Shown in pieces: positions 1-64,000 of a stretch of DNA of 64,000 nt. Made by a program: the position numbers and the translations under genes. The DNA comes from Pseudoclavibacter helvolus (GTDB lineage Bacteria > Actinomycetota > Actinomycetes > Actinomycetales > Microbacteriaceae): assembly GCF_014191305.1 (NCBI RefSeq), contig NZ_JACHWJ010000002.1, positions 248,001-312,000 of the forward strand. Direction: 5' to 3'. The first letter of the stretch is position 1. Each line of letters opens with the position of its first letter. The notes beneath the pieces are model-generated. The model was not told the origin of the DNA, searched no databases, and saw only the letters and a list, made by a program, of their open reading frames with translations.

Positions 1-773
1 GGCGCCGAGACGAGCATCTCGTCGTGGCGGAGGCCGATGATGCGGTCGGTGTGGCGGAGTGCGAGGGGCAGCACGTGGAGGCTGACGAGCACGGGGATGC
101 CGTCGCGGGTGGCGATGTCGCGCAGAAGTTCGAGCACGGAGTCGGCGAGCTTCGGGTCGAGGGATGCGACGGGTTCGTCGGCGAGGATCACTCGCGGCTG
201 CTGCATGAGGGCGCGGGCGATGGCGACGCGCTGCTGCTGGCCGCCGCTCAGCGAGCGGGCGGGGTCCTTCGCCTTGTGCGCGACGCCGACGCGGTCGAGC
301 AGCTCCATCGCCCGTCTGTGGTGTTCGCTGCTGAAGCCGCCGACGAGGTTGATGGGGCCCGCGCTGTGGAGGGCGCCGGTGAGCACGTTGGTGAGCACGC
401 TGAGGCGGGGGATGAGGTTGAACTGCTGAAACACCTGACCGACGCCGGCGCGCAAATGCCGGAGCTCGCCCCGCCGGAGGTTGGTGACATCGTGGCCGGC
501 GACGCGTGCCGTCCCGCCCGTGATGGGTGCGAAGCCGGTCAGGCTGCGCATGAGCGTCGACTTGCCGGAGCCGGACGCGCCGAGAAGGGCGACCATCTCG
601 CCGGGGTGCAGGTCGAGGTCGACGCCGTCGAGCACGGTCGTCTCGTCGTAGGCGACCCGGAGGCCGCGCACGGTGACGCGGGGGAGGCGGGTGAGTGCAT
701 CCATGTCGCTGGTCGTGGTGGTTGCTGGTGCGGGCGCGGTGTTCGCGCTGGGTGCTGGGGCGAGGTTCGTCAT
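1..773 (-). CDS. phnC: Phosphonate-type ABC transporter ATP-binding protein (partial)
   Basis: This frame runs off the left edge, so the C-terminus is missing. Translation from the ATG at 773 shows a Walker A motif GASGSGKST near residue 50, a Q-loop region with FQQFNLIPRLSV, the ABC signature LSGGQQQR, and a Walker B ILADEPVASLDP followed by an H-loop in VLVSLHVL. This order and the QFNLIPR wording are typical of PhnC, the cytoplasmic ATPase that powers phosphonate (or phosphite/phosphate-ester) import. An Ala/Pro/Thr-rich stretch of about 20 residues precedes the domain. The start overlaps the stop of the upstream phnD-like gene by ATGA, so the two are co-transcribed. The permease gene (phnE) would lie outside the window to the left. 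Confidence 0.9.
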   Translation of the reverse strand, partial: MTNLAPAPSANTAPAPATTTTSDMDALTRLPRVTVRGLRVAYDETTVLDGVDLDLHPGEMVALLGASGSGKSTLMRSLTGFAPITGGTARVAGHDVTNLRRGELRHLRAGVGQVFQQFNLIPRLSVLTNVLTGALHSAGPINLVGGFSSEHHRRAMELLDRVGVAHKAKDPARSLSGGQQQRVAIARALMQQPRVILADEPVASLDPKLADSVLELLRDIATRDGIPVLVSLHVLPLALRHTDRIIGLRHDEMLVSA

Positions 774-1662
774 TCGAGGTCCTCGAGCTTCACGCCAGCG
801 ATGCCGGCAATCTCCACGAAGCCATCGAAGACGGAGGGCTCGGGGTCGACGGAGACGGGGAGTCCGATGAAGCCGGAGCCGAGGGCGCCGAGGGCCTCGG
901 CGTTCTCCTCGACGAAGACCGCCTGGATGGCGTCTTGGATGACGGTGCGCTTCTCGTCGCTGAGTTCAGGGCTGCCGAGGACGCTGCCCATGACGGGCAT
1001 AGGCGCGCTCTCGCCGACGCCGCGCCACTCGCCGTCTGCGAAGGGGAAGATGGGTTCGCCGAGCTCGGTGAGCATGATGGAGGTGCAGGCGGCGTCCACC
1101 TGGCCTTGTTCGAGGGCAGCGAAGGAGCCCTCGTGGCCGCCGGCGAAGATCGCCTCGTAGTCGGTGCCCTGCTCGAGGCCCGCCTCCTGGAGCATGTGGA
1201 CGGGCATGAAGTAGCCGGAGCTGGAGGCCTGGTCGGCGAAGGCGACGGTCTTGCCCTCGAGGTCGGTGAGTTCCTGCACGGGGGAGTCGTTCAAGACGAC
1301 GCAGGTGGAGACGGGGTCTTCGCTGCCCTCCCAGGCGAGCAGCGCATCCACTTTGCCCGTGTTGACGGCGAGGGCGGACGGGAAGCCGCTCATGATGCCC
1401 ATGTCGACGTGGTCGGCGCGGATGGCCCGACGACGCTGAGGTAGTCGGGCACGTCGGTGACCTCGACGGTGTAGCCGGTCTCGGCTTCGAGGAGCTCGAC
1501 GAGTGCGTCGATGGGGTTGGCCTGGGTGGGGTCTTCGCCGAGGGGGATGGTGGCGATCGTGATGGTGGTGTCGTCGGCGGTGGCTTCGGCCGTCTGGCAG
1601 CCGGTGAGGGCGAGGGCGCTGACGCCCATGATGCCGAAGGCGAGGAGCGGTGAACGGCGCAA
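770..1662 (-). pseudogene. phnD: Phosphonate ABC transporter substrate-binding lipoprotein, frameshifted
   Basis: Two adjacent frames together encode one PhnD-like periplasmic binding protein of about 297 residues. The first half starts at a TTG (1662) preceded by GGAAGG. It carries a lipoprotein signal peptide ending in a lipobox LTGC, then an ATIPLGEDP segment and VPDYLSVV. The second half continues as AIRADHVDMGIMSGFPSALA, typical of PhnD, through TDLEGKTVAFADQASSSGY to the stop at 770. The two halves meet around 1427-1431, where one base is missing: the reading changes from DYLSVVGPSAP to AIRADHVD. The span is 893 nt, one short of a multiple of three, as expected for a single-base deletion. 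It could be a true pseudogene or a sequencing error. Its stop overlaps the phnC-like start (ATGA). Confidence 0.85.
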
Positions 1663-1801
1663 GTTCGGGGTCCTTCCGAGGGATGCTCCCGGGATTTCGA
1701 GGTATGCAAACTCGCGAAGGTGACCGGCAATTACGAGACCGCTGGACTGGAAATTGGCGCGCAGGTGAACAGTTGGGGTGGGGCGGCGGTGCCCAGTTCT
1801 A

Positions 1802-1838
1802 GTACGTAAAGACGTACGTGTTCTGGTACTATTGCGGC
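1802..1838 (+). promoter_or_regulatory. Palindromic operator and leaderless promoter of the Phd/RelE-type module
   Basis: A perfect inverted repeat, GTACGT-AAAG-ACGTAC, lies at 1802-1817. A good -10 box TACTAT lies at 1827-1832, so transcription should begin at or next to the ATG at 1839, giving a leaderless message. The -35 position would fall inside the palindrome. This layout fits autorepression by the antitoxin or the toxin-antitoxin complex. The sequence is observed; the binding role is inferred. Confidence 0.55.
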
Positions 1839-2126
1839 ATGGCAACCACACGCATCCTGTCCAGCTCGGAAGCCCGCAAGGACCTCCCGGCCATCGGCAA
1901 GCAGATCGAGGCGGAAGGTCTCGATTTCAAGCCGGTCTTGTTCGGGACGCATCGCAAACCGGTCGGGGCGATCATTCCCGTCGAGCTGCTCGATCGTATG
2001 GAGAGTCTGCTCGAGGATGCCTTTATCGCGCGTACCGTAGCGCCCCGGCTTGCTGCCGGCGAGGGTGACGCCAGCATGGCGGAGATCGCTGCTGGTCTGG
2101 GTCTCGACCCGGCGCGCTTCGAGTGA
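1839..2126 (+). CDS. Type II antitoxin, Phd/YefM-like
   Basis: A 95-residue protein starting MATTRILSSSEARKDLP. The opening strand and helix, followed by PVGAIIPVELLDRMESLLED, match the Phd/YefM antitoxin fold: an N-terminal DNA-binding dimer and a C-terminal helix that wraps the toxin. An in-frame upstream start at 1818 is possible, but 1839 is preferred because a -10 box sits seven bases before it and the Phd fold begins there. The stop overlaps the GTG start of the next gene (GTGA), the usual arrangement for an antitoxin-toxin operon. It should repress its own promoter through the palindrome at 1802-1817. Confidence 0.75.
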   Translation: MATTRILSSSEARKDLPAIGKQIEAEGLDFKPVLFGTHRKPVGAIIPVELLDRMESLLEDAFIARTVAPRLAAGEGDASMAEIAAGLGLDPARFE

Positions 2127-2455
2127 CGAGGTTCGCGAAGCCGCCTCGGGGGTTCCAAGCAGACCTCGATGCATTGCCCGACGATGCGACCCGCGTGAAA
2201 GCCCTGGAGATGGCAGTGCTCGTGCGAGACGGCAAGGTCCGCGGCCATTCGCTGGATGATCGAGTCGCGACCGGTGATCTCTCGGACTGCTTCAAGCTCT
2301 ATTTCGACACGGTCGGCGGTATCAAGCCTCGCTTTCGGCTCGTCTATCGAGAGTGCCGGGATCGTGTGCAGCTTGTTGCCGTGCAGCCGGTCGCGGTCGG
2401 ATTTCGTGAGGGTCTCGACGCCTACACGCGGGCGGCCAAGAACCTCGGCCGCTGA
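2123..2455 (+). CDS. Type II toxin, RelE/ParE-like
   Basis: A 110-residue basic protein beginning at a GTG that overlaps the antitoxin stop. The C-terminal half, KPRFRLVYRECRDRVQLVAV followed by VGFREGLDAYTRAAKNL, has the beta-sheet and basic-residue pattern of RelE/ParE-superfamily toxins (ribosome-dependent mRNA cleavage or gyrase inhibition). Size, position after a Phd-like antitoxin and the 4-bp overlap support the assignment. Which target it attacks cannot be told from sequence alone. It sits next to the hsdR 3' end, as toxin-antitoxin modules often do in defence islands. Confidence 0.7.
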   Translation: MTRFAKPPRGFQADLDALPDDATRVKALEMAVLVRDGKVRGHSLDDRVATGDLSDCFKLYFDTVGGIKPRFRLVYRECRDRVQLVAVQPVAVGFREGLDAYTRAAKNLGR

Positions 2456-3690
2456 ACTCGTGGCGAGGCTCCGACACGCGCCTCGGGGCTAGGCGTCGCG
2501 ACTGGCGCGTTCGCGGAGCTTCTCGTACATATCCATCGCCAGCAGCATCTCTTTCACGCGGTCCCAGTCTTGTGACTGCAGCAGGTGCTGGAACGCGCGA
2601 TTCTGCTGGGCACCTGACGCGTAGGCCGCGTCTTCCAGCTCGACGTTGATGCTCGGTGAGAACTCGAAATCGACGCGGGTGTTGGCGTTGGCCTGCGACC
2701 GCAGCTCATCGCTTTCGAGCACCTGGCCCATGAGCGTGTTCGCAGCCTCGACGGCCTGAACCTCGTCGATGTCAGCGCCAGCAAACAGGTCGTTGATCTT
2801 GTCGATCACCTCCGAAAGCAGCCCGTACTTCGTTTCTCGCGGCGAGGCCGAGCCAGCTGCCTTCAATCCGCTCAGCTCGCCTGCCTCCCCATCGACGAGC
2901 CGCAGCCGAGCCTGCTCCTGCTTCTTGAGCTGGAAGTGCTTCAGCACGATCTCGTCGGTGTCGATCGCCGACGCGAGGGTGTCTTTGCGCTTGATAGGCG
3001 TCCGGTACACGCGGAGGAAGATCGCCCATTTCTCGATGTCGGTGTCGTCGTAGTTGACGATCTGCGACAGGAAGTCGTATGACTTCACGAACTGGTTGAC
3101 GGTGCCCCGGAACTCTTCGAGGCGAGCTAGCTCGACGGCATCCTCGTCGGCAACCGCCGCATCCCACCGATCCCAGAACACGTCCCGGGACACCTTGATG
3201 TAGGAGTAGAGCGCGTTGTGTCGCTTGCCTTCGAGCCACTCGTGCACGACCCCGTCGATGTCGTGCTGGTCGATGATGCGCATCGCCCGCAGCTTCGACA
3301 GCATCTCGTGGATGACGTTCGGGTCCGACTCCTCCGTCAGCTTCGCGTCCTCGTAGTAGACCTGGAACGCGGCGAGAATCTCGTTCGGGTCGTTCACGAA
3401 GTCGAGAACGTACGTGTTCTCCTTCCCCGGGAACGTTCGGTTGAGGCGAGACAGCGTCTGCACGGCCGTGATTCCCGACAGCTTCTTGTCGACATACATG
3501 CCGACGAGCATCGGCTGATCGAATCCGGTCTGGAACTTGTTCGCGACGATCATCACCTGGAACTCGTCACCCGCGAACGCCATCTCCAACGACCTGCCCT
3601 TGAGGCCAGGGTTCAGTTGGGCTGCCGCTATGTTCTCGGACAGTAGCTCCCCGGTAAATTGGGTAGGGAAGTCGCCGGGAGGGGCAATTC

Positions 3691-3975
3691 ATGTCTCGTA
3701 GAAGATTTACGCAGGAATTTAAGGACGAGCTCTGTCAGGAGGTGATCGCGTCGTCGAAACCGATCAAGGACGTTGCAGCGTCGTATGGTGTGGGCGCGGA
3801 GACTCTCCGGAATTGGCTCGCGAAGTATCGGGCGGACAACCCGGTCACGGAACTCCCTGTGAGTGGATCGGAGCGAGAGCGACTCCGTGAGCTCGAGAAG
3901 GAAGTCCTGGAGCTACGGGCGGAGACCGCGTTCCTGAAAAAAGCTACGGCTTACTTCGCGCGGGAGCAGCGGTAG
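3691..3975 (+). CDS. IS3-family OrfA (DNA-binding, HTH)
   Basis: A 94-residue protein with an N-terminal helix-turn-helix (FTQEFKDELCQEV...IKDVAASYGVGAETLRNW) and a C-terminal leucine-zipper-like coiled coil (RLRELEKEVLELRAET). This is the IS3 OrfA that recognises the inverted repeats. An A6G slippery heptamer at 3937-3943 allows ribosomes to slip back one base. The new frame stays open into orfB, giving a fused OrfAB transposase. The stop overlaps the GTG of orfB by one base (TAGTG). Confidence 0.95.
   Translation: MSRRRFTQEFKDELCQEVIASSKPIKDVAASYGVGAETLRNWLAKYRADNPVTELPVSGSERERLRELEKEVLELRAETAFLKKATAYFAREQR
3937..3943 (+). promoter_or_regulatory. Programmed -1 frameshift signal of the IS3 element
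   Basis: The heptamer AAAAAAG is placed as AAA-AAA-G in the orfA frame. After a -1 slip the reading continues through SYGLLRAGAAVV directly into orfB without a stop, so OrfAB can be made. The same signal occurs at 24224-24230 in the second copy. That IS3 elements use such slips is established; its use here is inferred. Confidence 0.75.
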
Positions 3976-4859
3976 TGAGCAAGTATGAATACATTGACTC
4001 CCTGACCATTGACGCGAGTGTTAATCATTCCGTCACGAAAATGTGCGCTTGGCTTGGTGTTTCGAAATCTGGTTTCTATTCCTGGAGGGACCCGACGCCA
4101 ACTCGCACGCAGGAGCGACGAGACGCACTTGTCGAGAAGATCACAATGTTCTTCGAAGCGTCGGACGGGACGTATGGGTATCGGCGAATTCACGCTGACC
4201 TTGCCGAGGCTGGCACGCACTGTTCCCCGGAGCTCGTTCGCCGCCTGATGGCTGAGCACAAGCTTGTGGCCTGCCAGCCTCGACCGTTCCGAGTCACGAC
4301 AACCACGGATGGCGAGGAGCATGCCCTCCCGGATCTCGTCGAGCGCGACTTCACGGCCACCCGACCGGGTCGGAAATTCGTCGGCGATATCACCTACATT
4401 CACACCTGGCAGGGTTTCGTGTATCTCGCGACCGTCATCGATTGCTATTCAAAGAAAGTCGTTGGGTGGGCCATTGAGGACCACATGCGGACCGAGTTGA
4501 TCGAGCAGGCGCTCAGAAATGCCGCCGAGAGCACACCGATTGAGGAGGGCGCTGTGTTCCATTCCGATCGCGGAAGTGTCTACACGTCCAGCGATTTTCG
4601 GAAGTCGGTGAAAGATCTCGGAATGCGTTCCTCGATGGGGCGAACTGGTGTATGTTGGGATAACGCGATGGCCGAATCATTCTTCGCTGCCTTGAAAAAT
4701 GAGCGAGTGTATCGGACGACGTATCCGAGCAAGAAGCATGCTCGGAAGGATATCGTTCGCTATATCGAGGGGTTCTATAACAGTCGGCGTCGCCATTCGG
4801 GGTTAGGGTATCAAACGCCGAATCAGGTCCATCACGGGCCACTCACGTTGGCAGCATAA
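3975..4859 (+). CDS. IS3-family transposase OrfB (DDE integrase core)
   Basis: A 294-residue integrase-type transposase. After an HTH_21-like region (SKSGFYSW, YGYRRIHADL) comes the rve domain. The catalytic acidic residues are in GDITYIHTWQGFVYLATVID, in FHSDRGSVYTS and in CWDNAMAESFFAALKNE, giving the D-D-(35)-E pattern. The C-terminus YNSRRRHSGLGYQTP is typical of the family. It is made alone from the GTG at 3975 or, as the active form, by frameshifting from orfA. The protein appears complete, so the element should be able to move. Confidence 0.95.
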   Translation: MSKYEYIDSLTIDASVNHSVTKMCAWLGVSKSGFYSWRDPTPTRTQERRDALVEKITMFFEASDGTYGYRRIHADLAEAGTHCSPELVRRLMAEHKLVACQPRPFRVTTTTDGEEHALPDLVERDFTATRPGRKFVGDITYIHTWQGFVYLATVIDCYSKKVVGWAIEDHMRTELIEQALRNAAESTPIEEGAVFHSDRGSVYTSSDFRKSVKDLGMRSSMGRTGVCWDNAMAESFFAALKNERVYRTTYPSKKHARKDIVRYIEGFYNSRRRHSGLGYQTPNQVHHGPLTLAA

Positions 4860-6935
4860 AAGTCATCGCATTCAGGCTGGGGACAGTCCGAAAACATCGC
4901 GGCAGACCAAGTGTCGTCTCCGTGTACTCGCTGGCCCCGCTTTCCGGGTCGGTGACCGTGCCCGAGAACGCTACGAGCGCGCCGAGGTTGCCGCCGTATC
5001 CGCGCTCCTTCAAGTATTTGTCGATGGCGAGCTTGTACCGCACCGCCTCCTTGCGCGACCCCGTTACGACCATCGCCTTCGCGCGCCCGCCGAGCTCGGG
5101 CTGCACGTTCGCGCGGAAGTGCTCCACGATGATGGCAACCTTCTGGCTGATGTTCGTCGGATGCAGCCGCACCCACCGCATCAGCTCCTTGCCGGCCTGC
5201 TGCGTGTCGACCTCAACCTCGGTGCCGCTTGAGTCGGTGTGCGCGATCTTGAACGCCAGGTCGTAGGGCAGGTAGTTCTTGAGCACGTCGAGGATGAAGC
5301 CCTCCTCGATGGCTTGCTTCATCGAGTACAGGTCGAACGCCTGCTTCGTGCCGCTCTCGTCCGGGCGCCCGAACAGTTCGATCGTCTTGCCCTTCGGGGT
5401 CGCTGTGAACGCGAAGAACGAGATCGATCCGGTGCCCACGCGACGCTGCATCACGTCGGCGAGCACGTCCTCGGCGTCGACGGATGCTTCGCTTGCGTCG
5501 GCATCTGCAGTGGCGGCGCCCGTGGTGTTTTCCTTAGCCACATCGAGGAGGTCGCGAGCGGATGCGCCCTTCGCGCCCGCGGTCAGCACCTGCTTGAGTT
5601 TGTCGGCTGCGTTGCCCGACTGTGAGGAATGCGCCTCATCGGCGATAACGGCATACTTCCGCCCGGCGAGGCCGACGCTTTTCTCGATGGTGTCGAGTGC
5701 CCACGGGAAAGTCTGAAGGGTGACGCCGATGATCTGCTTCCCAGCGAGGAGCGCGGCGGTGAGTCGAGCTGACTTCGCGGCGTCGCCGCCACGAGTGATC
5801 GCCTCGAACACGCCGCCGGTGGTCTCGAGCTGTTCGACGGCGCGCTGGAGCTGCCCGTCCAGCACCTGCCGGTCGGAGACGACGATGACCCCATCGAACA
5901 CCTTCTCGCCGTCGGCGTCGTGGAGCTGCGCCATGCGGTGCGCGGTCCACGCGATGGAGTCGGTCTTCCCGGAGCCCGCCGAGTGCTGGATCAGGTAGTT
6001 GCTGCCAGGCCCCTCTTCACGCACCGCGGCTTCGAGCTTCGTGACGGCGCGCCACTGGTGGTAGCGGGGGAACCGCACCTGCTTGCTGACGGTCTTCTTG
6101 CCCGTGACGCTGTCGGTCTTCTCCTCGAACCGATAGTGCATGAACCGGCCGACGAGGTCGAGCCAGGTCTCGCGTTGCAGGATCTCCTGCCAAAAGTACG
6201 CGCTCGGGCTCGTGCCCGGGATGGGCGGGTTGCCGGCGCCGTTGTTCTTGCCGCGGTTGAAGGGGAGGAAGTAGGTGCTGGCGCCGGAAAGGCGCGTGGT
6301 CATGTGCGCTTCCTCGTTGGTGACGACGAAGTGCACAAGCGCCCCGCGCCCGAAGGTCAGAAGGGGTTCGCCGTCGGGGCGTCGGTCTCTCGCGTACTGC
6401 TTCAGGCCTGCTTGCAGGTTCTGGGTGAGGTCGGTCTTGAGCTCGATCGTCGACACGGGCAGACCGTTGACGAACAGCACCAGGTCGATGCGGTTGCCGT
6501 TCTTCGTCGAGTACCGCACCTGACGCATCACGCGGAGGCGGTTGGATGCGAACCGCTCGTTTACCTGCGCGTTCAGCTCGGTCGGTGGCTTGGCTTGGAA
6601 GAACGACAGCTTCGCCGACCCACCGCCCGCGGTGACGCCGAGCGGGTCACGCAGCAGGCCGAGGGTACCGCCACCGTTTTGGGGGTCCGTTGTGAGGTGT
6701 TTGGTGATGCGGTCGAGGATCTGCCGCTCCGCCTGCGCCTGCACTTCAGTGGATGCGCTCGGCTTGATCAGCTTGTCGAGCTGCGGTTGCTGCGTCTCCC
6801 GCAACCACGCGAAGAGATCCTCGGGGAAGATGGCCCGTTCGCGGTCGTAGCCGGCATCGTTGGGGGAGTAGAGCCAGCCGTTTGCTTCGAGGTGCTCGCA
6901 GATCTCGACCTCGAACGCGTCCTCTTTGTGGATGC

Positions 6936-8176
6936 TCATGCGTTGACCTTGCCGTGTTCCCGCACGTCGATCTTTCCCGTCACCGCGGCCGAGATGAGCG
7001 CGGCACGACGCTCCTTCGACAGGGCGATGGCTTGGCGGGCTTCGGCAATCGTCGCGTCGAGCTGCGCAGTAGTCGCGCGGCTACGTGCGAGCAAGAGACT
7101 CTGCATTTCCAAGTCCGGCACCGGCACCAGGATCTCGCGGACAACGGTCGTATTCAGGCGCTGGCGGGTGGAACCGCGTGAAGCGGTACGCATTCGGCTT
7201 CCCACACCAGGTGAGGAAAGCGCCCAGGCAAGGTAGGGGCCGGTCGTGAGCTCGTTTGGGCGAACTCTGAAGCAGTCAGCTTTGACTATGGCCGGTCCGA
7301 TTTCGGGTACGACGGCGGCTCGCCCGAGCGGCATACGGTCGTCGCCCAGCCCTGCAACTATCACGTCCCCCGTGACTGCTTGGTGTGCGCTCAGCTCCGC
7401 GCCGTAGTCGGACGGGATGTAAGCCTCGTCCTCGCGCTTGAACTCGTTGATACCAACGTTTCCAAGACGAATGACTCGGGTCCCTGAGTCCGAGTAGTGC
7501 TTAGACGACAGCGATGATCCGAAAGGCCCATCTACGATCGACTTGATCACGCGCCGAAGTGGCAGGAGCGGGGGAACTGCCTCGTCAATGAGCTTCTGCC
7601 ACGCTGCTGCGCGGCGCTCGATGAGAAGCTCGATGAGCTTCTCCTGGTCCGCGATGAACGCGTCGATCTCCGCCGTCTCCCGGTCGAGGTAGTCAGCTAC
7701 TGCGGATTGGGTCTCCACTTGAGGTGCGGGAATGGAAAACGCCGCAACCTTCTCAGCAGTGAAATGTGGGAGCGTCGCCAGATTGCACGCCACTGCAATC
7801 TCGCCGTGTACGAGCGCGCTCTGAAGGGCGTAGTTGATAAACCGCCCATCCGACAGGTGGGCGTCCGGTCGGACCCGTACAATGGAGTTCTGGAAGCCCC
7901 AACCGGTGAGATCCTCTTCAAGGTATGTGCTGCGGCCGAACCCGGCTCCGCCCTCGACGATCGCGACATCGCCAGCGCGAAGCTCGAGGGACCGCAACTC
8001 GGCGGGAGAGAACCACATGGTCTGCTCGGGGAGGTCCAGTCTGCGACCGTTCGGCTGAATGTGCGCTGCCCGAAGATAGGGGGCACTGATGTCTGTTGGG
8101 TCGTTAGGCGCTGGCTGGACCATTTTGCCAAGTGCAACTCTGCCGAGTCGCTTGATCGGTTCTGGCGCAAAACTCC

Positions 8177-8180
<4 letters not shown>
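6936..8180 (-). CDS. hsdS: Type I restriction-modification specificity subunit S
   Basis: A 414-residue protein starting at GTG 8180, which overlaps the hsdM stop (GTGA). It has two target-recognition domains: one in about residues 5-150 (PYLRAAHIQPNG, WGFQNSIVRV) and one in about 205-355 (DGPFGSSLSSKHYSDSGT, STRQRLNTTVV). Each is followed by a helical spacer: DYLDRETAEIDAFIADQEK and RATTAQLDATIAEARQAI. HsdS reads a bipartite DNA site and docks two HsdM and, when present, two HsdR. Its frame is intact. Its 3' end overlaps hsdR (ATGA). Codon use is somewhat less GC-biased than in the metabolic genes, consistent with transfer. Confidence 0.95.
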
Positions 8181-10165
<1,985 letters not shown>

Positions 10166-10670
10166 AGGCGGGGTGGGGCTCCTTCGCGCGGCGGTGCGGG
10201 TGTTGCTATGTCAAATGTAGGCGAGATCGGTAGTCGGTGAACCCAGTCGACGAACTCGATGCCGAGCGAGACGCGGTGGTAGCGTCACCGTCTAGCGGCC
10301 GCTGTGCGCTCAACATAACCGGCTTGTGGTCCGGTCCAAAGGTCATTAGTCTGAACGCGAGAGATCAAGAAGGCATCAATTGAAGCTGTTATAACTGGTC
10401 CCTTACGCAGTGGTAGTAGCGGCGCCAAGCCTTTTTTTCTGCGGAAGATCTGTTTCGCGTCAGTCGCTATGCCTACTGAATCCAGGGGAAAGTAGGTGCC
10501 AACTTCAGTTGAACTAAATGCAACCAAGTGGGGCGTGGACGGGTTCCTCACCCCAAAAGAAGTTCTCCAGAAACTCCTCATCACAGAGTCAGTTGCTTCC
10601 ACGACTTGACACCGACCTCGTCTCTGAAAAACTTACGTGCGATCAGTGGAGCAGACCAAAGGCGGTATGT
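10166..10670. other. Divergent intergenic region between hsdM and the OLD-family gene
   Basis: About 505 bp without a convincing gene. It is poorer in G+C than its surroundings. Open frames exist on both strands (for example 10285-10602 minus), but none resembles a known protein or shows the third-position GC bias of real genes. It should contain the promoters of both divergent genes. I could not place a -10/-35 pair with confidence. Confidence 0.5.
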
Positions 10671-12081
10671 GTGCGTATTAAGTCAGTCGGCATTGAGAAT
10701 TTTCGATGCCTCAACGAAGTCGACATCGATTTTGACCAGATCACGACCTTTATTGGCCCCAACGGGGCCGGAAAAAGCTCAGTGCTTCGCGCGTTGGATT
10801 GGTTCTTCAACGGTGGAGTCATCGACGAGAAGGATGTCTGGTCGGGAAGCGACCTACAGCGAGTACGAGTGCGAGTCACCTTTGACACATTGACCAGCAC
10901 AGATCGCGCGGCCCTTGGCGATAAGTATGCTCCAGTGAACGCCGATACATTCACCGCTTGGCGCACGTGGACCAATGGTCAAGACAAAATGACTGGGAAC
11001 GCCTTAGTGTTCCCGCCTTTCGAGACAGTTCGAAACGCGTCTGGGGCTGGCCCGAAGAAGGATGCTTTAACCGAACTACTCGCGAATTACCCTGATCACG
11101 AACTACCCAAGTGGTCTTCCATGTCCAAGGTCGAGTCCGCCATGGATGAATGGGAACGCGCCAACTCTGAACACCTTGAAGAGTCCGAATCAGGCGGAAG
11201 CCATCTATTCGGATTCAACGGGCAGAACGTCCTGTCTGGAGTCTTCGATTTCGTGTTGGTAACTGCTGATCTTCGCGCCAACGAAGAGAGTCAAGATTCT
11301 CGGGGAACAATCATTGGTCGCATCCTTGAGAAGACAGTTGATCGTGCCAAGGCTGATGCCGCGTATTCCCGGCTCGCGGAGGACGTGGCGAGTCGTAGAG
11401 AAGCAATATCAAAAGAACATCTCGTTTCTCAGCTTGATCAGCTTGGCTCTGACCTAAGCCGTGAAATCGAGGCGTTCACCGCCGGTCGCAAAATCCAGTT
11501 GTCGGCTCAAGAGCCCGAGCTCAAGCCCCAGATGTCGAAGATACGGGTGACTGTAATGGACCAGATGACAGAAACCGATGTTGACCGGCAAGGGCATGGT
11601 TTTCAGCGTGCCCTACTAATCTCCAGCCTGAAAATGCTTGCCAGCAAGAGCGCAGGCGAGGATTCCGAGAGTGTCATTTGCCTAGCAATTGAAGAGCCTG
11701 AACTCTTCCAGCACCCCACGCAAGCTCGAGCATTCTCCAGCGTGCTCAGGACGCTCGCGAGCGACCTCGCCAATGGCCTGCAGGTCGCCTATGCAACACA
11801 CTCACCCTATTTTGTAGACGCTCGGTACTTCGATGAGATTCGGCGAGTTCGGCGAAGTGCGGATGCCCCTGATCAGCACGCTCAGGTCACAGTCTCGCAC
11901 GCAAAATTGGATGCAGTTGCTTCCAGGTTGACGGGTTATGTCGACCCGAAGGTAGTCACCGCCAGGTGGGACATGGTGTGCAACCAGCACCTATCCGAAG
12001 CCCTCTTTGCGGACGCCGTAATGCGGCTCTTCGGACTTTCGGTGGGGGTAGGGCTCGCCGGGTGAGGTTCGACGGGTAGGG

Positions 12082-12139
12082 GTCGAGGTCCCGGAGGATC
12101 AGAAGCGCTAACCACCTGATCCATCACGAGGACCTCGAC
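12082..12139 (+). promoter_or_regulatory. Hairpin abutting the ISL3a transposase start
   Basis: The arms GTCGAGGTCC (12082-12091) and GGACCTCGAC (12130-12139) can pair, with an inner stem GGATCAG/CTGATCC (12096-12102 and 12116-12122). The right arm ends on the base before the GTG start codon. In RNA it would hide the ribosome-binding region. A similar structure sits in the same place in ISL3b. The pairing is seen; a control role is inferred. Confidence 0.6.
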
Positions 12140-13459
12140 GTGCTTCACCCTACTTCGGTGTGCGCTGACGCGCGCTCTGCCACTGACCCGTGTTCCCGCT
12201 GTGACCTCCTGCTCGGCCTCGAGGGCGTCCATGTCGAGCACGTGGACCGCCGCAACGGACTACTGATCGTGACGGTCTCGAGTCCTGCGGCGCCTGCCGG
12301 TTGCCCGTCGTGCGGGACCGTCGCGACCGGCCGTGGACGTCGCCGCCGGCTGCTTCATGACGTGCCCGGCATGACACGGGTGCGAATCGTGTGGCGGCAG
12401 CGAGTCTGGCGGTGTGACGAGTCGGGCTGTGCACGGCAGACGTTCGTGGAACAGCTGCCGTCTCTTGTCGCCCCGCGTGGGGTACTCACCCGACGCGCGG
12501 TCGTCTGGGCAGTCGGTCAGCTGCGTCGCGAACACGCCACGATCGAAGGACTGCGTCGCCAGCTGGGCACGTCGTGGAAGACGGTGTGGCGGGCCGTCGA
12601 GCCGGAGCTTGTGAAGCTCGCGGCCGATGAGTCCCGGTTCGAGAACGTGACAACGCTGGGCGTTGACGAGCACATCTGGCATCACGTCGACCCGCGCAAG
12701 CGCGGTCCGAAGGAGCTGACCGGGATGGTCGACCTCACCCGCGACAGCACCGGGAAGACGCGGGCCCGGCTGCTGGACCTCGTGCCGGGCAGGTCGGGGA
12801 AGGCCTACGCGACCTGGCTCAGCGCACGTGGCGACGCATTCCGCAAGCAGGTGAAGGTCGCGGCGCTGGATCCGTTCGCCGGTTACAAGACCGCGATCGA
12901 CGACAAACTGCAAGATGCCACCGCCGTGCTGGACGCGTTCCATGTCGTCAAGCTCGGCACTCAAGCGGTCGACGAGGTCCGCCGCCGGGTCCAGCAAGAC
13001 ACCCTCGGCCATCGCGGACGGACCGGCGACCCGCTCTACGGGATCCAGACCATCCTCCGCGCCGGGGCGGAGAACCTGACCGAGAAGCAGCAGGCCCGCC
13101 TCATCGCGGCGATCGAGGCGAACCCGGCCCACGACGAGGTGTTCGTCGCATGGCAGTGCGCCCAACAACTCCGCGCTGCTTACCACCAGAGAGACCTGAC
13201 CACGGGACGCCGGATCGCCGAGAAGGTCATCGAGTCGTTCCACACCTGCCCGATCCCCGAGATCGCACGCCTCGGCCGCACCCTGCGACGCTGGCGCTCA
13301 GCGTTCCTCGCCTACTTCACCACCAGCCGGGCAAACAACGGCGGCACCGAGGCGATCAACGGGATCATCGAGCTGCATCGTCGCCTCGCTCGCGGCTTCC
13401 GAAACCGAGAGAACTACCGGCTCCGCATGCTCCTCGCCGCCGGCGGACTCACCCCATGA
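12140..13459 (+). CDS. ISL3-family transposase (ISL3a)
   Basis: A 439-residue protein starting at GTG. The N-terminal zinc-binding part has CPSCGTVATGRGRRRRLLHD and WRCDESGC, then an HTH region (LRREHATIEGLRRQLGTSWK). The DDE core shows GVDEHIWHH, AALDPFAGYKTAI and GGTEAINGIIELHRRLARGF with the catalytic D, D and E. The frame is complete, so the element is probably active. It differs clearly from the ISL3b transposase at 16014. Confidence 0.94.
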   Translation: MLHPTSVCADARSATDPCSRCDLLLGLEGVHVEHVDRRNGLLIVTVSSPAAPAGCPSCGTVATGRGRRRRLLHDVPGMTRVRIVWRQRVWRCDESGCARQTFVEQLPSLVAPRGVLTRRAVVWAVGQLRREHATIEGLRRQLGTSWKTVWRAVEPELVKLAADESRFENVTTLGVDEHIWHHVDPRKRGPKELTGMVDLTRDSTGKTRARLLDLVPGRSGKAYATWLSARGDAFRKQVKVAALDPFAGYKTAIDDKLQDATAVLDAFHVVKLGTQAVDEVRRRVQQDTLGHRGRTGDPLYGIQTILRAGAENLTEKQQARLIAAIEANPAHDEVFVAWQCAQQLRAAYHQRDLTTGRRIAEKVIESFHTCPIPEIARLGRTLRRWRSAFLAYFTTSRANNGGTEAINGIIELHRRLARGFRNRENYRLRMLLAAGGLTP

Positions 13460-14056
13460 CCCCCACCGAATGTCCGAAGAGCCCGTAATGCTCGTCGAAG
13501 GTGATGACGATAAGGCCGTGTTCGAAGGCGTTGCTGCGCGGTCCAAGGATCTTTCTACAGATGGCATTGCAGTCGCTGCAGCACAAGGCAAGGGCCACCT
13601 GTATATCCCCCATGCAATCTTGAGCGAACTAAAAATTCCGACGATGGTGGTCTTCGATAACGATTCAGGCTGCGAGGCCCGGATGACTGAGAAGAAAAAG
13701 CATGAGAAGAATCCTGAGAAGATTAAAGAGAACGAGAGGGCTGTCAAAAATGCCGGTTACAATCATGTCAAAGACAACAAAGCTCTCCAGCGGTACTTTA
13801 ATCTAGATGAGCTTGACTACCCAATTGGCGCTTTGTCGACTGAACTCCACGCTGTTGATGACACGCTTGAGACAGTCATCAACATTGACTGGCCCAGTTG
13901 GAATGACACCCTTCAGGAACTGGTTGACAGCGGCCAGGGTGTGGGAAATAAGAACGCGGCAACATATGCTCTTGCTTCGACAAACTGCGCTGACGAACCC
14001 AGTGGCCAAATCGCATTGGCAGTCGAGAGCATCAGAAACTTGGTACGCGCCACTAA

Positions 14057-15731
14057 CCTCGATCTTTCATCGGGGGCCCGCGGGGTGTGATTCGAGCGTC
14101 GTTGCTGTTGTCGGGTGTTGATTCTGTCGTATGGGTACGACATTGGGGCGCGTGACGCTGCGTGCGGGGTTCCAAGCCGGTGGGTGTCCTCGGTTGTGGT
14201 GTGCGGTAGCAGTCCAGTGTCATCCGGGTGCTCGTGCGTGAGCGCGGAGCGTGCTGATCGCGGCCAACGTGGTCGTAGCCCAGGCGGCTCGGTCCGAGAG
14301 GTGCAGGGTGATGCGCCGCCCGGTCTTCGCGAGACTCGCGGGGAGAGAGAAGAGCCGGTAGCGGAGCCGTTTCGGCTCCCAACGCCGCGCCTGCTCGCCT
14401 GGGTGGCCGAGCATTCCCATCCAGGCGGTGATATCGGTCGCGAGGGCCACGAGCAGACACCAGATGCGGTTTTGCTCGAACCCGTGCAGGGGTAGATTCC
14501 GCAGGCCCGTATCTTTCGCGATGCGGATACGGTCCTCGCAGCGCGCCCGCTTGCGGTGCCGGAGCTCGAGATCGGGGAGCTGCCCTCGTGTCGTGTTCGT
14601 GACGAACGCTGTCAATCGGTAGCCGTCAACGTCCTCGAAGCGGAGCTGCGCGCCCGGATGCGGGCGTTCCCGGCGGACGATGACGCGCATACCCGCAGGC
14701 CACTTCTGCAGGTTCATGAGCCCGGTGAACTCGGCAACGTCCGTGCCGTCTCGGATGTCGCCGTCGGCGTCGTAAGCGGGCGTCCAGATCTTTTCGGGGA
14801 TCTGTTTGTAGAGCTCTGGCGTCTCGAACGGGAGCGTGAACCCAACCGAGTAGGAGAGTCTGCGTCCGGTGAGCCAGGCGAGGAACTCGTGCGTGCCGCC
14901 GCCCCCGTCGGCGCGGATCAGAACTCTCTTCCCGGGCCGGGGCGAGCTGCCTGGGAGCTGCGCGAGTGCCTGCTGGACGACGTCGATGTGATCGGCCGCG
15001 GTGTTCGACCCCGCGTTCCCTGGGCGGAGTTTGATCGCGAGCGTCTCCCCGGTGCCGGCGGACCCGTGGTCCGCGAACGCGCAGAGCGGGTGGAAACCGA
15101 ACCCCTTCTTGAACGTGGGTTTCGCGGATTCCTTCTCGGAGTGCGCGGTGATCAACGTCGCGTCCAAATCGATGACCAGCGGGTGCCTCGCGCTCGCTGC
15201 ATGGTCGGGGGGCGTGCTCGCCGGCCAACGACCATGCCCGGGCGCGAGCAGCTTGGCGCGCCGTGTTGATCGCTGTGATCGCCCGGACGGGGTCGGCGGC
15301 GAGCGCGGTGATCAGGCGGGACACGGTCGGATCCGACGCGACAAGCCCGAACACGCCCGGCTCGCCCCGCAACGCGTCGATATCGGCGAGCGCGTCACCA
15401 CCCAGAGCGAGCGCGATCGCGAGATCCGCGACAATTTTGCCCGGATCATGTGTCGCGAACGGTTTCCGCCACGACGACAACGCGTCCGACAACGCCAGGT
15501 CGAGGCCTGTCGCGCGCACCGTTTCCGTGAGCAGGACACCGCCCGCTTGCCCGACCGCGGCGACTCGCGCGGTGTCGACGCGAACTCGTGGGTACGCTCC
15601 GGTATTCTTCACCTTGAAGGTGCTCCTTTTGTGGACAATGAAGCTCTTAGACAAGCTCAATTATCCCAGATCAGGGGCACCTTTCTTACGCCACCACGCA
15701 CCTCAACGACGAGAACCGTGAAACCCCGAGG
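14057..15731 (-). mobile_element. IS1380-family insertion sequence (1,675 bp)
   Basis: The ends are short imperfect inverted repeats: CCTCGATCTTTCATCGG at the left and, read inward from the right, CCTCGGGGTTTCACGG. A 4-bp target duplication CTAA flanks it (14053-14056 and 15732-15735), as expected for IS1380. It carries one transposase gene on the minus strand, which is frameshifted. It has inserted into the 3' part of the OLD-family gene. Its right-hand CTAA is immediately followed by another IS1380-type end (15736). Confidence 0.92.
14220..15612 (-). pseudogene. IS1380-family transposase, frameshifted
   Basis: The start is GTG 15612, preceded by AAAGGAG. The N-terminal half ends around SLAGEHAP; the C-terminal half continues in another frame as DHAASARHPLVIDLDATLI. 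The DDE residues are in LDATLITAHS, in IRADGGGGTHEF and in the CEDRIRIAKDTGL region, all in the IS1380 arrangement. The span of 1,393 nt is one base too long. The extra base lies in a run of six G at 15207-15212 (plus strand). Removing one gives 463 residues, the normal length. Either the element is dead or the run is a sequencing error. Programmed frameshifting is not known to be needed in this family. Confidence 0.85.
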
Positions 15732-15735
15732 CTAA

Positions 15736-15904
15736 CCTCGATCTTTCACCGGGGTCTCGTGTGGCGTGAGTTGAGCGTCGTTGCTCGTCTTGGGGAGTCA
15801 TTTTGCCTTATGGGTACGAAATTGGGGCGCGCGACGCTGCGTGCGGGTTTCCAGGCCGGCGGGGTCTCTCGGGTCGTGGTAGTTGCGGGTGCCCGGCGTT
15901 AACC
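15736..15904. mobile_element. End fragment of a second IS1380-family element
   Basis: From 15736 the sequence repeats the first ~160 bp of the IS1380 element at 14057 with many differences (shared CCTCGATCTTTCA, GAGCGTCGTTGCT, ATGGGTACGA). It is therefore a related, not identical, element end. It carries no transposase coding sequence and stops at the left end of ISL3b. The CTAA between the two IS1380 ends is shared. It suggests one element landed next to, or in, another, with later loss of the rest. Confidence 0.75.
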
Positions 15905-15960
15905 GGCTCATCGCGTTTGAGAGTGTAGGAGTGGGGTAGCGCGTCTTTGCGTTGGTAGAG

Positions 15961-16013
15961 GTCGAGGTCTCCCAGGATGGAAGTTCCTACACACCCATCC
16001 GAGAGACCTCGAC
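15961..16013 (+). promoter_or_regulatory. Hairpin abutting the ISL3b transposase start
   Basis: GTCGAGGTCTC (15961-15971) pairs with GAGACCTCGAC (16003-16013). The inner stem is GGATGG (15975-15980) with CCATCC (15995-16000). The stem ends on the base before the ATG at 16014, just as in ISL3a. It would sequester the ribosome-binding site on read-through transcripts. This role is inferred from structure and conservation. Confidence 0.6.
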
Positions 16014-17324
16014 ATGCGTAACGCTACCCTCCAGTCGCCGAACCTCACGACCTTCTGCCGTCTTGACGACCTCGGGCTGGAGGTGACCGGGCAGCTCGTG
16101 ACGCACGAGCGAACGGTCCTCGTGTGCCGGGTCGTTGAGGCCGATGACTGGTGTCACCGCTGCGGCAGCCAGGGGAGGCTGAGAGACTCGGTGACGCGCA
16201 GGCTCGCGCACGAACCTTCCGGATGGCGACCTACTGTGCTCCTGCTCCAGGTGCGCCGCTACCGGTGCGAGCACTGCAAGCACGTTTGGCGGCAAGACAC
16301 GACCGCCGCGGCCGCACCTCGCGCGAAGCTCTCCCGAGCCGCGCTGCGATGGAGTCTGGTCTCGCTCGTGTGTCAGCATCTCTCGGTCGCGCGAGTCGCT
16401 GAAGCGCTTGATGTGTCTTGGGACGCCGCGAACCGCGCCGTCCTGGCCGAAGGGCATCGCTTGCTCATCGACGATGAGCGCCGTTTCGAGCACGTCACCA
16501 CGATCGGGGTCGATGAGCATGTCTGGAGACACACGCGACACGGAGACAAGTACGTGACCGTGATCATCGACCTCACCCCGATCCGCGCCAAGACAGGCCC
16601 ATCCCGCCTTCTGGACATGGTCGAGGGCAGATCGAAGGCCGTGTTCCGGGACTGGCTCGAAGCCCGCCCCGACGCATGGCGCACCGGTGTCGAGATCGTC
16701 GCGATGGACGGGTTCACGGGCTTCAAGTGCGCCGCGGTCGAACAGCTCCCAGACGCGGTCGAGGTCCTCGATCCGTTCCATGTCGTGAAGCTGGCCGGTG
16801 ACGCCCTCGATACCTGCCGGCAGCGAGTCCAGCAAGCAACGACCGGACACCGCGGCCGCACGAGCGACCCGCTCTACGGCGTCAGGCGAGCGTTGCGCAC
16901 CGGGACGACGCTCCTCACTGAGCGTCAGATCGGGCGTCTCGAGAGCGTGTTCGCGAACCCCGAGCATGCCGAGGTCGAGGCTGTCTGGACGATCTATCAA
17001 CGCGTGATCACTGCCTATCGAGAACCCCGGAAGCAGCTCGGGAAGACCGCGCTGCGCGCCGTGATCAATGCGCTCGCCGAGGCTACCGCGAAGACGGTCC
17101 CGGAGCTGGCAACGCTCGGCACCACGTTCAAGCGCCGGGCCGCCGACATCCTCGCGTTCTTCGATCGTCCCGGGAGCAGCAACGGCCCGACCGAGGCCAT
17201 TAACGGGCGCCTCGAGCACCTCCGCGGTATCGCGCTCGGCTTCCGGAACCTGACCCACTACATCGCAAGATCACTCCTCGAGACCGGAGGATTCAGGCCC
17301 TATCTACACTCTCAAACGCAATGA
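16014..17324 (+). CDS. ISL3-family transposase (ISL3b)
   Basis: A 436-residue protein. An N-terminal zinc-finger-like region (CHRCGSQGRLRDSVTRRLAHE, YRCEHCKHVWRQ) is followed by the DDE core: GVDEHVWRHTRHGDKY, AMDGFTGFKCAAV and GPTEAINGRLEHLRGIALGF. The frame is complete from the ATG to the stop, which lies within the right inverted repeat region. It belongs to the same family as the ISL3a transposase but is only distantly similar. The hairpin directly before the ATG may limit translation. Confidence 0.94.
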   Translation: MRNATLQSPNLTTFCRLDDLGLEVTGQLVTHERTVLVCRVVEADDWCHRCGSQGRLRDSVTRRLAHEPSGWRPTVLLLQVRRYRCEHCKHVWRQDTTAAAAPRAKLSRAALRWSLVSLVCQHLSVARVAEALDVSWDAANRAVLAEGHRLLIDDERRFEHVTTIGVDEHVWRHTRHGDKYVTVIIDLTPIRAKTGPSRLLDMVEGRSKAVFRDWLEARPDAWRTGVEIVAMDGFTGFKCAAVEQLPDAVEVLDPFHVVKLAGDALDTCRQRVQQATTGHRGRTSDPLYGVRRALRTGTTLLTERQIGRLESVFANPEHAEVEAVWTIYQRVITAYREPRKQLGKTALRAVINALAEATAKTVPELATLGTTFKRRAADILAFFDRPGSSNGPTEAINGRLEHLRGIALGFRNLTHYIARSLLETGGFRPYLHSQTQ

Positions 17325-17337
17325 GCCAGAAAAGCCC

Positions 17338-17679
17338 GTGGCGCGCGGTGATTCTTCGCGCGTAGCGCCTCAGTATCGCGATCTGTTCCAAGCGGTTCGC
17401 GTCACTGGCCCTGGACAAGCGACGGAGATAACGCTTCCTGATGGGGAGAATGGGATCTGGTTCGCGGGTAACGGCAAGGGTGATCTGCCTGCCATCGTGG
17501 CTCACATGGGACGCAAGGGTTGCGAACTTAACTCGTCGAAGGCTGGCGCGTTCAAGAGGCGGCTGGAAGCCCACAACGCGAGCGGCGCCGCACTGGCGAC
17601 AGCGTTGGTCAGCGAGCTGCGCGACTTGTCCACGCGCAAGAGTGCTTGCTCGTGTGGAGTTCCGCTCGTTTTCAGCTAG
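17338..17679 (+). CDS. Hypothetical protein, probably the remnant of a truncated gene
   Basis: A 113-residue frame beginning at a GTG ten bases after the ISL3b right end. Its content (TEITLPDGENGIWFAGNGKGDLPAIVAHMGRKGCELN...) and moderate codon bias look protein-like. I do not recognise a family. Because it starts at the element boundary and ISL3b lacks a target duplication, it is probably the 3' part of a gene whose 5' part was lost. A longer antisense frame (17293-17841) runs into the element and is less likely. Confidence 0.35.
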   Translation: MARGDSSRVAPQYRDLFQAVRVTGPGQATEITLPDGENGIWFAGNGKGDLPAIVAHMGRKGCELNSSKAGAFKRRLEAHNASGAALATALVSELRDLSTRKSACSCGVPLVFS

Positions 17680-17827
17680 AGCAAGACCTCGCGCTATGCA
17701 GGGCCGAGGCGACCGCGGCAGGGTGATCCGGAGCGACGGGGCTCGGGTTGTCGGAACGAAAGCCTCGCCGGCATCAGGGATCTGTAGCTCCGAGGCTCGC
17801 TTCCGATCGCCTCCTGAGGCTGTCGAG

Positions 17828-17847
17828 TACTCTGTTTGCATGCAAAC
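17828..17847 (+). promoter_or_regulatory. -10 box and start-codon palindrome of the DUF433/PIN-like module
   Basis: A -10-like TACTCT (17828-17833) lies seven bases before the ATG at 17840, so the transcript is probably leaderless. The perfect 14-bp palindrome GTTTGCATGCAAAC (17834-17847) is centred on the start codon. A repressor bound there would block the transcription start. The antitoxin is the natural candidate; this is inferred. Confidence 0.55.
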
Positions 17848-18514
17848 GCGTCTTGCTGATCCCGCCTACACCCTGCCGCTCTATGGCAAAAGCGAAGCGG
17901 CACAGATCGTTCAGGCGCCGTCCTCGTCGTTTGCTCGCTGGGCCAACGGGCAACAGTTCGATCAGCGCGACGGTCAAGCGGGTTGGACGCCCCCACTCCT
18001 CACGGGAGTGACCGAGGGGCGAGGCCTCACCGTTCCCTTTGATGCCCTTGCCGAGGCGTTCATTGTCGAGTCGTTTCGCAAAGCAGGACTGCACATGACG
18101 CGCATCCGCCCCGCGGTGGAGGTGCTCCGCAAGGAGATGGGCTTACGGCAGGCGCTGCTCAGCGACAAGCTCCGGACTGACGGGGCCGAAATTCTCTACG
18201 AAAAGGGAGAAAACCAGCTCATCGTTGTTCGGAACGGGCAGGGTGTCTTCAATGAAGTTGTCGCGGAGTTCCTGGAGAGCATCGACTACGGTGACGGCTT
18301 CGCGCAGCGCATCCGCCTCCCGTTCTTCGAGCCCATCGACGTGATGGTCGACCCACGTCTGAACGGGGGGCAGCCTACGATCGCCAGAATCGGGGTCAGC
18401 ATTCATGACGTTGTTGGCCGCGTCAAGGCTGGTGAGTCCAAACGCGATGTTGCCGAGGACTACGGGCTGACAGCTCCTGAGATCCGCTCGTTGATCACGC
18501 GAGCAGCCGCCTGA
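17840..18514 (+). CDS. DUF433-domain antitoxin
   Basis: A 224-residue protein. The start at 17840 (MQTRLADPAYTLPLYGKSEA) is preferred over longer in-frame starts because a -10 box and palindrome sit exactly there. The N-terminal part resembles a MerR-like or wHTH region. The C-terminal 60 residues (VDPRLNGGQPTIARIGVSIHDVVGRVKAGESKRDVAEDYGLTAPEI in shortened form) are the DUF433 HTH domain. Proteins of this design pair with PIN-like DUF5615 or VapC45-type toxins. The next gene starts one base after this stop, so the two are co-translated. Confidence 0.75.
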   Translation: MQTRLADPAYTLPLYGKSEAAQIVQAPSSSFARWANGQQFDQRDGQAGWTPPLLTGVTEGRGLTVPFDALAEAFIVESFRKAGLHMTRIRPAVEVLRKEMGLRQALLSDKLRTDGAEILYEKGENQLIVVRNGQGVFNEVVAEFLESIDYGDGFAQRIRLPFFEPIDVMVDPRLNGGQPTIARIGVSIHDVVGRVKAGESKRDVAEDYGLTAPEIRSLITRAAA

Positions 18515-18515
18515 C

Positions 18516-18923
18516 ATGTCGGGGCCTCGGTTTCTCCTGGATCGCTCTCTCGGGCAGCGAACGGTGCGATCAAGGCTCGAGGGTGCCGGTTGGTCGGTGA
18601 CAACGCTCGCCGCCAAATTCGGTGACGCTGAGGCTCAACGAATGCAGGACGAGACGTGGATCGCGGCCGGCACCGCGGCGGGGTTCATTCTCCTCACGAA
18701 AGATCACCGGGTAGCCACGAGACCGCTTGAAGCGCACGCCATCTACACTCACGACGCACGCGTCGTCTCGTTGGCAAGCGGCAGCCGAACCAGGGAACAG
18801 ATGGCGGATCTCTTCTTGCTGCACGAGCGACGCATCCATGGGCTCGCCGACGCTCGCGGGCCGTTTGTCTACTCTCTGTCTCCCAGTGCGATGAAGCGGA
18901 AAACGCTGAATCTGCTGTACTAA
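18516..18923 (+). CDS. PIN-like toxin (DUF5615/VapC45 type)
   Basis: A 135-residue protein. The first acidic residue is in PRFLLDRSLG, further acidic positions are in FGDAEAQRMQDETWI, and ILLTKDHRVA carries the conserved D of the PIN-like fold. This matches Mut7-C/DUF5615-like and VapC45-like toxins, presumed RNases. It follows the DUF433 antitoxin by one base. The activity has not been tested in most such pairs, so RNase function is a family inference. Confidence 0.7.
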   Translation: MSGPRFLLDRSLGQRTVRSRLEGAGWSVTTLAAKFGDAEAQRMQDETWIAAGTAAGFILLTKDHRVATRPLEAHAIYTHDARVVSLASGSRTREQMADLFLLHERRIHGLADARGPFVYSLSPSAMKRKTLNLLY

Positions 18924-19029
18924 GGGCCGCCCAGGAGGCGCGCTGGCCAGCCCGTTGCCCACTACAGTTCTCAGGTACCCGCGCGAGCCCCGCCCCCTTC
19001 TTCGGCTCGCCCGAGAAGAGGACACCCCT

Positions 19030-20445
19030 TTGACGCAGACACTCACCCGCAAGCTCGGCGTGCCCGGAATCGTGTTCATGGTGATCGCGGCCGCCGCGCC
19101 CATCACCGTGGTCGCAGCGAACTTCCCGATCATCTTCGGTGTCTCCGGCTCCGTCGGCGCACCCCTCATGGTGCTCGTCGCCACCGCGATCCTGTTGCTC
19201 TTCTCCGTCGGATACGCGTGGATGACCCCGCACGTGCCAGACGCTGGCGCCTTCTACTCGTACGTCGACCGCGGGCTCGGGCGACGCCTGGGGCTGGGCA
19301 CCGCATCCATCGCCCTGCTCTCCTACGTGCTGCTCACCGTGTCGATGACCTGCTACCTCGGCGTTCAGGCCGGCAACCTCTTCGAGCTGTGGACCGGGAT
19401 GCAGGTGCCCTGGTGGATCATCTCGGGCCTCATGATCGCGATCGTCGGGTTCCTCGGCTACCGCAACATCGATCTCTCCGCGAAGGTGCTCGGCGTCGTG
19501 CTGGTGCTCGAGGTCGTCGCGGTCATCGTCATCGACGTGGGCGTGCTCGCCTCCGGGCGTGAGCTCACGACGCTGCCGTTCAGCGTCAGCGAAGCCGTCT
19601 CAGGCACGCCCGGACTCGGGTTGCTCTTCGCGTTCCTGGGCTTCTTCGGCTTCGAAGCGACCGCCGTGTTCCGCAACGAAGCCCGCGACCCCGAGCGCAC
19701 GGTTCCGCGCGCCACCTACATCGCGGTCATCGCCGTCGGTGCCCTCTACTTCGTCTCCTCGTGGCTCGTCATCGCGGGCCTCGGTGCCGATGACGCGGTC
19801 GCCCTCTCGAACGAAGACCCAGCCGGCGTCGTCGTCGGCCTCGCCGGCGACGTGGTCGCGCCGATCATGGCCGACATCGTGCAGGTGCTCGTCGTGACGA
19901 GCATGTTCGCGTGCATGCTCGCGTTCCACAACATCGTCACCCGCTACCTCTTCACGCTGGGGGAGCGGGACGTGCTCCCGCGCACCCTCGCCGCCGTGCA
20001 CCCGAAGCACTCGGCGCCGTCGCGCGCATCCCTGTGGGTGACGATCATTACCGCGGTCGTGGTTGTCGTCTCCGCGCTCGCGCAGCTCGACCCGGTGCTG
20101 CAGATCTACACCTGGTACTCCGGAGCGGGCGCCGTGGGTGTCATCGTCATGATGACACTCGCGAGCTTCGCCGTCGTCGCCTTCCGCGCACGCCTGAAGC
20201 GGGATGCGGCCGACGGGACAGCCTCGTCCTGGGTCACGGTCGCGTCGTTGGCGGGTGGCATCGGGCTTGTCCTCGTGCTGGTCATCGCGATCTGGAACTT
20301 CCCGTTCCTCGTCGGCGGGGTCGTCGCCGCGATCATCTGGGGTGTTGTGCTGGCCGCTTTCTTCGTAGTCGGGATGCTGCTGCCTGCCCGCGTTGGCGTA
20401 GACGCAGCACCGGCTTCCGAGCCTCAGACTGCCCCTCGCGCGTAA
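19030..20445 (+). CDS. APC-superfamily amino acid/polyamine permease
   Basis: A 471-residue membrane protein with about twelve hydrophobic segments. The start TTG 19030 is chosen because GAGG lies eight bases upstream and it gives MTQTLTRKLGVPGIVFMVIAAAAPI, the usual first helix of APC transporters. GFFGFEATAVFRNEARDPERTVPRA is the conserved helix 6-7 region (the FEAEARNP-like signature). The family imports amino acids or amines by cation coupling. The substrate is not decidable. It stands alone and is followed by a terminator-like hairpin at 20485-20517. Confidence 0.88.
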   Translation: MTQTLTRKLGVPGIVFMVIAAAAPITVVAANFPIIFGVSGSVGAPLMVLVATAILLLFSVGYAWMTPHVPDAGAFYSYVDRGLGRRLGLGTASIALLSYVLLTVSMTCYLGVQAGNLFELWTGMQVPWWIISGLMIAIVGFLGYRNIDLSAKVLGVVLVLEVVAVIVIDVGVLASGRELTTLPFSVSEAVSGTPGLGLLFAFLGFFGFEATAVFRNEARDPERTVPRATYIAVIAVGALYFVSSWLVIAGLGADDAVALSNEDPAGVVVGLAGDVVAPIMADIVQVLVVTSMFACMLAFHNIVTRYLFTLGERDVLPRTLAAVHPKHSAPSRASLWVTIITAVVVVVSALAQLDPVLQIYTWYSGAGAVGVIVMMTLASFAVVAFRARLKRDAADGTASSWVTVASLAGGIGLVLVLVIAIWNFPFLVGGVVAAIIWGVVLAAFFVVGMLLPARVGVDAAPASEPQTAPRA

Positions 20446-20484
20446 CCGAAGCATTGCGCTTCCCCGCGCACTGCCTGACCGGAG

Positions 20485-20517
20485 GAGCCGCCGAGGCGCT
20501 GTGAACCCCGGCGGCTC
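20485..20517 (+). terminator. Terminator-like hairpin after the APC permease
   Basis: GAGCCGCCG (20485-20493) can pair with CGGCGGCTC (20509-20517), a perfect 9-bp stem. No clear T-run follows, as is common in high-GC actinobacteria. Between 20446 and 20615 there is no gene. Confidence 0.5.
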
Positions 20518-20615
20518 TGGCCGCACAGAACGGGTACTCGGTCCCGGACGATGCACTTCACCCGCAGAGATTCGCTGCGCGGCAAGTGATCAGGCCGGCC
20601 GTCAGGCCCGAACGT

Positions 20616-21644
20616 TCACTGGAGGTGGCGCCACCCCGCCGCGTGATTGAGGAGCACCTGCGTCTCAGCGTCAGAGTCGTCGTCTCGGTTCTCCACCAGC
20701 ACCGTGTTCAGTAGCTCGTGCTTGAGCAGCTGCTCTCCGAGAGGGATGCCCCAACGTTTCCCTTCCGGGTAGAACTCCCACTGCCCGTCGTAGTCGATGC
20801 GCCATGCATATCGAACGACAGTCTGACCGCTTGGCGTCGGGATACCCAGGAGCAGATCCCGCGGACGGTCTCCGGCCCCTTGCATCCACGAAACGACCCT
20901 CCAACCTGCGATCGGCCAGTAGCGGCGAGCTCTGACACTCGCCTCTGCGCCTTCCCAGGGCTCGTCAGGGTCCCAACCCCGCCGCTCGCGTTCGACTTCA
21001 ACAGACTCGAGCACCTTGATCCGGTCGGCGAGAGCACCGAAGCCGGCCGAGAGCAGGGACGCATCGGCCAGTCGATTCTCGAACAGGGCGAGCGGCTCGC
21101 GCGTCCCCTTCACGAGAAGCACCGGATGGCTGAAAGGCTGGACGCTGACATTGCGTCGCCGCGGGCTTATCTCGACAGGTATGTGAGGGAACGAGGCACT
21201 TATCGGTTCTTGGCCTCTGTCGTCCTCGCCCTGCTGGACTTCCTGGATCAGCGTGCCAGGGATGCGGGTCACCTGCTGTCCATGCCCGGGCGTCGCGTTC
21301 GACAGTGAGCGGCCCTGTGTACGAAGTAAGGCCTCAACGAGCGTCATCGCGAGTTGCTCCACGTTGTAGGCGTCCTTCTCCGTCTCGATACCCTCCGCGA
21401 AGATCAGCGCAGGAATCGATTCACCGCGTTCCAAGATGCGGCGGATCGTCGCCTGCTTCGAACCGAGTCGCTCGGAGATGATGAGTGCTTCCTGGACGTC
21501 CCTGGAATGCTGCTTCCAGCGTCGTCCTTTTCCCTTGCCCACATAGAACACGGCAAAGAGCTCATCTGCGGTTTCGCGAGCGACCTTCGGATCGATGAGG
21601 CCGTAGACGTAGAACGCGTCGTCAACCGCGGAAGGTTCAGACAT
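20616..21644 (-). CDS. GIY-YIG nuclease-domain protein
   Basis: A 342-residue protein. The N-terminal 120 residues carry a GIY-YIG-like core, FYVYGLIDP (20 residues in) and VFYVGKGKGRRWKQH, then QATIRRILERGE and a glutamate in FAEGIETEKDAYNVEQ. This is close to the LEM3-type GIY-YIG domain. The C-terminal 200 residues, including RRYWPIAGWRVVSWMQGAG and RYAWRIDYDGQWEFYPEGKR, are unfamiliar. It overlaps the upstream small membrane protein gene by 8 bp, so the two are a unit. A role in DNA cutting, possibly defence, is an inference from domain and neighbourhood. Confidence 0.7.
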   Translation of the reverse strand: MSEPSAVDDAFYVYGLIDPKVARETADELFAVFYVGKGKGRRWKQHSRDVQEALIISERLGSKQATIRRILERGESIPALIFAEGIETEKDAYNVEQLAMTLVEALLRTQGRSLSNATPGHGQQVTRIPGTLIQEVQQGEDDRGQEPISASFPHIPVEISPRRRNVSVQPFSHPVLLVKGTREPLALFENRLADASLLSAGFGALADRIKVLESVEVERERRGWDPDEPWEGAEASVRARRYWPIAGWRVVSWMQGAGDRPRDLLLGIPTPSGQTVVRYAWRIDYDGQWEFYPEGKRWGIPLGEQLLKHELLNTVLVENRDDDSDAETQVLLNHAAGWRHLQ

Positions 21645-22215
21645 GTGCCGAATTCGTCACGGCCGGAGCTGCGTCTGCGTTCCCGTTGAGCTCGCGGAGG
21701 ACGCTGCCACTTCGCTCCCAGCGCACGCCGCTGGCATCGGTGAACGCAATGGAGTGCACGCGCCATTCTGGACGCTTCGTGATCGGGTGGATAGTGCCCT
21801 TGATGTAGCTTCTCGGCTTCGCGAGAGACCAGGGGAACTTCTTGTTGCGGAGCATGACAAGATCCCCCGGCGGAACGATGCTCAACGTCGCGTCCTTGTT
21901 CATGCCTGCAAACGAGCTGCTTCGAACAACAACATCGTGGACAGGAGCGTTCGACGAGTTCTGGATGCGCACGCCGTCTGACTCTTCGATGGGCGCACCG
22001 CGGAACTGCTCGAGCTCGTGGTCGGGGCAGGAAACCGTCCACGCGGAGATGAGCGTTGCTTGCTGCTGTCTGATGCGATTCGCGTTGTCGTGATCGCGAG
22101 CACGTTCGATCGTGAACAATGCCGCAGAAGTTCTGCCAGCCCAAACTGCAGCGACGAGAGCAGAGACTGCAGCGAACGCGGCTACCCATTCGGCGATGCT
22201 TCCCCAGAATTCCAT
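21637..22215 (-). CDS. Single-span membrane protein of unknown function
   Basis: A 192-residue protein from ATG 22215, which has GGGGGGA just upstream. The N-terminus MEFWGSIAEWVAAFAAVSALVAAVWAGR forms one transmembrane helix; the rest is soluble and includes a beta-rich part (VRIQNSSNAPVHDVVVRSS). I recognise no catalytic motif. It is the first gene of a two-gene unit with the GIY-YIG protein. Membrane-anchored partners of nucleases are a recurring theme in phage defence, but nothing in this sequence proves it. Confidence 0.65.
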   Translation of the reverse strand: MEFWGSIAEWVAAFAAVSALVAAVWAGRTSAALFTIERARDHDNANRIRQQQATLISAWTVSCPDHELEQFRGAPIEESDGVRIQNSSNAPVHDVVVRSSSFAGMNKDATLSIVPPGDLVMLRNKKFPWSLAKPRSYIKGTIHPITKRPEWRVHSIAFTDASGVRWERSGSVLRELNGNADAAPAVTNSAHV

Positions 22216-22426
22216 CTGTCCCCCCAGGCGTCTGCACGATTCGATGTTGAATCGATGAGGTGAACGTAGCGACTTTTGTAGGCCAACGTGACTCAGCCTG
22301 GGCGCATTCGCGTATTGATCGCCCGTTTGGGCTACTTTGCTGCTTCGGTACGCACGATCGTTGCGGACTCGGACTCTGGTTCGACCCGCCCACCGCTTTG
22401 TCGGTGGCACATTGCACACTAGGAAC

Positions 22427-23395
22427 ATGACCCTCACCCCACCCCAGCTCGACCGCGCACGCGGCGCCGTCCTCGCATCCGCTGTCGGCGACGCCCTCGG
22501 CTCGCAGTACGAGTTCGGGCCGCCGCTCTCGGATGCGACGCCCGTGTCCTACGGTGTCGGCGTGTTCGGCCACGGGGTCGGCGAGTGGACCGACGACACC
22601 TCCATGGCCATGCCGATCCTTCAGGGCCTCGCGGCGGGGGAGTCGCTGAACGACGCCCATGTGCTCGCACGAATCGTCGTCGCTTGGCGTGAGTGGGCTC
22701 GGGATGCGAAGGACGTTGGAGCGCAGACGCGCACCGTGCTGTCCGCCCTCGAAGGAGAGGTCACAGAAGACCGAGCCCGCGGCGCCGCCCGCGACGTCCA
22801 CCTGCGCGCCGGCCGAAGCGGCGGCAACGGCGCCCTCATGCGCACCGGCCCCGTCGCCCTCGGCTACCTCGCCGACGGCCAAGAGCGCGACCTCGCCGAC
22901 GCCGCCGCCCGCATCGCGCAGCTCACCCACTGGGAAGACGACAACGCCGATGCCGGCGTGCTCTGGTGCCTCAGCATCCGCCACGCCATCCGCACCGGCG
23001 AACTCGACGTCCTCAGCCAGCTCGACGCCCTCCCCAGCGAACGCCGCGACAGGTGGCGCGGCTTCACCGAGGAAGCGCTCGCGCCCGGCGCCCACCCCCG
23101 CGACTTCTCCGAACAGAACGGCTGGGTCGTCCGCGCCTTCCAAGGCGCACTCGCCGCGATCACCGGTGCCACGTCAGCAGTGGATGCACTCGAACGCGCC
23201 GTCCGCGGAGGCAACGACACCGACACCGTCGCCGCCATCGCCGGGTCACTCGCCGGTGCCGTCCACGGCGCCGAAGCCCTCCCGGGGCCAGTCACAGAGC
23301 CGAATCACGGGTGGCCCGGCCTCCGCGCCGCGGACCTCAGAGACCTCGTCGACGCGGCCACCGCAACCCCAGCGGGCTCGAAGAACCCGAACTGA
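22427..23395 (+). CDS. ADP-ribosylglycohydrolase family protein
   Basis: A 322-residue protein starting MTLTPPQLDRARGAVLASAVGDALGS with AGGA before the ATG. Metal-binding motifs of the DraG/ARH family are present: GEWTDDTSMA, NGALMRTGPVAL and GGNDTDTVAAIAGSLAGA. It would remove ADP-ribose from proteins, nucleic acids or small molecules. It is monocistronic and convergent with the amine oxidase pseudogene, 34 bp away. The 211-bp gap upstream (22216-22426) is shared with the divergent membrane protein gene and holds no other gene. Confidence 0.9.
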   Translation: MTLTPPQLDRARGAVLASAVGDALGSQYEFGPPLSDATPVSYGVGVFGHGVGEWTDDTSMAMPILQGLAAGESLNDAHVLARIVVAWREWARDAKDVGAQTRTVLSALEGEVTEDRARGAARDVHLRAGRSGGNGALMRTGPVALGYLADGQERDLADAAARIAQLTHWEDDNADAGVLWCLSIRHAIRTGELDVLSQLDALPSERRDRWRGFTEEALAPGAHPRDFSEQNGWVVRAFQGALAAITGATSAVDALERAVRGGNDTDTVAAIAGSLAGAVHGAEALPGPVTEPNHGWPGLRAADLRDLVDAATATPAGSKNPN

Positions 23396-23977
23396 CCAGC
23401 CGCGCACCGCCCCGGCCACCCGCACCCCGCTACCCGTGCGCGACCGGCCCCGCCCCGCAGCACCCACCCGACTCCCCGGATCCGCCCGACTCACCCGACC
23501 CGCCCGCCGCATCCTGGCCGCCGACCTCCTCCGCAGCGCAGCAGGAGCTCACCGCCCCGTGCGCCTTCATCGGCTCCGGCACGTCCAGGGTTGGGTTCCT
23601 GTCGAAGAACCCGTGCGGCACGAGACTGAACCCCGTCGAATCGACGGGCATGATCGGCCAGTCCTCGGTGCGCGGGAAATGGGTGAGCCCGAACGTGTGC
23701 CACAGCACGATGTCCTGCCCGTCGATGCCAGCGTTCCGCGCCACCCAGCCATCGATCGTGCCGAACCCGTCGTTCTGGTTCACCAGCTCGCCCGACGGGA
23801 AACGCTCCATCGGGCTGTACCTCGTCACCCACAGATCCTTCGTCGTGAACGCCGCCCTCCGCGCGATCGACGACGCAGGATCGGCGAGGAGACTCGGCTG
23901 CCCCTGGGCTGCCGCTATGTTCTCGGACAGTAGCTCCCCGGTAAATTGGGTAGGGAAGTCGCCGGGAGGGGCAATTC

Positions 23978-24262
23978 ATGTCTCGTAGAAGATTTACGCA
24001 GGAATTTAAGGACGAGCTCTGTCAGGAGGTGATCGCGTCGTCGAAACCGATCAAGGACGTTGCAGCGTCGTATGGTGTGGGCGCGGAGACTCTCCGGAAT
24101 TGGCTCGCGAAGTATCGGGCGGACAACCCGGTCACGGAACTCCCTGTGAGTGGATCGGAGCGAGAGCGACTCCGTGAGCTCGAGAAGGAAGTCCTGGAGC
24201 TACGGGCGGAGACCGCGTTCCTGAAAAAAGCTACGGCTTACTTCGCGCGGGAGCAGCGGTAG
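23978..24262 (+). CDS. IS3-family OrfA, copy 2
   Basis: The translation is identical to the 94-residue OrfA at 3691: N-terminal HTH and leucine-zipper-like tail. The A6G slippery sequence is at 24224-24230. The stop overlaps orfB by one base. Confidence 0.95.
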   Translation: MSRRRFTQEFKDELCQEVIASSKPIKDVAASYGVGAETLRNWLAKYRADNPVTELPVSGSERERLRELEKEVLELRAETAFLKKATAYFAREQR

Positions 24263-25146
24263 TGAGCAAGTATGAATACATTGACTCCCTGACCATTGAC
24301 GCGAGTGTTAATCATTCCGTCACGAAAATGTGCGCTTGGCTTGGTGTTTCGAAATCTGGTTTCTATTCCTGGAGGGACCCGACGCCAACTCGCACGCAGG
24401 AGCGACGAGACGCACTTGTCGAGAAGATCACAATGTTCTTCGAAGCGTCGGACGGGACGTATGGGTATCGGCGAATTCACGCTGACCTTGCCGAGGCTGG
24501 CACGCACTGTTCCCCGGAGCTCGTTCGCCGCCTGATGGCTGAGCACAAGCTTGTGGCCTGCCAGCCTCGACCGTTCCGAGTCACGACAACCACGGATGGC
24601 GAGGAGCATGCCCTCCCGGATCTCGTCGAGCGCGACTTCACGGCCACCCGACCGGGTCGGAAATTCGTCGGCGATATCACCTACATTCACACCTGGCAGG
24701 GTTTCGTGTATCTCGCGACCGTCATCGATTGCTATTCAAAGAAAGTCGTTGGGTGGGCCATTGAGGACCACATGCGGACCGAGTTGATCGAGCAGGCGCT
24801 CAGAAATGCCGCCGAGAGCACACCGATTGAGGAGGGCGCTGTGTTCCATTCCGATCGCGGAAGTGTCTACACGTCCAGCGATTTTCGGAAGTCGGTGAAA
24901 GATCTCGGAATGCGTTCCTCGATGGGGCGAACTGGTGTATGTTGGGATAACGCGATGGCCGAATCATTCTTCGCTGCCTTGAAAAATGAGCGAGTGTATC
25001 GGACGACGTATCCGAGCAAGAAGCATGCTCGGAAGGATATCGTTCGCTATATCGAGGGGTTCTATAACAGTCGGCGTCGCCATTCGGGGTTAGGGTATCA
25101 AACGCCGAATCAGGTCCATCACGGGCCACTCACGTTGGCAGCATAA
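24262..25146 (+). CDS. IS3-family transposase OrfB, copy 2
   Basis: The translation is identical to the 294-residue OrfB at 3975, with the DDE residues intact. It is normally produced as OrfAB by -1 frameshifting. Two identical intact copies in one window indicate recent activity. Confidence 0.95.
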   Translation: MSKYEYIDSLTIDASVNHSVTKMCAWLGVSKSGFYSWRDPTPTRTQERRDALVEKITMFFEASDGTYGYRRIHADLAEAGTHCSPELVRRLMAEHKLVACQPRPFRVTTTTDGEEHALPDLVERDFTATRPGRKFVGDITYIHTWQGFVYLATVIDCYSKKVVGWAIEDHMRTELIEQALRNAAESTPIEEGAVFHSDRGSVYTSSDFRKSVKDLGMRSSMGRTGVCWDNAMAESFFAALKNERVYRTTYPSKKHARKDIVRYIEGFYNSRRRHSGLGYQTPNQVHHGPLTLAA

Positions 25147-26778
25147 AAGTCATCGCATTCAGGCTGGGGACAGTCCGAAAACATCGCGGCAGACCACCCT
25201 CCGGGCGCAGCACGTAGCCGACCGGCTGGCCCACACAGTTCAGCGACTCCGGATTGATGACCCGCCACACCACGCCCCGCTTGCCGTCAGCCTCGCGCAC
25301 GCCCTCCAGCTCCGACCTCAACCGCGTCGTCGCCAACGTGAACCCGTTGCCGTACGGATTGCCCCCACCCATCGGCACCCGCTGCGCCGCCAGCTCCTCC
25401 ACCGAATTCTCGACACCGTCGACCGTCATATCCAGTCGCGCCGAGAACAGATGCTGGTGGTAGGGAGCCCCCACACCCGGGGCGATCTCCGACGCCCACG
25501 GATACTCGCCGCCATCCTCGAGCGGACCGGGGAACGCCGACGCGAACACCACCCCCGTCGCCTTGCACTCCAACTCGATGCGCCCGTCGAGGTACAGGTG
25601 CCAGTAGAAGCCGTAGTCGTAGTTGCCGACCGTGATGAAGAACGACACCACCAGGCGCCGGTTCCGCCGCACATCGCTCGAATGCGTGTACTCGTCGCTG
25701 TGCTTCCACAGGATCGACGCATCTTCCTCGTGCATGCAGATCGCGTTCCGGATGGTGCGCGGCCGGCCATCCGTCGCCGCGATCGTCGCGTCGAAGTAGC
25801 GGATCTCGCCCAGGCAGTCGCAGCCCAGCTCCAGCGAGTTCGCGACCTTGCCGAGCGAGTACTCGCCAGCATCGAAGTAGTTCTGCCAGAACCGCACCGG
25901 GCTCGGGTCGCCGTACGGCACCACCATCTCCGCGATCGACGCGCGGTACACGATCGGCCGAAGACGCCCGCCATCGGTGAAGCCGATCTCGTGCAGCGTC
26001 AGCCCCTCCACCTGGTTGTAGCCGATGCGGAAGCGCCACTTCTCCCACTCCACGACATCACCGTCGACCGCGAAGCTCGGCCCCTCCGGCTGCGTGATCA
26101 CGATCGGCTTCTGCGTCGTCCGGGCCGCCGGTCGCTCCGCCTTCAGGTGGTAGTTCTCGCGCCGCGCCGGCACCTCGAAGATGCGGTCGTCGATGAGCTC
26201 CAGCACCTCGCCCGAGATGAGATCCAGGTACGCGACCACCCCGTCCACCGGATGCGCCCACGCGTTGTCGTCAGGGTCCTGCTGCAGGAACGACAGGCAC
26301 CGCACGATGCGCCGCCCCTCCTCGCCGGGCAGGCCGAAGCGGCCCGCCGACAGCGCCGATATGCGCACCAGCGACACGTCCGTGATCCCACGGCGAGCCA
26401 TCGCCGCCACCCACCCCTCGTGCCTGCGAAGCAGCTCCTCGACCCGGTCGAACTCCTCATCGACGATAGGTGGCTGCCCCTCCCGCTCCACATCCACGAC
26501 GCGACTGCTCGCCACGCGCGGCGAGGTGAGCTCCGTCACCAGCTCCGTCACCGTGCCATCACGCCGATCGAGCAGCACGTTGCCGACCCGACGCTCGCGC
26601 ACCGTCCCGGCCAGCACCTCCGCCTTGTCCGGCTCGACGAGGTTCGTGAGCATGAAAGCCGTCGAGGCTTCGTCGTGACCGGCGGCGAGCACGAGCGTTC
26701 GGTTCAGGTCGATCTCCTCGGCACTGAGCCGGGCAAGCGGATGCGTCATGGTGGAGCCTTTCGCGGAGAGGGATGCGC

Positions 26779-28266
26779 TCATCGGCCGGCGAACCAGGTC
26801 GTCTTGAGCGAGGTGTAGTTGTCGAACGCATGCAGCGACAGGTCGCGGCCGCTGCCGGACTGCTTGACGCCGCCAAAGGGGGTCGTCACGTCGAGCGCGT
26901 CGACCGTGTTCACGGAGACCGTGCCCACCTTGAGGGCCGACGCGACCCGATGCGCGCGGTGGATGCTGTCGGTGAACACCGACGCGGCGAGGCCGTACTC
27001 GCTCGCGTTCGCCAGCGCTACGGCCTCGGCCTCCGTCTCGAACGCGGTGACGGCGAGGACGGGGCCGAAGATCTCCTCCGTCGCGATGCGCGCATCCGGT
27101 CGCACGCCCGCGAACACGGTGGGCGACGCGAAGTAGCCGCCACTCGCATCCGCCGCACGCACACCACCCGTCACGAGTCGCGCCTCGGCGCTCCCGGACA
27201 CCATGTAGTCGTGCACGCGCTCGAGCTGCCTCGCGCTCACGAGCGGACCCAGCTGCGTGGCCGGATCGAGCGGATCGCCGACGACGAGGCCGGCGGCGCG
27301 CTCCGCGACCAGCTCCGAGAGGCGCTCCGCGATCGAGGAGTGCACCAGCAACCGGGAGTTCGCGGAGCACACCTGGCCAGAGCAGGTGAAGATACCCGCG
27401 GCAGCCGCATCGGCCACCATCTCGAGGTCGTCGACGTCCGGGAACACGAGGTTCGCGCTCTTCCCGCCGCACTCGAGCCAGACGGCCTTCATGTTCGAGC
27501 GAGCCGAGTACTCGAGGAACCGCTTCCCGACGGCGGTCGATCCCGTGAAGGCGATGACGTCGACGTCCGGGTGGAGGCCGAGCGCCTGCCCCGCCTCGAC
27601 GCCGAGGCCCGACACGACGTTCAGCACGCCCTCCGGCAGCCCCGCAGCGACCGCGATCTCCGCGAGCCGCAGCGCCGACAGGGGGCTCTCCTCAGCAGGC
27701 TTCAGCACCACGCTGTTGCCAGCGGCGAGCGCAGGCGCGATCTTCCACATGGCCGTCTCGAGCGGGTAGTTCCACGGCACGACGGCGCCGACGACCCCCA
27801 CCGGCTCACGCGTGATGATCGCCAGGTCAGGCGCCGCAACAGGGGCGACCTCCCCGTAGCGCTTGTCGATCGCCTCGGCATACCACTGCAGGATCGCGGC
27901 CGTACCGGGCACGTCGATCGTCGAGGTCGCGCTGATGAGCTTGCCCCCATCCAGCGAATCGAGCACGGCGAGCTCGTCGGCTGCCGCCCGAATCGCATCC
28001 GCGACCGCGAGCAGCACACGCTTGCGCTCACCGGGTGCAGCTCTCGACCACACGCCTCGCTCGAACGACGCCCTCGCGGCGGCGACGGCCCGGTCGACAT
28101 CGACGGATGCGCCGCGCGCGACCGTCGCGAGCACCGTGCCGTCCGCAGGGTTGAACGTCTCGAACGTGTCGCCCGAGGCGGCGTCGGTGAACTCGCCGCC
28201 GATGAAGAGGCGCGTGCGCGGGGTGACGGAATCGGCGATCGCCCGCCAGGCGGTCAGGTCGTTCAT
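26779..28266 (-). CDS. NAD(P)-dependent aldehyde dehydrogenase
   Basis: A 495-residue ALDH-superfamily enzyme. VVPWNYPLETAMWKIAPALAAGN and KPAEESP are substrate/cofactor motifs; FTGSTAVGKRF is the Rossmann loop. The general base is in LECGGKSANLV and the catalytic cysteine in CSGQVCSANSRL. EEIFGPVLAVTAF follows. It most resembles ALDHs that act on aminoaldehydes (PuuC/betaine aldehyde dehydrogenase type). It lies directly before the amine oxidase gene (ATGA overlap), so it likely oxidises the aldehyde that enzyme produces. Its start overlaps the M20 gene stop by ATGA. Confidence 0.93.
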   Translation of the reverse strand: MNDLTAWRAIADSVTPRTRLFIGGEFTDAASGDTFETFNPADGTVLATVARGASVDVDRAVAAARASFERGVWSRAAPGERKRVLLAVADAIRAAADELAVLDSLDGGKLISATSTIDVPGTAAILQWYAEAIDKRYGEVAPVAAPDLAIITREPVGVVGAVVPWNYPLETAMWKIAPALAAGNSVVLKPAEESPLSALRLAEIAVAAGLPEGVLNVVSGLGVEAGQALGLHPDVDVIAFTGSTAVGKRFLEYSARSNMKAVWLECGGKSANLVFPDVDDLEMVADAAAAGIFTCSGQVCSANSRLLVHSSIAERLSELVAERAAGLVVGDPLDPATQLGPLVSARQLERVHDYMVSGSAEARLVTGGVRAADASGGYFASPTVFAGVRPDARIATEEIFGPVLAVTAFETEAEAVALANASEYGLAASVFTDSIHRAHRVASALKVGTVSVNTVDALDVTTPFGGVKQSGSGRDLSLHAFDNYTSLKTTWFAGR

Positions 28267-29519
28267 GCGGACTGCTCCTCGGAGTTGGGCACTGACGCGG
28301 TGCTGGTGCTCGTGCTCGTGCTCGCACCGTCGATCGCTCGTGCGGGAAGGTGCGCGAGCGCGTCGTCGATGATGGTCTGCGCCATCAGGATCGCCCCGTC
28401 GAGCGCGGCGCGGTCTGCGGCCGGAGTCGCGGCCGCGGCGGCGAACGCCGCCTGGTGGTTGACGGCCGGCGCCGAGTCGATGCCCAGGTACGGGTGGATG
28501 GACCGGACGAGGCGAGAGACGTTGCCCATGTCGGTCGACGCCGTGTTCATACCCGCTGGCTTCTTCTCGGCCAGGTCCATGTCCCGGCCGAGCGCTGCCG
28601 CGTTCTCGGCGAAGGCGCCGAGCAGCGGTGCGTCGTTCCGGAACTCGGCGTAGCGCCCGCTCGTCTCCTCGAGTCGCATCGTGCATCCCGTCGCGAGGGC
28701 GCCAGCCTCGAAGCAGGCGGCGACGCGCGGGAACAGCGCGTCGAGCTGCTCGAGATCATCGGCGCGCACGTACCAGCTGCCGAGCGCCATCGCCGGGATC
28801 GCGTTCGGCGCCGTGCCGGCCTCGCGCACGATGCCGTGCACGCGCACCCCGTCCGGGAGCTGCTGGCGGAGCAGGCCGATCGCCGTCTGCGCGACGGTGA
28901 ACGCGTCGGCCGCGTTCACGCCGAGCTGCGGGTAGGCGGACGCATGCGACTCGACCCCCGTGTACTCGACGTCGAAGTGGGCGACGGCGCGCGGGCGGGC
29001 CCAGGCCGCGTCATCCGGCCCCGGATGCACCATCATCGCGAGGTCGACGCCCTCGAAGACGCCGCGCTCGAGCATGACGATCTTGCCCCCGCCGCCCTCC
29101 TCGGCCGGCGTGCCGATGACCCTCACGGTGAGGCCGAGCTCGTCGGCCACCGGGGCGAGCGCGATCGCCGCGCCCACGGCAGCCGCCGAGATGATGTTGT
29201 GCCCGCACGCGTGTCCGAGCCCGGCCAGGGCGTCGTACTCGGCGATGACCGCGGCCGTTCGCGGACCCGCGCCCGCCGTCGCGACGAACGCCGTCGGCAG
29301 CCCGGCGCTCCCGGTCTCGACCGTGAGGCCCGCCTCCTCGAGCGCCGCCACGATGAGCTCGGCGGAGCGATGCTCCCGCCACGCCACCTCGGGGGCGGCG
29401 TGCAGCGCGTGGCTGACGCCCAGGATGCGCGCGCTCGCCGCCTCGACCCGCGCGCGCACCTCGTCCTTGAGGGCGCCACCTGAATCGACGGCCCCCGGCG
29501 CGCGGCCCGCGGCGCTCAC
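28263..29519 (-). CDS. M20-family amidohydrolase (ACY1L2/AbgB-like)
   Basis: A 418-residue metal-dependent amidase. The start GTG 29519 overlaps the DUF1028 stop. The motifs GLGHACGHNIISAAAVGAA, GTPAEEGGGGKIVMLERG, MMVHPGPDD and TGVESHASAYPQLGVNA match the M20 ACY1L2/PM20D2 group, which cleaves N-acyl or dipeptide-like amides. The C-terminal 20 residues are a Ser/Thr repeat-like tail (STSTSTST), possibly a low-complexity extension. It is the fourth gene of the operon and may release an amine or amino acid for the downstream oxidase and dehydrogenase. Confidence 0.88.
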   Translation of the reverse strand: MSAAGRAPGAVDSGGALKDEVRARVEAASARILGVSHALHAAPEVAWREHRSAELIVAALEEAGLTVETGSAGLPTAFVATAGAGPRTAAVIAEYDALAGLGHACGHNIISAAAVGAAIALAPVADELGLTVRVIGTPAEEGGGGKIVMLERGVFEGVDLAMMVHPGPDDAAWARPRAVAHFDVEYTGVESHASAYPQLGVNAADAFTVAQTAIGLLRQQLPDGVRVHGIVREAGTAPNAIPAMALGSWYVRADDLEQLDALFPRVAACFEAGALATGCTMRLEETSGRYAEFRNDAPLLGAFAENAAALGRDMDLAEKKPAGMNTASTDMGNVSRLVRSIHPYLGIDSAPAVNHQAAFAAAAATPAADRAALDGAILMAQTIIDDALAHLPARAIDGASTSTSTSTASVPNSEEQSA

Positions 29520-30193
29520 TCGTCCGCCTCGTCGCCTGGCACCCCGTACGAGGGGGCCTCGTCTGGCCGGAGGGCCCGGCTCAGGTAGGCATCCTTCTGC
29601 GGCAGCCACAGCCGCACGAGCCGCTCGAGCTCGCCCACCGGGTCATCGTGGTCGTCGACGCGCAGGTCGGTGACGCGCCAGGAAGCCCCCTCGACGACCG
29701 CGAGGCCCGCCGAGCGCAGCTCGCCCGCCTCGCCACCGGCGTCTGCAGCCGCGCGCAGGCCGGCCATCAGCCGTTCCTCGAACGGCCCGTCCGCCGACTC
29801 GAAGCCGGCCACCATCGCGGCCAGCACGCCGTCGCCCGCGAGCAGGTTGCCGGCCGCCACGCACGAGTCGCCGACGTGCTCGCCGTGCACGCCGAGGGCC
29901 CGCGCACCGGAGCGCACCGCAACACTGCCGAGCGCATCCACCGCCGTCAGCTGGCGGAAGTCGGGGAACTCGTCGCCGGCGAGGGCGGCCTCGAGCGCCG
30001 CATCCGCTGTCGCCCCCGACTCGAGGGCGTCGAGCACCGCACCGCCGAGCGCCGGGTTGGTCACGTTCTGCGAGGCGGATGCGCCGACACCCGCCCGCAG
30101 GTGCACGCAGCGGGAGGCGACGGCCGGGCTCGAGGAGGAGATGATGATGCCGAGCGCACCATCGGACGACCTGGCCGTGAGCGAGAGCGTCAT
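29516..30193 (-). CDS. DUF1028 family protein
   Basis: A 225-residue protein. MTLSLTARSSDGALGIIISSSSPAVASRC followed by VGASASQNVTNPALGGAVLDALESG and GHCV-like HVGDSCVAAGNLLAG fits DUF1028, a family with a predicted Ntn-hydrolase-like fold. Its reaction is unknown. It overlaps RidA upstream and the M20 amidohydrolase downstream by 4 bp each, so it works in the same pathway. DUF1028 genes are frequently found next to RidA and amidohydrolase genes in catabolic operons, from general knowledge of the family. Confidence 0.8.
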   Translation of the reverse strand: MTLSLTARSSDGALGIIISSSSPAVASRCVHLRAGVGASASQNVTNPALGGAVLDALESGATADAALEAALAGDEFPDFRQLTAVDALGSVAVRSGARALGVHGEHVGDSCVAAGNLLAGDGVLAAMVAGFESADGPFEERLMAGLRAAADAGGEAGELRSAGLAVVEGASWRVTDLRVDDHDDPVGELERLVRLWLPQKDAYLSRALRPDEAPSYGVPGDEADE

Positions 30194-30636
30194 CGTGTGC
30201 CCTCGATTCCGGCGTCCGCTGCCGGCTCGCTGATGACGGCAGTCGCATCGATCTCGACGAGCCACTCCGGCCGCGCGAGCGCGTCGACGACGAGCCCCGT
30301 CGACACCGGGTGGACGCCCTTCAGCCAGCGACCCATCACCCGGTAGACCGGCTCGCGGTAGCGGATGTCGGTGAGGTAGACGACGACCTTCACGATGTCC
30401 GCGAGCTGCGAGCCGCTCTCGCGCAGCAGGAGGTCGATGTTCGCCATCGCCTTCTCCGCCTGCGCCTCGACGTCGCCGATGCCCACGCTCTCGCGCGAGT
30501 CCAGGTCCTGGCCGATCTGGCCGCGCAGGTACACGACCCCGCCGGCGACCACCGCCTGGCAGAGGTCGTTGTCGAGCTCCTGCTCGGGGTACGTCTCCTT
30601 CGTGTTGAACGGGCGGATGCGCGTGTGCGTCGTCAT
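30190..30636 (-). CDS. RidA family protein (enamine/imine deaminase)
   Basis: A 148-residue RidA/YjgF-type protein. VVYLRGQIGQD, AQAEKAMANIDLLLRESG, DIVKVVVYLTD and the active-site arginine in LARPEWLVEIDATAV are diagnostic. RidA proteins hydrolyse reactive 2-aminoacrylate-like imines and enamines to ketones and ammonia. Here it sits between a flavin monooxygenase and a DUF1028 gene. It may hydrolyse an imine made during amine breakdown. The N-terminus is about 15 residues longer than the shortest family members. Confidence 0.88.
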   Translation of the reverse strand: MTTHTRIRPFNTKETYPEQELDNDLCQAVVAGGVVYLRGQIGQDLDSRESVGIGDVEAQAEKAMANIDLLLRESGSQLADIVKVVVYLTDIRYREPVYRVMGRWLKGVHPVSTGLVVDALARPEWLVEIDATAVISEPAADAGIEGTR

Positions 30637-30637
30637 G

Positions 30638-32002
30638 TCAGTGCTCCAGGGTCTCGAGGACATGGCTCGCGTGAGCCTGTCTGGTCGGAACGGGGTCGGG
30701 CTCGGTGTCGGCGCCAGGGGAGTAGGCGAGGTAGCTGCGCTGGATGGCGATGTGGTCGGCGAGGTGACCCGCATCGTGCCAGACGCCCCAGATGAAGCTC
30801 GAGCCGCGCCTCGACTGCCACGGCAGGCCGAGGAAGTAGATGCCGGGGGCCGCCGAGACGCCGCGCAGGTGCACGGGCTTGCCGCGCTCATCCACGGCCC
30901 CCTCCGGCAGCCACGAGTAGTCGGCCGAGTAGCCGGTGGCCCAGACGATGCTCGTGACGCCGGCCTCCTCGAGGTCGAGCTCCAGCAGCGGGTTGGTGAC
31001 GGAGTCGGGATCAGGGCCCAGGAGGTGCGCCTCCGGTTCCGGAGGGAGGTCGATGCCCGTTCGCTCCACGTAGGCGTCCGCCTCTGCGAGCAGCGCACGC
31101 AGGTTCGCGTCGCCTCTGGCGATGTTGTCGCCGAGGTCAGGCGCGAACCGCAGCAGCGTTCCGTCGGCCGACTCGGTGCGCCCCACGAGCGTGATGCCGG
31201 CCGCGGCGAGGCCGCGGAAATCGACCGTGTGCCCTCCGTCGGCGCCGCTCACGGCGATCGTCACGTGCTTCGCCCCCAGCGGCGGCGTCGACGCATCCCA
31301 CTTGTTCAGCACTCCGAGCCACCAGACGAAGTCGCGGCCACGGTAGCTGCGCGGGGGCCGCTCGTGCGGGCCGACCGAGAGGAAGACCTCGCGGCCGGCT
31401 CGCCGGAGCTCCGCGGCGATCTGCACGCCGGAGGAGCCGGCACCGACGACAAGCACCGCGCCGGGAGGCAGCTGCGCTGGGTTCCGGTAGTCGGCCGAGT
31501 GCAGCTGCGTGATCGCGTCGCTCTCCGGGACGATCGCCGGAACCACCGGCACCTGGAAGGCCCCGGTCGCCGCCACGACGGCGCCCGCCGAGATGCGCCC
31601 CGCCGACGTGTCGACGTCGAACTCCGGGGAACCGGGACGACGCCGCACCGCCGTCACCTCGACGCCCGTGCGCACCGGGCCGCAGAAGCGCTGCACGTAC
31701 TCCTCGAAGTAGTCGGCCACCTGATCCTTCGTGGCGAACCCGTCAGGAGCGAGGTTCGGGAACTCCAGGCTCGGGAACCGGTCATGCCAGGCCGGCCCGT
31801 TCGCGACGAGCGAGTCCCACCGGCCCGTGCGCCATCGCTCCGCGATTCGATCGCGCTCCAGGACCAGGTGGCTGATGCCCTTCCCGGCGAGGTGCTCGCT
31901 CATCGCGACGCCCGCCTGTCCTGCGCCGACGACGAGCACGTCGACGTGCTCGCGGGGGAGACGATCCTGATCCGTGTGGGGGTCGTGCGGGGAAGTTGGC
32001 AT
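30638..32002 (-). CDS. Flavin-containing monooxygenase (CzcO/FMO-like)
   Basis: A 454-residue flavoprotein. The first FAD Rossmann motif is VLVVGAGQAGVAMSEHL and the second (NADPH) is VLVVGAGSSGVQIAAEL. ERDRIAERWRTGRWDSL and the late motif IVWATGYSADYSWL are typical of bacterial FMOs of the CzcO type. Such enzymes oxygenate nitrogen or sulfur centres. It is the promoter-proximal gene of a six-gene operon ending in the amine oxidase. Its start at 32002 has GCAGG upstream. It should be under the divergent LysR regulator. Confidence 0.9.
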   Translation of the reverse strand: MPTSPHDPHTDQDRLPREHVDVLVVGAGQAGVAMSEHLAGKGISHLVLERDRIAERWRTGRWDSLVANGPAWHDRFPSLEFPNLAPDGFATKDQVADYFEEYVQRFCGPVRTGVEVTAVRRRPGSPEFDVDTSAGRISAGAVVAATGAFQVPVVPAIVPESDAITQLHSADYRNPAQLPPGAVLVVGAGSSGVQIAAELRRAGREVFLSVGPHERPPRSYRGRDFVWWLGVLNKWDASTPPLGAKHVTIAVSGADGGHTVDFRGLAAAGITLVGRTESADGTLLRFAPDLGDNIARGDANLRALLAEADAYVERTGIDLPPEPEAHLLGPDPDSVTNPLLELDLEEAGVTSIVWATGYSADYSWLPEGAVDERGKPVHLRGVSAAPGIYFLGLPWQSRRGSSFIWGVWHDAGHLADHIAIQRSYLAYSPGADTEPDPVPTRQAHASHVLETLEH

Positions 32003-32155
32003 ATTGCCTGCTGCTTTCGCTTGTCCGGCTCTGTCGAGATCGAGTCTCGGAACCGGCGCGAGGCAAAGCAAATAGCCACAGCAGGCCTAAAGTATCTAAA
32101 ATAGAGATGCAAGAGCTCGGCAATATCTCCGTAACACATTCGAAACGAGGACCGC
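32003..32155. promoter_or_regulatory. Divergent operator region between the FMO operon and lysR-like gene
   Basis: A 153-bp, relatively AT-rich gap. It contains a LysR-type box at 32094-32112 of the form ATCTAAAA-N4-GATGCAA (ATC-N9-GAT; also T-N11-A). The same 19-mer pattern recurs at 34805-34823 on the other strand. A second inverted repeat, CGAGA-TCGAG-TCTCG, lies at 32035-32049, in the likely 5' leader of the FMO operon. Binding by the adjacent LysR protein is inferred. Confidence 0.6.
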
Positions 32156-33097
32156 ATGCGCGCCACAGGACGCACCGACGTCTCCCTCACGCAGCTCCGC
32201 TACTTCGTGGCCGCCGCTGAGCAGGGGAGCATGACCTGGGCGGCCGACGAGCTCTTCGTCGCGCAATCCGCCGTCTCGACCGCGATCGCCAACCTCGAGA
32301 CCGCGGTCGGCGCGCAGCTGCTCATCCGCCGCCGCGCGAAGGGGCTGCAGCTCACCGCGACCGGCGCCGACTTCCTGGTCCGCGCTCGCGGCATCCTCGC
32401 CTCGGTCGACGACGCCCTCGGCGCGCTCCGCCCGGAGAACACCGCGGGCCGCCTCACCGTGGGCTGCTTCCGCACCCTCGCCCCGTTCTACCTCCCATCG
32501 GTCATCAGCGGCCTCGGCGAGGCGCACCCCGAACTCCTCGTGGACGTCACGGAGATGACGGCAGAGAAGGTCCCGGATGCGCTCGCCAGTCAGGCCATCG
32601 AGATCGCCCTCACCTACGACCTGGGCCTGACTCCCGACATCGAGCGCGAGGTGCTCGCGGAGGTGCCGCTGTACGCAGCCGTCAGCGTGCACCATCCGCT
32701 CGCCGACCGCGAGAGCGTGAGCCTCGCCGAACTCGCCGAGCTGCCCATGGTGCTCCTCGACATGCCCGTGAGCCGCGACTACTTCCTCCAGTGGTTCACA
32801 CGCGCCGGCCTCCGCCCACACGTGCGCTACCGCTTCGCGAGCTTCGAGGCGGTGCGCGCCATGGTCGGAAGCGGCCACGGCTTCACGCTGCTCAACCAGC
32901 AGCCGCGCGTCGCATCCACGTACTCGGGCGGGGAGCTCCGGCACCTCCACATCGTCGACAACCTCCCCCCGCTCGAGCTCGTGCTGGCCTGGTCAGGCGG
33001 CGCGAAGCAGCTCACCAAGAAGGCGGAGCTCTTCGCCGCGCAGTGCCGGCGCTCCGTCGCCGAGTACGGGGCGGGAGCCACTCAAGGGGCCTGGTAG
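32156..33097 (+). CDS. LysR-family transcriptional regulator
   Basis: A 313-residue protein. The N-terminal winged HTH reads LTQLRYFVAAAEQGSMTWAADELFVAQSAVSTAIANLE; the C-terminal effector domain follows from about residue 95 (GRLTVGCFRTLAPFYLPSV). It is divergent from the FMO operon and probably controls it, plus its own gene. Because its putative site is repeated upstream of the ABC importer at 34919, it may also control that operon and the YtcJ-type gene. Its 3' end overlaps the convergent amidohydrolase by 16 bp. Confidence 0.93.
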   Translation: MRATGRTDVSLTQLRYFVAAAEQGSMTWAADELFVAQSAVSTAIANLETAVGAQLLIRRRAKGLQLTATGADFLVRARGILASVDDALGALRPENTAGRLTVGCFRTLAPFYLPSVISGLGEAHPELLVDVTEMTAEKVPDALASQAIEIALTYDLGLTPDIEREVLAEVPLYAAVSVHHPLADRESVSLAELAELPMVLLDMPVSRDYFLQWFTRAGLRPHVRYRFASFEAVRAMVGSGHGFTLLNQQPRVASTYSGGELRHLHIVDNLPPLELVLAWSGGAKQLTKKAELFAAQCRRSVAEYGAGATQGAW

Positions 33098-34710
33098 ACG
33101 AGCTCCCCGCCGACGTACGTGCGACGAACGCGCGCCGAGCCGTAGGCGCCGACCTCGCGGAGATCCGCATCGACCCAGACCAGGTCGGCGAGGCAGCCGG
33201 CCTCGAGGCGACCGGTCTCGGTCTCGAGGCGGTTCACCCAGGCCGCGTCGGCGAGGTAGGCGTCGAGGGCCACGCCGAGCGGGAGCGCCTGCTCCGGCAG
33301 CAGCGGATCGTCGAGCACGCCGGCCCCGATCGCGTGCGGATCCTCGGCCAGCCCCCGGCGGGTGACGGCGGTGCTGATCGACCAGAGCGGGTTGGGTGTC
33401 GTCACCGGCCAGTCGCTGCCACCCACGATCCGCGCACCAGCACGGTGCAGGTCGCCGAATGGAAAGTGCCGTTGCTCGCGTTCCGCGCCGAGCAGCGGCA
33501 GCTTGCGGTGCACGATCTCCTCGTCGCGCCGAGCCCAGAGGGCGGTGACGTTCGCGGCCACCTCCAGCTCCGCGAAGCGGGAGACGTCGGACACGTCGAT
33601 CAGGTCCAGGTGCGCCACGTGGTGCCGGTTGCCGCGCAGCCCATGGTGCCTGATCGCGGCCTCCACGGCGTCGAGCGCGTGCCTGGCGGCGGCGTCGCCG
33701 ACTGCGTGGAAGTGCACCTGGAAGCCTGCGGCGTCGAGCGCCGTGGTGAGCCCGATGAGCGTCTCCGGGCTGAGGAACGCGATGCCGACGTCACCGGGGT
33801 GGCCGGCGAACGGCTCCAGCATCGACGCCGTGTGGTTCTCGACCATGCCGTCGATCATGACCTTCACGGTGCCGGCATCCAGGCCGGCCGCCGCGGCGCT
33901 CGCGCGGACCTGCTCGAGGTCGGCCAGCTGCTCGAGCCCGCGTGCGCGGTCCCACCACTGGGCGAGCACGACGCGCGCCGTGAGGCGACCGTCGCCGGCC
34001 AGGCTGAGGTAGGCGGGCAGTGGGTCGGGGCCGAGGTCGCTCTCGCCGACGGCCGCGTCCTGCCAGGTCGTGACGCCGACCGAGTGCAGCTCGCGTTGCG
34101 CCGTCTCGAGGGCGGTCTCGAGGAAGGTGCTGTCCGGCACCGGGATGAGGTGCTCGACCAGGGCGACGGCCGATTCCAGGAGCATCCCGGTCGGACGCCC
34201 GCTCTCGTCGCGCACGATACGCCCGCCGTCCGGGTCGGGGGTGGTCTCGTCGATGCCGGCGGCCTGGAGTGCGGCCGTGTTGACCCACAGGCCGTGCGCA
34301 TCGTGGCTGTGCAGCATCACGGGCCGGTCGTCGATGCCGTCCAGATCGGCGGCCGTGGGGAACCCGTCAGCGAAGACGTCGCCGAACCAGCCGCCTCCCG
34401 TCAGCACGTCTGCGTTCGGGTTCGCTTCGGCGTGCGCGGCGATGAGCGCCAGGTACTCGCCTCGGTCGTGCACGGGCTTGAGGTCGATGCCGAGGGCCTG
34501 GATGCCGGCGAGCAGCGGGTGGACGTGGGCGTCGTGGAATCCGGGCAGCAATGTGCCGCCCTCGAGATCCACGAGCTCCTCGGCGGCAGGGAGCTCGTCG
34601 CCCTCGGCAATGACTCGCAGGATCCGATCGCCGTCGACCAGCAGCGAAGCGTGCGCGAACACTCCGCGGCCGAGGTAGAGCTGGCCGTTCGTGAAGAGGG
34701 TGGCGTGCAT
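33082..34710 (-). CDS. YtcJ-like amidohydrolase (amidohydrolase-3 family)
   Basis: A 542-residue metal-dependent hydrolase. PGFHDAHVHPLLAG supplies the HxH metal motif, VHFHAVGDAAARHAL and HVAHLDLIDVSD give further histidines, and GGSDWPVTTPNPLWS holds the conserved Asp. The strand-rich N- and C-terminal parts form the composite domain. The family hydrolyses amides and imines of varied small molecules; the substrate is not evident. It is transcribed divergently from the ABC importer, with a shared 208-bp regulatory gap. It probably provides or processes a substrate related to that pathway. Confidence 0.9.
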   Translation of the reverse strand: MHATLFTNGQLYLGRGVFAHASLLVDGDRILRVIAEGDELPAAEELVDLEGGTLLPGFHDAHVHPLLAGIQALGIDLKPVHDRGEYLALIAAHAEANPNADVLTGGGWFGDVFADGFPTAADLDGIDDRPVMLHSHDAHGLWVNTAALQAAGIDETTPDPDGGRIVRDESGRPTGMLLESAVALVEHLIPVPDSTFLETALETAQRELHSVGVTTWQDAAVGESDLGPDPLPAYLSLAGDGRLTARVVLAQWWDRARGLEQLADLEQVRASAAAAGLDAGTVKVMIDGMVENHTASMLEPFAGHPGDVGIAFLSPETLIGLTTALDAAGFQVHFHAVGDAAARHALDAVEAAIRHHGLRGNRHHVAHLDLIDVSDVSRFAELEVAANVTALWARRDEEIVHRKLPLLGAEREQRHFPFGDLHRAGARIVGGSDWPVTTPNPLWSISTAVTRRGLAEDPHAIGAGVLDDPLLPEQALPLGVALDAYLADAAWVNRLETETGRLEAGCLADLVWVDADLREVGAYGSARVRRTYVGGELVYQAP

Positions 34711-34734
34711 GGTGCTCCCGTCCTGGGAGGCCGC

Positions 34735-34825
34735 GGTGGCCTGCCATATCGGCCACCCTGGGCGGGCTGTGTTTCGTATAGATTTCGTGGATATTGCTAG
34801 GCAATTGCATCGTATTTTTAGATGC
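34735..34825. promoter_or_regulatory. Operator cluster between the YtcJ-like gene and the ABC-importer operon
   Basis: The 208-bp gap 34711-34918 is AT-rich and holds three symmetrical elements. GGTGGCC...GGCCACC has arms at 34735-34741 and 34751-34757. ATTGC-TAG-GCAAT is a perfect repeat at 34793-34805. The third, on the minus strand at 34823-34805, is ATCTAAAA-N4-GATGCAA, matching the site beside the LysR gene in 15 of 19 positions. It abuts the ATTGC-TAG-GCAAT repeat. Control by LysR is inferred from the match. Confidence 0.6.
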
Positions 34826-34918
34826 GAAGATTCGTGTCTCGCTATTTGCTTGTGCTCCGCGGCCTCCCGATTCTTGACCCAACCCGCCCCAAGCGAACCG
34901 AGTCCCGGAAGGACCACC

Positions 34919-35920
34919 ATGACCACCACCAAGAACGCACTCCGCACCGCGGGAGCCCTCGCTCTGAGTGCCGCGCTGCTGGCCACGACCGCATGCTCCG
35001 CCGACTCCGCAGCCTCCGCCGACGGGGAGGCCTCGACGATCGGCATGGGCATCCAGCCCTGGCTCGGCTACGGGCCCTGGTACATCGCCCAGGAGAACGG
35101 CTACTTCGAGGATGCCGGCGTCGACGTCGAGATCACCAACTTCACCAACGACGCGGACATGACCGCGGCGTTCGCCTCCGACCGCGTGCAGGTCGCTAAC
35201 GTCGCGAGCCAGACCGCGCTCCAGTTCATCGAACAGGGCCTCGACGTCAGCATCGTCCTGCTGCTCGACGCCTCCCTCACCGCCGACGCGATCCTCTCCG
35301 ACGGCAGCGTGACCGACATCGCCGACCTCAAGGGCAAGCAGATCGCCTTCGAGGAGGGCTCCGTGAGCAACCTCCTCCTCGGCTACGCGCTGCAGGAGAA
35401 CGGCCTCAGCCTCGACGACATCGAGCACGTCCCCATGGACCCATCCGAAGCGGCAACCGCCCTCATCGGCGGCAGCATCCCAGTGGCGGTCACCTACGAG
35501 CCCTACATCTCCGAAGCCCGCACCTCGAGCCCCGAGATCACCGAGATCTACACGGCGGCCGAGAACGCCGGCCTCATCAGCGACGTCCTCGTCGTCGACA
35601 ACACGTACCTCGAGGAGAACCGCGAGACCGTCCAGAGCGTCGTCGACGCCTGGGGCCCCGCCATCGACTTCTACGAGTCCGACACCGACGCCGCGAGGGC
35701 GATCATCGCCGAGAATCTCGGCAGCGACGTGGAAGCGCTCAACTCCGCCTTCGACGGCGTGCAGTTCTTCTCGCTCGAGCAGAACCAGACCGAGCTCGGC
35801 GGCAACTACCTGAACACCGTGCTCCCCAGCGTCGACAAGATCGCCGCCGAGATCGGCATCCTCGAAGGCGGCACCGACCTCCCGTCCATCGTCGACCTGA
35901 CGTTCGTCGGCGCAGAGTAA
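34919..35920 (+). CDS. ABC transporter substrate-binding lipoprotein (NMT1/SsuA-like)
   Basis: A 333-residue exported lipoprotein. The signal peptide ends in a lipobox-like LLATTAC about 24 residues in. IGMGIQPWLGYGPWYIAQENGYFEDAGVDVEI is the typical opening of the NMT1/taurine/sulfonate-binding fold, and AAFASDRVQVANVASQ and DLKGKQIAFEEGSVSNLL continue it. GAAGGACC lies upstream of the ATG. It would present its ligand to the permease and ATPase that follow. The ligand may be a sulfonate, an amino-sulfonate or a related small acid, judged from family only. Confidence 0.9.
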   Translation: MTTTKNALRTAGALALSAALLATTACSADSAASADGEASTIGMGIQPWLGYGPWYIAQENGYFEDAGVDVEITNFTNDADMTAAFASDRVQVANVASQTALQFIEQGLDVSIVLLLDASLTADAILSDGSVTDIADLKGKQIAFEEGSVSNLLLGYALQENGLSLDDIEHVPMDPSEAATALIGGSIPVAVTYEPYISEARTSSPEITEIYTAAENAGLISDVLVVDNTYLEENRETVQSVVDAWGPAIDFYESDTDAARAIIAENLGSDVEALNSAFDGVQFFSLEQNQTELGGNYLNTVLPSVDKIAAEIGILEGGTDLPSIVDLTFVGAE

Positions 35921-35940
35921 CCACAGGAGACCTGAGTCCC

Positions 35941-36780
35941 ATGGCAGTTCAGAGCACCACCCCGGTCGCGAGCACGCGGCCCGCGACCGGGGCGCGCCGG
36001 AAACCGGTCAGAGCGCCGCTGACCCGGCGCCAGTACCTCATCACGTCCGTCGTGACCTTCGTCCTCCTCCTCGCCGTGTGGACCGCGGTCTCCACGAGCG
36101 GCCTCGTCCGCCCGCTCTTCCTCCCATCGCCGATCTCCGTGGGCGAGAAGCTCATCGACCAGGCGGTAAACGGCCAGCTCTGGACCGACATCGCCGTGAG
36201 CACGTACCGCGTGATGGTCGGCTACCTGCTCGCCAGCGTCATCGCGATCCCCATCGGCGTGCTCTGCGGGTCGATCCCGAGGGTCGAAGCCGCGATCGAG
36301 CCGATCATGGACTTCATCCGCTACATGCCCGTCGTGGCCTTCGTGCCGCTCACGATCCTGTGGGTCGGCACCGACGACTCGCAGAAGGTGCTCATCATCT
36401 TCCTCGGCACCTTCTTCCAGCAGGTGCTCATGGTCGCCGACGCCGTGCGGCGCGTCCCGATGTCGTACCAGAACCTCGGCGCGACCCTCGGCCTGAGCCG
36501 CACGAAGATCCTCGTCCGCATCGTCTTCCCCTCCGCCCTCCCGCGGATCTGGGACGCGCTGCGCATCAGCCTCGGCTGGGCCTGGACCTGGCTCGTCGTC
36601 GCCGAGCTCGTCGCGGCCACCGAGGGCATGGGCTACCGCATCACCCAGGCGCAGCGCTTCCTCGAGACCGACCTCATCATCGGCTACGTCATCGTGCTCG
36701 GAGTGCTCGGACTCGTCTTCGACCAGGTCATGCGCGCGCTCGGCCGCCAGTTCTTCCGCTACCTGAAAGGACGTGTCTGA
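35941..36780 (+). CDS. ABC transporter permease (SsuC/TauC-like)
   Basis: A 279-residue inner-membrane protein with about six hydrophobic helices. The cytoplasmic EAA loop is in YQNLGATLGLSRTKILVRIVFPSALP. YMPVVAFVPLTILWVGTDDSQK is typical of nitrate/sulfonate/taurine importers. The gene starts 20 bp after the binding protein. Its stop overlaps the ATPase start (TGATG). Confidence 0.92.
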   Translation: MAVQSTTPVASTRPATGARRKPVRAPLTRRQYLITSVVTFVLLLAVWTAVSTSGLVRPLFLPSPISVGEKLIDQAVNGQLWTDIAVSTYRVMVGYLLASVIAIPIGVLCGSIPRVEAAIEPIMDFIRYMPVVAFVPLTILWVGTDDSQKVLIIFLGTFFQQVLMVADAVRRVPMSYQNLGATLGLSRTKILVRIVFPSALPRIWDALRISLGWAWTWLVVAELVAATEGMGYRITQAQRFLETDLIIGYVIVLGVLGLVFDQVMRALGRQFFRYLKGRV

Positions 36781-37550
36781 TGGCCGTCGAAACCGCACTC
36801 CGCGCACCCAAGGTCGTCGTCTCGGACGTCACGAAGCGCTTCGGCGAGGTGACGGCGCTCGCCGACGTCGACCTCGTGCTCGGCGACCGCGAGTTCGTCT
36901 CCGTGGTCGGGGCATCCGGTTGCGGCAAGAGCACGCTGCTCTCCGTCATCGCAGGCCTCGAGGCTCCGACCGCCGGCACCGCCTCGCTCAGCGGGCACGA
37001 GATCCTCGGCCCTGGTCGCGATCGCGGCGTCGTGTTCCAGCAGGCGACGCTCCTCCCGTGGCTCAGCGCCATCGACAACGTCGTGTTCGCGCTCGACGGC
37101 GAGGCCGATCTGACGAAGCGGCAGCGCATCGACCGGGCTCGGGATGTGCTCGACCAGGTCGGCCTCACCGGCTTCGAGTCGAAGTACCCTGCACAGCTGT
37201 CCGGCGGGATGCAGCAGCGCGTCGCGCTCGCCCGCTCGCTCGCCTACGGCCCGGACGTGCTCCTCATGGACGAGCCGTTCGGCGCCCTCGACGCGCTCAC
37301 GCGCCGGACCATGCAGGAACTCCTCACCGAGGTGTGGGAGCGCCACCGCATGACCGTCATGCTCATCACCCACGACATCGAGGAGGCGGTCTTCCTCTCG
37401 GACCGCGTCATCGCGATGACACCGCGCCCCGGGAAGGTCGCCGCCGAGTTCGAGATCGACCTGCCCCGGCCGCGCGAGGTCGACGTGCTGGGAAGCCCGG
37501 AGTTCCACGGCTACTACACGGAGATCCTCGACCTCATCCACCGCGGCTGA
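36780..37550 (+). CDS. ABC transporter ATP-binding protein (SsuB/TauB-like)
   Basis: A 256-residue ATPase. Walker A is GASGCGKST, the Q-loop region is GVVFQQATLLPWLSAIDN, the signature is LSGGMQQR and Walker B is VLLMDEPFGALDALTR. The PWL after the Q-loop is typical of the SsuB/TauB/NrtD group. It energises the permease at 35941. The enzyme genes that follow within 14 bp show that import and breakdown belong to one pathway. Confidence 0.94.
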   Translation: MAVETALRAPKVVVSDVTKRFGEVTALADVDLVLGDREFVSVVGASGCGKSTLLSVIAGLEAPTAGTASLSGHEILGPGRDRGVVFQQATLLPWLSAIDNVVFALDGEADLTKRQRIDRARDVLDQVGLTGFESKYPAQLSGGMQQRVALARSLAYGPDVLLMDEPFGALDALTRRTMQELLTEVWERHRMTVMLITHDIEEAVFLSDRVIAMTPRPGKVAAEFEIDLPRPREVDVLGSPEFHGYYTEILDLIHRG

Positions 37551-37563
37551 GACGGAGAAGCGC

Positions 37564-40125
37564 GTGAGCGAAGAATCGGAAGCCCAGTTCGACTACCTGG
37601 TGCTCGGCGGCGGCACCGCCGGATGCATCGTCGCGGCGAGGCTCAGCGAGCAGCCGGGAGTCTCGGTTTTGCTCGTCGAAGCCGGCCCCAGCGACGCCGA
37701 CGAGCCGAGAGCGGCGAGCATCCGCCGCTGGGACGAGATGCTCGAGGGGGAGTACGACCTCGACTACCGGAGCGAGCCGCAGGCACGTGGCAACTCGTTC
37801 ATCCGCCAGGCGCGCCTGCGCATCCTCGGCGGCTGCTCGACGGCGAACACGATGATCAGCTGGCGTCCGCTCCGCGGAGACCTCGACGAGTGGGCGTCCC
37901 TCGGCCTCGAGGGGTGGGGGTACGAGGAGGTCAGCCCCTGGTTCGACCGCATCGCGGCGACGATCACCCCGGTCGCCGCCCAAGACCAGAACCCGTACAT
38001 CCGTGACGCCGTGGACGCTGCGGCTGCCGCCCTCGAGGTCCCCAGGCGCGAGCGCTGGAACGACGTGGAGTTCATCGACGGGGCCGGATTTTTCGAGATC
38101 GGCTACGAGCCCTCCACGAACCAGCGCTCATCCGCCTCGTTCTCCTACCTGCACTCGCAGCCGGAACGGCCAGGCCTGACGATCCGCCTCGAGAGCATCG
38201 TCGAGCGGCTGCTCATCGAAGACGACCGCGCCGTGGGCGCCGTGCTCCGGAACCCCGACGGGACCTTCACGACGGTCCGGGCGCGACACGAGGTGGTCGT
38301 CAGCTGCGGCGCGATCGACACCCCGGCCCTGCTCATGCGCTCGGGCATCGGGCCGGCAGCCGTCCTCGAGGCCGCCGGGGTTCCCGTGCTCGTCGACGCG
38401 CCAGGCGTGGGGGAGAACCTCCAGGATCACGCGGAGGGGCTCGTCGTGTGGGAAGCGGCCGGGGAGCGCTCCGCGGTGTGCGCGACAGGGTGGGACGCGG
38501 GCTACGTCGTCAGCGTCGACCCCTCGACCAGCACCCCGGACATCTCGACCCACATCCCCCTGCACTCCTGGACCGTGCACGCGGAGCGAGTCGGCGCGCG
38601 GATCCCGACGAACAACGTGTCGCTCGCCCCCAACGTCGCGAAGCCGCGCAGTCGCGGCCGGGTGTGGATCACGTCCCCGGAACCCGACGCGCGACCATCC
38701 ATCGACTACGGCTCCTTCACCGACCCGGAGGGGCGGGATGAGCGGATGCTCGTCGAGGGCGTGCGCCTCGCCCGTCGCGTCGCCGCCGCCGAGCCGCTCG
38801 CCACGCACCTCGTGCGCGAGGTGTTCCCCGGCCCGGAGGTGCAGAGCGACGAGGCGCTCTCGGCCGTGCTGAGGGAGACGCATCAGACCGTCTACCACGT
38901 CTCCTGCACCGCCCGAATGGGTGCGGACGGCGACCAGATGGCCGTGCTCGACAGCCGGCTGCGCGTGCGCGGCGTCGAAGGGCTGCGCGTCGTCGACGCC
39001 TCCGTGTTCCCGACCATCACGGCACTCAACCCGGTCGGCATGATCATGACCATCGCCGAGCGCGCCGCGGCGTTCCTCCTCGAGGACCGGGCGCAGGAGT
39101 CCGCGCCCCCATCCGCGATCGCGTCCGCCAGCGATGACGCGGCGACCTTCCGGGCGCTGCTCCTCGACGAGGACCTCCGGCTCACCGTCGGTCACCGTCC
39201 CGCCGTCGCACCCGCACCTGGTGAGGTCGTCGTGGCCGTCGAACGCGCGGGGATCTGTGGCTCCGACCTGCACGTCCTGCGCAGCGGCGACTGGGTGAGC
39301 TACTGGCCGGCCACCCTCGGGCACGAGGTCGTCGGCCGCATCCTGCAGAGCAGCGACCCGGGCTGGCCCGTCGGCACGCGTGTGCTCATCGACAGCCGCA
39401 CGCCGCGAACCGACGACGGCAGGACCGTGCCGGCCGATCGACTCGACCCGAACCTCACCTGGCTCGGGGAGGAACGGCCGGGCGGATTCGCCGAGCGAGT
39501 CGTCGTCTCGACGGCGACGCTGCACGCCGTGCCCGACGCCCTCGATGCGCAGACCGCCGTGCTCGCCGAACCCCTCGCGGTCACCCTGTGCGCCTTCGAC
39601 CAGGCGCGCGTCGAGAGACCGGAAACGGTGCTGATCATCGGCCACGGACCGATCGGCTTCCTCGCCAACGCCGAGGTGCGCCGTCGGTGGCCCGAGGCGG
39701 CCGTCGACGTCATCGATCCCGTGCCCGAGCGGTCCGACCTCGCCCGCGAGCTCGGCGCACACGCCATCGCCCACATCGAGCGCGACGACTACGACCTCGT
39801 CATCGACGCCGCGGGATACGACGGGTCCCTGGCGGCTGCCGTGGCCGCCGCGGCCCGCGGCGGCAGCATCCTGCTCGTCGCGCTCGGCCACTCGCCGTCC
39901 CAGCTCATCCCGGCCGACGTCGTCGAACGGAGCCTCACGATCACCGGCAGCGTCGGCTTCGACACCAGACACCTCGACGAGGCGCTCCGCATCCTCGAGC
40001 AGTCACCCGACGTGTACCGGCGCTCGGTCACGCACACCATCCCGCTGCTCGAGCTCCCCGCCTTCCTCGCCTCACCGGCTCGCCGCGAAGCCATGAAGAT
40101 CCTCGTCGACTGCGGCGGCGCGTGA
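37564..40125 (+). CDS. GMC oxidoreductase fused to a medium-chain (MDR) dehydrogenase
   Basis: An 853-residue fusion. Residues about 8-508 are a GMC flavoenzyme: the FAD motif LVLGGGTAGCIVAARLSE, the ILGGCSTANTMISWRPL signature, GVGENLQDHAE, and the active-site histidine in YHVSCTARMGAD with PVGMIMTIAERAA. Residues about 530-853 are an MDR-type alcohol dehydrogenase: AGICGSDLHVLRSGDW and LGHEVVGRI hold zinc ligands, and VLIIGHGPIGFLANAEV is the nucleotide-binding motif. The four-cysteine structural zinc lobe is absent. The fusion has no frameshift at the join. It probably oxidises an alcohol in two ways or channels a product between sites. It starts 14 bp after the ATPase and overlaps the SDR gene (TGATG). 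Confidence 0.9.
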   Translation: MSEESEAQFDYLVLGGGTAGCIVAARLSEQPGVSVLLVEAGPSDADEPRAASIRRWDEMLEGEYDLDYRSEPQARGNSFIRQARLRILGGCSTANTMISWRPLRGDLDEWASLGLEGWGYEEVSPWFDRIAATITPVAAQDQNPYIRDAVDAAAAALEVPRRERWNDVEFIDGAGFFEIGYEPSTNQRSSASFSYLHSQPERPGLTIRLESIVERLLIEDDRAVGAVLRNPDGTFTTVRARHEVVVSCGAIDTPALLMRSGIGPAAVLEAAGVPVLVDAPGVGENLQDHAEGLVVWEAAGERSAVCATGWDAGYVVSVDPSTSTPDISTHIPLHSWTVHAERVGARIPTNNVSLAPNVAKPRSRGRVWITSPEPDARPSIDYGSFTDPEGRDERMLVEGVRLARRVAAAEPLATHLVREVFPGPEVQSDEALSAVLRETHQTVYHVSCTARMGADGDQMAVLDSRLRVRGVEGLRVVDASVFPTITALNPVGMIMTIAERAAAFLLEDRAQESAPPSAIASASDDAATFRALLLDEDLRLTVGHRPAVAPAPGEVVVAVERAGICGSDLHVLRSGDWVSYWPATLGHEVVGRILQSSDPGWPVGTRVLIDSRTPRTDDGRTVPADRLDPNLTWLGEERPGGFAERVVVSTATLHAVPDALDAQTAVLAEPLAVTLCAFDQARVERPETVLIIGHGPIGFLANAEVRRRWPEAAVDVIDPVPERSDLARELGAHAIAHIERDDYDLVIDAAGYDGSLAAAVAAAARGGSILLVALGHSPSQLIPADVVERSLTITGSVGFDTRHLDEALRILEQSPDVYRRSVTHTIPLLELPAFLASPARREAMKILVDCGGA

Positions 40126-40856
40126 TGGCGGCCGACGACGGCCGGGTGCTCATCACCGGCGGCACCTCGGGCATCGGACGCCACGTCGCCGGGCACCTCA
40201 CCGCATCCGGTGCGCGGGTCTGGATCACCGGCACACGTGAAGAGACGGTCGCCGCCGCCCTGCAGGCCGGCGTCGCCGAAGGCGCGACGGTGTGCGACGT
40301 GACGAGCCCCCAGCAGCTGGAAGGCGCGTTCCGGGATGCGGCAGACACGTTCGGCGGCCTCAGCGGGGTCTTCGCCAACGCCGGCATCGACGGCCAGGGC
40401 AAGCCGGCCGTCGACCTCGACATCGGCGAGATCACCCGCCTCTTCGACGTGAACGTCGGCGGCATCCTGCGGACCGCGCAGCTGGCGCACCGCCACCTCG
40501 ACCGCCCGGGTGCCCTCGTCGTCAACTCCTCCGTCAACGCCCTCCGCCCCGAGAGCGGGTTCGCCGACTACAACGCCTCCAAGGCGGCGGCAGCCTCCAT
40601 CGCCCAGTCGCTGGCCGTGGAATGGGCCGCCGAGGGCATCGCCGTCACCGGCATCTGCCCCGGCTACTTCCCCTCGAACATGACCCAGGGCTGGCTCGAC
40701 GACCCGGAGACCCGACAGCAGCTGCTCTCGCACATCCCCATGGGGCGCTTCGGTCGACCCGAGGAGATCGGGGCGACCGTCGCCTTCCTCCTCACCCCGC
40801 AGGCCCAGTTCCTCAGCGGAGCGCTGATCCCCATAGCCGGCGCCTCGAACGTCTGA
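40125..40856 (+). CDS. Short-chain dehydrogenase/reductase
   Basis: A 243-residue SDR. The NAD(P) motif is LITGGTSGIGRHVAG. FANAGIDGQG is the NAG motif, and SSVNALRPESGFADYNASKAAAASI carries the catalytic Ser, Tyr and Lys. It lies between the GMC-MDR fusion and the histidinol-dehydrogenase-like gene, with TGATG coupling to the former. An alcohol/ketone interconversion in the same pathway is likely. Confidence 0.92.
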   Translation: MAADDGRVLITGGTSGIGRHVAGHLTASGARVWITGTREETVAAALQAGVAEGATVCDVTSPQQLEGAFRDAADTFGGLSGVFANAGIDGQGKPAVDLDIGEITRLFDVNVGGILRTAQLAHRHLDRPGALVVNSSVNALRPESGFADYNASKAAAASIAQSLAVEWAAEGIAVTGICPGYFPSNMTQGWLDDPETRQQLLSHIPMGRFGRPEEIGATVAFLLTPQAQFLSGALIPIAGASNV

Positions 40857-40937
40857 CCGCCCCACCCCGAGACGACACCCTCCCACCACCGACCTCGTGC
40901 CGAGCGCATCGACGTCGAACAGAACCAGGAGCACGAC

Positions 40938-42290
40938 ATGACCATCGAACGACCCCTGCGCGACCGCGGCCCATGGAGTCAGCTCTCCGCCGACCAGAAA
41001 GCGGACCTCCTCGATCGCGGAGCCGCCCGCATCTTCGATCCGGCACTTCGCGACGGCGTGCTGAGCATCATCGAGGACGTCCGTGACCACGGCGACGAGG
41101 CACTGCTGCGAGCACTCAAGACCTTCGACGGCGTCGACATCACGGCCGACCAGATCCGCGTCAGCGACGAGGAGTTCGCCGAGGCGCGCAGACAGATCGC
41201 CCCCGAGCTCGTGACCGCGATCCGGGACCTCATCGCGCATCTTCGCGCCTTCAACGAGAACCTCGTCGGCGCCGGCAGCTGGGAGTTCGAGTCGGAACCA
41301 GGACTGCTCGTCGGCGAGAAGGTGAGCGCCATCGCGAGCGCCGGCCTGTTCGTGCCGAGCGGCAAGGGCTCGTACCCCTCCGTCATGGCGCAGCTCGGCA
41401 CGCCTGCCGTCGTCGCCGGCGTCAAGGAGCTCGCCGTCGTCGTCCCGCCCATCCCGGGCTCCGACGGGCAGGTCGACCCGGCCGTCCTCGTCGTCGCGGA
41501 CGAGCTCGGGATCCGCAACGTCTTCCGGGCGAACGGTCCGGCGGGCATCGCCGCGCTCGCGTTCGGCACCGAGACGATCCCGAAGGTCCGCAAGGTCTGC
41601 GGTCCCGGAAGCGCTCCGGTCGCGTGCGCGCAGATCGAGGTGCAGCGCTTCGGGACGGTCGGCGTCATGCTCCTGGGTCCGAGCGAGTCGCTCATCCTCG
41701 CGGATGCGGCGGCCGACCCGTACCTGATCGCGGCCGACCTGCTGACCGAGGCGGAGCACGGGCCCGACTCCACGAGCGTGCTCGTGACCGACAGCGCCGA
41801 CCTCATCGAGGCGGTGCAGCTCGAGCTCGTGACGCAGCTCGCCGACCTGCCAGACCAGCGCGCAGAGTACGCCCGCACGGCGCTCGGCGTGAACGGCGGG
41901 GCCGTGCTCACCCGCTCGCTCGAGGAATCCGCGGACGTCGCCAACGCCTTCGCTCCGGAGCACATGCAGATCGCGACGGCGCACCCGCGCGAGGTCCTCG
42001 AACTCATCGAGGACGCGGGGGAGGTCCTCCTCGGACAGGACACGACGATCTCCATGGCGAACTTCGTCATCGGCTGCCCCGCCGCGCTCCCGACGAGCGG
42101 CTACGCCAAGGTCTCCAGCGGCATCACGGTCGAGGCGTTCCAGAAGAAGACCGCCATCGCCCAGGCAGACACGACCGCGCTGCGACGCGTCGCGGACACC
42201 GTGGTGAGCTTCACGCAGCACGAGGGCTTCCCCGCCCACGAGGCGGCCGTGACCCGTCGCATCGCTCGGCTCGAGACGCAGCGCGCATGA
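40938..42290 (+). CDS. Histidinol-dehydrogenase-like enzyme (HisD paralogue, possibly HpsN-like)
   Basis: A 450-residue member of the histidinol dehydrogenase family. VPSGKGSYPSVMAQLGTPAVVAGV, CGPGSAPVACAQ and the catalytic EH in NAFAPEHMQIA are conserved. Compared with E. coli HisD, the zinc-ligand glutamine before AEHG is a glutamate (TEAEHGPDS), and the aspartate of GDYASG is an asparagine in ISMANFVIG. The nearby histidine is also missing. The PIS(M)ANF-like wording is typical of paralogues outside histidine synthesis. HpsN, the sulfopropanediol 3-dehydrogenase, is one. So a diol is probably oxidised in two steps to a 2-hydroxyacid. It is not likely to be hisD. Confidence 0.85.
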   Translation: MTIERPLRDRGPWSQLSADQKADLLDRGAARIFDPALRDGVLSIIEDVRDHGDEALLRALKTFDGVDITADQIRVSDEEFAEARRQIAPELVTAIRDLIAHLRAFNENLVGAGSWEFESEPGLLVGEKVSAIASAGLFVPSGKGSYPSVMAQLGTPAVVAGVKELAVVVPPIPGSDGQVDPAVLVVADELGIRNVFRANGPAGIAALAFGTETIPKVRKVCGPGSAPVACAQIEVQRFGTVGVMLLGPSESLILADAAADPYLIAADLLTEAEHGPDSTSVLVTDSADLIEAVQLELVTQLADLPDQRAEYARTALGVNGGAVLTRSLEESADVANAFAPEHMQIATAHPREVLELIEDAGEVLLGQDTTISMANFVIGCPAALPTSGYAKVSSGITVEAFQKKTAIAQADTTALRRVADTVVSFTQHEGFPAHEAAVTRRIARLETQRA

Positions 42291-42318
42291 TGGTGTCGGA
42301 ACCGACAGGCGGCGTCCG

Positions 42319-43593
42319 GTGAAGATCCGCGACGCGCTCTCGCTCATCGACCTGCGCCTGCCCTCCGGCGACCTGGCCGCGCGTCAGCTCGCCGCCTGCC
42401 ACAGCATCGAAGACCTCGAACGGCTCGCCAGGCGACGACTGCCCCGCTCCGTGCTCGACTACGTCAACGGCGGCGCCGATCATGAGTTGAGCCTCGCGCA
42501 GAACACGGACGCCATCCGCCGCTGGTCGTTCACGCCGCAGGTGCTGACGGACGTCGCGCAGACCTCGACGGCGACGAGCATCCTCGGGCACCCGGCGGCC
42601 GCCCCGTTCGGCTTCGCGCCCACCGGCTACACGCGGATGATCTCGCCCCTCGGGGAGAAGGCCGTCGCCGCGGCGGCCGGGCGCGCGGGCATCCCGTACG
42701 CCCTCTCGACGATGGCGACGACCTCCCTCGAAGACCTCGCCGCGCGCGACGCGGGTCGCACCGACCTCTGGTTCCAGCTCTACATCTGGCGGGACCGCCG
42801 CCTCACCCAGCAGCTCATCGCTCGGGCCAGCGACAGCGGCTACCGAGTGCTCGAAGTGGCCGTCGACACGGCCGTGTCGGGCCTGCGTCTCCGCGACGCG
42901 CGGAACGGATTCACGATCCCACCGAAGCTGACCCTCGCGAGCGTCCTCGACATCGGCACGAAGCCGAAGTACTGGACGGGCATGCTCCGCAGCCCCTCGA
43001 TGGAGTTCGCGAACGTCTCCGCCGCCGACGGACCAGACGGCGGGTACACGATCGAGAACATCACCAAGCAGTTCGACCCGTCGGTGCAGTGGTCCGATCT
43101 CGAGGACATCCGGTCGCGCTGGGACGGAAAGCTGGTCCTGAAGGGGCCGATCGGCCCGGCGGATGCGCTGCGCGCCGCTGACCTCGGCGTCGATGCGCTG
43201 CACCTCTCCAACCACGGAGGCCGGCAGCTCGACCGCTCGATCGCGCCGATCGACCTCGTCGCCCCTGTTCGTCAGGCGGTCGGCGACGACCTCGGAATCG
43301 TCGTGGACTCGGGCTTCCGGCACGGCGCGGACATCGCGACCGCCATAGCCCTCGGCGCGGACGCCGCATTCGTCGGGCGCCCATACCTGTGGGGCCTCGT
43401 CGCGGGCGGGCACGCGGGGCTGGACACCACTGCGCGTCTCTTCATGGACGGGCTGCGCCGCACCATGCAGCTGCTTGGCGTGCGTGACGTCGCTGAGCTC
43501 CGCCGCCGGGGCCCGGAGCTCCTGAGCACGCACGAGGCGAGAACAGGCCTGTTCTCGGACACGCCATACACATCAGTCGAGGAAACCCTATGA
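42319..43593 (+). CDS. FMN-dependent alpha-hydroxyacid dehydrogenase
   Basis: A 424-residue flavoenzyme of the glycolate oxidase/lactate dehydrogenase family. APTGYTRMISPLGE, FQLYIWRDRRLTQQL and VLEVAVDTAVSGLRLRD are typical. LSNHGGRQLDRS carries the catalytic His and Arg; VVDSGFRHGADIATAIALGA binds the FMN phosphate. It oxidises a 2-hydroxyacid to a 2-oxoacid. It follows the HisD-like gene by 28 bp and overlaps the TPP enzyme (ATGA). The start is GTG 42319. Confidence 0.93.
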   Translation: MKIRDALSLIDLRLPSGDLAARQLAACHSIEDLERLARRRLPRSVLDYVNGGADHELSLAQNTDAIRRWSFTPQVLTDVAQTSTATSILGHPAAAPFGFAPTGYTRMISPLGEKAVAAAAGRAGIPYALSTMATTSLEDLAARDAGRTDLWFQLYIWRDRRLTQQLIARASDSGYRVLEVAVDTAVSGLRLRDARNGFTIPPKLTLASVLDIGTKPKYWTGMLRSPSMEFANVSAADGPDGGYTIENITKQFDPSVQWSDLEDIRSRWDGKLVLKGPIGPADALRAADLGVDALHLSNHGGRQLDRSIAPIDLVAPVRQAVGDDLGIVVDSGFRHGADIATAIALGADAAFVGRPYLWGLVAGGHAGLDTTARLFMDGLRRTMQLLGVRDVAELRRRGPELLSTHEARTGLFSDTPYTSVEETL

Positions 43594-45272
43594 CCAGAAC
43601 GAGCACGGTCGCCGATGCTGTGGCGGACGTCGTCGCGGCCCACAGTCCCGTGGTGTTCAGCTTGGTGGGCAACGGCAACGCGCACTTCGTCGCGAGCCTG
43701 ACGAGCCGCGGCCACCGCGTCGTGAGCGTGCGCCATGAGACCGCGACGGTCATCGCCGCGCACAGCTACGCCCTGGCCGGCGGAGGCGTCGCCGCGGCCT
43801 CGGCGACCTACGGTGCCGGCTTCACGAACCTGCTGACCTCGCTCGCGGAAGCGCGTCTCGCCCGAGTGCCCGTCGTGGTGATCGTCGGCGGGGAGCCGAC
43901 GACCGGCTCCCGCGCCATCGACATCGACCAGATCGGGGTCGCAGCCGCGATGTACGTGCAGACGCTCACCGTCGGACGGGCGAACGCGACGGCGCAGACC
44001 GAGCTCGCCTATGCCATCGCGGCCAGGGACCGGGTGCCGGTGATCGTCACGATCCCGTACGACCTGGTGGACGCGTCAGTGGACACGTCAGTCGAGCCTG
44101 CGTCGCCGGTCGCCGCGCTCGAACAGGAGGCGGTGCTTCGGGCGCACGAGCTCGCGGAGGCCCCCGACATCGAGCGTGCGGACGCCACCCACGTCGCCGG
44201 ACTCCTCGCTCGCGCACAGCGACCGCTCATCCTCGCTGGCCACGGGGCGGTGCTGGCTGAAGCCGGCGACTCGCTGCGACGGGTCGGCGACAGGGTCGGT
44301 GCGCTCTTCGCGACCTCCCTCATGGCGCACGGCCTCACCGGGTCGCCATGGGACCTCGGCATCGCCGGCGGATTCTCGAGGCCAGACGTCGCCGAGCTCA
44401 TCGGCGAGGCCGACGTCGTGCTCGTCGTCGGCGCCAGCATGAACCTGTGGCAGATGCGCTACGAGACCCTGCTGACGCACGCCGAGACCATCATCCAGGT
44501 CGACACGCGCCCCGGCAGCACGCATCCGCGCGTCGACGAGTTCCACCGGGCGGATGCACGCGCCTTCGCGGAGGCGCTGCTCGCGGAGCTCACCGACGCC
44601 GACCGCGACGGGTGGCGCGGGTCTGTGACCATGCCCGGCGCGGACTCGCGGCCCTTCGAGGAGGTCGCCCCGGACGGACGGCTCGATCCCCAGGCCGTGA
44701 TCACCGAGCTCGAGGCTATCCTGCCGCTCGAGCGGAGCATCACCCAGGACAACGGGCACTTCATGGGCTGGGCGCCGCGTCACCTCAGCGCCCCGGACCC
44801 GCACGCCATGCTGCTGCCAGGGCTCGCGCTGCACTGCATCGGCCTGGGCGTTGGGTCGCTGCTCGGTGTCGCGGCCGCCCGCCCCGACCGACTCCCGGTG
44901 CTCGTGACGGGGGACGGGGGATTCCTGATGGAGTTGAGCGAGCTCGACACGCTGCTCCGCGAGGTCCCGTCGGCGCTCGTCGTCGTCATGAACGATGCGG
45001 CCTTCGGCATGGAGGTGCACCAGTACGGCGTGCGCGGCCTCGACACCGACGCCATGACCTTCGCCGAGGTGGACTTCGCGGCGCTCGCGGTGGCCATGGG
45101 CGGGCGCGGGGCGAAGATCACGGCGCTCTCCGACCTGGACCGGGTGCAGGAGTGGCTCGACCGTGGGGCTGAGGGGATCTTCGTCGCCGACGTGGCGATC
45201 TCCCCGAACGTCGTCGCTGACTGGCTGCGGCTGAGCAATCGCTACAACGGGGTCGTGGAGGTGTCCGCCTGA
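43590..45272 (+). CDS. Thiamine-diphosphate-dependent enzyme (2-oxoacid decarboxylase-like)
   Basis: A 560-residue protein with the three domains of the acetolactate synthase/benzoylformate decarboxylase family. The activating glutamate is in VVSVRHETATVIAAHSYAL. The ThDP-binding motif is VLVTGDGGFLMELSELDTLL...NDAAFGM. No FAD-type AHAS signature stands out. It is the last gene of the operon, directly after a 2-hydroxyacid dehydrogenase, so decarboxylation of the 2-oxoacid formed there is the simplest role. Sulfopyruvate decarboxylation is one possibility. Confidence 0.88.
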   Translation: MTRTSTVADAVADVVAAHSPVVFSLVGNGNAHFVASLTSRGHRVVSVRHETATVIAAHSYALAGGGVAAASATYGAGFTNLLTSLAEARLARVPVVVIVGGEPTTGSRAIDIDQIGVAAAMYVQTLTVGRANATAQTELAYAIAARDRVPVIVTIPYDLVDASVDTSVEPASPVAALEQEAVLRAHELAEAPDIERADATHVAGLLARAQRPLILAGHGAVLAEAGDSLRRVGDRVGALFATSLMAHGLTGSPWDLGIAGGFSRPDVAELIGEADVVLVVGASMNLWQMRYETLLTHAETIIQVDTRPGSTHPRVDEFHRADARAFAEALLAELTDADRDGWRGSVTMPGADSRPFEEVAPDGRLDPQAVITELEAILPLERSITQDNGHFMGWAPRHLSAPDPHAMLLPGLALHCIGLGVGSLLGVAAARPDRLPVLVTGDGGFLMELSELDTLLREVPSALVVVMNDAAFGMEVHQYGVRGLDTDAMTFAEVDFAALAVAMGGRGAKITALSDLDRVQEWLDRGAEGIFVADVAISPNVVADWLRLSNRYNGVVEVSA

Positions 45273-45354
45273 CTCTGGACGGCACCCGACCGAGCCTCCG
45301 CCAGGCACGGACGCACTGCCGATCGGCTTCGCGGCCGACCCGTAGCCTGTTGGT

Positions 45355-45939
45355 ATGTTCTCCGCGCATCCCCGACTCCTGACGGCACTCGCGACTGCGC
45401 TGCTCGCCTCCACCGTGCTCAGTGGATGCGGGCCCGCGTACCCGGAGATCCCTCGCGACGCCGAGACCGGCGGGCAGACGCTCGTCGAGCTCGAGGACAC
45501 CCTCAACTCCATCGAGGGGCTCACCTTCTCCGACGTCGGCGGGTCGGATCCCAACATCAAGGGCAACACCGGGTTCGGGATGAAAGTGACCCTGGAGGAG
45601 GGGTACCAGCTCGCCAACCCTGGCGCGCTCCTCGTCTTCCTCACCGAATCCGCGTGGTCGGTGCGCGACGGCTACATGCCGAACATCGCCGTCGAGATCC
45701 ACTACATGGGCCCCGTGGACGACGACATCGACATGACCGCCGTCGGCATCGAAGCCGGGTGGGTGCCGAGCACCACCTCGACTCCTGGGGTTGCCGACAA
45801 CGGCTTCACCAGCGTGTCCGTTCCCGTCGCCGACTACGCCGCAGAGAAGGGGGTGCCCGAGAACGCGCTGCGACTCGGGCCGTGGCCCGGCGACGTGCCC
45901 GAGGTCCCGACCGGGATGGTCGTCGAACGCCGCGACTGA
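45355..45939 (+). CDS. Hypothetical lipoprotein
   Basis: A 194-residue exported protein. The signal peptide [16 protein letters not shown] ends in a lipobox. The mature part is acidic and shows no known domain ([37 protein letters not shown]). It stands alone, after a gap of 82 bp. Function unknown. Confidence 0.75.
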
Positions 45940-46001
45940 CCGACGCGCCCACTCCGCATGCCAGGGGGAGCATCCGGCCGCTCGCGTCGCATACTGGATC
46001 G

Positions 46002-47090
46002 GTGGCACACGCAACCGAGACCCCAGACCGACGCCAGTGGATGCGCGAGGCGATCCGCGTGCTCGAGGCCGACGCGAACCGCAGCGCCGACACGCACCTC
46101 CACGTGTTCCCGCTTCCGCCGGAGTGGGGCATCGACCTGTATCTGAAGGACGAGTCGGTGCACCCGACTGGGTCGCTGAAGCACCGCCTCGCGCGCTCCC
46201 TCATCCTCTACGCCATCGTGAATGGGCAGGTCGGTCCGCGCACCACGCTCGTCGAGGCGTCGAGCGGGTCGACCGCCGTGTCGGAGTCGTACTTCGCGCG
46301 GATGCTCGGGCTGCCGTTCGTCACCGTCGTGCCCCGCACCACGAGCCCAGAGAAGATCGAGCTCATCGAGTTCTACGGCGGCCGCTGCCATCTGGTCGAC
46401 GAGCCCCTCCACGTGTACTCGGAGGCGGAACGGCTCGCCGCCGAGCTCGACGGGCACTACCTCGACCAGTTCACCAACGCCGAGCGCGCCACCGACTGGC
46501 GCGGCAACAACAACATCGCGAAGAGCGTCTACTCGCAGATGACGCTCGAACGCTTCCCCATCCCCAGCTGGATCGTCGTCAGCGCCGGCACCGGCGGCAC
46601 CTCCGCCACGTTCGGCCGCTACGCCAGGTACTGCGGGCACGACACCCGCCTCGCCGTCGTCGACCCGGAAGGCTCGGCGTTCTACGAGGCCTGGAAGAGC
46701 GGAGACCGCAGCCACGCGACCGGTCGGGGCTCGAAGATCGAGGGCATCGGCCGCCCACGCGTCGAGCCGTCATTCATCGAGACCGTCATCGACGACATGA
46801 TCCAGGTGCCGGACGCCGCATCCGTCGCCGCGATCCGCGTCCTCCGCGAACGCACTCAGCACTGGGCGGGCGGATCCACCGGAACGAACCTCGTGGGCGC
46901 CCTCCAGATCATCGCGCGGATGCTCGCCGCGGGTGAGCGGGGCAGCGTCGTCACCCTCATCTGCGACGGGGGAGCCCGCTACGCGAACACCTACTACGAC
47001 GACGCCTGGGTTGCGGCGCAAGGATGGGAGCTCGAACCCCACCTCGACCGGATGCATGCGTTCCTCGACACGGGCACGTGGAACGACTGA
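46002..47090 (+). CDS. PLP-dependent cysteine synthase-like enzyme (Cds1-like)
   Basis: A 362-residue fold-type II PLP enzyme. The PLP lysine is in [35 protein letters not shown] and the phosphate-binding loop [19 protein letters not shown] are diagnostic. The length and the [16 protein letters not shown] motif match the actinobacterial cysteine desulfhydrase Cds1 more than CysK. It would release sulfide from cysteine. The GTG start has a CATACT box 7 bp upstream, so the mRNA may be leaderless. Confidence 0.85.
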
Positions 47091-47236
47091 GTCTCGCGGT
47101 CAGCGTCTTGCTCGGATCGCGCAAGGCGCAGGCCCCAGGCTGAGCGCGAGCACGGGCAAGACGAAACCCCGGCGATGTGGCTGGGCCAGGGATCGATCCG
47201 GGGTCTTCGAATGTCAGCCTACTAGCGGAGGCCTGA

Positions 47237-47914
47237 ATGTCAACATCTGCATACTCCCGCGACGGTCTCCTCCCGTTGCTCACTGCGGAGCGTCTTGGGT
47301 CATACTCGCGCGCCACAAGCGGGTCAACCGAGGATGTCTTCGCCCTGTACGAGTGGAACATGAGGGCGTGCGCGAGCGTTGTCGAACTGACCTCGATGGT
47401 AGAGGTACTCGTGCGGAACGCCCTTGACCGAGAACTACGAGCGTGGTCCGCGGCAAGGGCGGGAGGGGTCTCCTGGTTCGACATCGCACCACTTGACGCG
47501 CGCGGTCTGGCAGACGTTGCGAAGGCCCGTGGCCGCGCAACTCGACAGGGGCGTCGCCCGGAAGTACACGGGAGAGTCATCGCTGAACTCACTCTCGGAT
47601 TCTGGCGATATCTCGTCGAATCTCGGTATCTGACGGCACTTTGGGTGCCATCTACACATCGGGCTTTTCCAGACGGGCCGGGTGACCTTCGCGACCGACA
47701 GCAACAGGTCGCGTTCGCATTGCAACAACTGAACTACGTTCGGAACCGCGCCGCGCATCACGAACCCGTCCACGCGCGCGACCTTCGGCGTGATCGCAGG
47801 CTTGCTCTCGACCTCGCCGGATGGATCGCGGAGGACGCTCGTGAGTGGATCACAGATGTTTCGTCATTATCGAACGTTATCGCCCAGCGACCGTCGACCG
47901 CAGTCGAGCGCTGA
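47237..47914 (+). CDS. Abi-like protein with HEPN motif
   Basis: A 225-residue protein of the Abi_2/Abi-like group. VFALYEWNMRACASVVELTSMVEVLVRNALDREL is the helical core, and the RNRAAHHEPV segment supplies the R-x4-H motif of HEPN RNases. Such proteins cause abortive infection or act as toxins. A GGAGG sits just before the ATG. No antitoxin partner is adjacent. It is isolated from the defence island at 1800-18923. Confidence 0.8.
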   Translation: MSTSAYSRDGLLPLLTAERLGSYSRATSGSTEDVFALYEWNMRACASVVELTSMVEVLVRNALDRELRAWSAARAGGVSWFDIAPLDARGLADVAKARGRATRQGRRPEVHGRVIAELTLGFWRYLVESRYLTALWVPSTHRAFPDGPGDLRDRQQQVAFALQQLNYVRNRAAHHEPVHARDLRRDRRLALDLAGWIAEDAREWITDVSSLSNVIAQRPSTAVER

Positions 47915-48034
47915 CCGCCAGGAAAGTCATCACGACGCAGTCGCACTTCGCATCGGACGGCTTCGTTCTGTTCCGCGAGCAGCTGCTCGAGCAAAGGCTG
48001 GCCGAGCCCAAGTCGAGCAGGCGTCCGCACTTTC

Positions 48035-48068
48035 TGGACAAGCGTCCGAAACTTGCTAGGCTCGTCGT
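48035..48068 (+). promoter_or_regulatory. Promoter and operator of the TetR-SDR pair
   Basis: A -35 TGGACA (48035-48040) and -10 TAGGCT (48057-48062) are separated by 16 bp. Transcription would start at the GTG at 48069, without a leader. The inverted repeat GGAC-AAGC-GTCC (48036-48047) overlaps the -35 and is a likely TetR operator. This is inferred from position. Confidence 0.55.
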
Positions 48069-48650
48069 GTGCCAACGACCGCCACGCCCCGCTCGCCTGA
48101 CCCTCGCCCCGCCCGGACGCAGGCCGCGATCGTCGCCGCCGTCGAGGAGCTGTCAGCTCGTGGCGAAGAGGTCACGGTGCCAGCGATCGTCGCCGAAGCC
48201 GGCGTCAGCCGCTCGACCTTCTACGCGCAGTTCCGCGACCTCGACGCGCTCGCCGTCCGCATCCTCACCGAGGTCTTCACGCAGATCGAGGAACTCGACC
48301 TGAGCCTGCGCGCGTCCGCGACCCCCATCGAGACGGCCCGGGCGACGACCTCGCAGCTCGTCGCCGAGTTCGCGAAGCGCCGCACGCTCTACGCCGGCGT
48401 GCTCGGCAGCCGCACGACCACGGAAGCGGCCCGGGCCGTCCGCGCGGCCTTCGCCGAGCAGACCCTCGGCACCATGCAGCTCACGGTGCCTTCAGGCCTC
48501 GACCCGAAGGTCGCCGCCGAGTACGTCGCGGGCGGCAGCCTCGCCGTCATCACAGCCTGGCTGCTCAGCGATACCCCAGAACCCACCGAACAGCTGCTCG
48601 CGCTCCTCCCCGCCTGGCTCCTCAACGACGATAAGGACACCCCCTCATGA
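48069..48650 (+). CDS. TetR-family transcriptional regulator
   Basis: A 193-residue protein. The N-terminal HTH reads RTQAAIVAAVEELSARGEEVTVPAIVAEAGVSRSTFYAQFRDLDAL. The C-terminal part (YVAGGSLAVITAWLLSDTPEPTEQLLAL) is the ligand/dimer domain. It overlaps the SDR gene by ATGA, so it probably represses both from the promoter at 48035. Confidence 0.92.
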   Translation: MPTTATPRSPDPRPARTQAAIVAAVEELSARGEEVTVPAIVAEAGVSRSTFYAQFRDLDALAVRILTEVFTQIEELDLSLRASATPIETARATTSQLVAEFAKRRTLYAGVLGSRTTTEAARAVRAAFAEQTLGTMQLTVPSGLDPKVAAEYVAGGSLAVITAWLLSDTPEPTEQLLALLPAWLLNDDKDTPS

Positions 48651-49432
48651 CCCGCACCTACGTAGTCACCGGCTCCGCCTCCGGCATCGGCAAGGTCACC
48701 GCCGAGAAGCTCCGCGCCGACGGGCACACCGTCATCGGCGTCGACCTCAAGGGCGCCGACGTCAACGCCGACCTCACCACCGCCGAGGGGCGAGCTGAGC
48801 TCGTCGCCCGCGCCGAGGAGCTCAGCGGCGGCGTGGTCGATGGCGTGCTCGCGATCGCCGGCCTCGTCATCCCGGCCCCCGTCACCGTCGCCGTGAACCA
48901 CTTCGGCGCCGTCGCCACGCTCGAGGGCCTCCGCCCGCTGCTCGCGAAGTCGGACGCGCCGCGCGCCGCCGTCGTCGCCTCCCTCGCCGCCCTCGAAGAG
49001 GTCGACCAGCAGTTGTTCGAGCTCATCGAGTCGGGCGACGAGGCCGGTGCGCTCGCCTACGCCGACTCGCTCGGTGCCACCGCCAACGCGACGGGCTCCT
49101 CGGTGCTCTACACGACCTCGAAGCTGTCGATCGCCCGCTGGGTGCGCAGGAATGCCCCGAGCGCCGAGTGGGCGAAGGCCGGCATCGCGCTCAACGCCGT
49201 GGCCCCCGGCGTCATCCTCACTCCGATGACCGCGGCCGCGCTCGAGACCGAAGAAGGCCGCGCGGCGATGGATGCGGGTGCCCCGGCACCATACGGTGGC
49301 CCGGCCGCCGACCCCATCCAGGTCTCGAACCTGCTCGCGTGGCTCACGAGCGAGGACAACGGATACGTCACCGGGCAGATCATCTTCATCGACGGGGGAG
49401 CGGAGAGCATCCGCCGACCCGAGCTGGTGTAG
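48647..49432 (+). CDS. Short-chain dehydrogenase/reductase
   Basis: A 261-residue SDR. YVVTGSASGIGKVTAEKL is the cofactor motif. The catalytic YTTSK is in SSVLYTTSKLSIARWVRR, and VAPGVILTPMT follows. The canonical NAG is replaced by AIAGL. An unusual acidic insertion (ELIESGDEAGALAYADSLG) lies before the active site, as in 3-alpha-hydroxysteroid dehydrogenase/carbonyl reductase-like members. It is controlled with the TetR gene. Confidence 0.9.
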   Translation: MTRTYVVTGSASGIGKVTAEKLRADGHTVIGVDLKGADVNADLTTAEGRAELVARAEELSGGVVDGVLAIAGLVIPAPVTVAVNHFGAVATLEGLRPLLAKSDAPRAAVVASLAALEEVDQQLFELIESGDEAGALAYADSLGATANATGSSVLYTTSKLSIARWVRRNAPSAEWAKAGIALNAVAPGVILTPMTAAALETEEGRAAMDAGAPAPYGGPAADPIQVSNLLAWLTSEDNGYVTGQIIFIDGGAESIRRPELV

Positions 49433-49450
49433 CGAGCACAGGCTCATCAA

Positions 49451-49497
49451 CGAAGCCGGCCGGCAACGAGAATCCCGCTGCCGGCCGGCCGGCTTCG
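49451..49497. terminator. Bidirectional terminator hairpin
   Basis: CGAAGCCGGCCGGCA (49451-49465) pairs with TGCCGGCC...GGCTTCG (ending at 49497), with a 4-base bulge. It lies between the convergent SDR and PhnA genes and could stop both. Confidence 0.7.
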
Positions 49498-49500
49498 TCG

Positions 49501-49857
49501 TCAGACGACCTTCTTGACCACGCTCGACTTCAGCTGCATCTGCCCGAACCCTGGCACCTTCGCGTCGATGTCGTGGTCGCCGACGCCGTCCGTGATCAGG
49601 CGGATGCCGTTGACCTTCGTGCCCACCTTGACCGTTCCGCCGCCTGCGCCCTTGACCTTGAGGTCCTTCGCGATCGTGACGGAGTCGCCGTCGGCCAGCA
49701 CGTTCCCGACCGAGTCCCGAACTTTGAGGTGTGCCTCGGCACCGTCGGCGTCATCGGCCGACCACTCGTGGCCGCACATCGGGCACACCAGCAGCGCACC
49801 CATCTCGTAGGCGAGCTCGCTCGCGCACTCGGGACATGGGGGAAGCTGATCAGGCAT
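49501..49857 (-). CDS. PhnA/YjdM-like zinc-ribbon protein
   Basis: A 118-residue protein. The N-terminal zinc ribbon has CPECASELAYEMGALLVCPMCGHEW. The C-terminal PhnA domain contains DSVGNVLADGDSVTIAKDLKVKG and VPGFGQMQLKSSVVKKV. The family was named from a phosphonate gene cluster, but its role is unclear. It is not part of the phn region at the left of the window. Confidence 0.93.
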   Translation of the reverse strand: MPDQLPPCPECASELAYEMGALLVCPMCGHEWSADDADGAEAHLKVRDSVGNVLADGDSVTIAKDLKVKGAGGGTVKVGTKVNGIRLITDGVGDHDIDAKVPGFGQMQLKSSVVKKVV

Positions 49858-49993
49858 CGAGGCTGACCTCCAGGAAATCTTGCCGAACTCGGAACGTCGA
49901 CAACGCTAGGGCACGAGGAGCTGCCGCACCGAACGAGGGCTATGGGCCTGCGAGCTGAAAGGCGACGACGGCCTGCTCCGTACGATGGTGCAG

Positions 49994-50365
49994 ATGGATA
50001 CCCCGTTCGCCGTTCGAATCGTTCTGGCAATCGTCATGGCAGGCTCCGGGCTCCTCGTCATGTGGATGGCCCAGGCCGCGGCCTCGGGCCAGCTGAGGCG
50101 GAACGACATCGCCGGCATCCGGACGCCGAGCACGATGTCAAGCGACGTGGCCTGGCTCGCCGCGCACGTGCGGTCGAAGCGCGCCACGATGACCGCCGGC
50201 ATCCTGGCGCTCGTGACCGGCCTGGTGGTGCTGATCCCGATGCCCAGCCCGGTCATGATCGGGGTTGTGATGGCCGGATGCCTCGCCCTGCTCGGGTTCG
50301 TCCTCTACGGTGCCCGCGTTGGCGTCCGAGCGGCGAAGGCCGTCGGAAGAAGCTCGCAGAGCTGA
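49994..50365 (+). CDS. SdpI-family membrane protein
   Basis: A 123-residue membrane protein with about three hydrophobic helices. RRNDIAGIRTPSTMSSDVAW is the SdpI signature. The ATG at 49994 is preferred to that at 49985 because a TACGAT -10 box (49981-49986) lies seven bases before it, suggesting a leaderless transcript. SdpI of Bacillus gives immunity to the SdpC toxin; most relatives are uncharacterised. Confidence 0.8.
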   Translation: MDTPFAVRIVLAIVMAGSGLLVMWMAQAAASGQLRRNDIAGIRTPSTMSSDVAWLAAHVRSKRATMTAGILALVTGLVVLIPMPSPVMIGVVMAGCLALLGFVLYGARVGVRAAKAVGRSSQS

Positions 50366-50498
50366 GACTCTCACGCAATGCATCGAGATGTTCGCGGTCT
50401 TCATCGGGCTGGCAATCCGGGGACTGCCCGGGGATACGCATCGTGAGTATTTTCCCTAGCCTTCAGGAAACTCCCAGTTTCCGTCAGAAGGTTTCCGA

Positions 50499-51467
50499 AT
50501 GTCCCCTCCTCCAGCAGCACCCAACTTCGGTGCGCAGTCGCAACCTCAGCCTCCGCAGAACGGGTACGGCCAGCAACAGAATCACCACAGCTTTCTCCCG
50601 GCTCAATCAGTCGGGAAGAAGCTCAAGGGGCTCGCGGTCACGGCCCTGGTAGTCGGCATCGTCGCTTTCCTGATCGGGCTCGTTCCGGTTCTTGGATTGC
50701 TCGTCGGGTTCGTGGCGATCGTGTTCGGTGTTCTCGCTCTCAGCAAGGGGCAGAGCCGGCCCATGGCGGTCGTTGGAATCGTCCTCGCGTCGTTGGCTGT
50801 GGTCGCGTCGATCGGCACCACGATCGGACTGGGCGGTTCGGGGGATGCAGACGAGCCGGTTGCGGCCGTTGCGACGACGGAAGCGACCGCTGCCGCAGAA
50901 GTAGAAGCTGTCGTCGAAGTGCCCGCTGAACCCGTTGAGGAGGCCCCCGCGGTTACTCCCACGCAAGCGCCGGCGGAGCCGGTTCCAGCTGACGCCTACG
51001 GTGGTTACCCCGACCAGCAATTGTCATTTGTCACGGTCGCTGATCAGCACCTGGACGCTTACGACGCAGCGTCTACAGAGCTTCAGGAATCGGAAGCCAT
51101 CCGTTCGAGAGATGCAGCGCTCTGCGAAACCGTCCCTGGCGGTGCTACCCAGCAGTGGGTGGGCAAGATCATTGAGATCGGGGCCAACGATGAGGGCAAG
51201 GCGCACGTTCGCATCGAAATTGCGGAGAACATGGTCTTCCAGACCTGGAACAATGCGTTCTCGGACATTGGCGACAACACTCTGATCGAGCCTGGGACTC
51301 CGATGTTCACCGCCCTGACGTCAATGGAGGAAGGGCAGCTCGTCACCTTCTCTGGGACGCTCCTGACCGGTACCGACTCGTGCCTCAAGAAGGCAAACCT
51401 GACGGACGCCTTCTATGCCGTCGACCCGAACTGGCTCATGGTCTTCTCCGACATCCGCGCACAGTAA
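50499..51467 (+). CDS. DUF4190-type membrane protein with long external domain
   Basis: A 322-residue protein. Residues 1-40 are rich in Pro/Gln/Asn. Two helices (LAVTALVVGIVAFLIGLVPVLGLLVGF and MAVVGIVLASLAVVASIG) enclose the DUF4190-like motif VFGVLALSKGQSRPMA. An Ala/Glu/Pro/Val-rich linker of about 50 residues follows. The last 150 residues fold into an unknown domain with two cysteines (DAALCETV and DSCLKKA) that may form a disulfide. It is probably a surface protein of unknown job. Confidence 0.75.
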   Translation: MSPPPAAPNFGAQSQPQPPQNGYGQQQNHHSFLPAQSVGKKLKGLAVTALVVGIVAFLIGLVPVLGLLVGFVAIVFGVLALSKGQSRPMAVVGIVLASLAVVASIGTTIGLGGSGDADEPVAAVATTEATAAAEVEAVVEVPAEPVEEAPAVTPTQAPAEPVPADAYGGYPDQQLSFVTVADQHLDAYDAASTELQESEAIRSRDAALCETVPGGATQQWVGKIIEIGANDEGKAHVRIEIAENMVFQTWNNAFSDIGDNTLIEPGTPMFTALTSMEEGQLVTFSGTLLTGTDSCLKKANLTDAFYAVDPNWLMVFSDIRAQ

Positions 51468-51481
51468 GACTTCGAGTGAAC

Positions 51482-51525
51482 TGAACCGTCGTGGCTGCTG
51501 CCAGAGCAGTGGCGACGACGGTTCA
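51482..51525. terminator. Bidirectional terminator hairpin
   Basis: TGAACCGTCGT (51482-51492) and ACGACGGTTCA (51515-51525) form a perfect 11-bp stem. It lies between two convergent genes and includes the stop codon of the minus-strand gene at 51523. Confidence 0.7.
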
Positions 51526-51801
51526 TCCGCGTCCGAACGACTCCACCTGAGTGCGCTCGCCGGCGCTGAACTCCTCCAAGGCACGATCGAACGTGTACGA
51601 CGAGGCGCGGAACATGACGGACTCGTCGTCCCCGACGAGGATCATGCCGCCGCCGCGAACCGCGCGGAACACCGCGACCCCGCCCTCGAATGGCACCGCG
51701 CGCAACGGGTGAGGGGACTCCTGACCGGCCTTTGTCGCCATCACGCCGAACAATCGTCCGGCGGTCAGCGCGAGCCGCCGCTCATCCGGCGTCAGCGCCA
51801 C
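51523..51801 (-). CDS. Small hypothetical protein
   Basis: A 92-residue frame from GTG 51801, the only usable start after an in-frame stop upstream. RAVPFEGGVAVFRAVRGGGMILVGDDESVMFRASSYTFD in parts suggests a compact beta fold. I recognise no family. It is convergent with the DUF4190-type gene. Confidence 0.55.
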   Translation of the reverse strand: MALTPDERRLALTAGRLFGVMATKAGQESPHPLRAVPFEGGVAVFRAVRGGGMILVGDDESVMFRASSYTFDRALEEFSAGERTQVESFGRG

Positions 51802-51908
51802 GAACGAAGGGTCGGTCTCAAGGTTCTGCTCAGTCCCGGGCTCCTCGGGGACTCGTTAGGGAACCGCGTCGGAATCTCCGGAACCGGAGTCGACGCTGTT
51901 TGCGTCCC

Positions 51909-52208
51909 TCACGCGACGGAGCACTTCGCCTCGACCTCCACGAACGTGAACTGCTCGTCGCGGTCGTTCACGATGTTGTGGCGTGCGCCGGCCTCGCGGC
52001 TGTAGCTCACGCCGGCCGTGCACTCCATCGCGAACGGGTCAGCAGTCTCGGTCTCGACGGTCAGGGTTCCCGTCGTCTGCGGCACGACGACATACGGCAT
52101 CGTGTGCGTATGCCAGCCGGTCTCGGCACCGGGAGGGAAGCGCCACTCGGTCACGCGGAATCGGTCGTCGTCGACCTGGACGGTTGGGGTGGCGGCGGGG
52201 CGAGTCAT
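51909..52208 (-). CDS. Cupin-domain protein
   Basis: A 99-residue single cupin. The first cupin motif is in GAETGWHTHTMPYVVVPQTTG, with two histidines as metal ligands. The second is near EAGARHNIVNDRDEQFTFVEVE. Small cupins of this type bind a metal and have various enzyme or sensor roles. It is separated from its neighbours by more than 40 bp on each side. Confidence 0.85.
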   Translation of the reverse strand: MTRPAATPTVQVDDDRFRVTEWRFPPGAETGWHTHTMPYVVVPQTTGTLTVETETADPFAMECTAGVSYSREAGARHNIVNDRDEQFTFVEVEAKCSVA

Positions 52209-52249
52209 GACACGACGCTACCGGTCACGACGATGCGACGCCCATCCGC

Positions 52250-52450
52250 CTAGTTCTGCTCCTCGGCAGGGTCCTCTTCCTCCTGCTGCGTCTCCTCGGT
52301 GCGGTCGCGGAGCTTGTCGGCCATAGCGGCCGCGCCGTCCCGCCCGTGCTCGCCCTCGACCTCTTCGATGATGTCGCGCAGGTTCTCGTCGCCGGTCGAG
52401 GAGTCGTTCGAGTCGCCGGACGCGGGGGATACGTTCTGTGGGGTCGTCAT
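52250..52450 (-). CDS. Small acidic hypothetical protein
   Basis: A 66-residue, very acidic and low-complexity protein (DNDSS, EEVEGEHGRDG, TEETQQEEEDPAEE). The start is ATG 52450. Short disordered proteins of this kind are common in actinobacteria. Function unknown. Confidence 0.55.
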   Translation of the reverse strand: MTTPQNVSPASGDSNDSSTGDENLRDIIEEVEGEHGRDGAAAMADKLRDRTEETQQEEEDPAEEQN

Positions 52451-52569
52451 GGCGCGACCGTACGCGAACAGTCTGGCTGGCGCATCCGTACCCGCTCGAA
52501 CGTGCACCGCGCACACAGCCGCCTGTCCCGGGTTCCAGATACGAGGAATCCACCCTTCATGAGCCCGCG

Positions 52570-52611
52570 AGGTCGCCCTGCCTCCGTGTGTCTGGGGGTC
52601 AGCGGCGACCT
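52570..52611 (-). terminator. Terminator-like hairpin at the end of the minus-strand catabolic operon
   Basis: AGGTCGCC (52570-52577) can pair with GGCGACCT (52604-52611). The stem includes the last codons and the stop of the aminopeptidase gene. No other gene lies in 52451-52598. Confidence 0.45.
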
Positions 52612-54032
52612 GCGCCGCCCCAAGCAATGAACTCGGTGAGCAAGCGCACGCCGAACCCGGTGCCGCCGCTTGCCGAGAAGGCATCCGCAGACGTTTTGAA
52701 GGCGGGCCCCGCCATGTCGATGTGCGCCCACGGGATACCGCCGACGAACTGGTGCAGGAACAACGCAGCAGTCGACACACGGGCCTCCGCCGTGCCGGGG
52801 AAGTTCTTATAGTCGGCAACGTCCGAACGAATCTGTTCCTCAAGCTCTGGCTGCAGCGGCATCCCCCAGACGAGGTCGCCCGATTGCTTGCCAGCATCGA
52901 TCAGGAGTTCCGCGAGTCGCTCATCTGAAGCCACCATTGCGGCGTAGCGCGAGCCCAGTGCGTGGTTCGCGGCGTACGTCAAGGTCGCGAGATCGACGAT
53001 GGCTGCCGGGCAGCTCTCTGCTGCCAGCGCAAGCGAATCCGCCAGAATGACGCGCCCCTCGAAGTCGGTGTTCAGGATCTCCAATGTGGACCCGTTGCGC
53101 AGGACGACGACGTCACCGGGGCGCACTGACCTCGGGCCCGGCATGTTCTCGACAAGCGCGATGACGGCGCGAAACGAGCTCCCGGGGGCGAACTGTGGGA
53201 GTACTGAGAACACGGCAACCAGGGCCGCCGCACCCGCCATGTCCGACTTCATGTCCATCAGTGCGTCGGGAGGCTTCAACGACAGCCCACCCGAGTCATA
53301 GGTGACTCCCTTGCCGACAAACGTGCATGTGGGCGATTCCTCGCCGAACGCCAGCTCAAGCAGCACGGGAGGGTTGTCCGCCCCCTTGCCGATCGCGGTG
53401 ATTCCGCCGAAGCCCTGCGCCTCAAGCTCAGCCGCATCGCGACGGGCCACGTTTACCCCGAGAGGGAGCAGCAGCTCGGCGGCCAGATCAGCGAACCCCG
53501 TCGGCGTGAGGGCCGACGCAGGGAGGTTGACGAGATCGCGGGCGCCGGCGACGGCGTGTGCCAGAGCGAGCTCAAGGACCGGAGCCTGCATGGCAGTGCC
53601 ATCAGGTCGCCTGACGCTGACTCCGAGGGTCGATGATAGGTGGGTCACGGCGTCCAGCATCTGGAACTCGTAGCCGCCCTCGGACGCCCCGGCGAGCACT
53701 GCCGAGCGGAGCGCGGCGGCCGGTGCCGTGCGCGGGTTGAGGAACGAATCCACATCAACCACCAGATCGACGGCTGCACGCTCCGGCGACCTCGCTGGCA
53801 GCGCACGGGAGATTCGTCGCGCACCGGCGCGCGCGGCCATGCGAAGATCGGCCGCGGTGCCGGATGCGCGGGAGCCCAGCCCCGTGAAGCAGACGACCTC
53901 GCCGTCCACGTCCTCGATTCGAGTCTGCCCTGGTCGAGCGACGAAGCCGTCGACCGACCGGGCACCGAACTTCGCACAGGCACCGGCATTGGAGTCGTCC
54001 GCCCAGACCCCCTGCAGGACAACCCGGTTCAT
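52599..54032 (-). CDS. M17 leucyl aminopeptidase
   Basis: A 477-residue peptidase. The catalytic C-terminal domain has TFVGKGVTYDSGGLSLKPP with the lysine, DMKSDMAGAAALVAV and the signature NTDFEGRVILADSLA (consensus NTDAEGR; here Phe replaces Ala). WAHIDMAGPAF closes it. It removes N-terminal residues from peptides. Its ATG overlaps the amidohydrolase stop by ATGA, so it is the last gene of the operon and probably finishes breakdown of a peptide-like product. Confidence 0.92.
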   Translation of the reverse strand: MNRVVLQGVWADDSNAGACAKFGARSVDGFVARPGQTRIEDVDGEVVCFTGLGSRASGTAADLRMAARAGARRISRALPARSPERAAVDLVVDVDSFLNPRTAPAAALRSAVLAGASEGGYEFQMLDAVTHLSSTLGVSVRRPDGTAMQAPVLELALAHAVAGARDLVNLPASALTPTGFADLAAELLLPLGVNVARRDAAELEAQGFGGITAIGKGADNPPVLLELAFGEESPTCTFVGKGVTYDSGGLSLKPPDALMDMKSDMAGAAALVAVFSVLPQFAPGSSFRAVIALVENMPGPRSVRPGDVVVLRNGSTLEILNTDFEGRVILADSLALAAESCPAAIVDLATLTYAANHALGSRYAAMVASDERLAELLIDAGKQSGDLVWGMPLQPELEEQIRSDVADYKNFPGTAEARVSTAALFLHQFVGGIPWAHIDMAGPAFKTSADAFSASGGTGFGVRLLTEFIAWGGAGRR

Positions 54033-55261
54033 TGAGACGCCGACGCCGTGATGGGGACACCGTCCAGGACGACGCGTGGCCGACGCTGTGACCACAGCAG
54101 CTCCGGCGTCTCCAACGGGTTCCCGTCGAAGATCAGCACGTCGCCGAATGCGCCAGCGCCGATGCGGCCGAGCCGTTCCTCCCGGAGCAGGGCCGCGTTG
54201 ACGGACGTGAGGCTTCGCAGCAGCTCGAGCACGCCCGTGACGTCGCTCTGCAGTCGGAGCCCCTGCAGTTGCTCGCCTTCGAGATCACCCATGAGGTCGG
54301 AGCCGAACCCGACCGGCACGCCGGAGTTTTTGGCGAGCTCGATAGCGTGCTTCCCTTGCTCAAGCACCTCAGCATTCTTGCTCAGCCCGACTTCAGTCAT
54401 CCCCAGCGATCGCCCGTGACGCGACATCGCGTCGTAGGTAACCAGCGTCGGGACGAGGTAGGCGCCGGCCTCGCGCATCGCCTCCGCGGTTGGCGGATCC
54501 AACAGGTTGCCGTGCTCGATCGAACGGACCCCGCCGCGCAGCGCGTGCTGGATGGAGTCGGGGGAGTACGCGTGCGCGGCCACGTAGGAGCCTCGGCGCC
54601 CAGCTTCCTCGGCGACGACCTGGATCTCTTCAAGCGAGTACTGGGGGATCTTAAGTGGGTCGGCGGGAGAAGTGACCCCGCCCGAAGCCATGATCTTGAT
54701 GGCGTGCGCGCCCCCATGCATCCGTGTCCGGACGGCGAGGCGGAGCGCCTCGACCCCGTCGACGATCTCCAGGCCGGGCCCCGAGTGGAAGCAGAGCGTG
54801 TCGTCGGCCGCGGTCGGGTCACCGTGCCCACCCGTCTGGCTCAGGGCGGCGCCCGTGTAGTAGTACCGCGGTGACTCGATGAGGCCCTCCTCGATGCCTC
54901 GATGGAGGCCCGCATCGCCGCCCGCGACGTCGCGCACGGTCGTGAACCCCCGGTGCAGGGTGCGCCCGAGCCGCTGCTTCGCGACGAGCGCCACGTAGCT
55001 GAGCAGGCGCGTCTCGTTGGTGAGCAGCGTGAGTGACAAAGCGTACGCGTGCAGGTGCGCGTCGATGAAGCCCGGAGTGACCATGCCGCCCTTCGCGTCG
55101 AGCGTCGGCACGTCGCGCGATCCGGAGCCGACCGTCTGCTCGTCGACGATGATCCCATCCCTGATGAGCACATCCCGGGCCTCGAGCGTCTCTGAGGTGC
55201 CGTCGAACACGAGTCCGTTCCGGATGCGGAGCGACCCGCCTCGAGTAGCGAACCGCGTCAC
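54029..55261 (-). CDS. Metal-dependent amidohydrolase (imidazolonepropionase/Xaa-Pro dipeptidase-like)
   Basis: A 410-residue hydrolase. TPGFIDAHLHAYALS is the HxH motif. The lysine for carboxylation is in AIKIMASGGVTSP, the metal histidines are in YVAAHAYSP and SIEHGNLLD, and the conserved Asp is in GFGSDLMGDLEG. This is the cyclic imidohydrolase-type amidohydrolase that often hydrolyses N-acyl amino acids or dipeptides. GTGA and ATGA overlaps tie it to the GAF gene and to the aminopeptidase. Confidence 0.9.
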   Translation of the reverse strand: MTRFATRGGSLRIRNGLVFDGTSETLEARDVLIRDGIIVDEQTVGSGSRDVPTLDAKGGMVTPGFIDAHLHAYALSLTLLTNETRLLSYVALVAKQRLGRTLHRGFTTVRDVAGGDAGLHRGIEEGLIESPRYYYTGAALSQTGGHGDPTAADDTLCFHSGPGLEIVDGVEALRLAVRTRMHGGAHAIKIMASGGVTSPADPLKIPQYSLEEIQVVAEEAGRRGSYVAAHAYSPDSIQHALRGGVRSIEHGNLLDPPTAEAMREAGAYLVPTLVTYDAMSRHGRSLGMTEVGLSKNAEVLEQGKHAIELAKNSGVPVGFGSDLMGDLEGEQLQGLRLQSDVTGVLELLRSLTSVNAALLREERLGRIGAGAFGDVLIFDGNPLETPELLWSQRRPRVVLDGVPITASASQ

Positions 55262-55734
55262 CGGGTCACCTCGGGGAACGCCTCTGCGCGGGCCCTCGCG
55301 ACGGCCGCGGTCGCCCGCGCCGTGATGTCGAGCGCCACTGCCACCGACTCCGAGGTCAGGCTCCCTTCGCTGCCGAGGAAGTTGATGGAGCCGATCGTCT
55401 CGCCGTCGAGGACCACTGGCGTGTTCACGATCGCACCGCAGCCGAGGCTCTCGATGGTCTTCCAGTCGAAGAAGAACTCGCGCACCGCGTCGCGGTTTGC
55501 GCCCAGGAACGCCTGCTGCCCTTCCACGACCTGCGACTTCCAAAGCGGGGAGGTCTGCGAGGGATCCATGCGCTTGCGACCGCCAACAGCGTAGGTCTCA
55601 GGGTGCGTGGAGTACAGGCGGGACACTTCTGTGCCGTCCGGTGTGAGGGCGGTCACGGTGACGAGAATGCTCGAGAGTTTCGCCGTCGCCTCCCCTGCGG
55701 CAGCGGTGAGCGAGAGCTGTGTGGGTGCGGTCAT
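55258..55734 (-). CDS. GAF-domain protein
   Basis: A 158-residue single GAF domain. YAVGGRKRMDPSQTSPLWKSQ, GCGAIVNTPVVLDGETIGSINFLG and the long terminal helix fit the fold. GAF domains bind small ligands. It overlaps PucR upstream by ATGA and the amidohydrolase downstream by GTGA. In such operons it may sense the substrate or bind a product; no catalytic motif is seen. Confidence 0.8.
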   Translation of the reverse strand: MTAPTQLSLTAAAGEATAKLSSILVTVTALTPDGTEVSRLYSTHPETYAVGGRKRMDPSQTSPLWKSQVVEGQQAFLGANRDAVREFFFDWKTIESLGCGAIVNTPVVLDGETIGSINFLGSEGSLTSESVAVALDITARATAAVARARAEAFPEVTR

Positions 55735-57284
55735 TCGTGGGACTCCATTTCCTGATCGGTTTGGTCGTGAAGGGGGAAATTCTGCTCTGGGCCGTCGGCG
55801 ACGATCGCTGCGAGAAGCAGGTGCACGGGCAGGACCAGCTCGGGGCGATCAAGGCTGACTCCGAGTTCGGCCGCGCGACGCAACCGCCCCTGCAGCGTGT
55901 TGCGGTGCACTCCGAGGCGGAGGGCGGCTGACGTGCCGGACCCCGCCGCGTCGAGGTAAGCAAGCACTGCACGCATGATCTCGTCTGCCTGCGGATCCGC
56001 GAGGAGGTCCGGGTAGCTGACCTCGGCGAGCGCCCTCGCATCCTCGCGAGTCAGCAGCCGACGAAGCAGCGGGACGCCGATGTTCTCTGCGTCGATGACC
56101 TCGCCGCTACGCGCGAGTCGCGAGGCGAGGTGCGCGCGCCGCAGCAGCGCAGATTTCTCGTCGACAGAACCCGACGCGAGCCCGACGGCAAGTCCAAGAC
56201 GTCCCGCCCCGCCCGTACCGCCGGGAATTCCGGATTGCCCGGCCAGACCAGCGCGACCAGGCTGTCCAGTCAGGAGGCTGTCAAGGCTGCGGTGAAGCTT
56301 GGCGTCGCCGCGTTCGTGCGGCACAAACGCGAACCAGCCGCCGGACGCGCGCGCCAGGGGCAGTTTGGGGAACGCGGTCCGCCACCGCTGTGACACAACC
56401 GGCGCAAGGCGAGAGGCGGCCAGGTCATCATTGCCTTCGACCCGCAGCACGACAACTGTCAGGGACGCTGTGTCGCGGCTCCGCGCCTCGGAACGCGAGA
56501 AGGTCGTGGTGGACTCGGCCTCCAGCGAGGGGACCACGGGCGTGTCAGCCAGTTCGGCGAAGCTGAGGAGCGGCGCGGCCGCGTCGATGTCGGCGAGCTC
56601 CTGAGCCATGAGGAGTGAATGGATGGTCGCGGCGGCCCTGGCGAGCGCCTGGTCGGCGAACTCCTGCTGGCCGCGCGCGACGAAAGCGCGCAGCTCGCAG
56701 TCGGCCTCGCGGGCGTCCAGGACGCGCCGCACCTCGATGGAGTCTGCCGGTGGCTGTCCGGCGCCGAAGAGCTCGATGCCGCCGACTACAAGCTGAACGC
56801 CAGCGCCGCCGAACTCCGTAGCGAGCGCCTCGAGAGCGCGCTGCGGCGAAGCCGACTTGGCGACACGCGACTGCAGCGCATCCAGTCGGCTAAGGACGCC
56901 GGCTTCGAGTGCTCCCAGCTCCCTTGCGAGCGAGACCGCGGCCCGGTCGATCGCGGCGCTCGCGGTGAGGAGCGCGACGCCGAAGCGCCGAGCCAGCTCG
57001 ATGATGGAGTCGGAGAACACCTGCTCCGAGACGATCACGGCGACAGCGTGGCGTTCCCAGGCGTAGCGGAGGGCTACCGAGACGACCCAACCGCCAAGCG
57101 CGAGCTCCTCGCCAAGCAACACGACGCTGTCGGGACCGACGCTGAGTACGTCGTCGACGTTGGTGATGATGATCACTTCGCGCACCGCCTGCGGGTGCTC
57201 CGGCAGATGATGTGGAGTGAGCTCGTCGCCCGCCTGTGATGCGAGGAGGTCGGTGAGGTTCACTCCTCGTCGTGGAACGATCAC
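55731..57284 (-). CDS. PucR-family transcriptional regulator
   Basis: A 517-residue regulator. The N-terminal PucR domain (LTDLLASQAGDELTPHHLPEHPQAVREVIIITNVDD) is followed by a GGDEF-like middle domain. The C-terminal HTH_30 has YLDAAGSGTSAALRLGVHRNTLQGRLRRAAEL. The linker region contains a Gly-rich stretch (GLAGQSGIPGGTGGAG). PucR proteins activate purine and other N-compound catabolism. It is inside the operon with GTGA overlap to the DUF917 gene, so it probably regulates its own operon. Confidence 0.92.
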   Translation of the reverse strand: MIVPRRGVNLTDLLASQAGDELTPHHLPEHPQAVREVIIITNVDDVLSVGPDSVVLLGEELALGGWVVSVALRYAWERHAVAVIVSEQVFSDSIIELARRFGVALLTASAAIDRAAVSLARELGALEAGVLSRLDALQSRVAKSASPQRALEALATEFGGAGVQLVVGGIELFGAGQPPADSIEVRRVLDAREADCELRAFVARGQQEFADQALARAAATIHSLLMAQELADIDAAAPLLSFAELADTPVVPSLEAESTTTFSRSEARSRDTASLTVVVLRVEGNDDLAASRLAPVVSQRWRTAFPKLPLARASGGWFAFVPHERGDAKLHRSLDSLLTGQPGRAGLAGQSGIPGGTGGAGRLGLAVGLASGSVDEKSALLRRAHLASRLARSGEVIDAENIGVPLLRRLLTREDARALAEVSYPDLLADPQADEIMRAVLAYLDAAGSGTSAALRLGVHRNTLQGRLRRAAELGVSLDRPELVLPVHLLLAAIVADGPEQNFPLHDQTDQEMESHE

Positions 57285-58369
57285 CGGCGCCCCCGTTCGC
57301 CAATACCGCGCACTGTGTGCGTGGTCATCGGGGCCAGCAGCGAGAGGCCTTCAGGCGTATACCACTGCTCGGCAGCAGGGAAGGAGACGAGGTCGAGCTT
57401 GTTGCCAACCCACAGATCCTCGAGGCTCGTCACGCCCGCGTCCTCGGGCCTGAGCATGGTGATAATGTCCGGGATGATCGCGTGCACGGCCCCGTCGACG
57501 AGCATCATGAGGATCTCGTTCTGGACCTCCAAGCGGATGATGCGCCCCTGCGCCTCGTCGACGAGCGTGACGCTCGAGGGGCGGTCAGGGAGGCCGGGCA
57601 GGGTGGGTCGGGATAGCCCCTCCACGGCGGTGACTCGGGCGCGGATGGCCTTCTTCATGCCAAGGAGTCTGGTCAGTTCTGCGTGCTTCTCATGGGTGAA
57701 CTTGTCGGAGTCAAGGATCCGACCGATTTCGATGAGGCGGCTGATGCTGCCGACGACCCCGTGCTGCAGGAGCTGCGCCCCTGTGACCGGGTACGAGGCG
57801 GTTGCCGCCCATCCACCGAGCTCGGCGGCCAGCGCACGCACGATGCGTTCTGCGCGAGCGGGGGAGAGCACTTCGAGGACGGCGGTCTCGCCCGTCGGAC
57901 CCGTGAGCCCGATAGGCCCTGCGTTGAGCCCGGCGAGCGCAAACGTCGTCTGATCGAGCAGGGGAAAGACGCGGCCCATGGGGTCCGCATCAACCAGAGG
58001 AAGACCCGTTCGGAGCGCGACGTACAGCGGCACGATCACGTTGATGCTCGCCGCGGCCAGTGGGAAGACGCCCTCGAGCGGCTGGCTCAGGTGTCCGGCG
58101 AGGAGCTCAAGCGCCGTCTCGAACTCGTCGCCGACCGGTATCATCTCCAAGGTCATGAGGCCTTTGTTCACGAACCCCAGCGACGCCGACATGGCGTCGC
58201 TGTCGAGTTCGTCTGGAGAGATGAGCAGCGGACGCCGGCCGGTGGCCGACATGGCGGCGAGCGCCAAGTCGCGGTACTGCAGCGTGCCGCCGTGGTCAAT
58301 GGTGCACGCCACAAACAGCGCGCCGGTGCAGAGGTGGCGCACGTCGGCCTCATGCAACTCGCGCCTCAC
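57281..58369 (-). CDS. DUF917 family protein (S-methyl thiohydantoin desulfurase-like)
   Basis: A 362-residue protein. VFPLAAASINVIVPLYVALRTGLPLVDADPMGRVFP is the family core with the DADP...GR motif, and SVTLVDEAQGRIIRLEVQNEI belongs to the C-terminal part. DUF917 genes usually stand next to hydantoinase genes. The S-methyl thiohydantoin desulfurase name comes from one studied relative. The start GTG 58369 overlaps the preceding hydantoinase-A-like stop. Confidence 0.88.
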   Translation of the reverse strand: MRRELHEADVRHLCTGALFVACTIDHGGTLQYRDLALAAMSATGRRPLLISPDELDSDAMSASLGFVNKGLMTLEMIPVGDEFETALELLAGHLSQPLEGVFPLAAASINVIVPLYVALRTGLPLVDADPMGRVFPLLDQTTFALAGLNAGPIGLTGPTGETAVLEVLSPARAERIVRALAAELGGWAATASYPVTGAQLLQHGVVGSISRLIEIGRILDSDKFTHEKHAELTRLLGMKKAIRARVTAVEGLSRPTLPGLPDRPSSVTLVDEAQGRIIRLEVQNEILMMLVDGAVHAIIPDIITMLRPEDAGVTSLEDLWVGNKLDLVSFPAAEQWYTPEGLSLLAPMTTHTVRGIGERGRR

Positions 58370-59709
58370 GCGCCAGCTCCCAGGCTTGGGACGGTGCCGG
58401 CAATCGGCGTGAGCGAGTCATCGTGCAGAGGCGACGCATCGACCCCTGGTTTCCCGGTGTGGGCGACGCCCCGAACGCGGATGCGCACCATGTGAGTTTC
58501 GCCATAGGCCGTGCTGAGCACGCGTGATTCGGCGATGCGCACGGCTGCCGGTTCGGCTCCCGCAGCCACGAGGTTGGCGCGGGCGACAGTTTCCCCGTGC
58601 TGCAGGGCCCGGGTCATGCCTGCCGCGTCCTGCGCAGTCGTCACGCTGTGGTGCCAGTAAGACATGGGCGCAACTGCGGCGCCCACCGCCACGAGGTCCT
58701 CGTCGGTGACCGCGGTCGGCGCGAGCCCGAAGGGCGCGAGCGCCCGCTCTCCTCCGGGCACAAGCACCGTTGCCGTCGGCGACGCTGAGCCGGCAAGCAG
58801 GACTTCCGTGAGAGGCACCACTCGGGCCGCGCTCGAGGCGAGGGATGCGCCGCCAGGGAGATCGGTGCGGTTCAGCATCGCCGGCAGTCCATCGATGAGT
58901 TCGCCGATCACCACGCCGTTCTCTCTTGCGATCACGATCCACCCCTCTGACCTGCCGACGAGCGTCGCCGCGCCGATGAGCGACACGGACGGCTGGGAAC
59001 GAAACGAGTGAACGGGGGTGATGGGGAGTCGAGTGAGCGGCGTGCATCCACCGTCGTTGGTGGTCACAAACGCCCGCACGCTGTTGTCGGACAGGGTCGC
59101 CACGGCGTCGGCCAGCCCTGAGGCGAGAAGCTCGGCGCTCGTGAGGAGCAGTGAGTTGACGACGGCGGTGAACTCTCGCGAGAGCAGGCTGTCGCTGGAG
59201 AACGAACTCGACTCGACCACGCTCGCGACTGTGGACCTCGACCGGAAGGCCGCCGCCGTGCGGTGCTCGTGTTCGGCGTTGACCGGGGAGCCTGCGGCCG
59301 AGACGACGATCTGCGCACCGGTCGGCACCCGCTCGACGAGGCGATGCAGCTCTGCAGTGCTCAGCTCGACGAGCTCGTGACCGAGCGCGTTGTGGCCACC
59401 TCGCAGTGCCTCGACCTGCACGGGGATATCCTCCGCCGCCCAGAAATGCGAGCGGGGTTCGATCGGGGAGCGGGGTTCGATGAACACCGAGGTCACGTTC
59501 GCGCCAGCGTCGAGCGCCAGCACCTCGCTCACGTCGAACACCACGGAGGAGACCCGCTCACCACCGGCGTCCCGCAACTCGGCGATCGCGGCGGCGACGG
59601 CGGCCACGAATCCGAGCGGTGACCTTGTTCCTGCTGTGAGCAGGCGGCCGTCTCCGAGCATCCCAACCGCCGAGATTTCGTCCTCGGACACGCGAACGCC
59701 GATCCGCAT
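58366..59709 (-). CDS. Hydantoinase/oxoprolinase A-like protein (short, divergent)
   Basis: A 447-residue protein that begins MRIGVRVSEDEISAVGML, a degenerate form of the HyuA opening (usually R-I-G-x-D-x-G-G-T-x-T-D). AELLASGLADAVATLSDNSVRAFVTTNDGGCTPL matches the HyuA domain 2 region. The Gly-Gly-Thr phosphate-binding residues are missing, so ATP use is doubtful. Full HyuA proteins are near 680 residues. It stands directly before the DUF917 gene (GTGA overlap), as in other hydantoin-type clusters. Confidence 0.6.
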   Translation of the reverse strand: MRIGVRVSEDEISAVGMLGDGRLLTAGTRSPLGFVAAVAAAIAELRDAGGERVSSVVFDVSEVLALDAGANVTSVFIEPRSPIEPRSHFWAAEDIPVQVEALRGGHNALGHELVELSTAELHRLVERVPTGAQIVVSAAGSPVNAEHEHRTAAAFRSRSTVASVVESSSFSSDSLLSREFTAVVNSLLLTSAELLASGLADAVATLSDNSVRAFVTTNDGGCTPLTRLPITPVHSFRSQPSVSLIGAATLVGRSEGWIVIARENGVVIGELIDGLPAMLNRTDLPGGASLASSAARVVPLTEVLLAGSASPTATVLVPGGERALAPFGLAPTAVTDEDLVAVGAAVAPMSYWHHSVTTAQDAAGMTRALQHGETVARANLVAAGAEPAAVRIAESRVLSTAYGETHMVRIRVRGVAHTGKPGVDASPLHDDSLTPIAGTVPSLGAGA

Positions 59710-59799
59710 GGTGCCTCCTCGCTTCTGTTCACTGCATCGTGCGCCAGACGCCGCCACCTGCGCCAGACTTCCGAGTTGACGCTCGGCGCGCTGTCGGGT

Positions 59800-60795
59800 C
59801 TATCCTCCCGCTCGCCGCGACTTCCGCGACAGCCACGCATCCGCGGCGACGGCGATGAGGATCAGCGCGCCCGTGACGACCTGCTGGTAGGTCGTGTCCC
59901 AGCGGAGCAGGTTGAAGCCGTTGCCGATGACCGTGAGGATGATCACGCCGACGACCGTTCGCCAGACGGCGCCCGCGCCGCCTAGGATGCTCGTGCCGCC
60001 GATCACGACAGCAGCGATGGCGGTGAGCTCCATCCCGGTTCCGAGCGACGGCTGCGCTGAGCCCGCCCTGGACGCCAGGACCATGCCGGCGGCCGCCGCG
60101 CAGACGCCGTTGATGGCGAACACGGAGATGTGGATGAGCGGCGTCCGCACGCCAGAGAGCCGGGCCGCCTCCTCGTTGCCGCCGACCGCGTAGATGCGTC
60201 GGCCGAAAGTGGTGCCCCAGAGGACGAAGCCGAGCACAAGTGCCGCGATCGCGAAGAGGATCGTTCCGCCAGAGATTCCGCCGAACACGGGCGTCGCCCA
60301 GACCCGGAAGCCCTCGAGCTGCTCTGCAGGGACGGCGAGGATCATCCCGCCCGTGAGCACCACGGCAAGCCCGCGGTAGATGATGCTGATTGCGAGGGAG
60401 CCGATGAAGGAGTTCACTCGGGTTGCCACGATCATCGTGCCAGTGAAGGTGCCGAGCAGGGCACCGACGAGCAGAGCAAGCGCGAAGCCCACGCCGACGC
60501 CGAACTGCGAGGTGAAGTACACGCCCGCGATGGCCGAGACGGCCAATGTTGCTGACGAGGAGAGGTCGAAGACGCCCGAGACAATACAGAGCGTAGCCCC
60601 GACCGCGAGCAGCCCTATGACGACGGCTTGGTCGAGGAGATTCACGATGTTCTGGCCAGTGAAGAACGTCGACGTCGAGAGGCTCAGGTAGACGATGATG
60701 GCGAGCAGGCCGCCGAGGATGCCGAAGTCTTTGAGGTCAATACGCTTGTGCAGCGGCCGCGTCTCAGTCTCGACGGGAACGGTGTCTGTGGTCAC
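59800..60795 (-). CDS. Ribose-type ABC transporter permease (RbsC-like)
   Basis: A 331-residue membrane protein with about eight to ten helices. NLLDQAVVIGLLAVGATLCIVSGVFDLSSSATLAVSA and GNEEAARLSGVRTPLI are typical of RbsC/BPD_transp_2 proteins. GTG 60795 is preferred to TTG 60804 because AGGAG lies nine bases before it but directly touches the TTG. It couples to the ATPase at 60808. The 90 bp from 59710 to 59799 hold no gene. Confidence 0.93.
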   Translation of the reverse strand: MTTDTVPVETETRPLHKRIDLKDFGILGGLLAIIVYLSLSTSTFFTGQNIVNLLDQAVVIGLLAVGATLCIVSGVFDLSSSATLAVSAIAGVYFTSQFGVGVGFALALLVGALLGTFTGTMIVATRVNSFIGSLAISIIYRGLAVVLTGGMILAVPAEQLEGFRVWATPVFGGISGGTILFAIAALVLGFVLWGTTFGRRIYAVGGNEEAARLSGVRTPLIHISVFAINGVCAAAAGMVLASRAGSAQPSLGTGMELTAIAAVVIGGTSILGGAGAVWRTVVGVIILTVIGNGFNLLRWDTTYQQVVTGALILIAVAADAWLSRKSRRAGG

Positions 60796-60807
60796 GGTGT
60801 TCAACTC

Positions 60808-62310
60808 CTAGAGAAAAGCGGCGGACATGATGTCCTCGCGGTCGGCGGGGCTCGTGAACTCGGCGGCGATGCGGCCGTGGCGCATAACGAGGATTCGATG
60901 CGCCAGCGCCATCACCTCTTCGAGCTCGGAGCTCACAACGATGACCGCTGTGCCGGCGGCGGCGAGGTCGAGGATGAGGTTGTGGATGTTGACCTTGGCG
61001 CCGATGTCGACACCTCGAGTCGGTTCGTCGATCAGGAACACCTTCGGGGGAGTCATGAGCCACTTCCCGAAGAGCGCCTTTTGCTGGTTGCCGCCGGAGA
61101 GAGCGCCGAGCGGCACGTTGCGCACGGTGCCGCGCACGTCGACGGTCGCGATGACGCGGTCGACCGCCTGCCGCTCCGCCCGGCGGCGCAAGATCCCGCC
61201 CGTCTGCCTGGATGCGAGCGACGGTAGGGCGATGTTCTCGACGGTGTCGCGGCGCAGCACGAGACCGGTCTCCTTCCGCGACTCGGGGACCAGCGCAAGA
61301 CCTCGGTCGATCATCTGGCGGATGCTGCTGCGCTTGACCTCGGAACCGCCGACTTCGATCGTGCCTGCGGTGATCCGGTCGGCGCCGAACAGCGCCCTGA
61401 GCACCTCCGATCTGCCGCTGCCGACGAGTCCGGCCAGGCCGAGGATCTCGCCGCGTCGCACGTCCAGGGAAATGTCCGTGACCCGCGCGCTGCTCATGCC
61501 GGTGGCTCGAAGCACGACCGGTGCACCCGCCGGAACGGGGTCCGGGGTTCGCGAGAGCGCGGCGACCTCGCGCCCCACCATGAGGCGCACCAGCGTTTCG
61601 GTGGAGTGGCCAGCGGCGGGTTCCGTCGTGATCTGCGCACCGTCTCGGAGGACGGTGATGCGGTCGGCGATACCGAGGACCTCCTCAAGGAAATGCGAGA
61701 CGATGACGATCGTCGTGCCCCTGGCTGCGAGCGCCCGGAGTACGGCGAGGAGCTGCTCCTTCTCGCCCTCGCCGAGCGCGGCCGTCGGCTCGTCCAGGCA
61801 CAGCACTCGAGAGCCTCTGGCCAGGGCCTTCAGGATCTCAACCTGCTGCGCCTTGCCGAGCGGGAGCGACCCGACGAGCGCCGACGGGTCGAGCTCGAAT
61901 CCCGACTCCTCGCAGAGCCGATCAAACTCGGCCAGGTCGGCGGCCCGCGTTGCGAAGCCGGCCGCGTTGGCCCAGCGCCCCAGGAAGACGTTCTCAAGCA
62001 CTGTGCGCCTCGGGAGCAGCGCTAGCTCCTGGGCGATCAGCGAGACGCCGTGCGCGATGGAGTCCCGAGGGCTCGAGAGCCGGATGGGGGCGCCGTCGAA
62101 CGTGAGCGTGCCGACGTCGGCGGGGATTGCACCGCCGAGGATCTTGAGGAGCGTCGACTTGCCCGCGCCGTTCTCGCCGAGGAGGCCGTGGATCTCGCCA
62201 GGCACGATCTCGAAGGTGACGTCGCGCAGTACGGAGACGCCGTTGTAGGACTTCCCGACTCCGTCGAGCCCGATTGTTGGTGTGCGGGGGAGTACCGCGG
62301 TGCTGTCCAC
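60808..62310 (-). CDS. Ribose-type ABC transporter ATPase (RbsA-like, two domains)
   Basis: A 500-residue double ATPase. The first half has Walker A GENGAGKST, signature-like LGKAQQVEILKAL and Walker B VLCLDEPTAAL. The second half has a degenerate Walker A (GLVGSGRSE), signature LSGGNQQK and Walker B VFLIDEPTRGVDI. This asymmetry is normal for RbsA/MglA. It starts at GTG 62310 and is separated from the binding protein by a strong hairpin. Confidence 0.94.
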   Translation of the reverse strand: MDSTAVLPRTPTIGLDGVGKSYNGVSVLRDVTFEIVPGEIHGLLGENGAGKSTLLKILGGAIPADVGTLTFDGAPIRLSSPRDSIAHGVSLIAQELALLPRRTVLENVFLGRWANAAGFATRAADLAEFDRLCEESGFELDPSALVGSLPLGKAQQVEILKALARGSRVLCLDEPTAALGEGEKEQLLAVLRALAARGTTIVIVSHFLEEVLGIADRITVLRDGAQITTEPAAGHSTETLVRLMVGREVAALSRTPDPVPAGAPVVLRATGMSSARVTDISLDVRRGEILGLAGLVGSGRSEVLRALFGADRITAGTIEVGGSEVKRSSIRQMIDRGLALVPESRKETGLVLRRDTVENIALPSLASRQTGGILRRRAERQAVDRVIATVDVRGTVRNVPLGALSGGNQQKALFGKWLMTPPKVFLIDEPTRGVDIGAKVNIHNLILDLAAAGTAVIVVSSELEEVMALAHRILVMRHGRIAAEFTSPADREDIMSAAFL

Positions 62311-62350
62311 AGCTGCTTCCTCTCGTGTCTGCGGTCATCGGACCTGGGGT

Positions 62351-62379
62351 GCCTGGCGGGGCGTGACGCCCCGCCAGGC
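62351..62379 (-). promoter_or_regulatory. Hairpin between the binding-protein and ATPase genes
   Basis: GCCTGGCGGGGCG (62351-62363) and CGCCCCGCCAGGC (62367-62379) form a perfect 13-bp stem with a 3-base loop. It lies 8 bp after the binding-protein stop. Such stems protect the upstream message or stop some transcripts, so that the binding protein is made in excess. That role is inferred. Confidence 0.7.
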
Positions 62380-62386
62380 GGCAGGG

Positions 62387-63391
62387 TCAGTCGTCGTAGG
62401 TCGACTCGAAGCCCTCGAGGTTTTCGGCGGTGCCGATGCCCTTGCCCGGGGCCAGGTCGGCCTCGTTGACGGCGACTTCGACCTCTTCACCGTTGTGCTT
62501 GCCGATGCCGAGTTCGGCCGCCGTGTACCCGTTCGTGTAGTTGTCCAGCGAGTACGTCGCGAACCAGTCGCCGTTCTTGACGGCCTCGATGGCCTGCCTG
62601 GACGAGCCATTGCCGACGAAGAGGACGTCGCTGTCGGCGCCAGCCGCGAGCTTCGCGCCGCCAACGGCCTGCGAGGAGCCGATGACCACGTCGACGTCCG
62701 GGTTGGCCGTGATGATGTCCTGGAACGCGGCCTGGCCTGCATCCGCCGTGTAGCCGCCCTCGACCTTGGCGACGACTTCAGCGCCGCCCTCGGTGAGGGT
62801 GTCGACCACTGCCTGCGTGCGGGCGTTGTCGAGGGCGAGGGTGCGGAACCCCTCCATGTACGCGACCTTGCAGGGGGCGGAGCCGGCCTCTTCACACGCG
62901 AGGAGCCCCATTTCGCCGAGCTTCTCGCCGTTGGTGACGGCCGGATCCACGATCGAGATGGCACCCTCGATCTGCGGTTCCACCATCTCGAAGTCGGGGC
63001 CGACCGCGGTGAACTCGACTACAACCGTGATCCCTGCCGCGATCGCCGACTCCAGCGGCTGCTGCACCGCGAGGTTGTCGTTCGCCTGGATGATGATGAC
63101 GTCGTATTGGCCTGTCGTGACCGCGTCGGTGATCTGCTGGGCCTGCAGCTGTCCGTCGAAGTTCGAGTCCACGAACTCCGCGGTCGCGCCGAGTTCTTCC
63201 GCCGCGGCCTCGACCCCACCCCACGTGCCCTGGGCGAAGGAGTTCGCGGCTGCGAAGCCGAAGAACCCGATGTTCAGCGATTCCTCGCCACCACTGGCAG
63301 TGGCTTCGGGTGCAGCGCCGCTGCAGCCGGCGAGAACAGCGACCGAGGCAAGTGCGATGCCCGGGAGGAGGACGGCATTCCTAGTCTTCAT
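62387..63391 (-). CDS. Ribose-type ABC transporter substrate-binding lipoprotein (RbsB-like)
   Basis: A 334-residue protein. The signal peptide ASVAVLAGC is a lipobox. NIGFFGFAAANSFAQGTWGGVEAAAEELG, QQITDAVTTGQYDVIIIQAND and DVDVVIGSSQAVGGAKLA follow the periplasmic-binding-protein-4 fold. Family members bind sugars or other small polar ligands. Beside hydantoinase genes the ligand is more probably a nitrogen heterocycle or amide; this is inferred from context. Confidence 0.92.
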   Translation of the reverse strand: MKTRNAVLLPGIALASVAVLAGCSGAAPEATASGGEESLNIGFFGFAAANSFAQGTWGGVEAAAEELGATAEFVDSNFDGQLQAQQITDAVTTGQYDVIIIQANDNLAVQQPLESAIAAGITVVVEFTAVGPDFEMVEPQIEGAISIVDPAVTNGEKLGEMGLLACEEAGSAPCKVAYMEGFRTLALDNARTQAVVDTLTEGGAEVVAKVEGGYTADAGQAAFQDIITANPDVDVVIGSSQAVGGAKLAAGADSDVLFVGNGSSRQAIEAVKNGDWFATYSLDNYTNGYTAAELGIGKHNGEEVEVAVNEADLAPGKGIGTAENLEGFESTYDD

Positions 63392-63435
63392 GATGAGTGC
63401 TCTTTCTCTGGAAGGGAGTGAGTGTCGCTAGGGGA

Positions 63436-64000
63436 TCAGGATGTGGGCTGGAAGCCGTAGTCGGCAGCGGCTCGTTCCGCCGAGATGAAGCCGTTCTCGA
63501 CGTCGTAGCGAATGGCTTCTGGGTCGCGTTTGCTCGCGTCGCCGTACCCGCCACCACCGCCGACGGCGAGGCGCACGACGGTGCCCTTCTTCGCGGGCTC
63601 CGCGTTGAGCTTCAGCGTGCGCTTCTCCTCGATGGTGCCCGGGTTGATGACCACCTCAGGGCCCGTGGCGCCGCTGCCCTCGAAGAGCCCCCACGCGGGA
63701 GTCTTCGAACGCTCGAACCAGAGGCCGAAGACGCCGTCGGCGAGGAACTCGTACTCGCGCACGACGCCGTTCCCGCCGCGCCACTGACCGGCTCCACCGG
63801 AGTCGGGGCGGATGGAGTACTCGCGGATGCGGAACGGCCACTTCGTCTCGACCATCTCGATGGGGAAGTCCTGCAGGGAGCCGTTGACGTTGTTGATGAG
63901 CGCCGACTCGCCGTCCGCGCCGTTCCATGCACCCCAGCCGCCGAGGGTCGCCTCCATGGAGACCCACTCGCGCCCGACGCGTGGATCGAACCCGGCGCTC
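63436..64000 (-). CDS. Hydantoinase B/oxoprolinase (C-terminal part, runs off the edge)
   Basis: The frame is open to position 64000, so the N-terminus is missing. ALINNVNGSLQDFPIEMVETKWPFRIREYSIRPDSGGAGQWRGG is characteristic of HyuB, as is GTVVRLAVGGGGGYGDASKRDPEAIRYDVENGFIS near the C-terminus (given in parts). HyuB with HyuA hydrolyses hydantoins or 5-oxoproline-like rings. It is the upstream gene of the minus-strand operon seen here and lies 44 bp before the binding-protein gene. Confidence 0.92.
   Translation of the reverse strand, partial: SAGFDPRVGREWVSMEATLGGWGAWNGADGESALINNVNGSLQDFPIEMVETKWPFRIREYSIRPDSGGAGQWRGGNGVVREYEFLADGVFGLWFERSKTPAWGLFEGSGATGPEVVINPGTIEEKRTLKLNAEPAKKGTVVRLAVGGGGGYGDASKRDPEAIRYDVENGFISAERAAADYGFQPTS

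What the first reader, a model, noticed from the sequence alone, without database searches (positions are those of the whole stretch)
34919..45272. Candidate new pathway: diol import, two-step oxidation, then decarboxylation
Gene order reads as importer, GMC-MDR and SDR (alcohol/ketone steps or epimerisation), HisD-like (diol end to acid), FMN enzyme (2-hydroxyacid to 2-oxoacid), TPP enzyme (decarboxylation to aldehyde). With an SsuA-like binding protein, 2,3-dihydroxypropane-1-sulfonate is a good guess: HpsN-type oxidation to sulfolactate, then sulfopyruvate, then sulfoacetaldehyde. No suyAB or xsc gene is in the window, so the aldehyde would be used or exported elsewhere.
Basis: inference. 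Interest (0 to 1): 0.7.

Follow-up and report, generated by a model that had tools for sequence, protein, structure and literature searches.

The report
Imidazole side-chain breakdown gene island
These genes do form an operon, but relatives of the same genes sit with histidine- and histamine-degradation genes rather than sulfonate genes, so the operon most likely breaks down histidine-like (imidazole) compounds by a little-described side route.

Summary
The sulfonate reading fails its key tests: the HisD-like protein lacks the HpsN motif and two of four zinc ligands are exchanged; Xsc and sulfopyruvate decarboxylase models stay far under cut-off in the genome.

Genome G355 has the same island. 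Other MDR-SDR-HisD-FMN clusters sit with HutH, HutU and HisC-like genes.

Best model: an imported imidazole compound is oxidised by MDR, SDR, HisD and the FMN enzyme to imidazolepyruvate; the TPP enzyme makes imidazoleacetaldehyde for ALDH and HinFLHG. In mycobacterial clusters HisC and HutH would take over. Every individual substrate is inferred. The hin core is known and was predicted in Brevibacterium; the HisD/FMN/TPP branch was not found in the papers searched.

The parts
23520..26788 (-). Copper amine oxidase gene (histamine/phenethylamine oxidase type), interrupted by an IS3-type element (transposase 24262-25146 +)
   Evidence: PF01179 on the longer piece; best PDB matches phenylethylamine oxidase, 545 bits, match stops at residue 516 of 638; an unbroken Arthrobacter relative matches at 26752-25196 and 23906-23520
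26779..28266 (-). Aldehyde dehydrogenase (HinD-like position)
   Evidence: PF00171 545 bits; 49% to the ALDH beside the hin block on an Arthrobacter plasmid; 71-76% in L123, L124, L193
28263..29483 (-). M20 amidohydrolase (HinG-like position; start codon uncertain)
   Evidence: TIGR01891 194 bits, cut-off 154; 53% to L144 M20
29516..30193 (-). DUF1028 protein (HinH-like position)
   Evidence: PF06267 193 bits; 50% to L144
30190..30636 (-). RidA-type enamine deaminase (HinL-like position)
   Evidence: PF01042; 84% to L144 RidA
30638..32002 (-). FAD-dependent monooxygenase (HinF-like)
   Evidence: FMO-like/Pyr_redox_3 domains; 69% to L144
32156..33097 (+). LysR regulator (HinK-like position)
   Evidence: PF00126/PF03466; 54-68% in L123, L124, L193
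33082..34710 (-). YtcJ-like amidohydrolase, role unknown, part of the hin island in G355, G187 and G134
   Evidence: PF07969 268 bits; 60-65% in L193-L195
34919..35920 (+). NMT1/SsuA-type lipoprotein binding protein
   Evidence: orthologues 67-69% in L193-L195
35941..36780 (+). ABC permease
   Evidence: 74-78% in L186, L194, L195
36780..37550 (+). ABC ATPase
   Evidence: 76-79% in L186, L194, L195
37564..40125 (+). GMC oxidoreductase (choline-oxidase-like) fused in frame to a zinc MDR dehydrogenase
   Evidence: both halves complete; GMC and MDR are separate genes in L040 and L186
40125..40856 (+). SDR dehydrogenase
40938..42290 (+). HisD-type dehydrogenase of the E/N subtype
   Evidence: TIGR00069 381 bits, cut-off 244
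42319..43593 (+). FMN-dependent 2-hydroxyacid oxidase/dehydrogenase
   Evidence: PF01070; nearest solved structures lactate oxidase (255 bits) and mandelate dehydrogenase (251)
43590..45272 (+). TPP-dependent enzyme, proposed imidazolepyruvate decarboxylase
   Evidence: PF02775/02776/00205; no NCBIfam model over cut-off among the 25 shown; 69-73% orthologues in L123, L124, L125, L186

Best explanation
The operon is the oxidising arm of an actinobacterial island that degrades histidine-related imidazole compounds. An SsuA/NMT1-type ABC importer brings in an imidazole compound. MDR and SDR dehydrogenases adjust a secondary alcohol. The HisD-type enzyme oxidises the primary alcohol end (of an imidazolyl-propanediol, or of histidinol) to an acid. 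The FMN enzyme turns the 2-hydroxyacid (imidazolelactate) into imidazolepyruvate. The TPP enzyme decarboxylates that to imidazoleacetaldehyde. The GMC half, a choline-oxidase relative, plausibly makes the same aldehyde from imidazole-ethanol. ALDH gives imidazoleacetate, which the HinF-HinL-HinH-HinG-like block takes to aspartate. In mycobacterial and other clusters without the TPP gene, a HisC-like aminotransferase and HutH/HutU would take imidazolepyruvate through histidine and urocanate. Shown: gene content, conserved neighbourhoods, HisD subtype, failed HpsN tests. Inferred: the imidazole ring (from context) and every individual substrate.
For: FMO-RidA-DUF1028-M20-ALDH-amine oxidase beside the operon has the order and enzyme kinds of hinFLHG, hinD and histamine oxidase, and the block recurs on Arthrobacter, Burkholderia and Streptomyces plasmids. 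G355 carries the whole island from TPP to amine oxidase in the same arrangement (L186, L193); the Cryobacterium MAG L040 and G116 also have hin genes 3.5 and 9 kb from HisD. In the window's family HisD-like and FMO co-occur: 4 of 7 against 35 of 390 genomes, own genome left out. Other HisD-module clusters carry HutH, HutU and HisC-like genes (L033-L039, L047, L184). Of 20 distinct HisD+FMN loci, 3 have TPP, 12 have HisC or HutH, none both. TPP and GMC also lie in the hin operon of G072 and G116 (L123, L124).
Against: No substrate was measured. The Pseudomonas Hin sequences were not at hand, so the hin assignment rests on order, domains and relatives. The window's amine oxidase is interrupted, so histamine itself may no longer be an entry. 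Seven of 20 long loci of the HisD clade show none of the 13 genes looked for, and 3 of 8 HisD genomes of the family lack the FMO while 35 FMO genomes lack HisD. L040 has HisC/HutH and hin genes together, without TPP in the stretch seen. HisC-like genes are no more frequent than near canonical HisD (9 of 20 against 15 of 19). Aspartase is not in the cluster and the genome's best match is under its cut-off (610 of 681).
Confidence: 0.65

Rival explanations
1. The HisD-like enzyme simply makes histidine from histidinol, which the genome's own HutH and HutU then degrade; the FMN and TPP enzymes serve imidazolelactate or other 2-hydroxyacids independently.
For: The protein passes the HisD model and keeps the catalytic Glu-His pair. 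Some members of its wider E/N clade lie near histidine-biosynthesis genes (L081, L063). The genome has HutH (612, cut-off 539) and HutU (915, cut-off 375) elsewhere.
Against: MDR, SDR and FMN genes would then be unexplained companions, yet FMN is present in 13 of 20 long loci of this clade and in 0 of 19 canonical ones; the window has neither HisC nor HutH beside the module.
Confidence: 0.2
2. The module degrades another aryl or heteroaryl side chain (phenyl, indole, pyridine) by the same chemistry, and the hin and hut neighbours are chance or were brought together by mobile elements.
For: The FMN enzyme resembles mandelate dehydrogenase among solved structures; the ALDH also matches phenylacetaldehyde dehydrogenase models, under cut-off; an IS3 transposase lies in the island.
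Confidence: 0.1
3. One reading: HpsN-type oxidation to sulfolactate, FMN enzyme to sulfopyruvate, TPP enzyme to sulfoacetaldehyde.
For: Same set of enzyme classes as the HpsN-motif cluster L149, which also has an alpha-hydroxyacid oxidase; SsuA-like importer; '(R)-DHPS dehydrogenase' and sulfopropanediol dehydrogenase are among the 11 PDB matches (172 and 145 bits; E. coli HisD 234).
Against: HpsN motif and two zinc ligands not met; window MDR, SDR and FMN proteins are only 31, 26 and 34% identical to those of L149; no Xsc or sulfopyruvate decarboxylase alpha over cut-off in the genome; hin and hut context instead.
Confidence: 0.03

Closest known systems
Histamine/imidazoleacetate (hin) pathway of Pseudomonas, predicted also in Brevibacterium
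   Same: FMO, RidA, amidases, ALDH, LysR; order FMO-RidA-DUF1028-M20 as hinFLHG
   Different: Joined to an ABC importer, GMC oxidase, HisD module and TPP enzyme; aspartase not in the cluster; amine oxidase interrupted
HpsNOP dihydroxypropanesulfonate pathway
   Same: SDR + MDR + HisD-type dehydrogenase (SDR HpsO, MDR HpsP, PMC11131964 passages); 2-hydroxyacid and TPP steps in the L149 cluster
   Different: HpsN motif absent, zinc ligands exchanged, no sulfonate genes detected among those tested
Histidine utilisation (hut) with a histidinol dehydrogenase paralogue
   Same: Orthologous HisD module beside HutH, HutU and HisC-like genes in other actinobacteria
   Different: The window's island has hin genes and a TPP enzyme instead; hut genes are elsewhere in the genome
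Choline oxidase (GMC family)
   Same: Best solved-structure match, 382 bits; residues aligned with His310, Glu312, His351, His466 and Asn510 kept (alignment; numbering and roles recalled)
   Different: The flavin-linking His99 position is Ala; fused to an MDR dehydrogenase; hin context

Membership tests
HpsN (DHPS 3-dehydrogenase) | G-R-Y-A/S-H motif with the sulfonate-recognising His126 | tested here: not met
   Window G-K-G-S-Y; control L149 G-R-Y-S-H
HpsN (DHPS 3-dehydrogenase) | Zinc ligands Gln248 and Asp352 | tested here: not met
   Glu and Asn in the window protein
DHPS pathway | A sulfonate-cleaving or sulfopyruvate-decarboxylating enzyme in the genome | tested here: inconclusive
   Xsc best 306 of 676 bits; sulfopyruvate decarboxylase alpha 23 of 148; SuyAB not tested; genome 97.2% complete
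HisD family | Passes the curated histidinol dehydrogenase model | tested here: met
   TIGR00069 381 bits, cut-off 244
HisD family | Catalytic Glu-His pair and canonical zinc ligands Gln, His, Asp, His | tested here: not met
   Glu-His pair and both zinc His kept, but Gln and Asp are Glu and Asn; 59 of 87 aligned sequences share this E/N pair, some near histidine-biosynthesis genes
hin pathway (imidazoleacetate to aspartate) | FMO, RidA, HinH-type amidase and M20 amidase in the order hinFLHG | tested here: met
   Order and domains; HinH = DUF1028 is inferred from position, and Pseudomonas sequences were not compared
hin pathway | Histamine-to-aldehyde enzyme (HinC or histamine oxidase) | tested here: inconclusive
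   Copper amine oxidase gene present but interrupted by an IS element; HinC not searched
hin pathway | Aspartase HinI | tested here: inconclusive
   No match in the window to the L144 aspartase; best genome match 610 bits, cut-off 681
Imidazolepyruvate decarboxylase activity of the TPP enzyme | Activity on imidazolepyruvate | not testable with these tools
   Needs an enzyme assay

The most novel reading that the evidence does not exclude
An undescribed actinobacterial route in which a HisD-type enzyme works in catabolism: imidazolyl-propanediol (or an imidazoleglycerol-derived diol), histidinol and imidazolelactate are oxidised to imidazolepyruvate, which branches either to histidine and urocanate (HisC-HutH-HutU) or, through a new TPP imidazolepyruvate decarboxylase, to imidazoleacetaldehyde and the hin pathway, with a choline-oxidase-like histaminol oxidase as a further entry.
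Probability: 0.35. Interest if true: 0.65.

Novelty: new variant of a known kind. Interest (0 to 1): 0.5.

Why it matters
If true, HisD-type enzymes have a catabolic clade in actinobacteria; SsuA-like importers with HisD-like genes beside them should not be annotated as sulfonate genes by resemblance; and histidine-derived imidazoles have extra entry routes with testable enzymes (an imidazolepyruvate decarboxylase, a histaminol oxidase). It also offers a residue test (HpsN motif; E/N against Q/D) for sorting HisD-like genes.

Tried and rejected
DHPS reading: tested by motif, zinc ligands, structure ranking and genome search and set aside. SsuA resemblance as evidence for sulfonates: rejected, since such importers also sit with hut genes (L047, L058, L061, L184) and hin genes. 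The E/N exchange as proof of a new substrate: rejected, since E/N HisD also occurs near histidine-biosynthesis genes. GMC-MDR fusion as a designed bifunctional enzyme: weakened, since in G355 the two genes are separated by an IclR and a kinase-like gene, so loss of these is a simpler origin. The unknown 419-aa neighbour protein: model too poor to use (mean pLDDT 41.5), no fold search made. TPP relatives at 42-47% identity: 27 were seen with about 1.5 kb flanks and five of them at 19-20 kb (L126-L130); those five showed no HisD, FMN or FMO match (two had an ALDH match of 42-43%); not pursued.

Literature: searches, of the held open-access library only. No description of the HisD/FMN/TPP branch was seen in the listings; six papers were read in passages found by term, none in full. 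Recalled, from no call: early work on histidinol use by Arthrobacter histidinolovorans and on imidazolyl-lactate use by Pseudomonas testosteroni; choline oxidase residue numbers and roles; E. coli HisD residue numbers.
Full report
What is there. The window is C2:248001-312000 of a 3.84 Mb, 12-contig genome. A second, better-scoring HisD (457 against 391 bits) lies on C1, so the window gene is a paralogue.

What the finding did not use. Upstream lie, on the minus strand, a YtcJ-like amidohydrolase and then FMO, RidA, DUF1028, M20 and ALDH, followed by a copper amine oxidase interrupted by an IS3-type element (residues 10-524 of an unbroken relative match 26752-25196, residues 523-645 match 23906-23520; transposase 24262-25146). 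A LysR gene sits between the FMO and the amidohydrolase. In P. aeruginosa HinFLHG convert imidazoleacetate to aspartate under the LysR regulator HinK; hinG (PA5390) is listed as a 'probable peptidic bond hydrolase', hinH, hinL and hinF as hypothetical (PMC8231116, passages). A Brevibacterium paper lists P. putida HinF as FAD-monooxygenase EC 1.14.13.5, HinL as enamine deaminase, HinG and HinH as amidases, HinD as aldehyde dehydrogenase, HinI as aspartase, and proposes that a histamine oxidase could stand in for HinC (PMC6467879, passages). The FMO-RidA-DUF1028-M20 block occurs on an Arthrobacter plasmid with amine oxidase, ALDH and aspartase, on a Burkholderia plasmid and on a Streptomyces plasmid with aspartase. 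The window proteins are 69, 84, 50, 53 and 49% identical to the Arthrobacter FMO, RidA, DUF1028, M20 and ALDH; the Arthrobacter aspartase has no match in the window. I did not have the Pseudomonas sequences, so the hin assignment rests on order, domains and these relatives.

The HisD-like protein is not HpsN. The structure paper on HpsN gives as its hallmark G-R-Y-A/S-H, with zinc bound through Gln248, His251, Asp352 and His411 (PMC11382572, passages). The window protein reads G-K-G-S-Y, with Glu and Asn at the Gln and Asp positions; the catalytic Glu-His pair and both zinc histidines are kept. As a control, the HisD-like protein of a plasmid cluster annotated with sulfopyruvate decarboxylase (L149) reads G-R-Y-S-H with Gln and Asp and is 29% identical to the window protein. 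Of 87 HisD sequences aligned, 59 have the E/N pair (30 FENA, 23 YENA, 5 FENH, 1 FENN), 27 have Q/D and 1 is truncated; the 59 and the truncated one form a clade of 60 (support 0.995). The 28 sequences of at least 55% identity, window included, form a subclade with support 1.0. Some E/N members lie near histidine-biosynthesis genes (L081 with HisB at 315 bits, cut-off 278; L063 with HisG at 182, cut-off 76), so the exchange alone does not mean a new substrate. Among 11 solved-structure matches the window protein scores 234 bits to E. coli HisD, 172 to an (R)-DHPS dehydrogenase and 145 to HpsN. In the genome the Xsc model reaches 306 of 676 bits (it reaches no cut-off in the 14 control genomes either) and the sulfopyruvate decarboxylase alpha model 23 of 148.

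Neighbours elsewhere. The genome-contig scan with the HisD-like protein kept the best 80 of 385 related loci. In L033-L039 (three Mycolicibacterium, a Mycobacterium, a Nocardia, an actinobacterial MAG, a Streptomyces) the gene lies with MDR, SDR, an NCS1 permease, the FMN gene, HutH and a HisC-like aminotransferase, and in L034, L035, L036 and L038 also HutU. HutH (639, cut-off 539) and HutU (910, cut-off 375) of L034 pass their cut-offs; the HisC-like gene is just under (367 of 374). A Cryobacterium MAG (L040) has the HisD module together with FMO, RidA, DUF1028, M20, ALDH, GMC and the importer. Taking loci of at least 10 kb (20 of 29 in the actinobacterial clade, window included; 19 of 23 canonical ones): FMN 13 of 20 against 0 of 19, MDR 12 against 0, SDR 12 against 0, HutH 8 against 0, HutU 5 against 0, NCS1 7 against 0, but HisC 9 of 20 against 15 of 19. 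Seven of the 20 (L044, L045, L048, L051, L056, L057, L082) carry none of the 13 genes looked for. Among 28 long loci of the other E/N group, two Terrilactibacillus loci (L058, L061) have HisD, SsuA-like importer, SDR, HAL and HutU, with HutI and HutP over their cut-offs in L061.

Within the window's family, 8 of 398 genomes have the HisD-like gene at E <= 1e-110 and 40 of 398 have the FMO at E <= 1e-130. Own genome left out, the FMO is in 4 of 7 genomes with HisD and in 35 of 390 without (Fisher p 0.0023; relatedness not corrected for). G355 has the window's island from TPP to amine oxidase in the same arrangement, except that an IclR gene and a 419-aa-type gene lie between GMC and MDR (L186, L193). 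G116 has HisD 9 kb from the FMO. G046 and G071 instead have HutU, HutH and HisC-like genes beside HisD (L183, L184). G072 and G134 have the FMO on another contig. G064 has HisD without these companions in 20 kb (L185). G187 (L194) and the second G134 locus (L195) show the hin island with importer, amidohydrolase, amine oxidase and GMC but no HisD module beside it, so importer and GMC seem to belong to the hin side. In the class sample 8 of 394 genomes have the HisD-like gene.

How it probably works. One search lists loci with HisD (>= 400 bits) and FMN (>= 150 bits). Of the 20 left, TPP is in 3 (window, L125, L186), HisC or HutH (>= 100 bits) in 12 (L033-L040, L042, L047, L184, L189), both in none, neither in 5 (L041, L181, L182, L190, L192; of these G116 and G072 have the TPP gene in their hin operon). 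This is what alternative outlets of one oxoacid would look like: transamination to histidine, then HutH/HutU; or decarboxylation to imidazoleacetaldehyde, then ALDH and HinFLHG. Absence in short stretches is weak evidence. With no HisC/HutH beside it, the window line makes most sense if HisD yields a 2-hydroxyacid, that is, acts on a diol, with MDR and SDR interconverting its secondary alcohol; histidinol remains possible, and HutH and HutU exist elsewhere in the genome. The GMC half is closest to choline oxidase (382 bits); choline and imidazole-ethanol are both 2-substituted ethanols that can carry a positive charge, which is my inference only. Histidinol and imidazolelactate are both listed in bean root exudates (PMC4192682, table passages), so such substrates can occur in soil.

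Fusion. The 853-aa ORF contains GMC (9-505 aligned to a separate 556-aa ORF in L186) and MDR (517-850 aligned to a 337-aa ORF in L033), both complete. Given the G355 layout, loss of the intervening genes is the simplest origin; an assembly fault was not excluded.

Verdict. Known families in a combination I did not find described (searches, of the held open-access library only). The hin genes were stated to be absent from Gram-positive bacteria sequenced by 2018 (as reported), but homologues were listed in Brevibacterium in 2019. New variant of a known kind, not sulfonate metabolism.

Noticed in passing
window 23520-26788 and 24262-25146: A copper amine oxidase gene is interrupted by an IS3-type element; an uninterrupted-looking copy of the same gene lies in the hin islands of G355, G187 and G134.
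   Followed up: partly
window 37564-40125: GMC and MDR genes fused in one ORF; in the six relatives compared that matched either half, they are not fused.
   Followed up: yes
L040, L041, L042, L043, L125, L181, L182, L184, L186, L189, L190, L191, L192: A roughly 419-aa protein without Pfam or NCBIfam match (L042 copy tested) sits beside the HisD-like gene; by eye it has an HGDDHHGN...FDPAF stretch like aminoglycoside-phosphotransferase/choline-kinase folds. It is absent from the window. Similar genes score over 80 bits in 4 of 28 other E/N HisD loci.
   Followed up: partly
L065, L067, L070, L072, L086: E/N-type HisD genes lie next to a short HisB-like gene, well under HisB cut-offs in the two tested (L065 99 of 189 bits, L086 95 of 231), and in L067, L070 and L072 a HAD-like gene by eye: perhaps a separate imidazole pathway.
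   Followed up: no
G000 C6:43669-53585 (L114, L132, L135): The window's genome has a second urocanase (582 bits) and a second HAL-like gene (287 bits, under cut-off) 7 kb apart, perhaps for a histidine derivative such as ergothioneine.
   Followed up: no
   Followed up: partly
window 14220-17324: ORFs that look by eye like transposases of two IS families; together with the IS3 element they lie on the left side of the island.
   Followed up: no
window 18955-20445: An amino-acid permease (PF13520) between these mobile elements and the hin block; may be the uptake gene of the island.
   Followed up: no
window 45990-47087: Pyridoxal-phosphate enzyme just under the cut-off for L-cysteine desulfhydrase Cds1 (589 of 600 bits).
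   Followed up: no
L058 15245-16872: An AcnX-type dehydratase gene pair by eye (large part matches cis-3-hydroxyproline dehydratase, 225 of 700 bits) lies between the HisD/importer genes and the hut genes of Terrilactibacillus.
   Followed up: no
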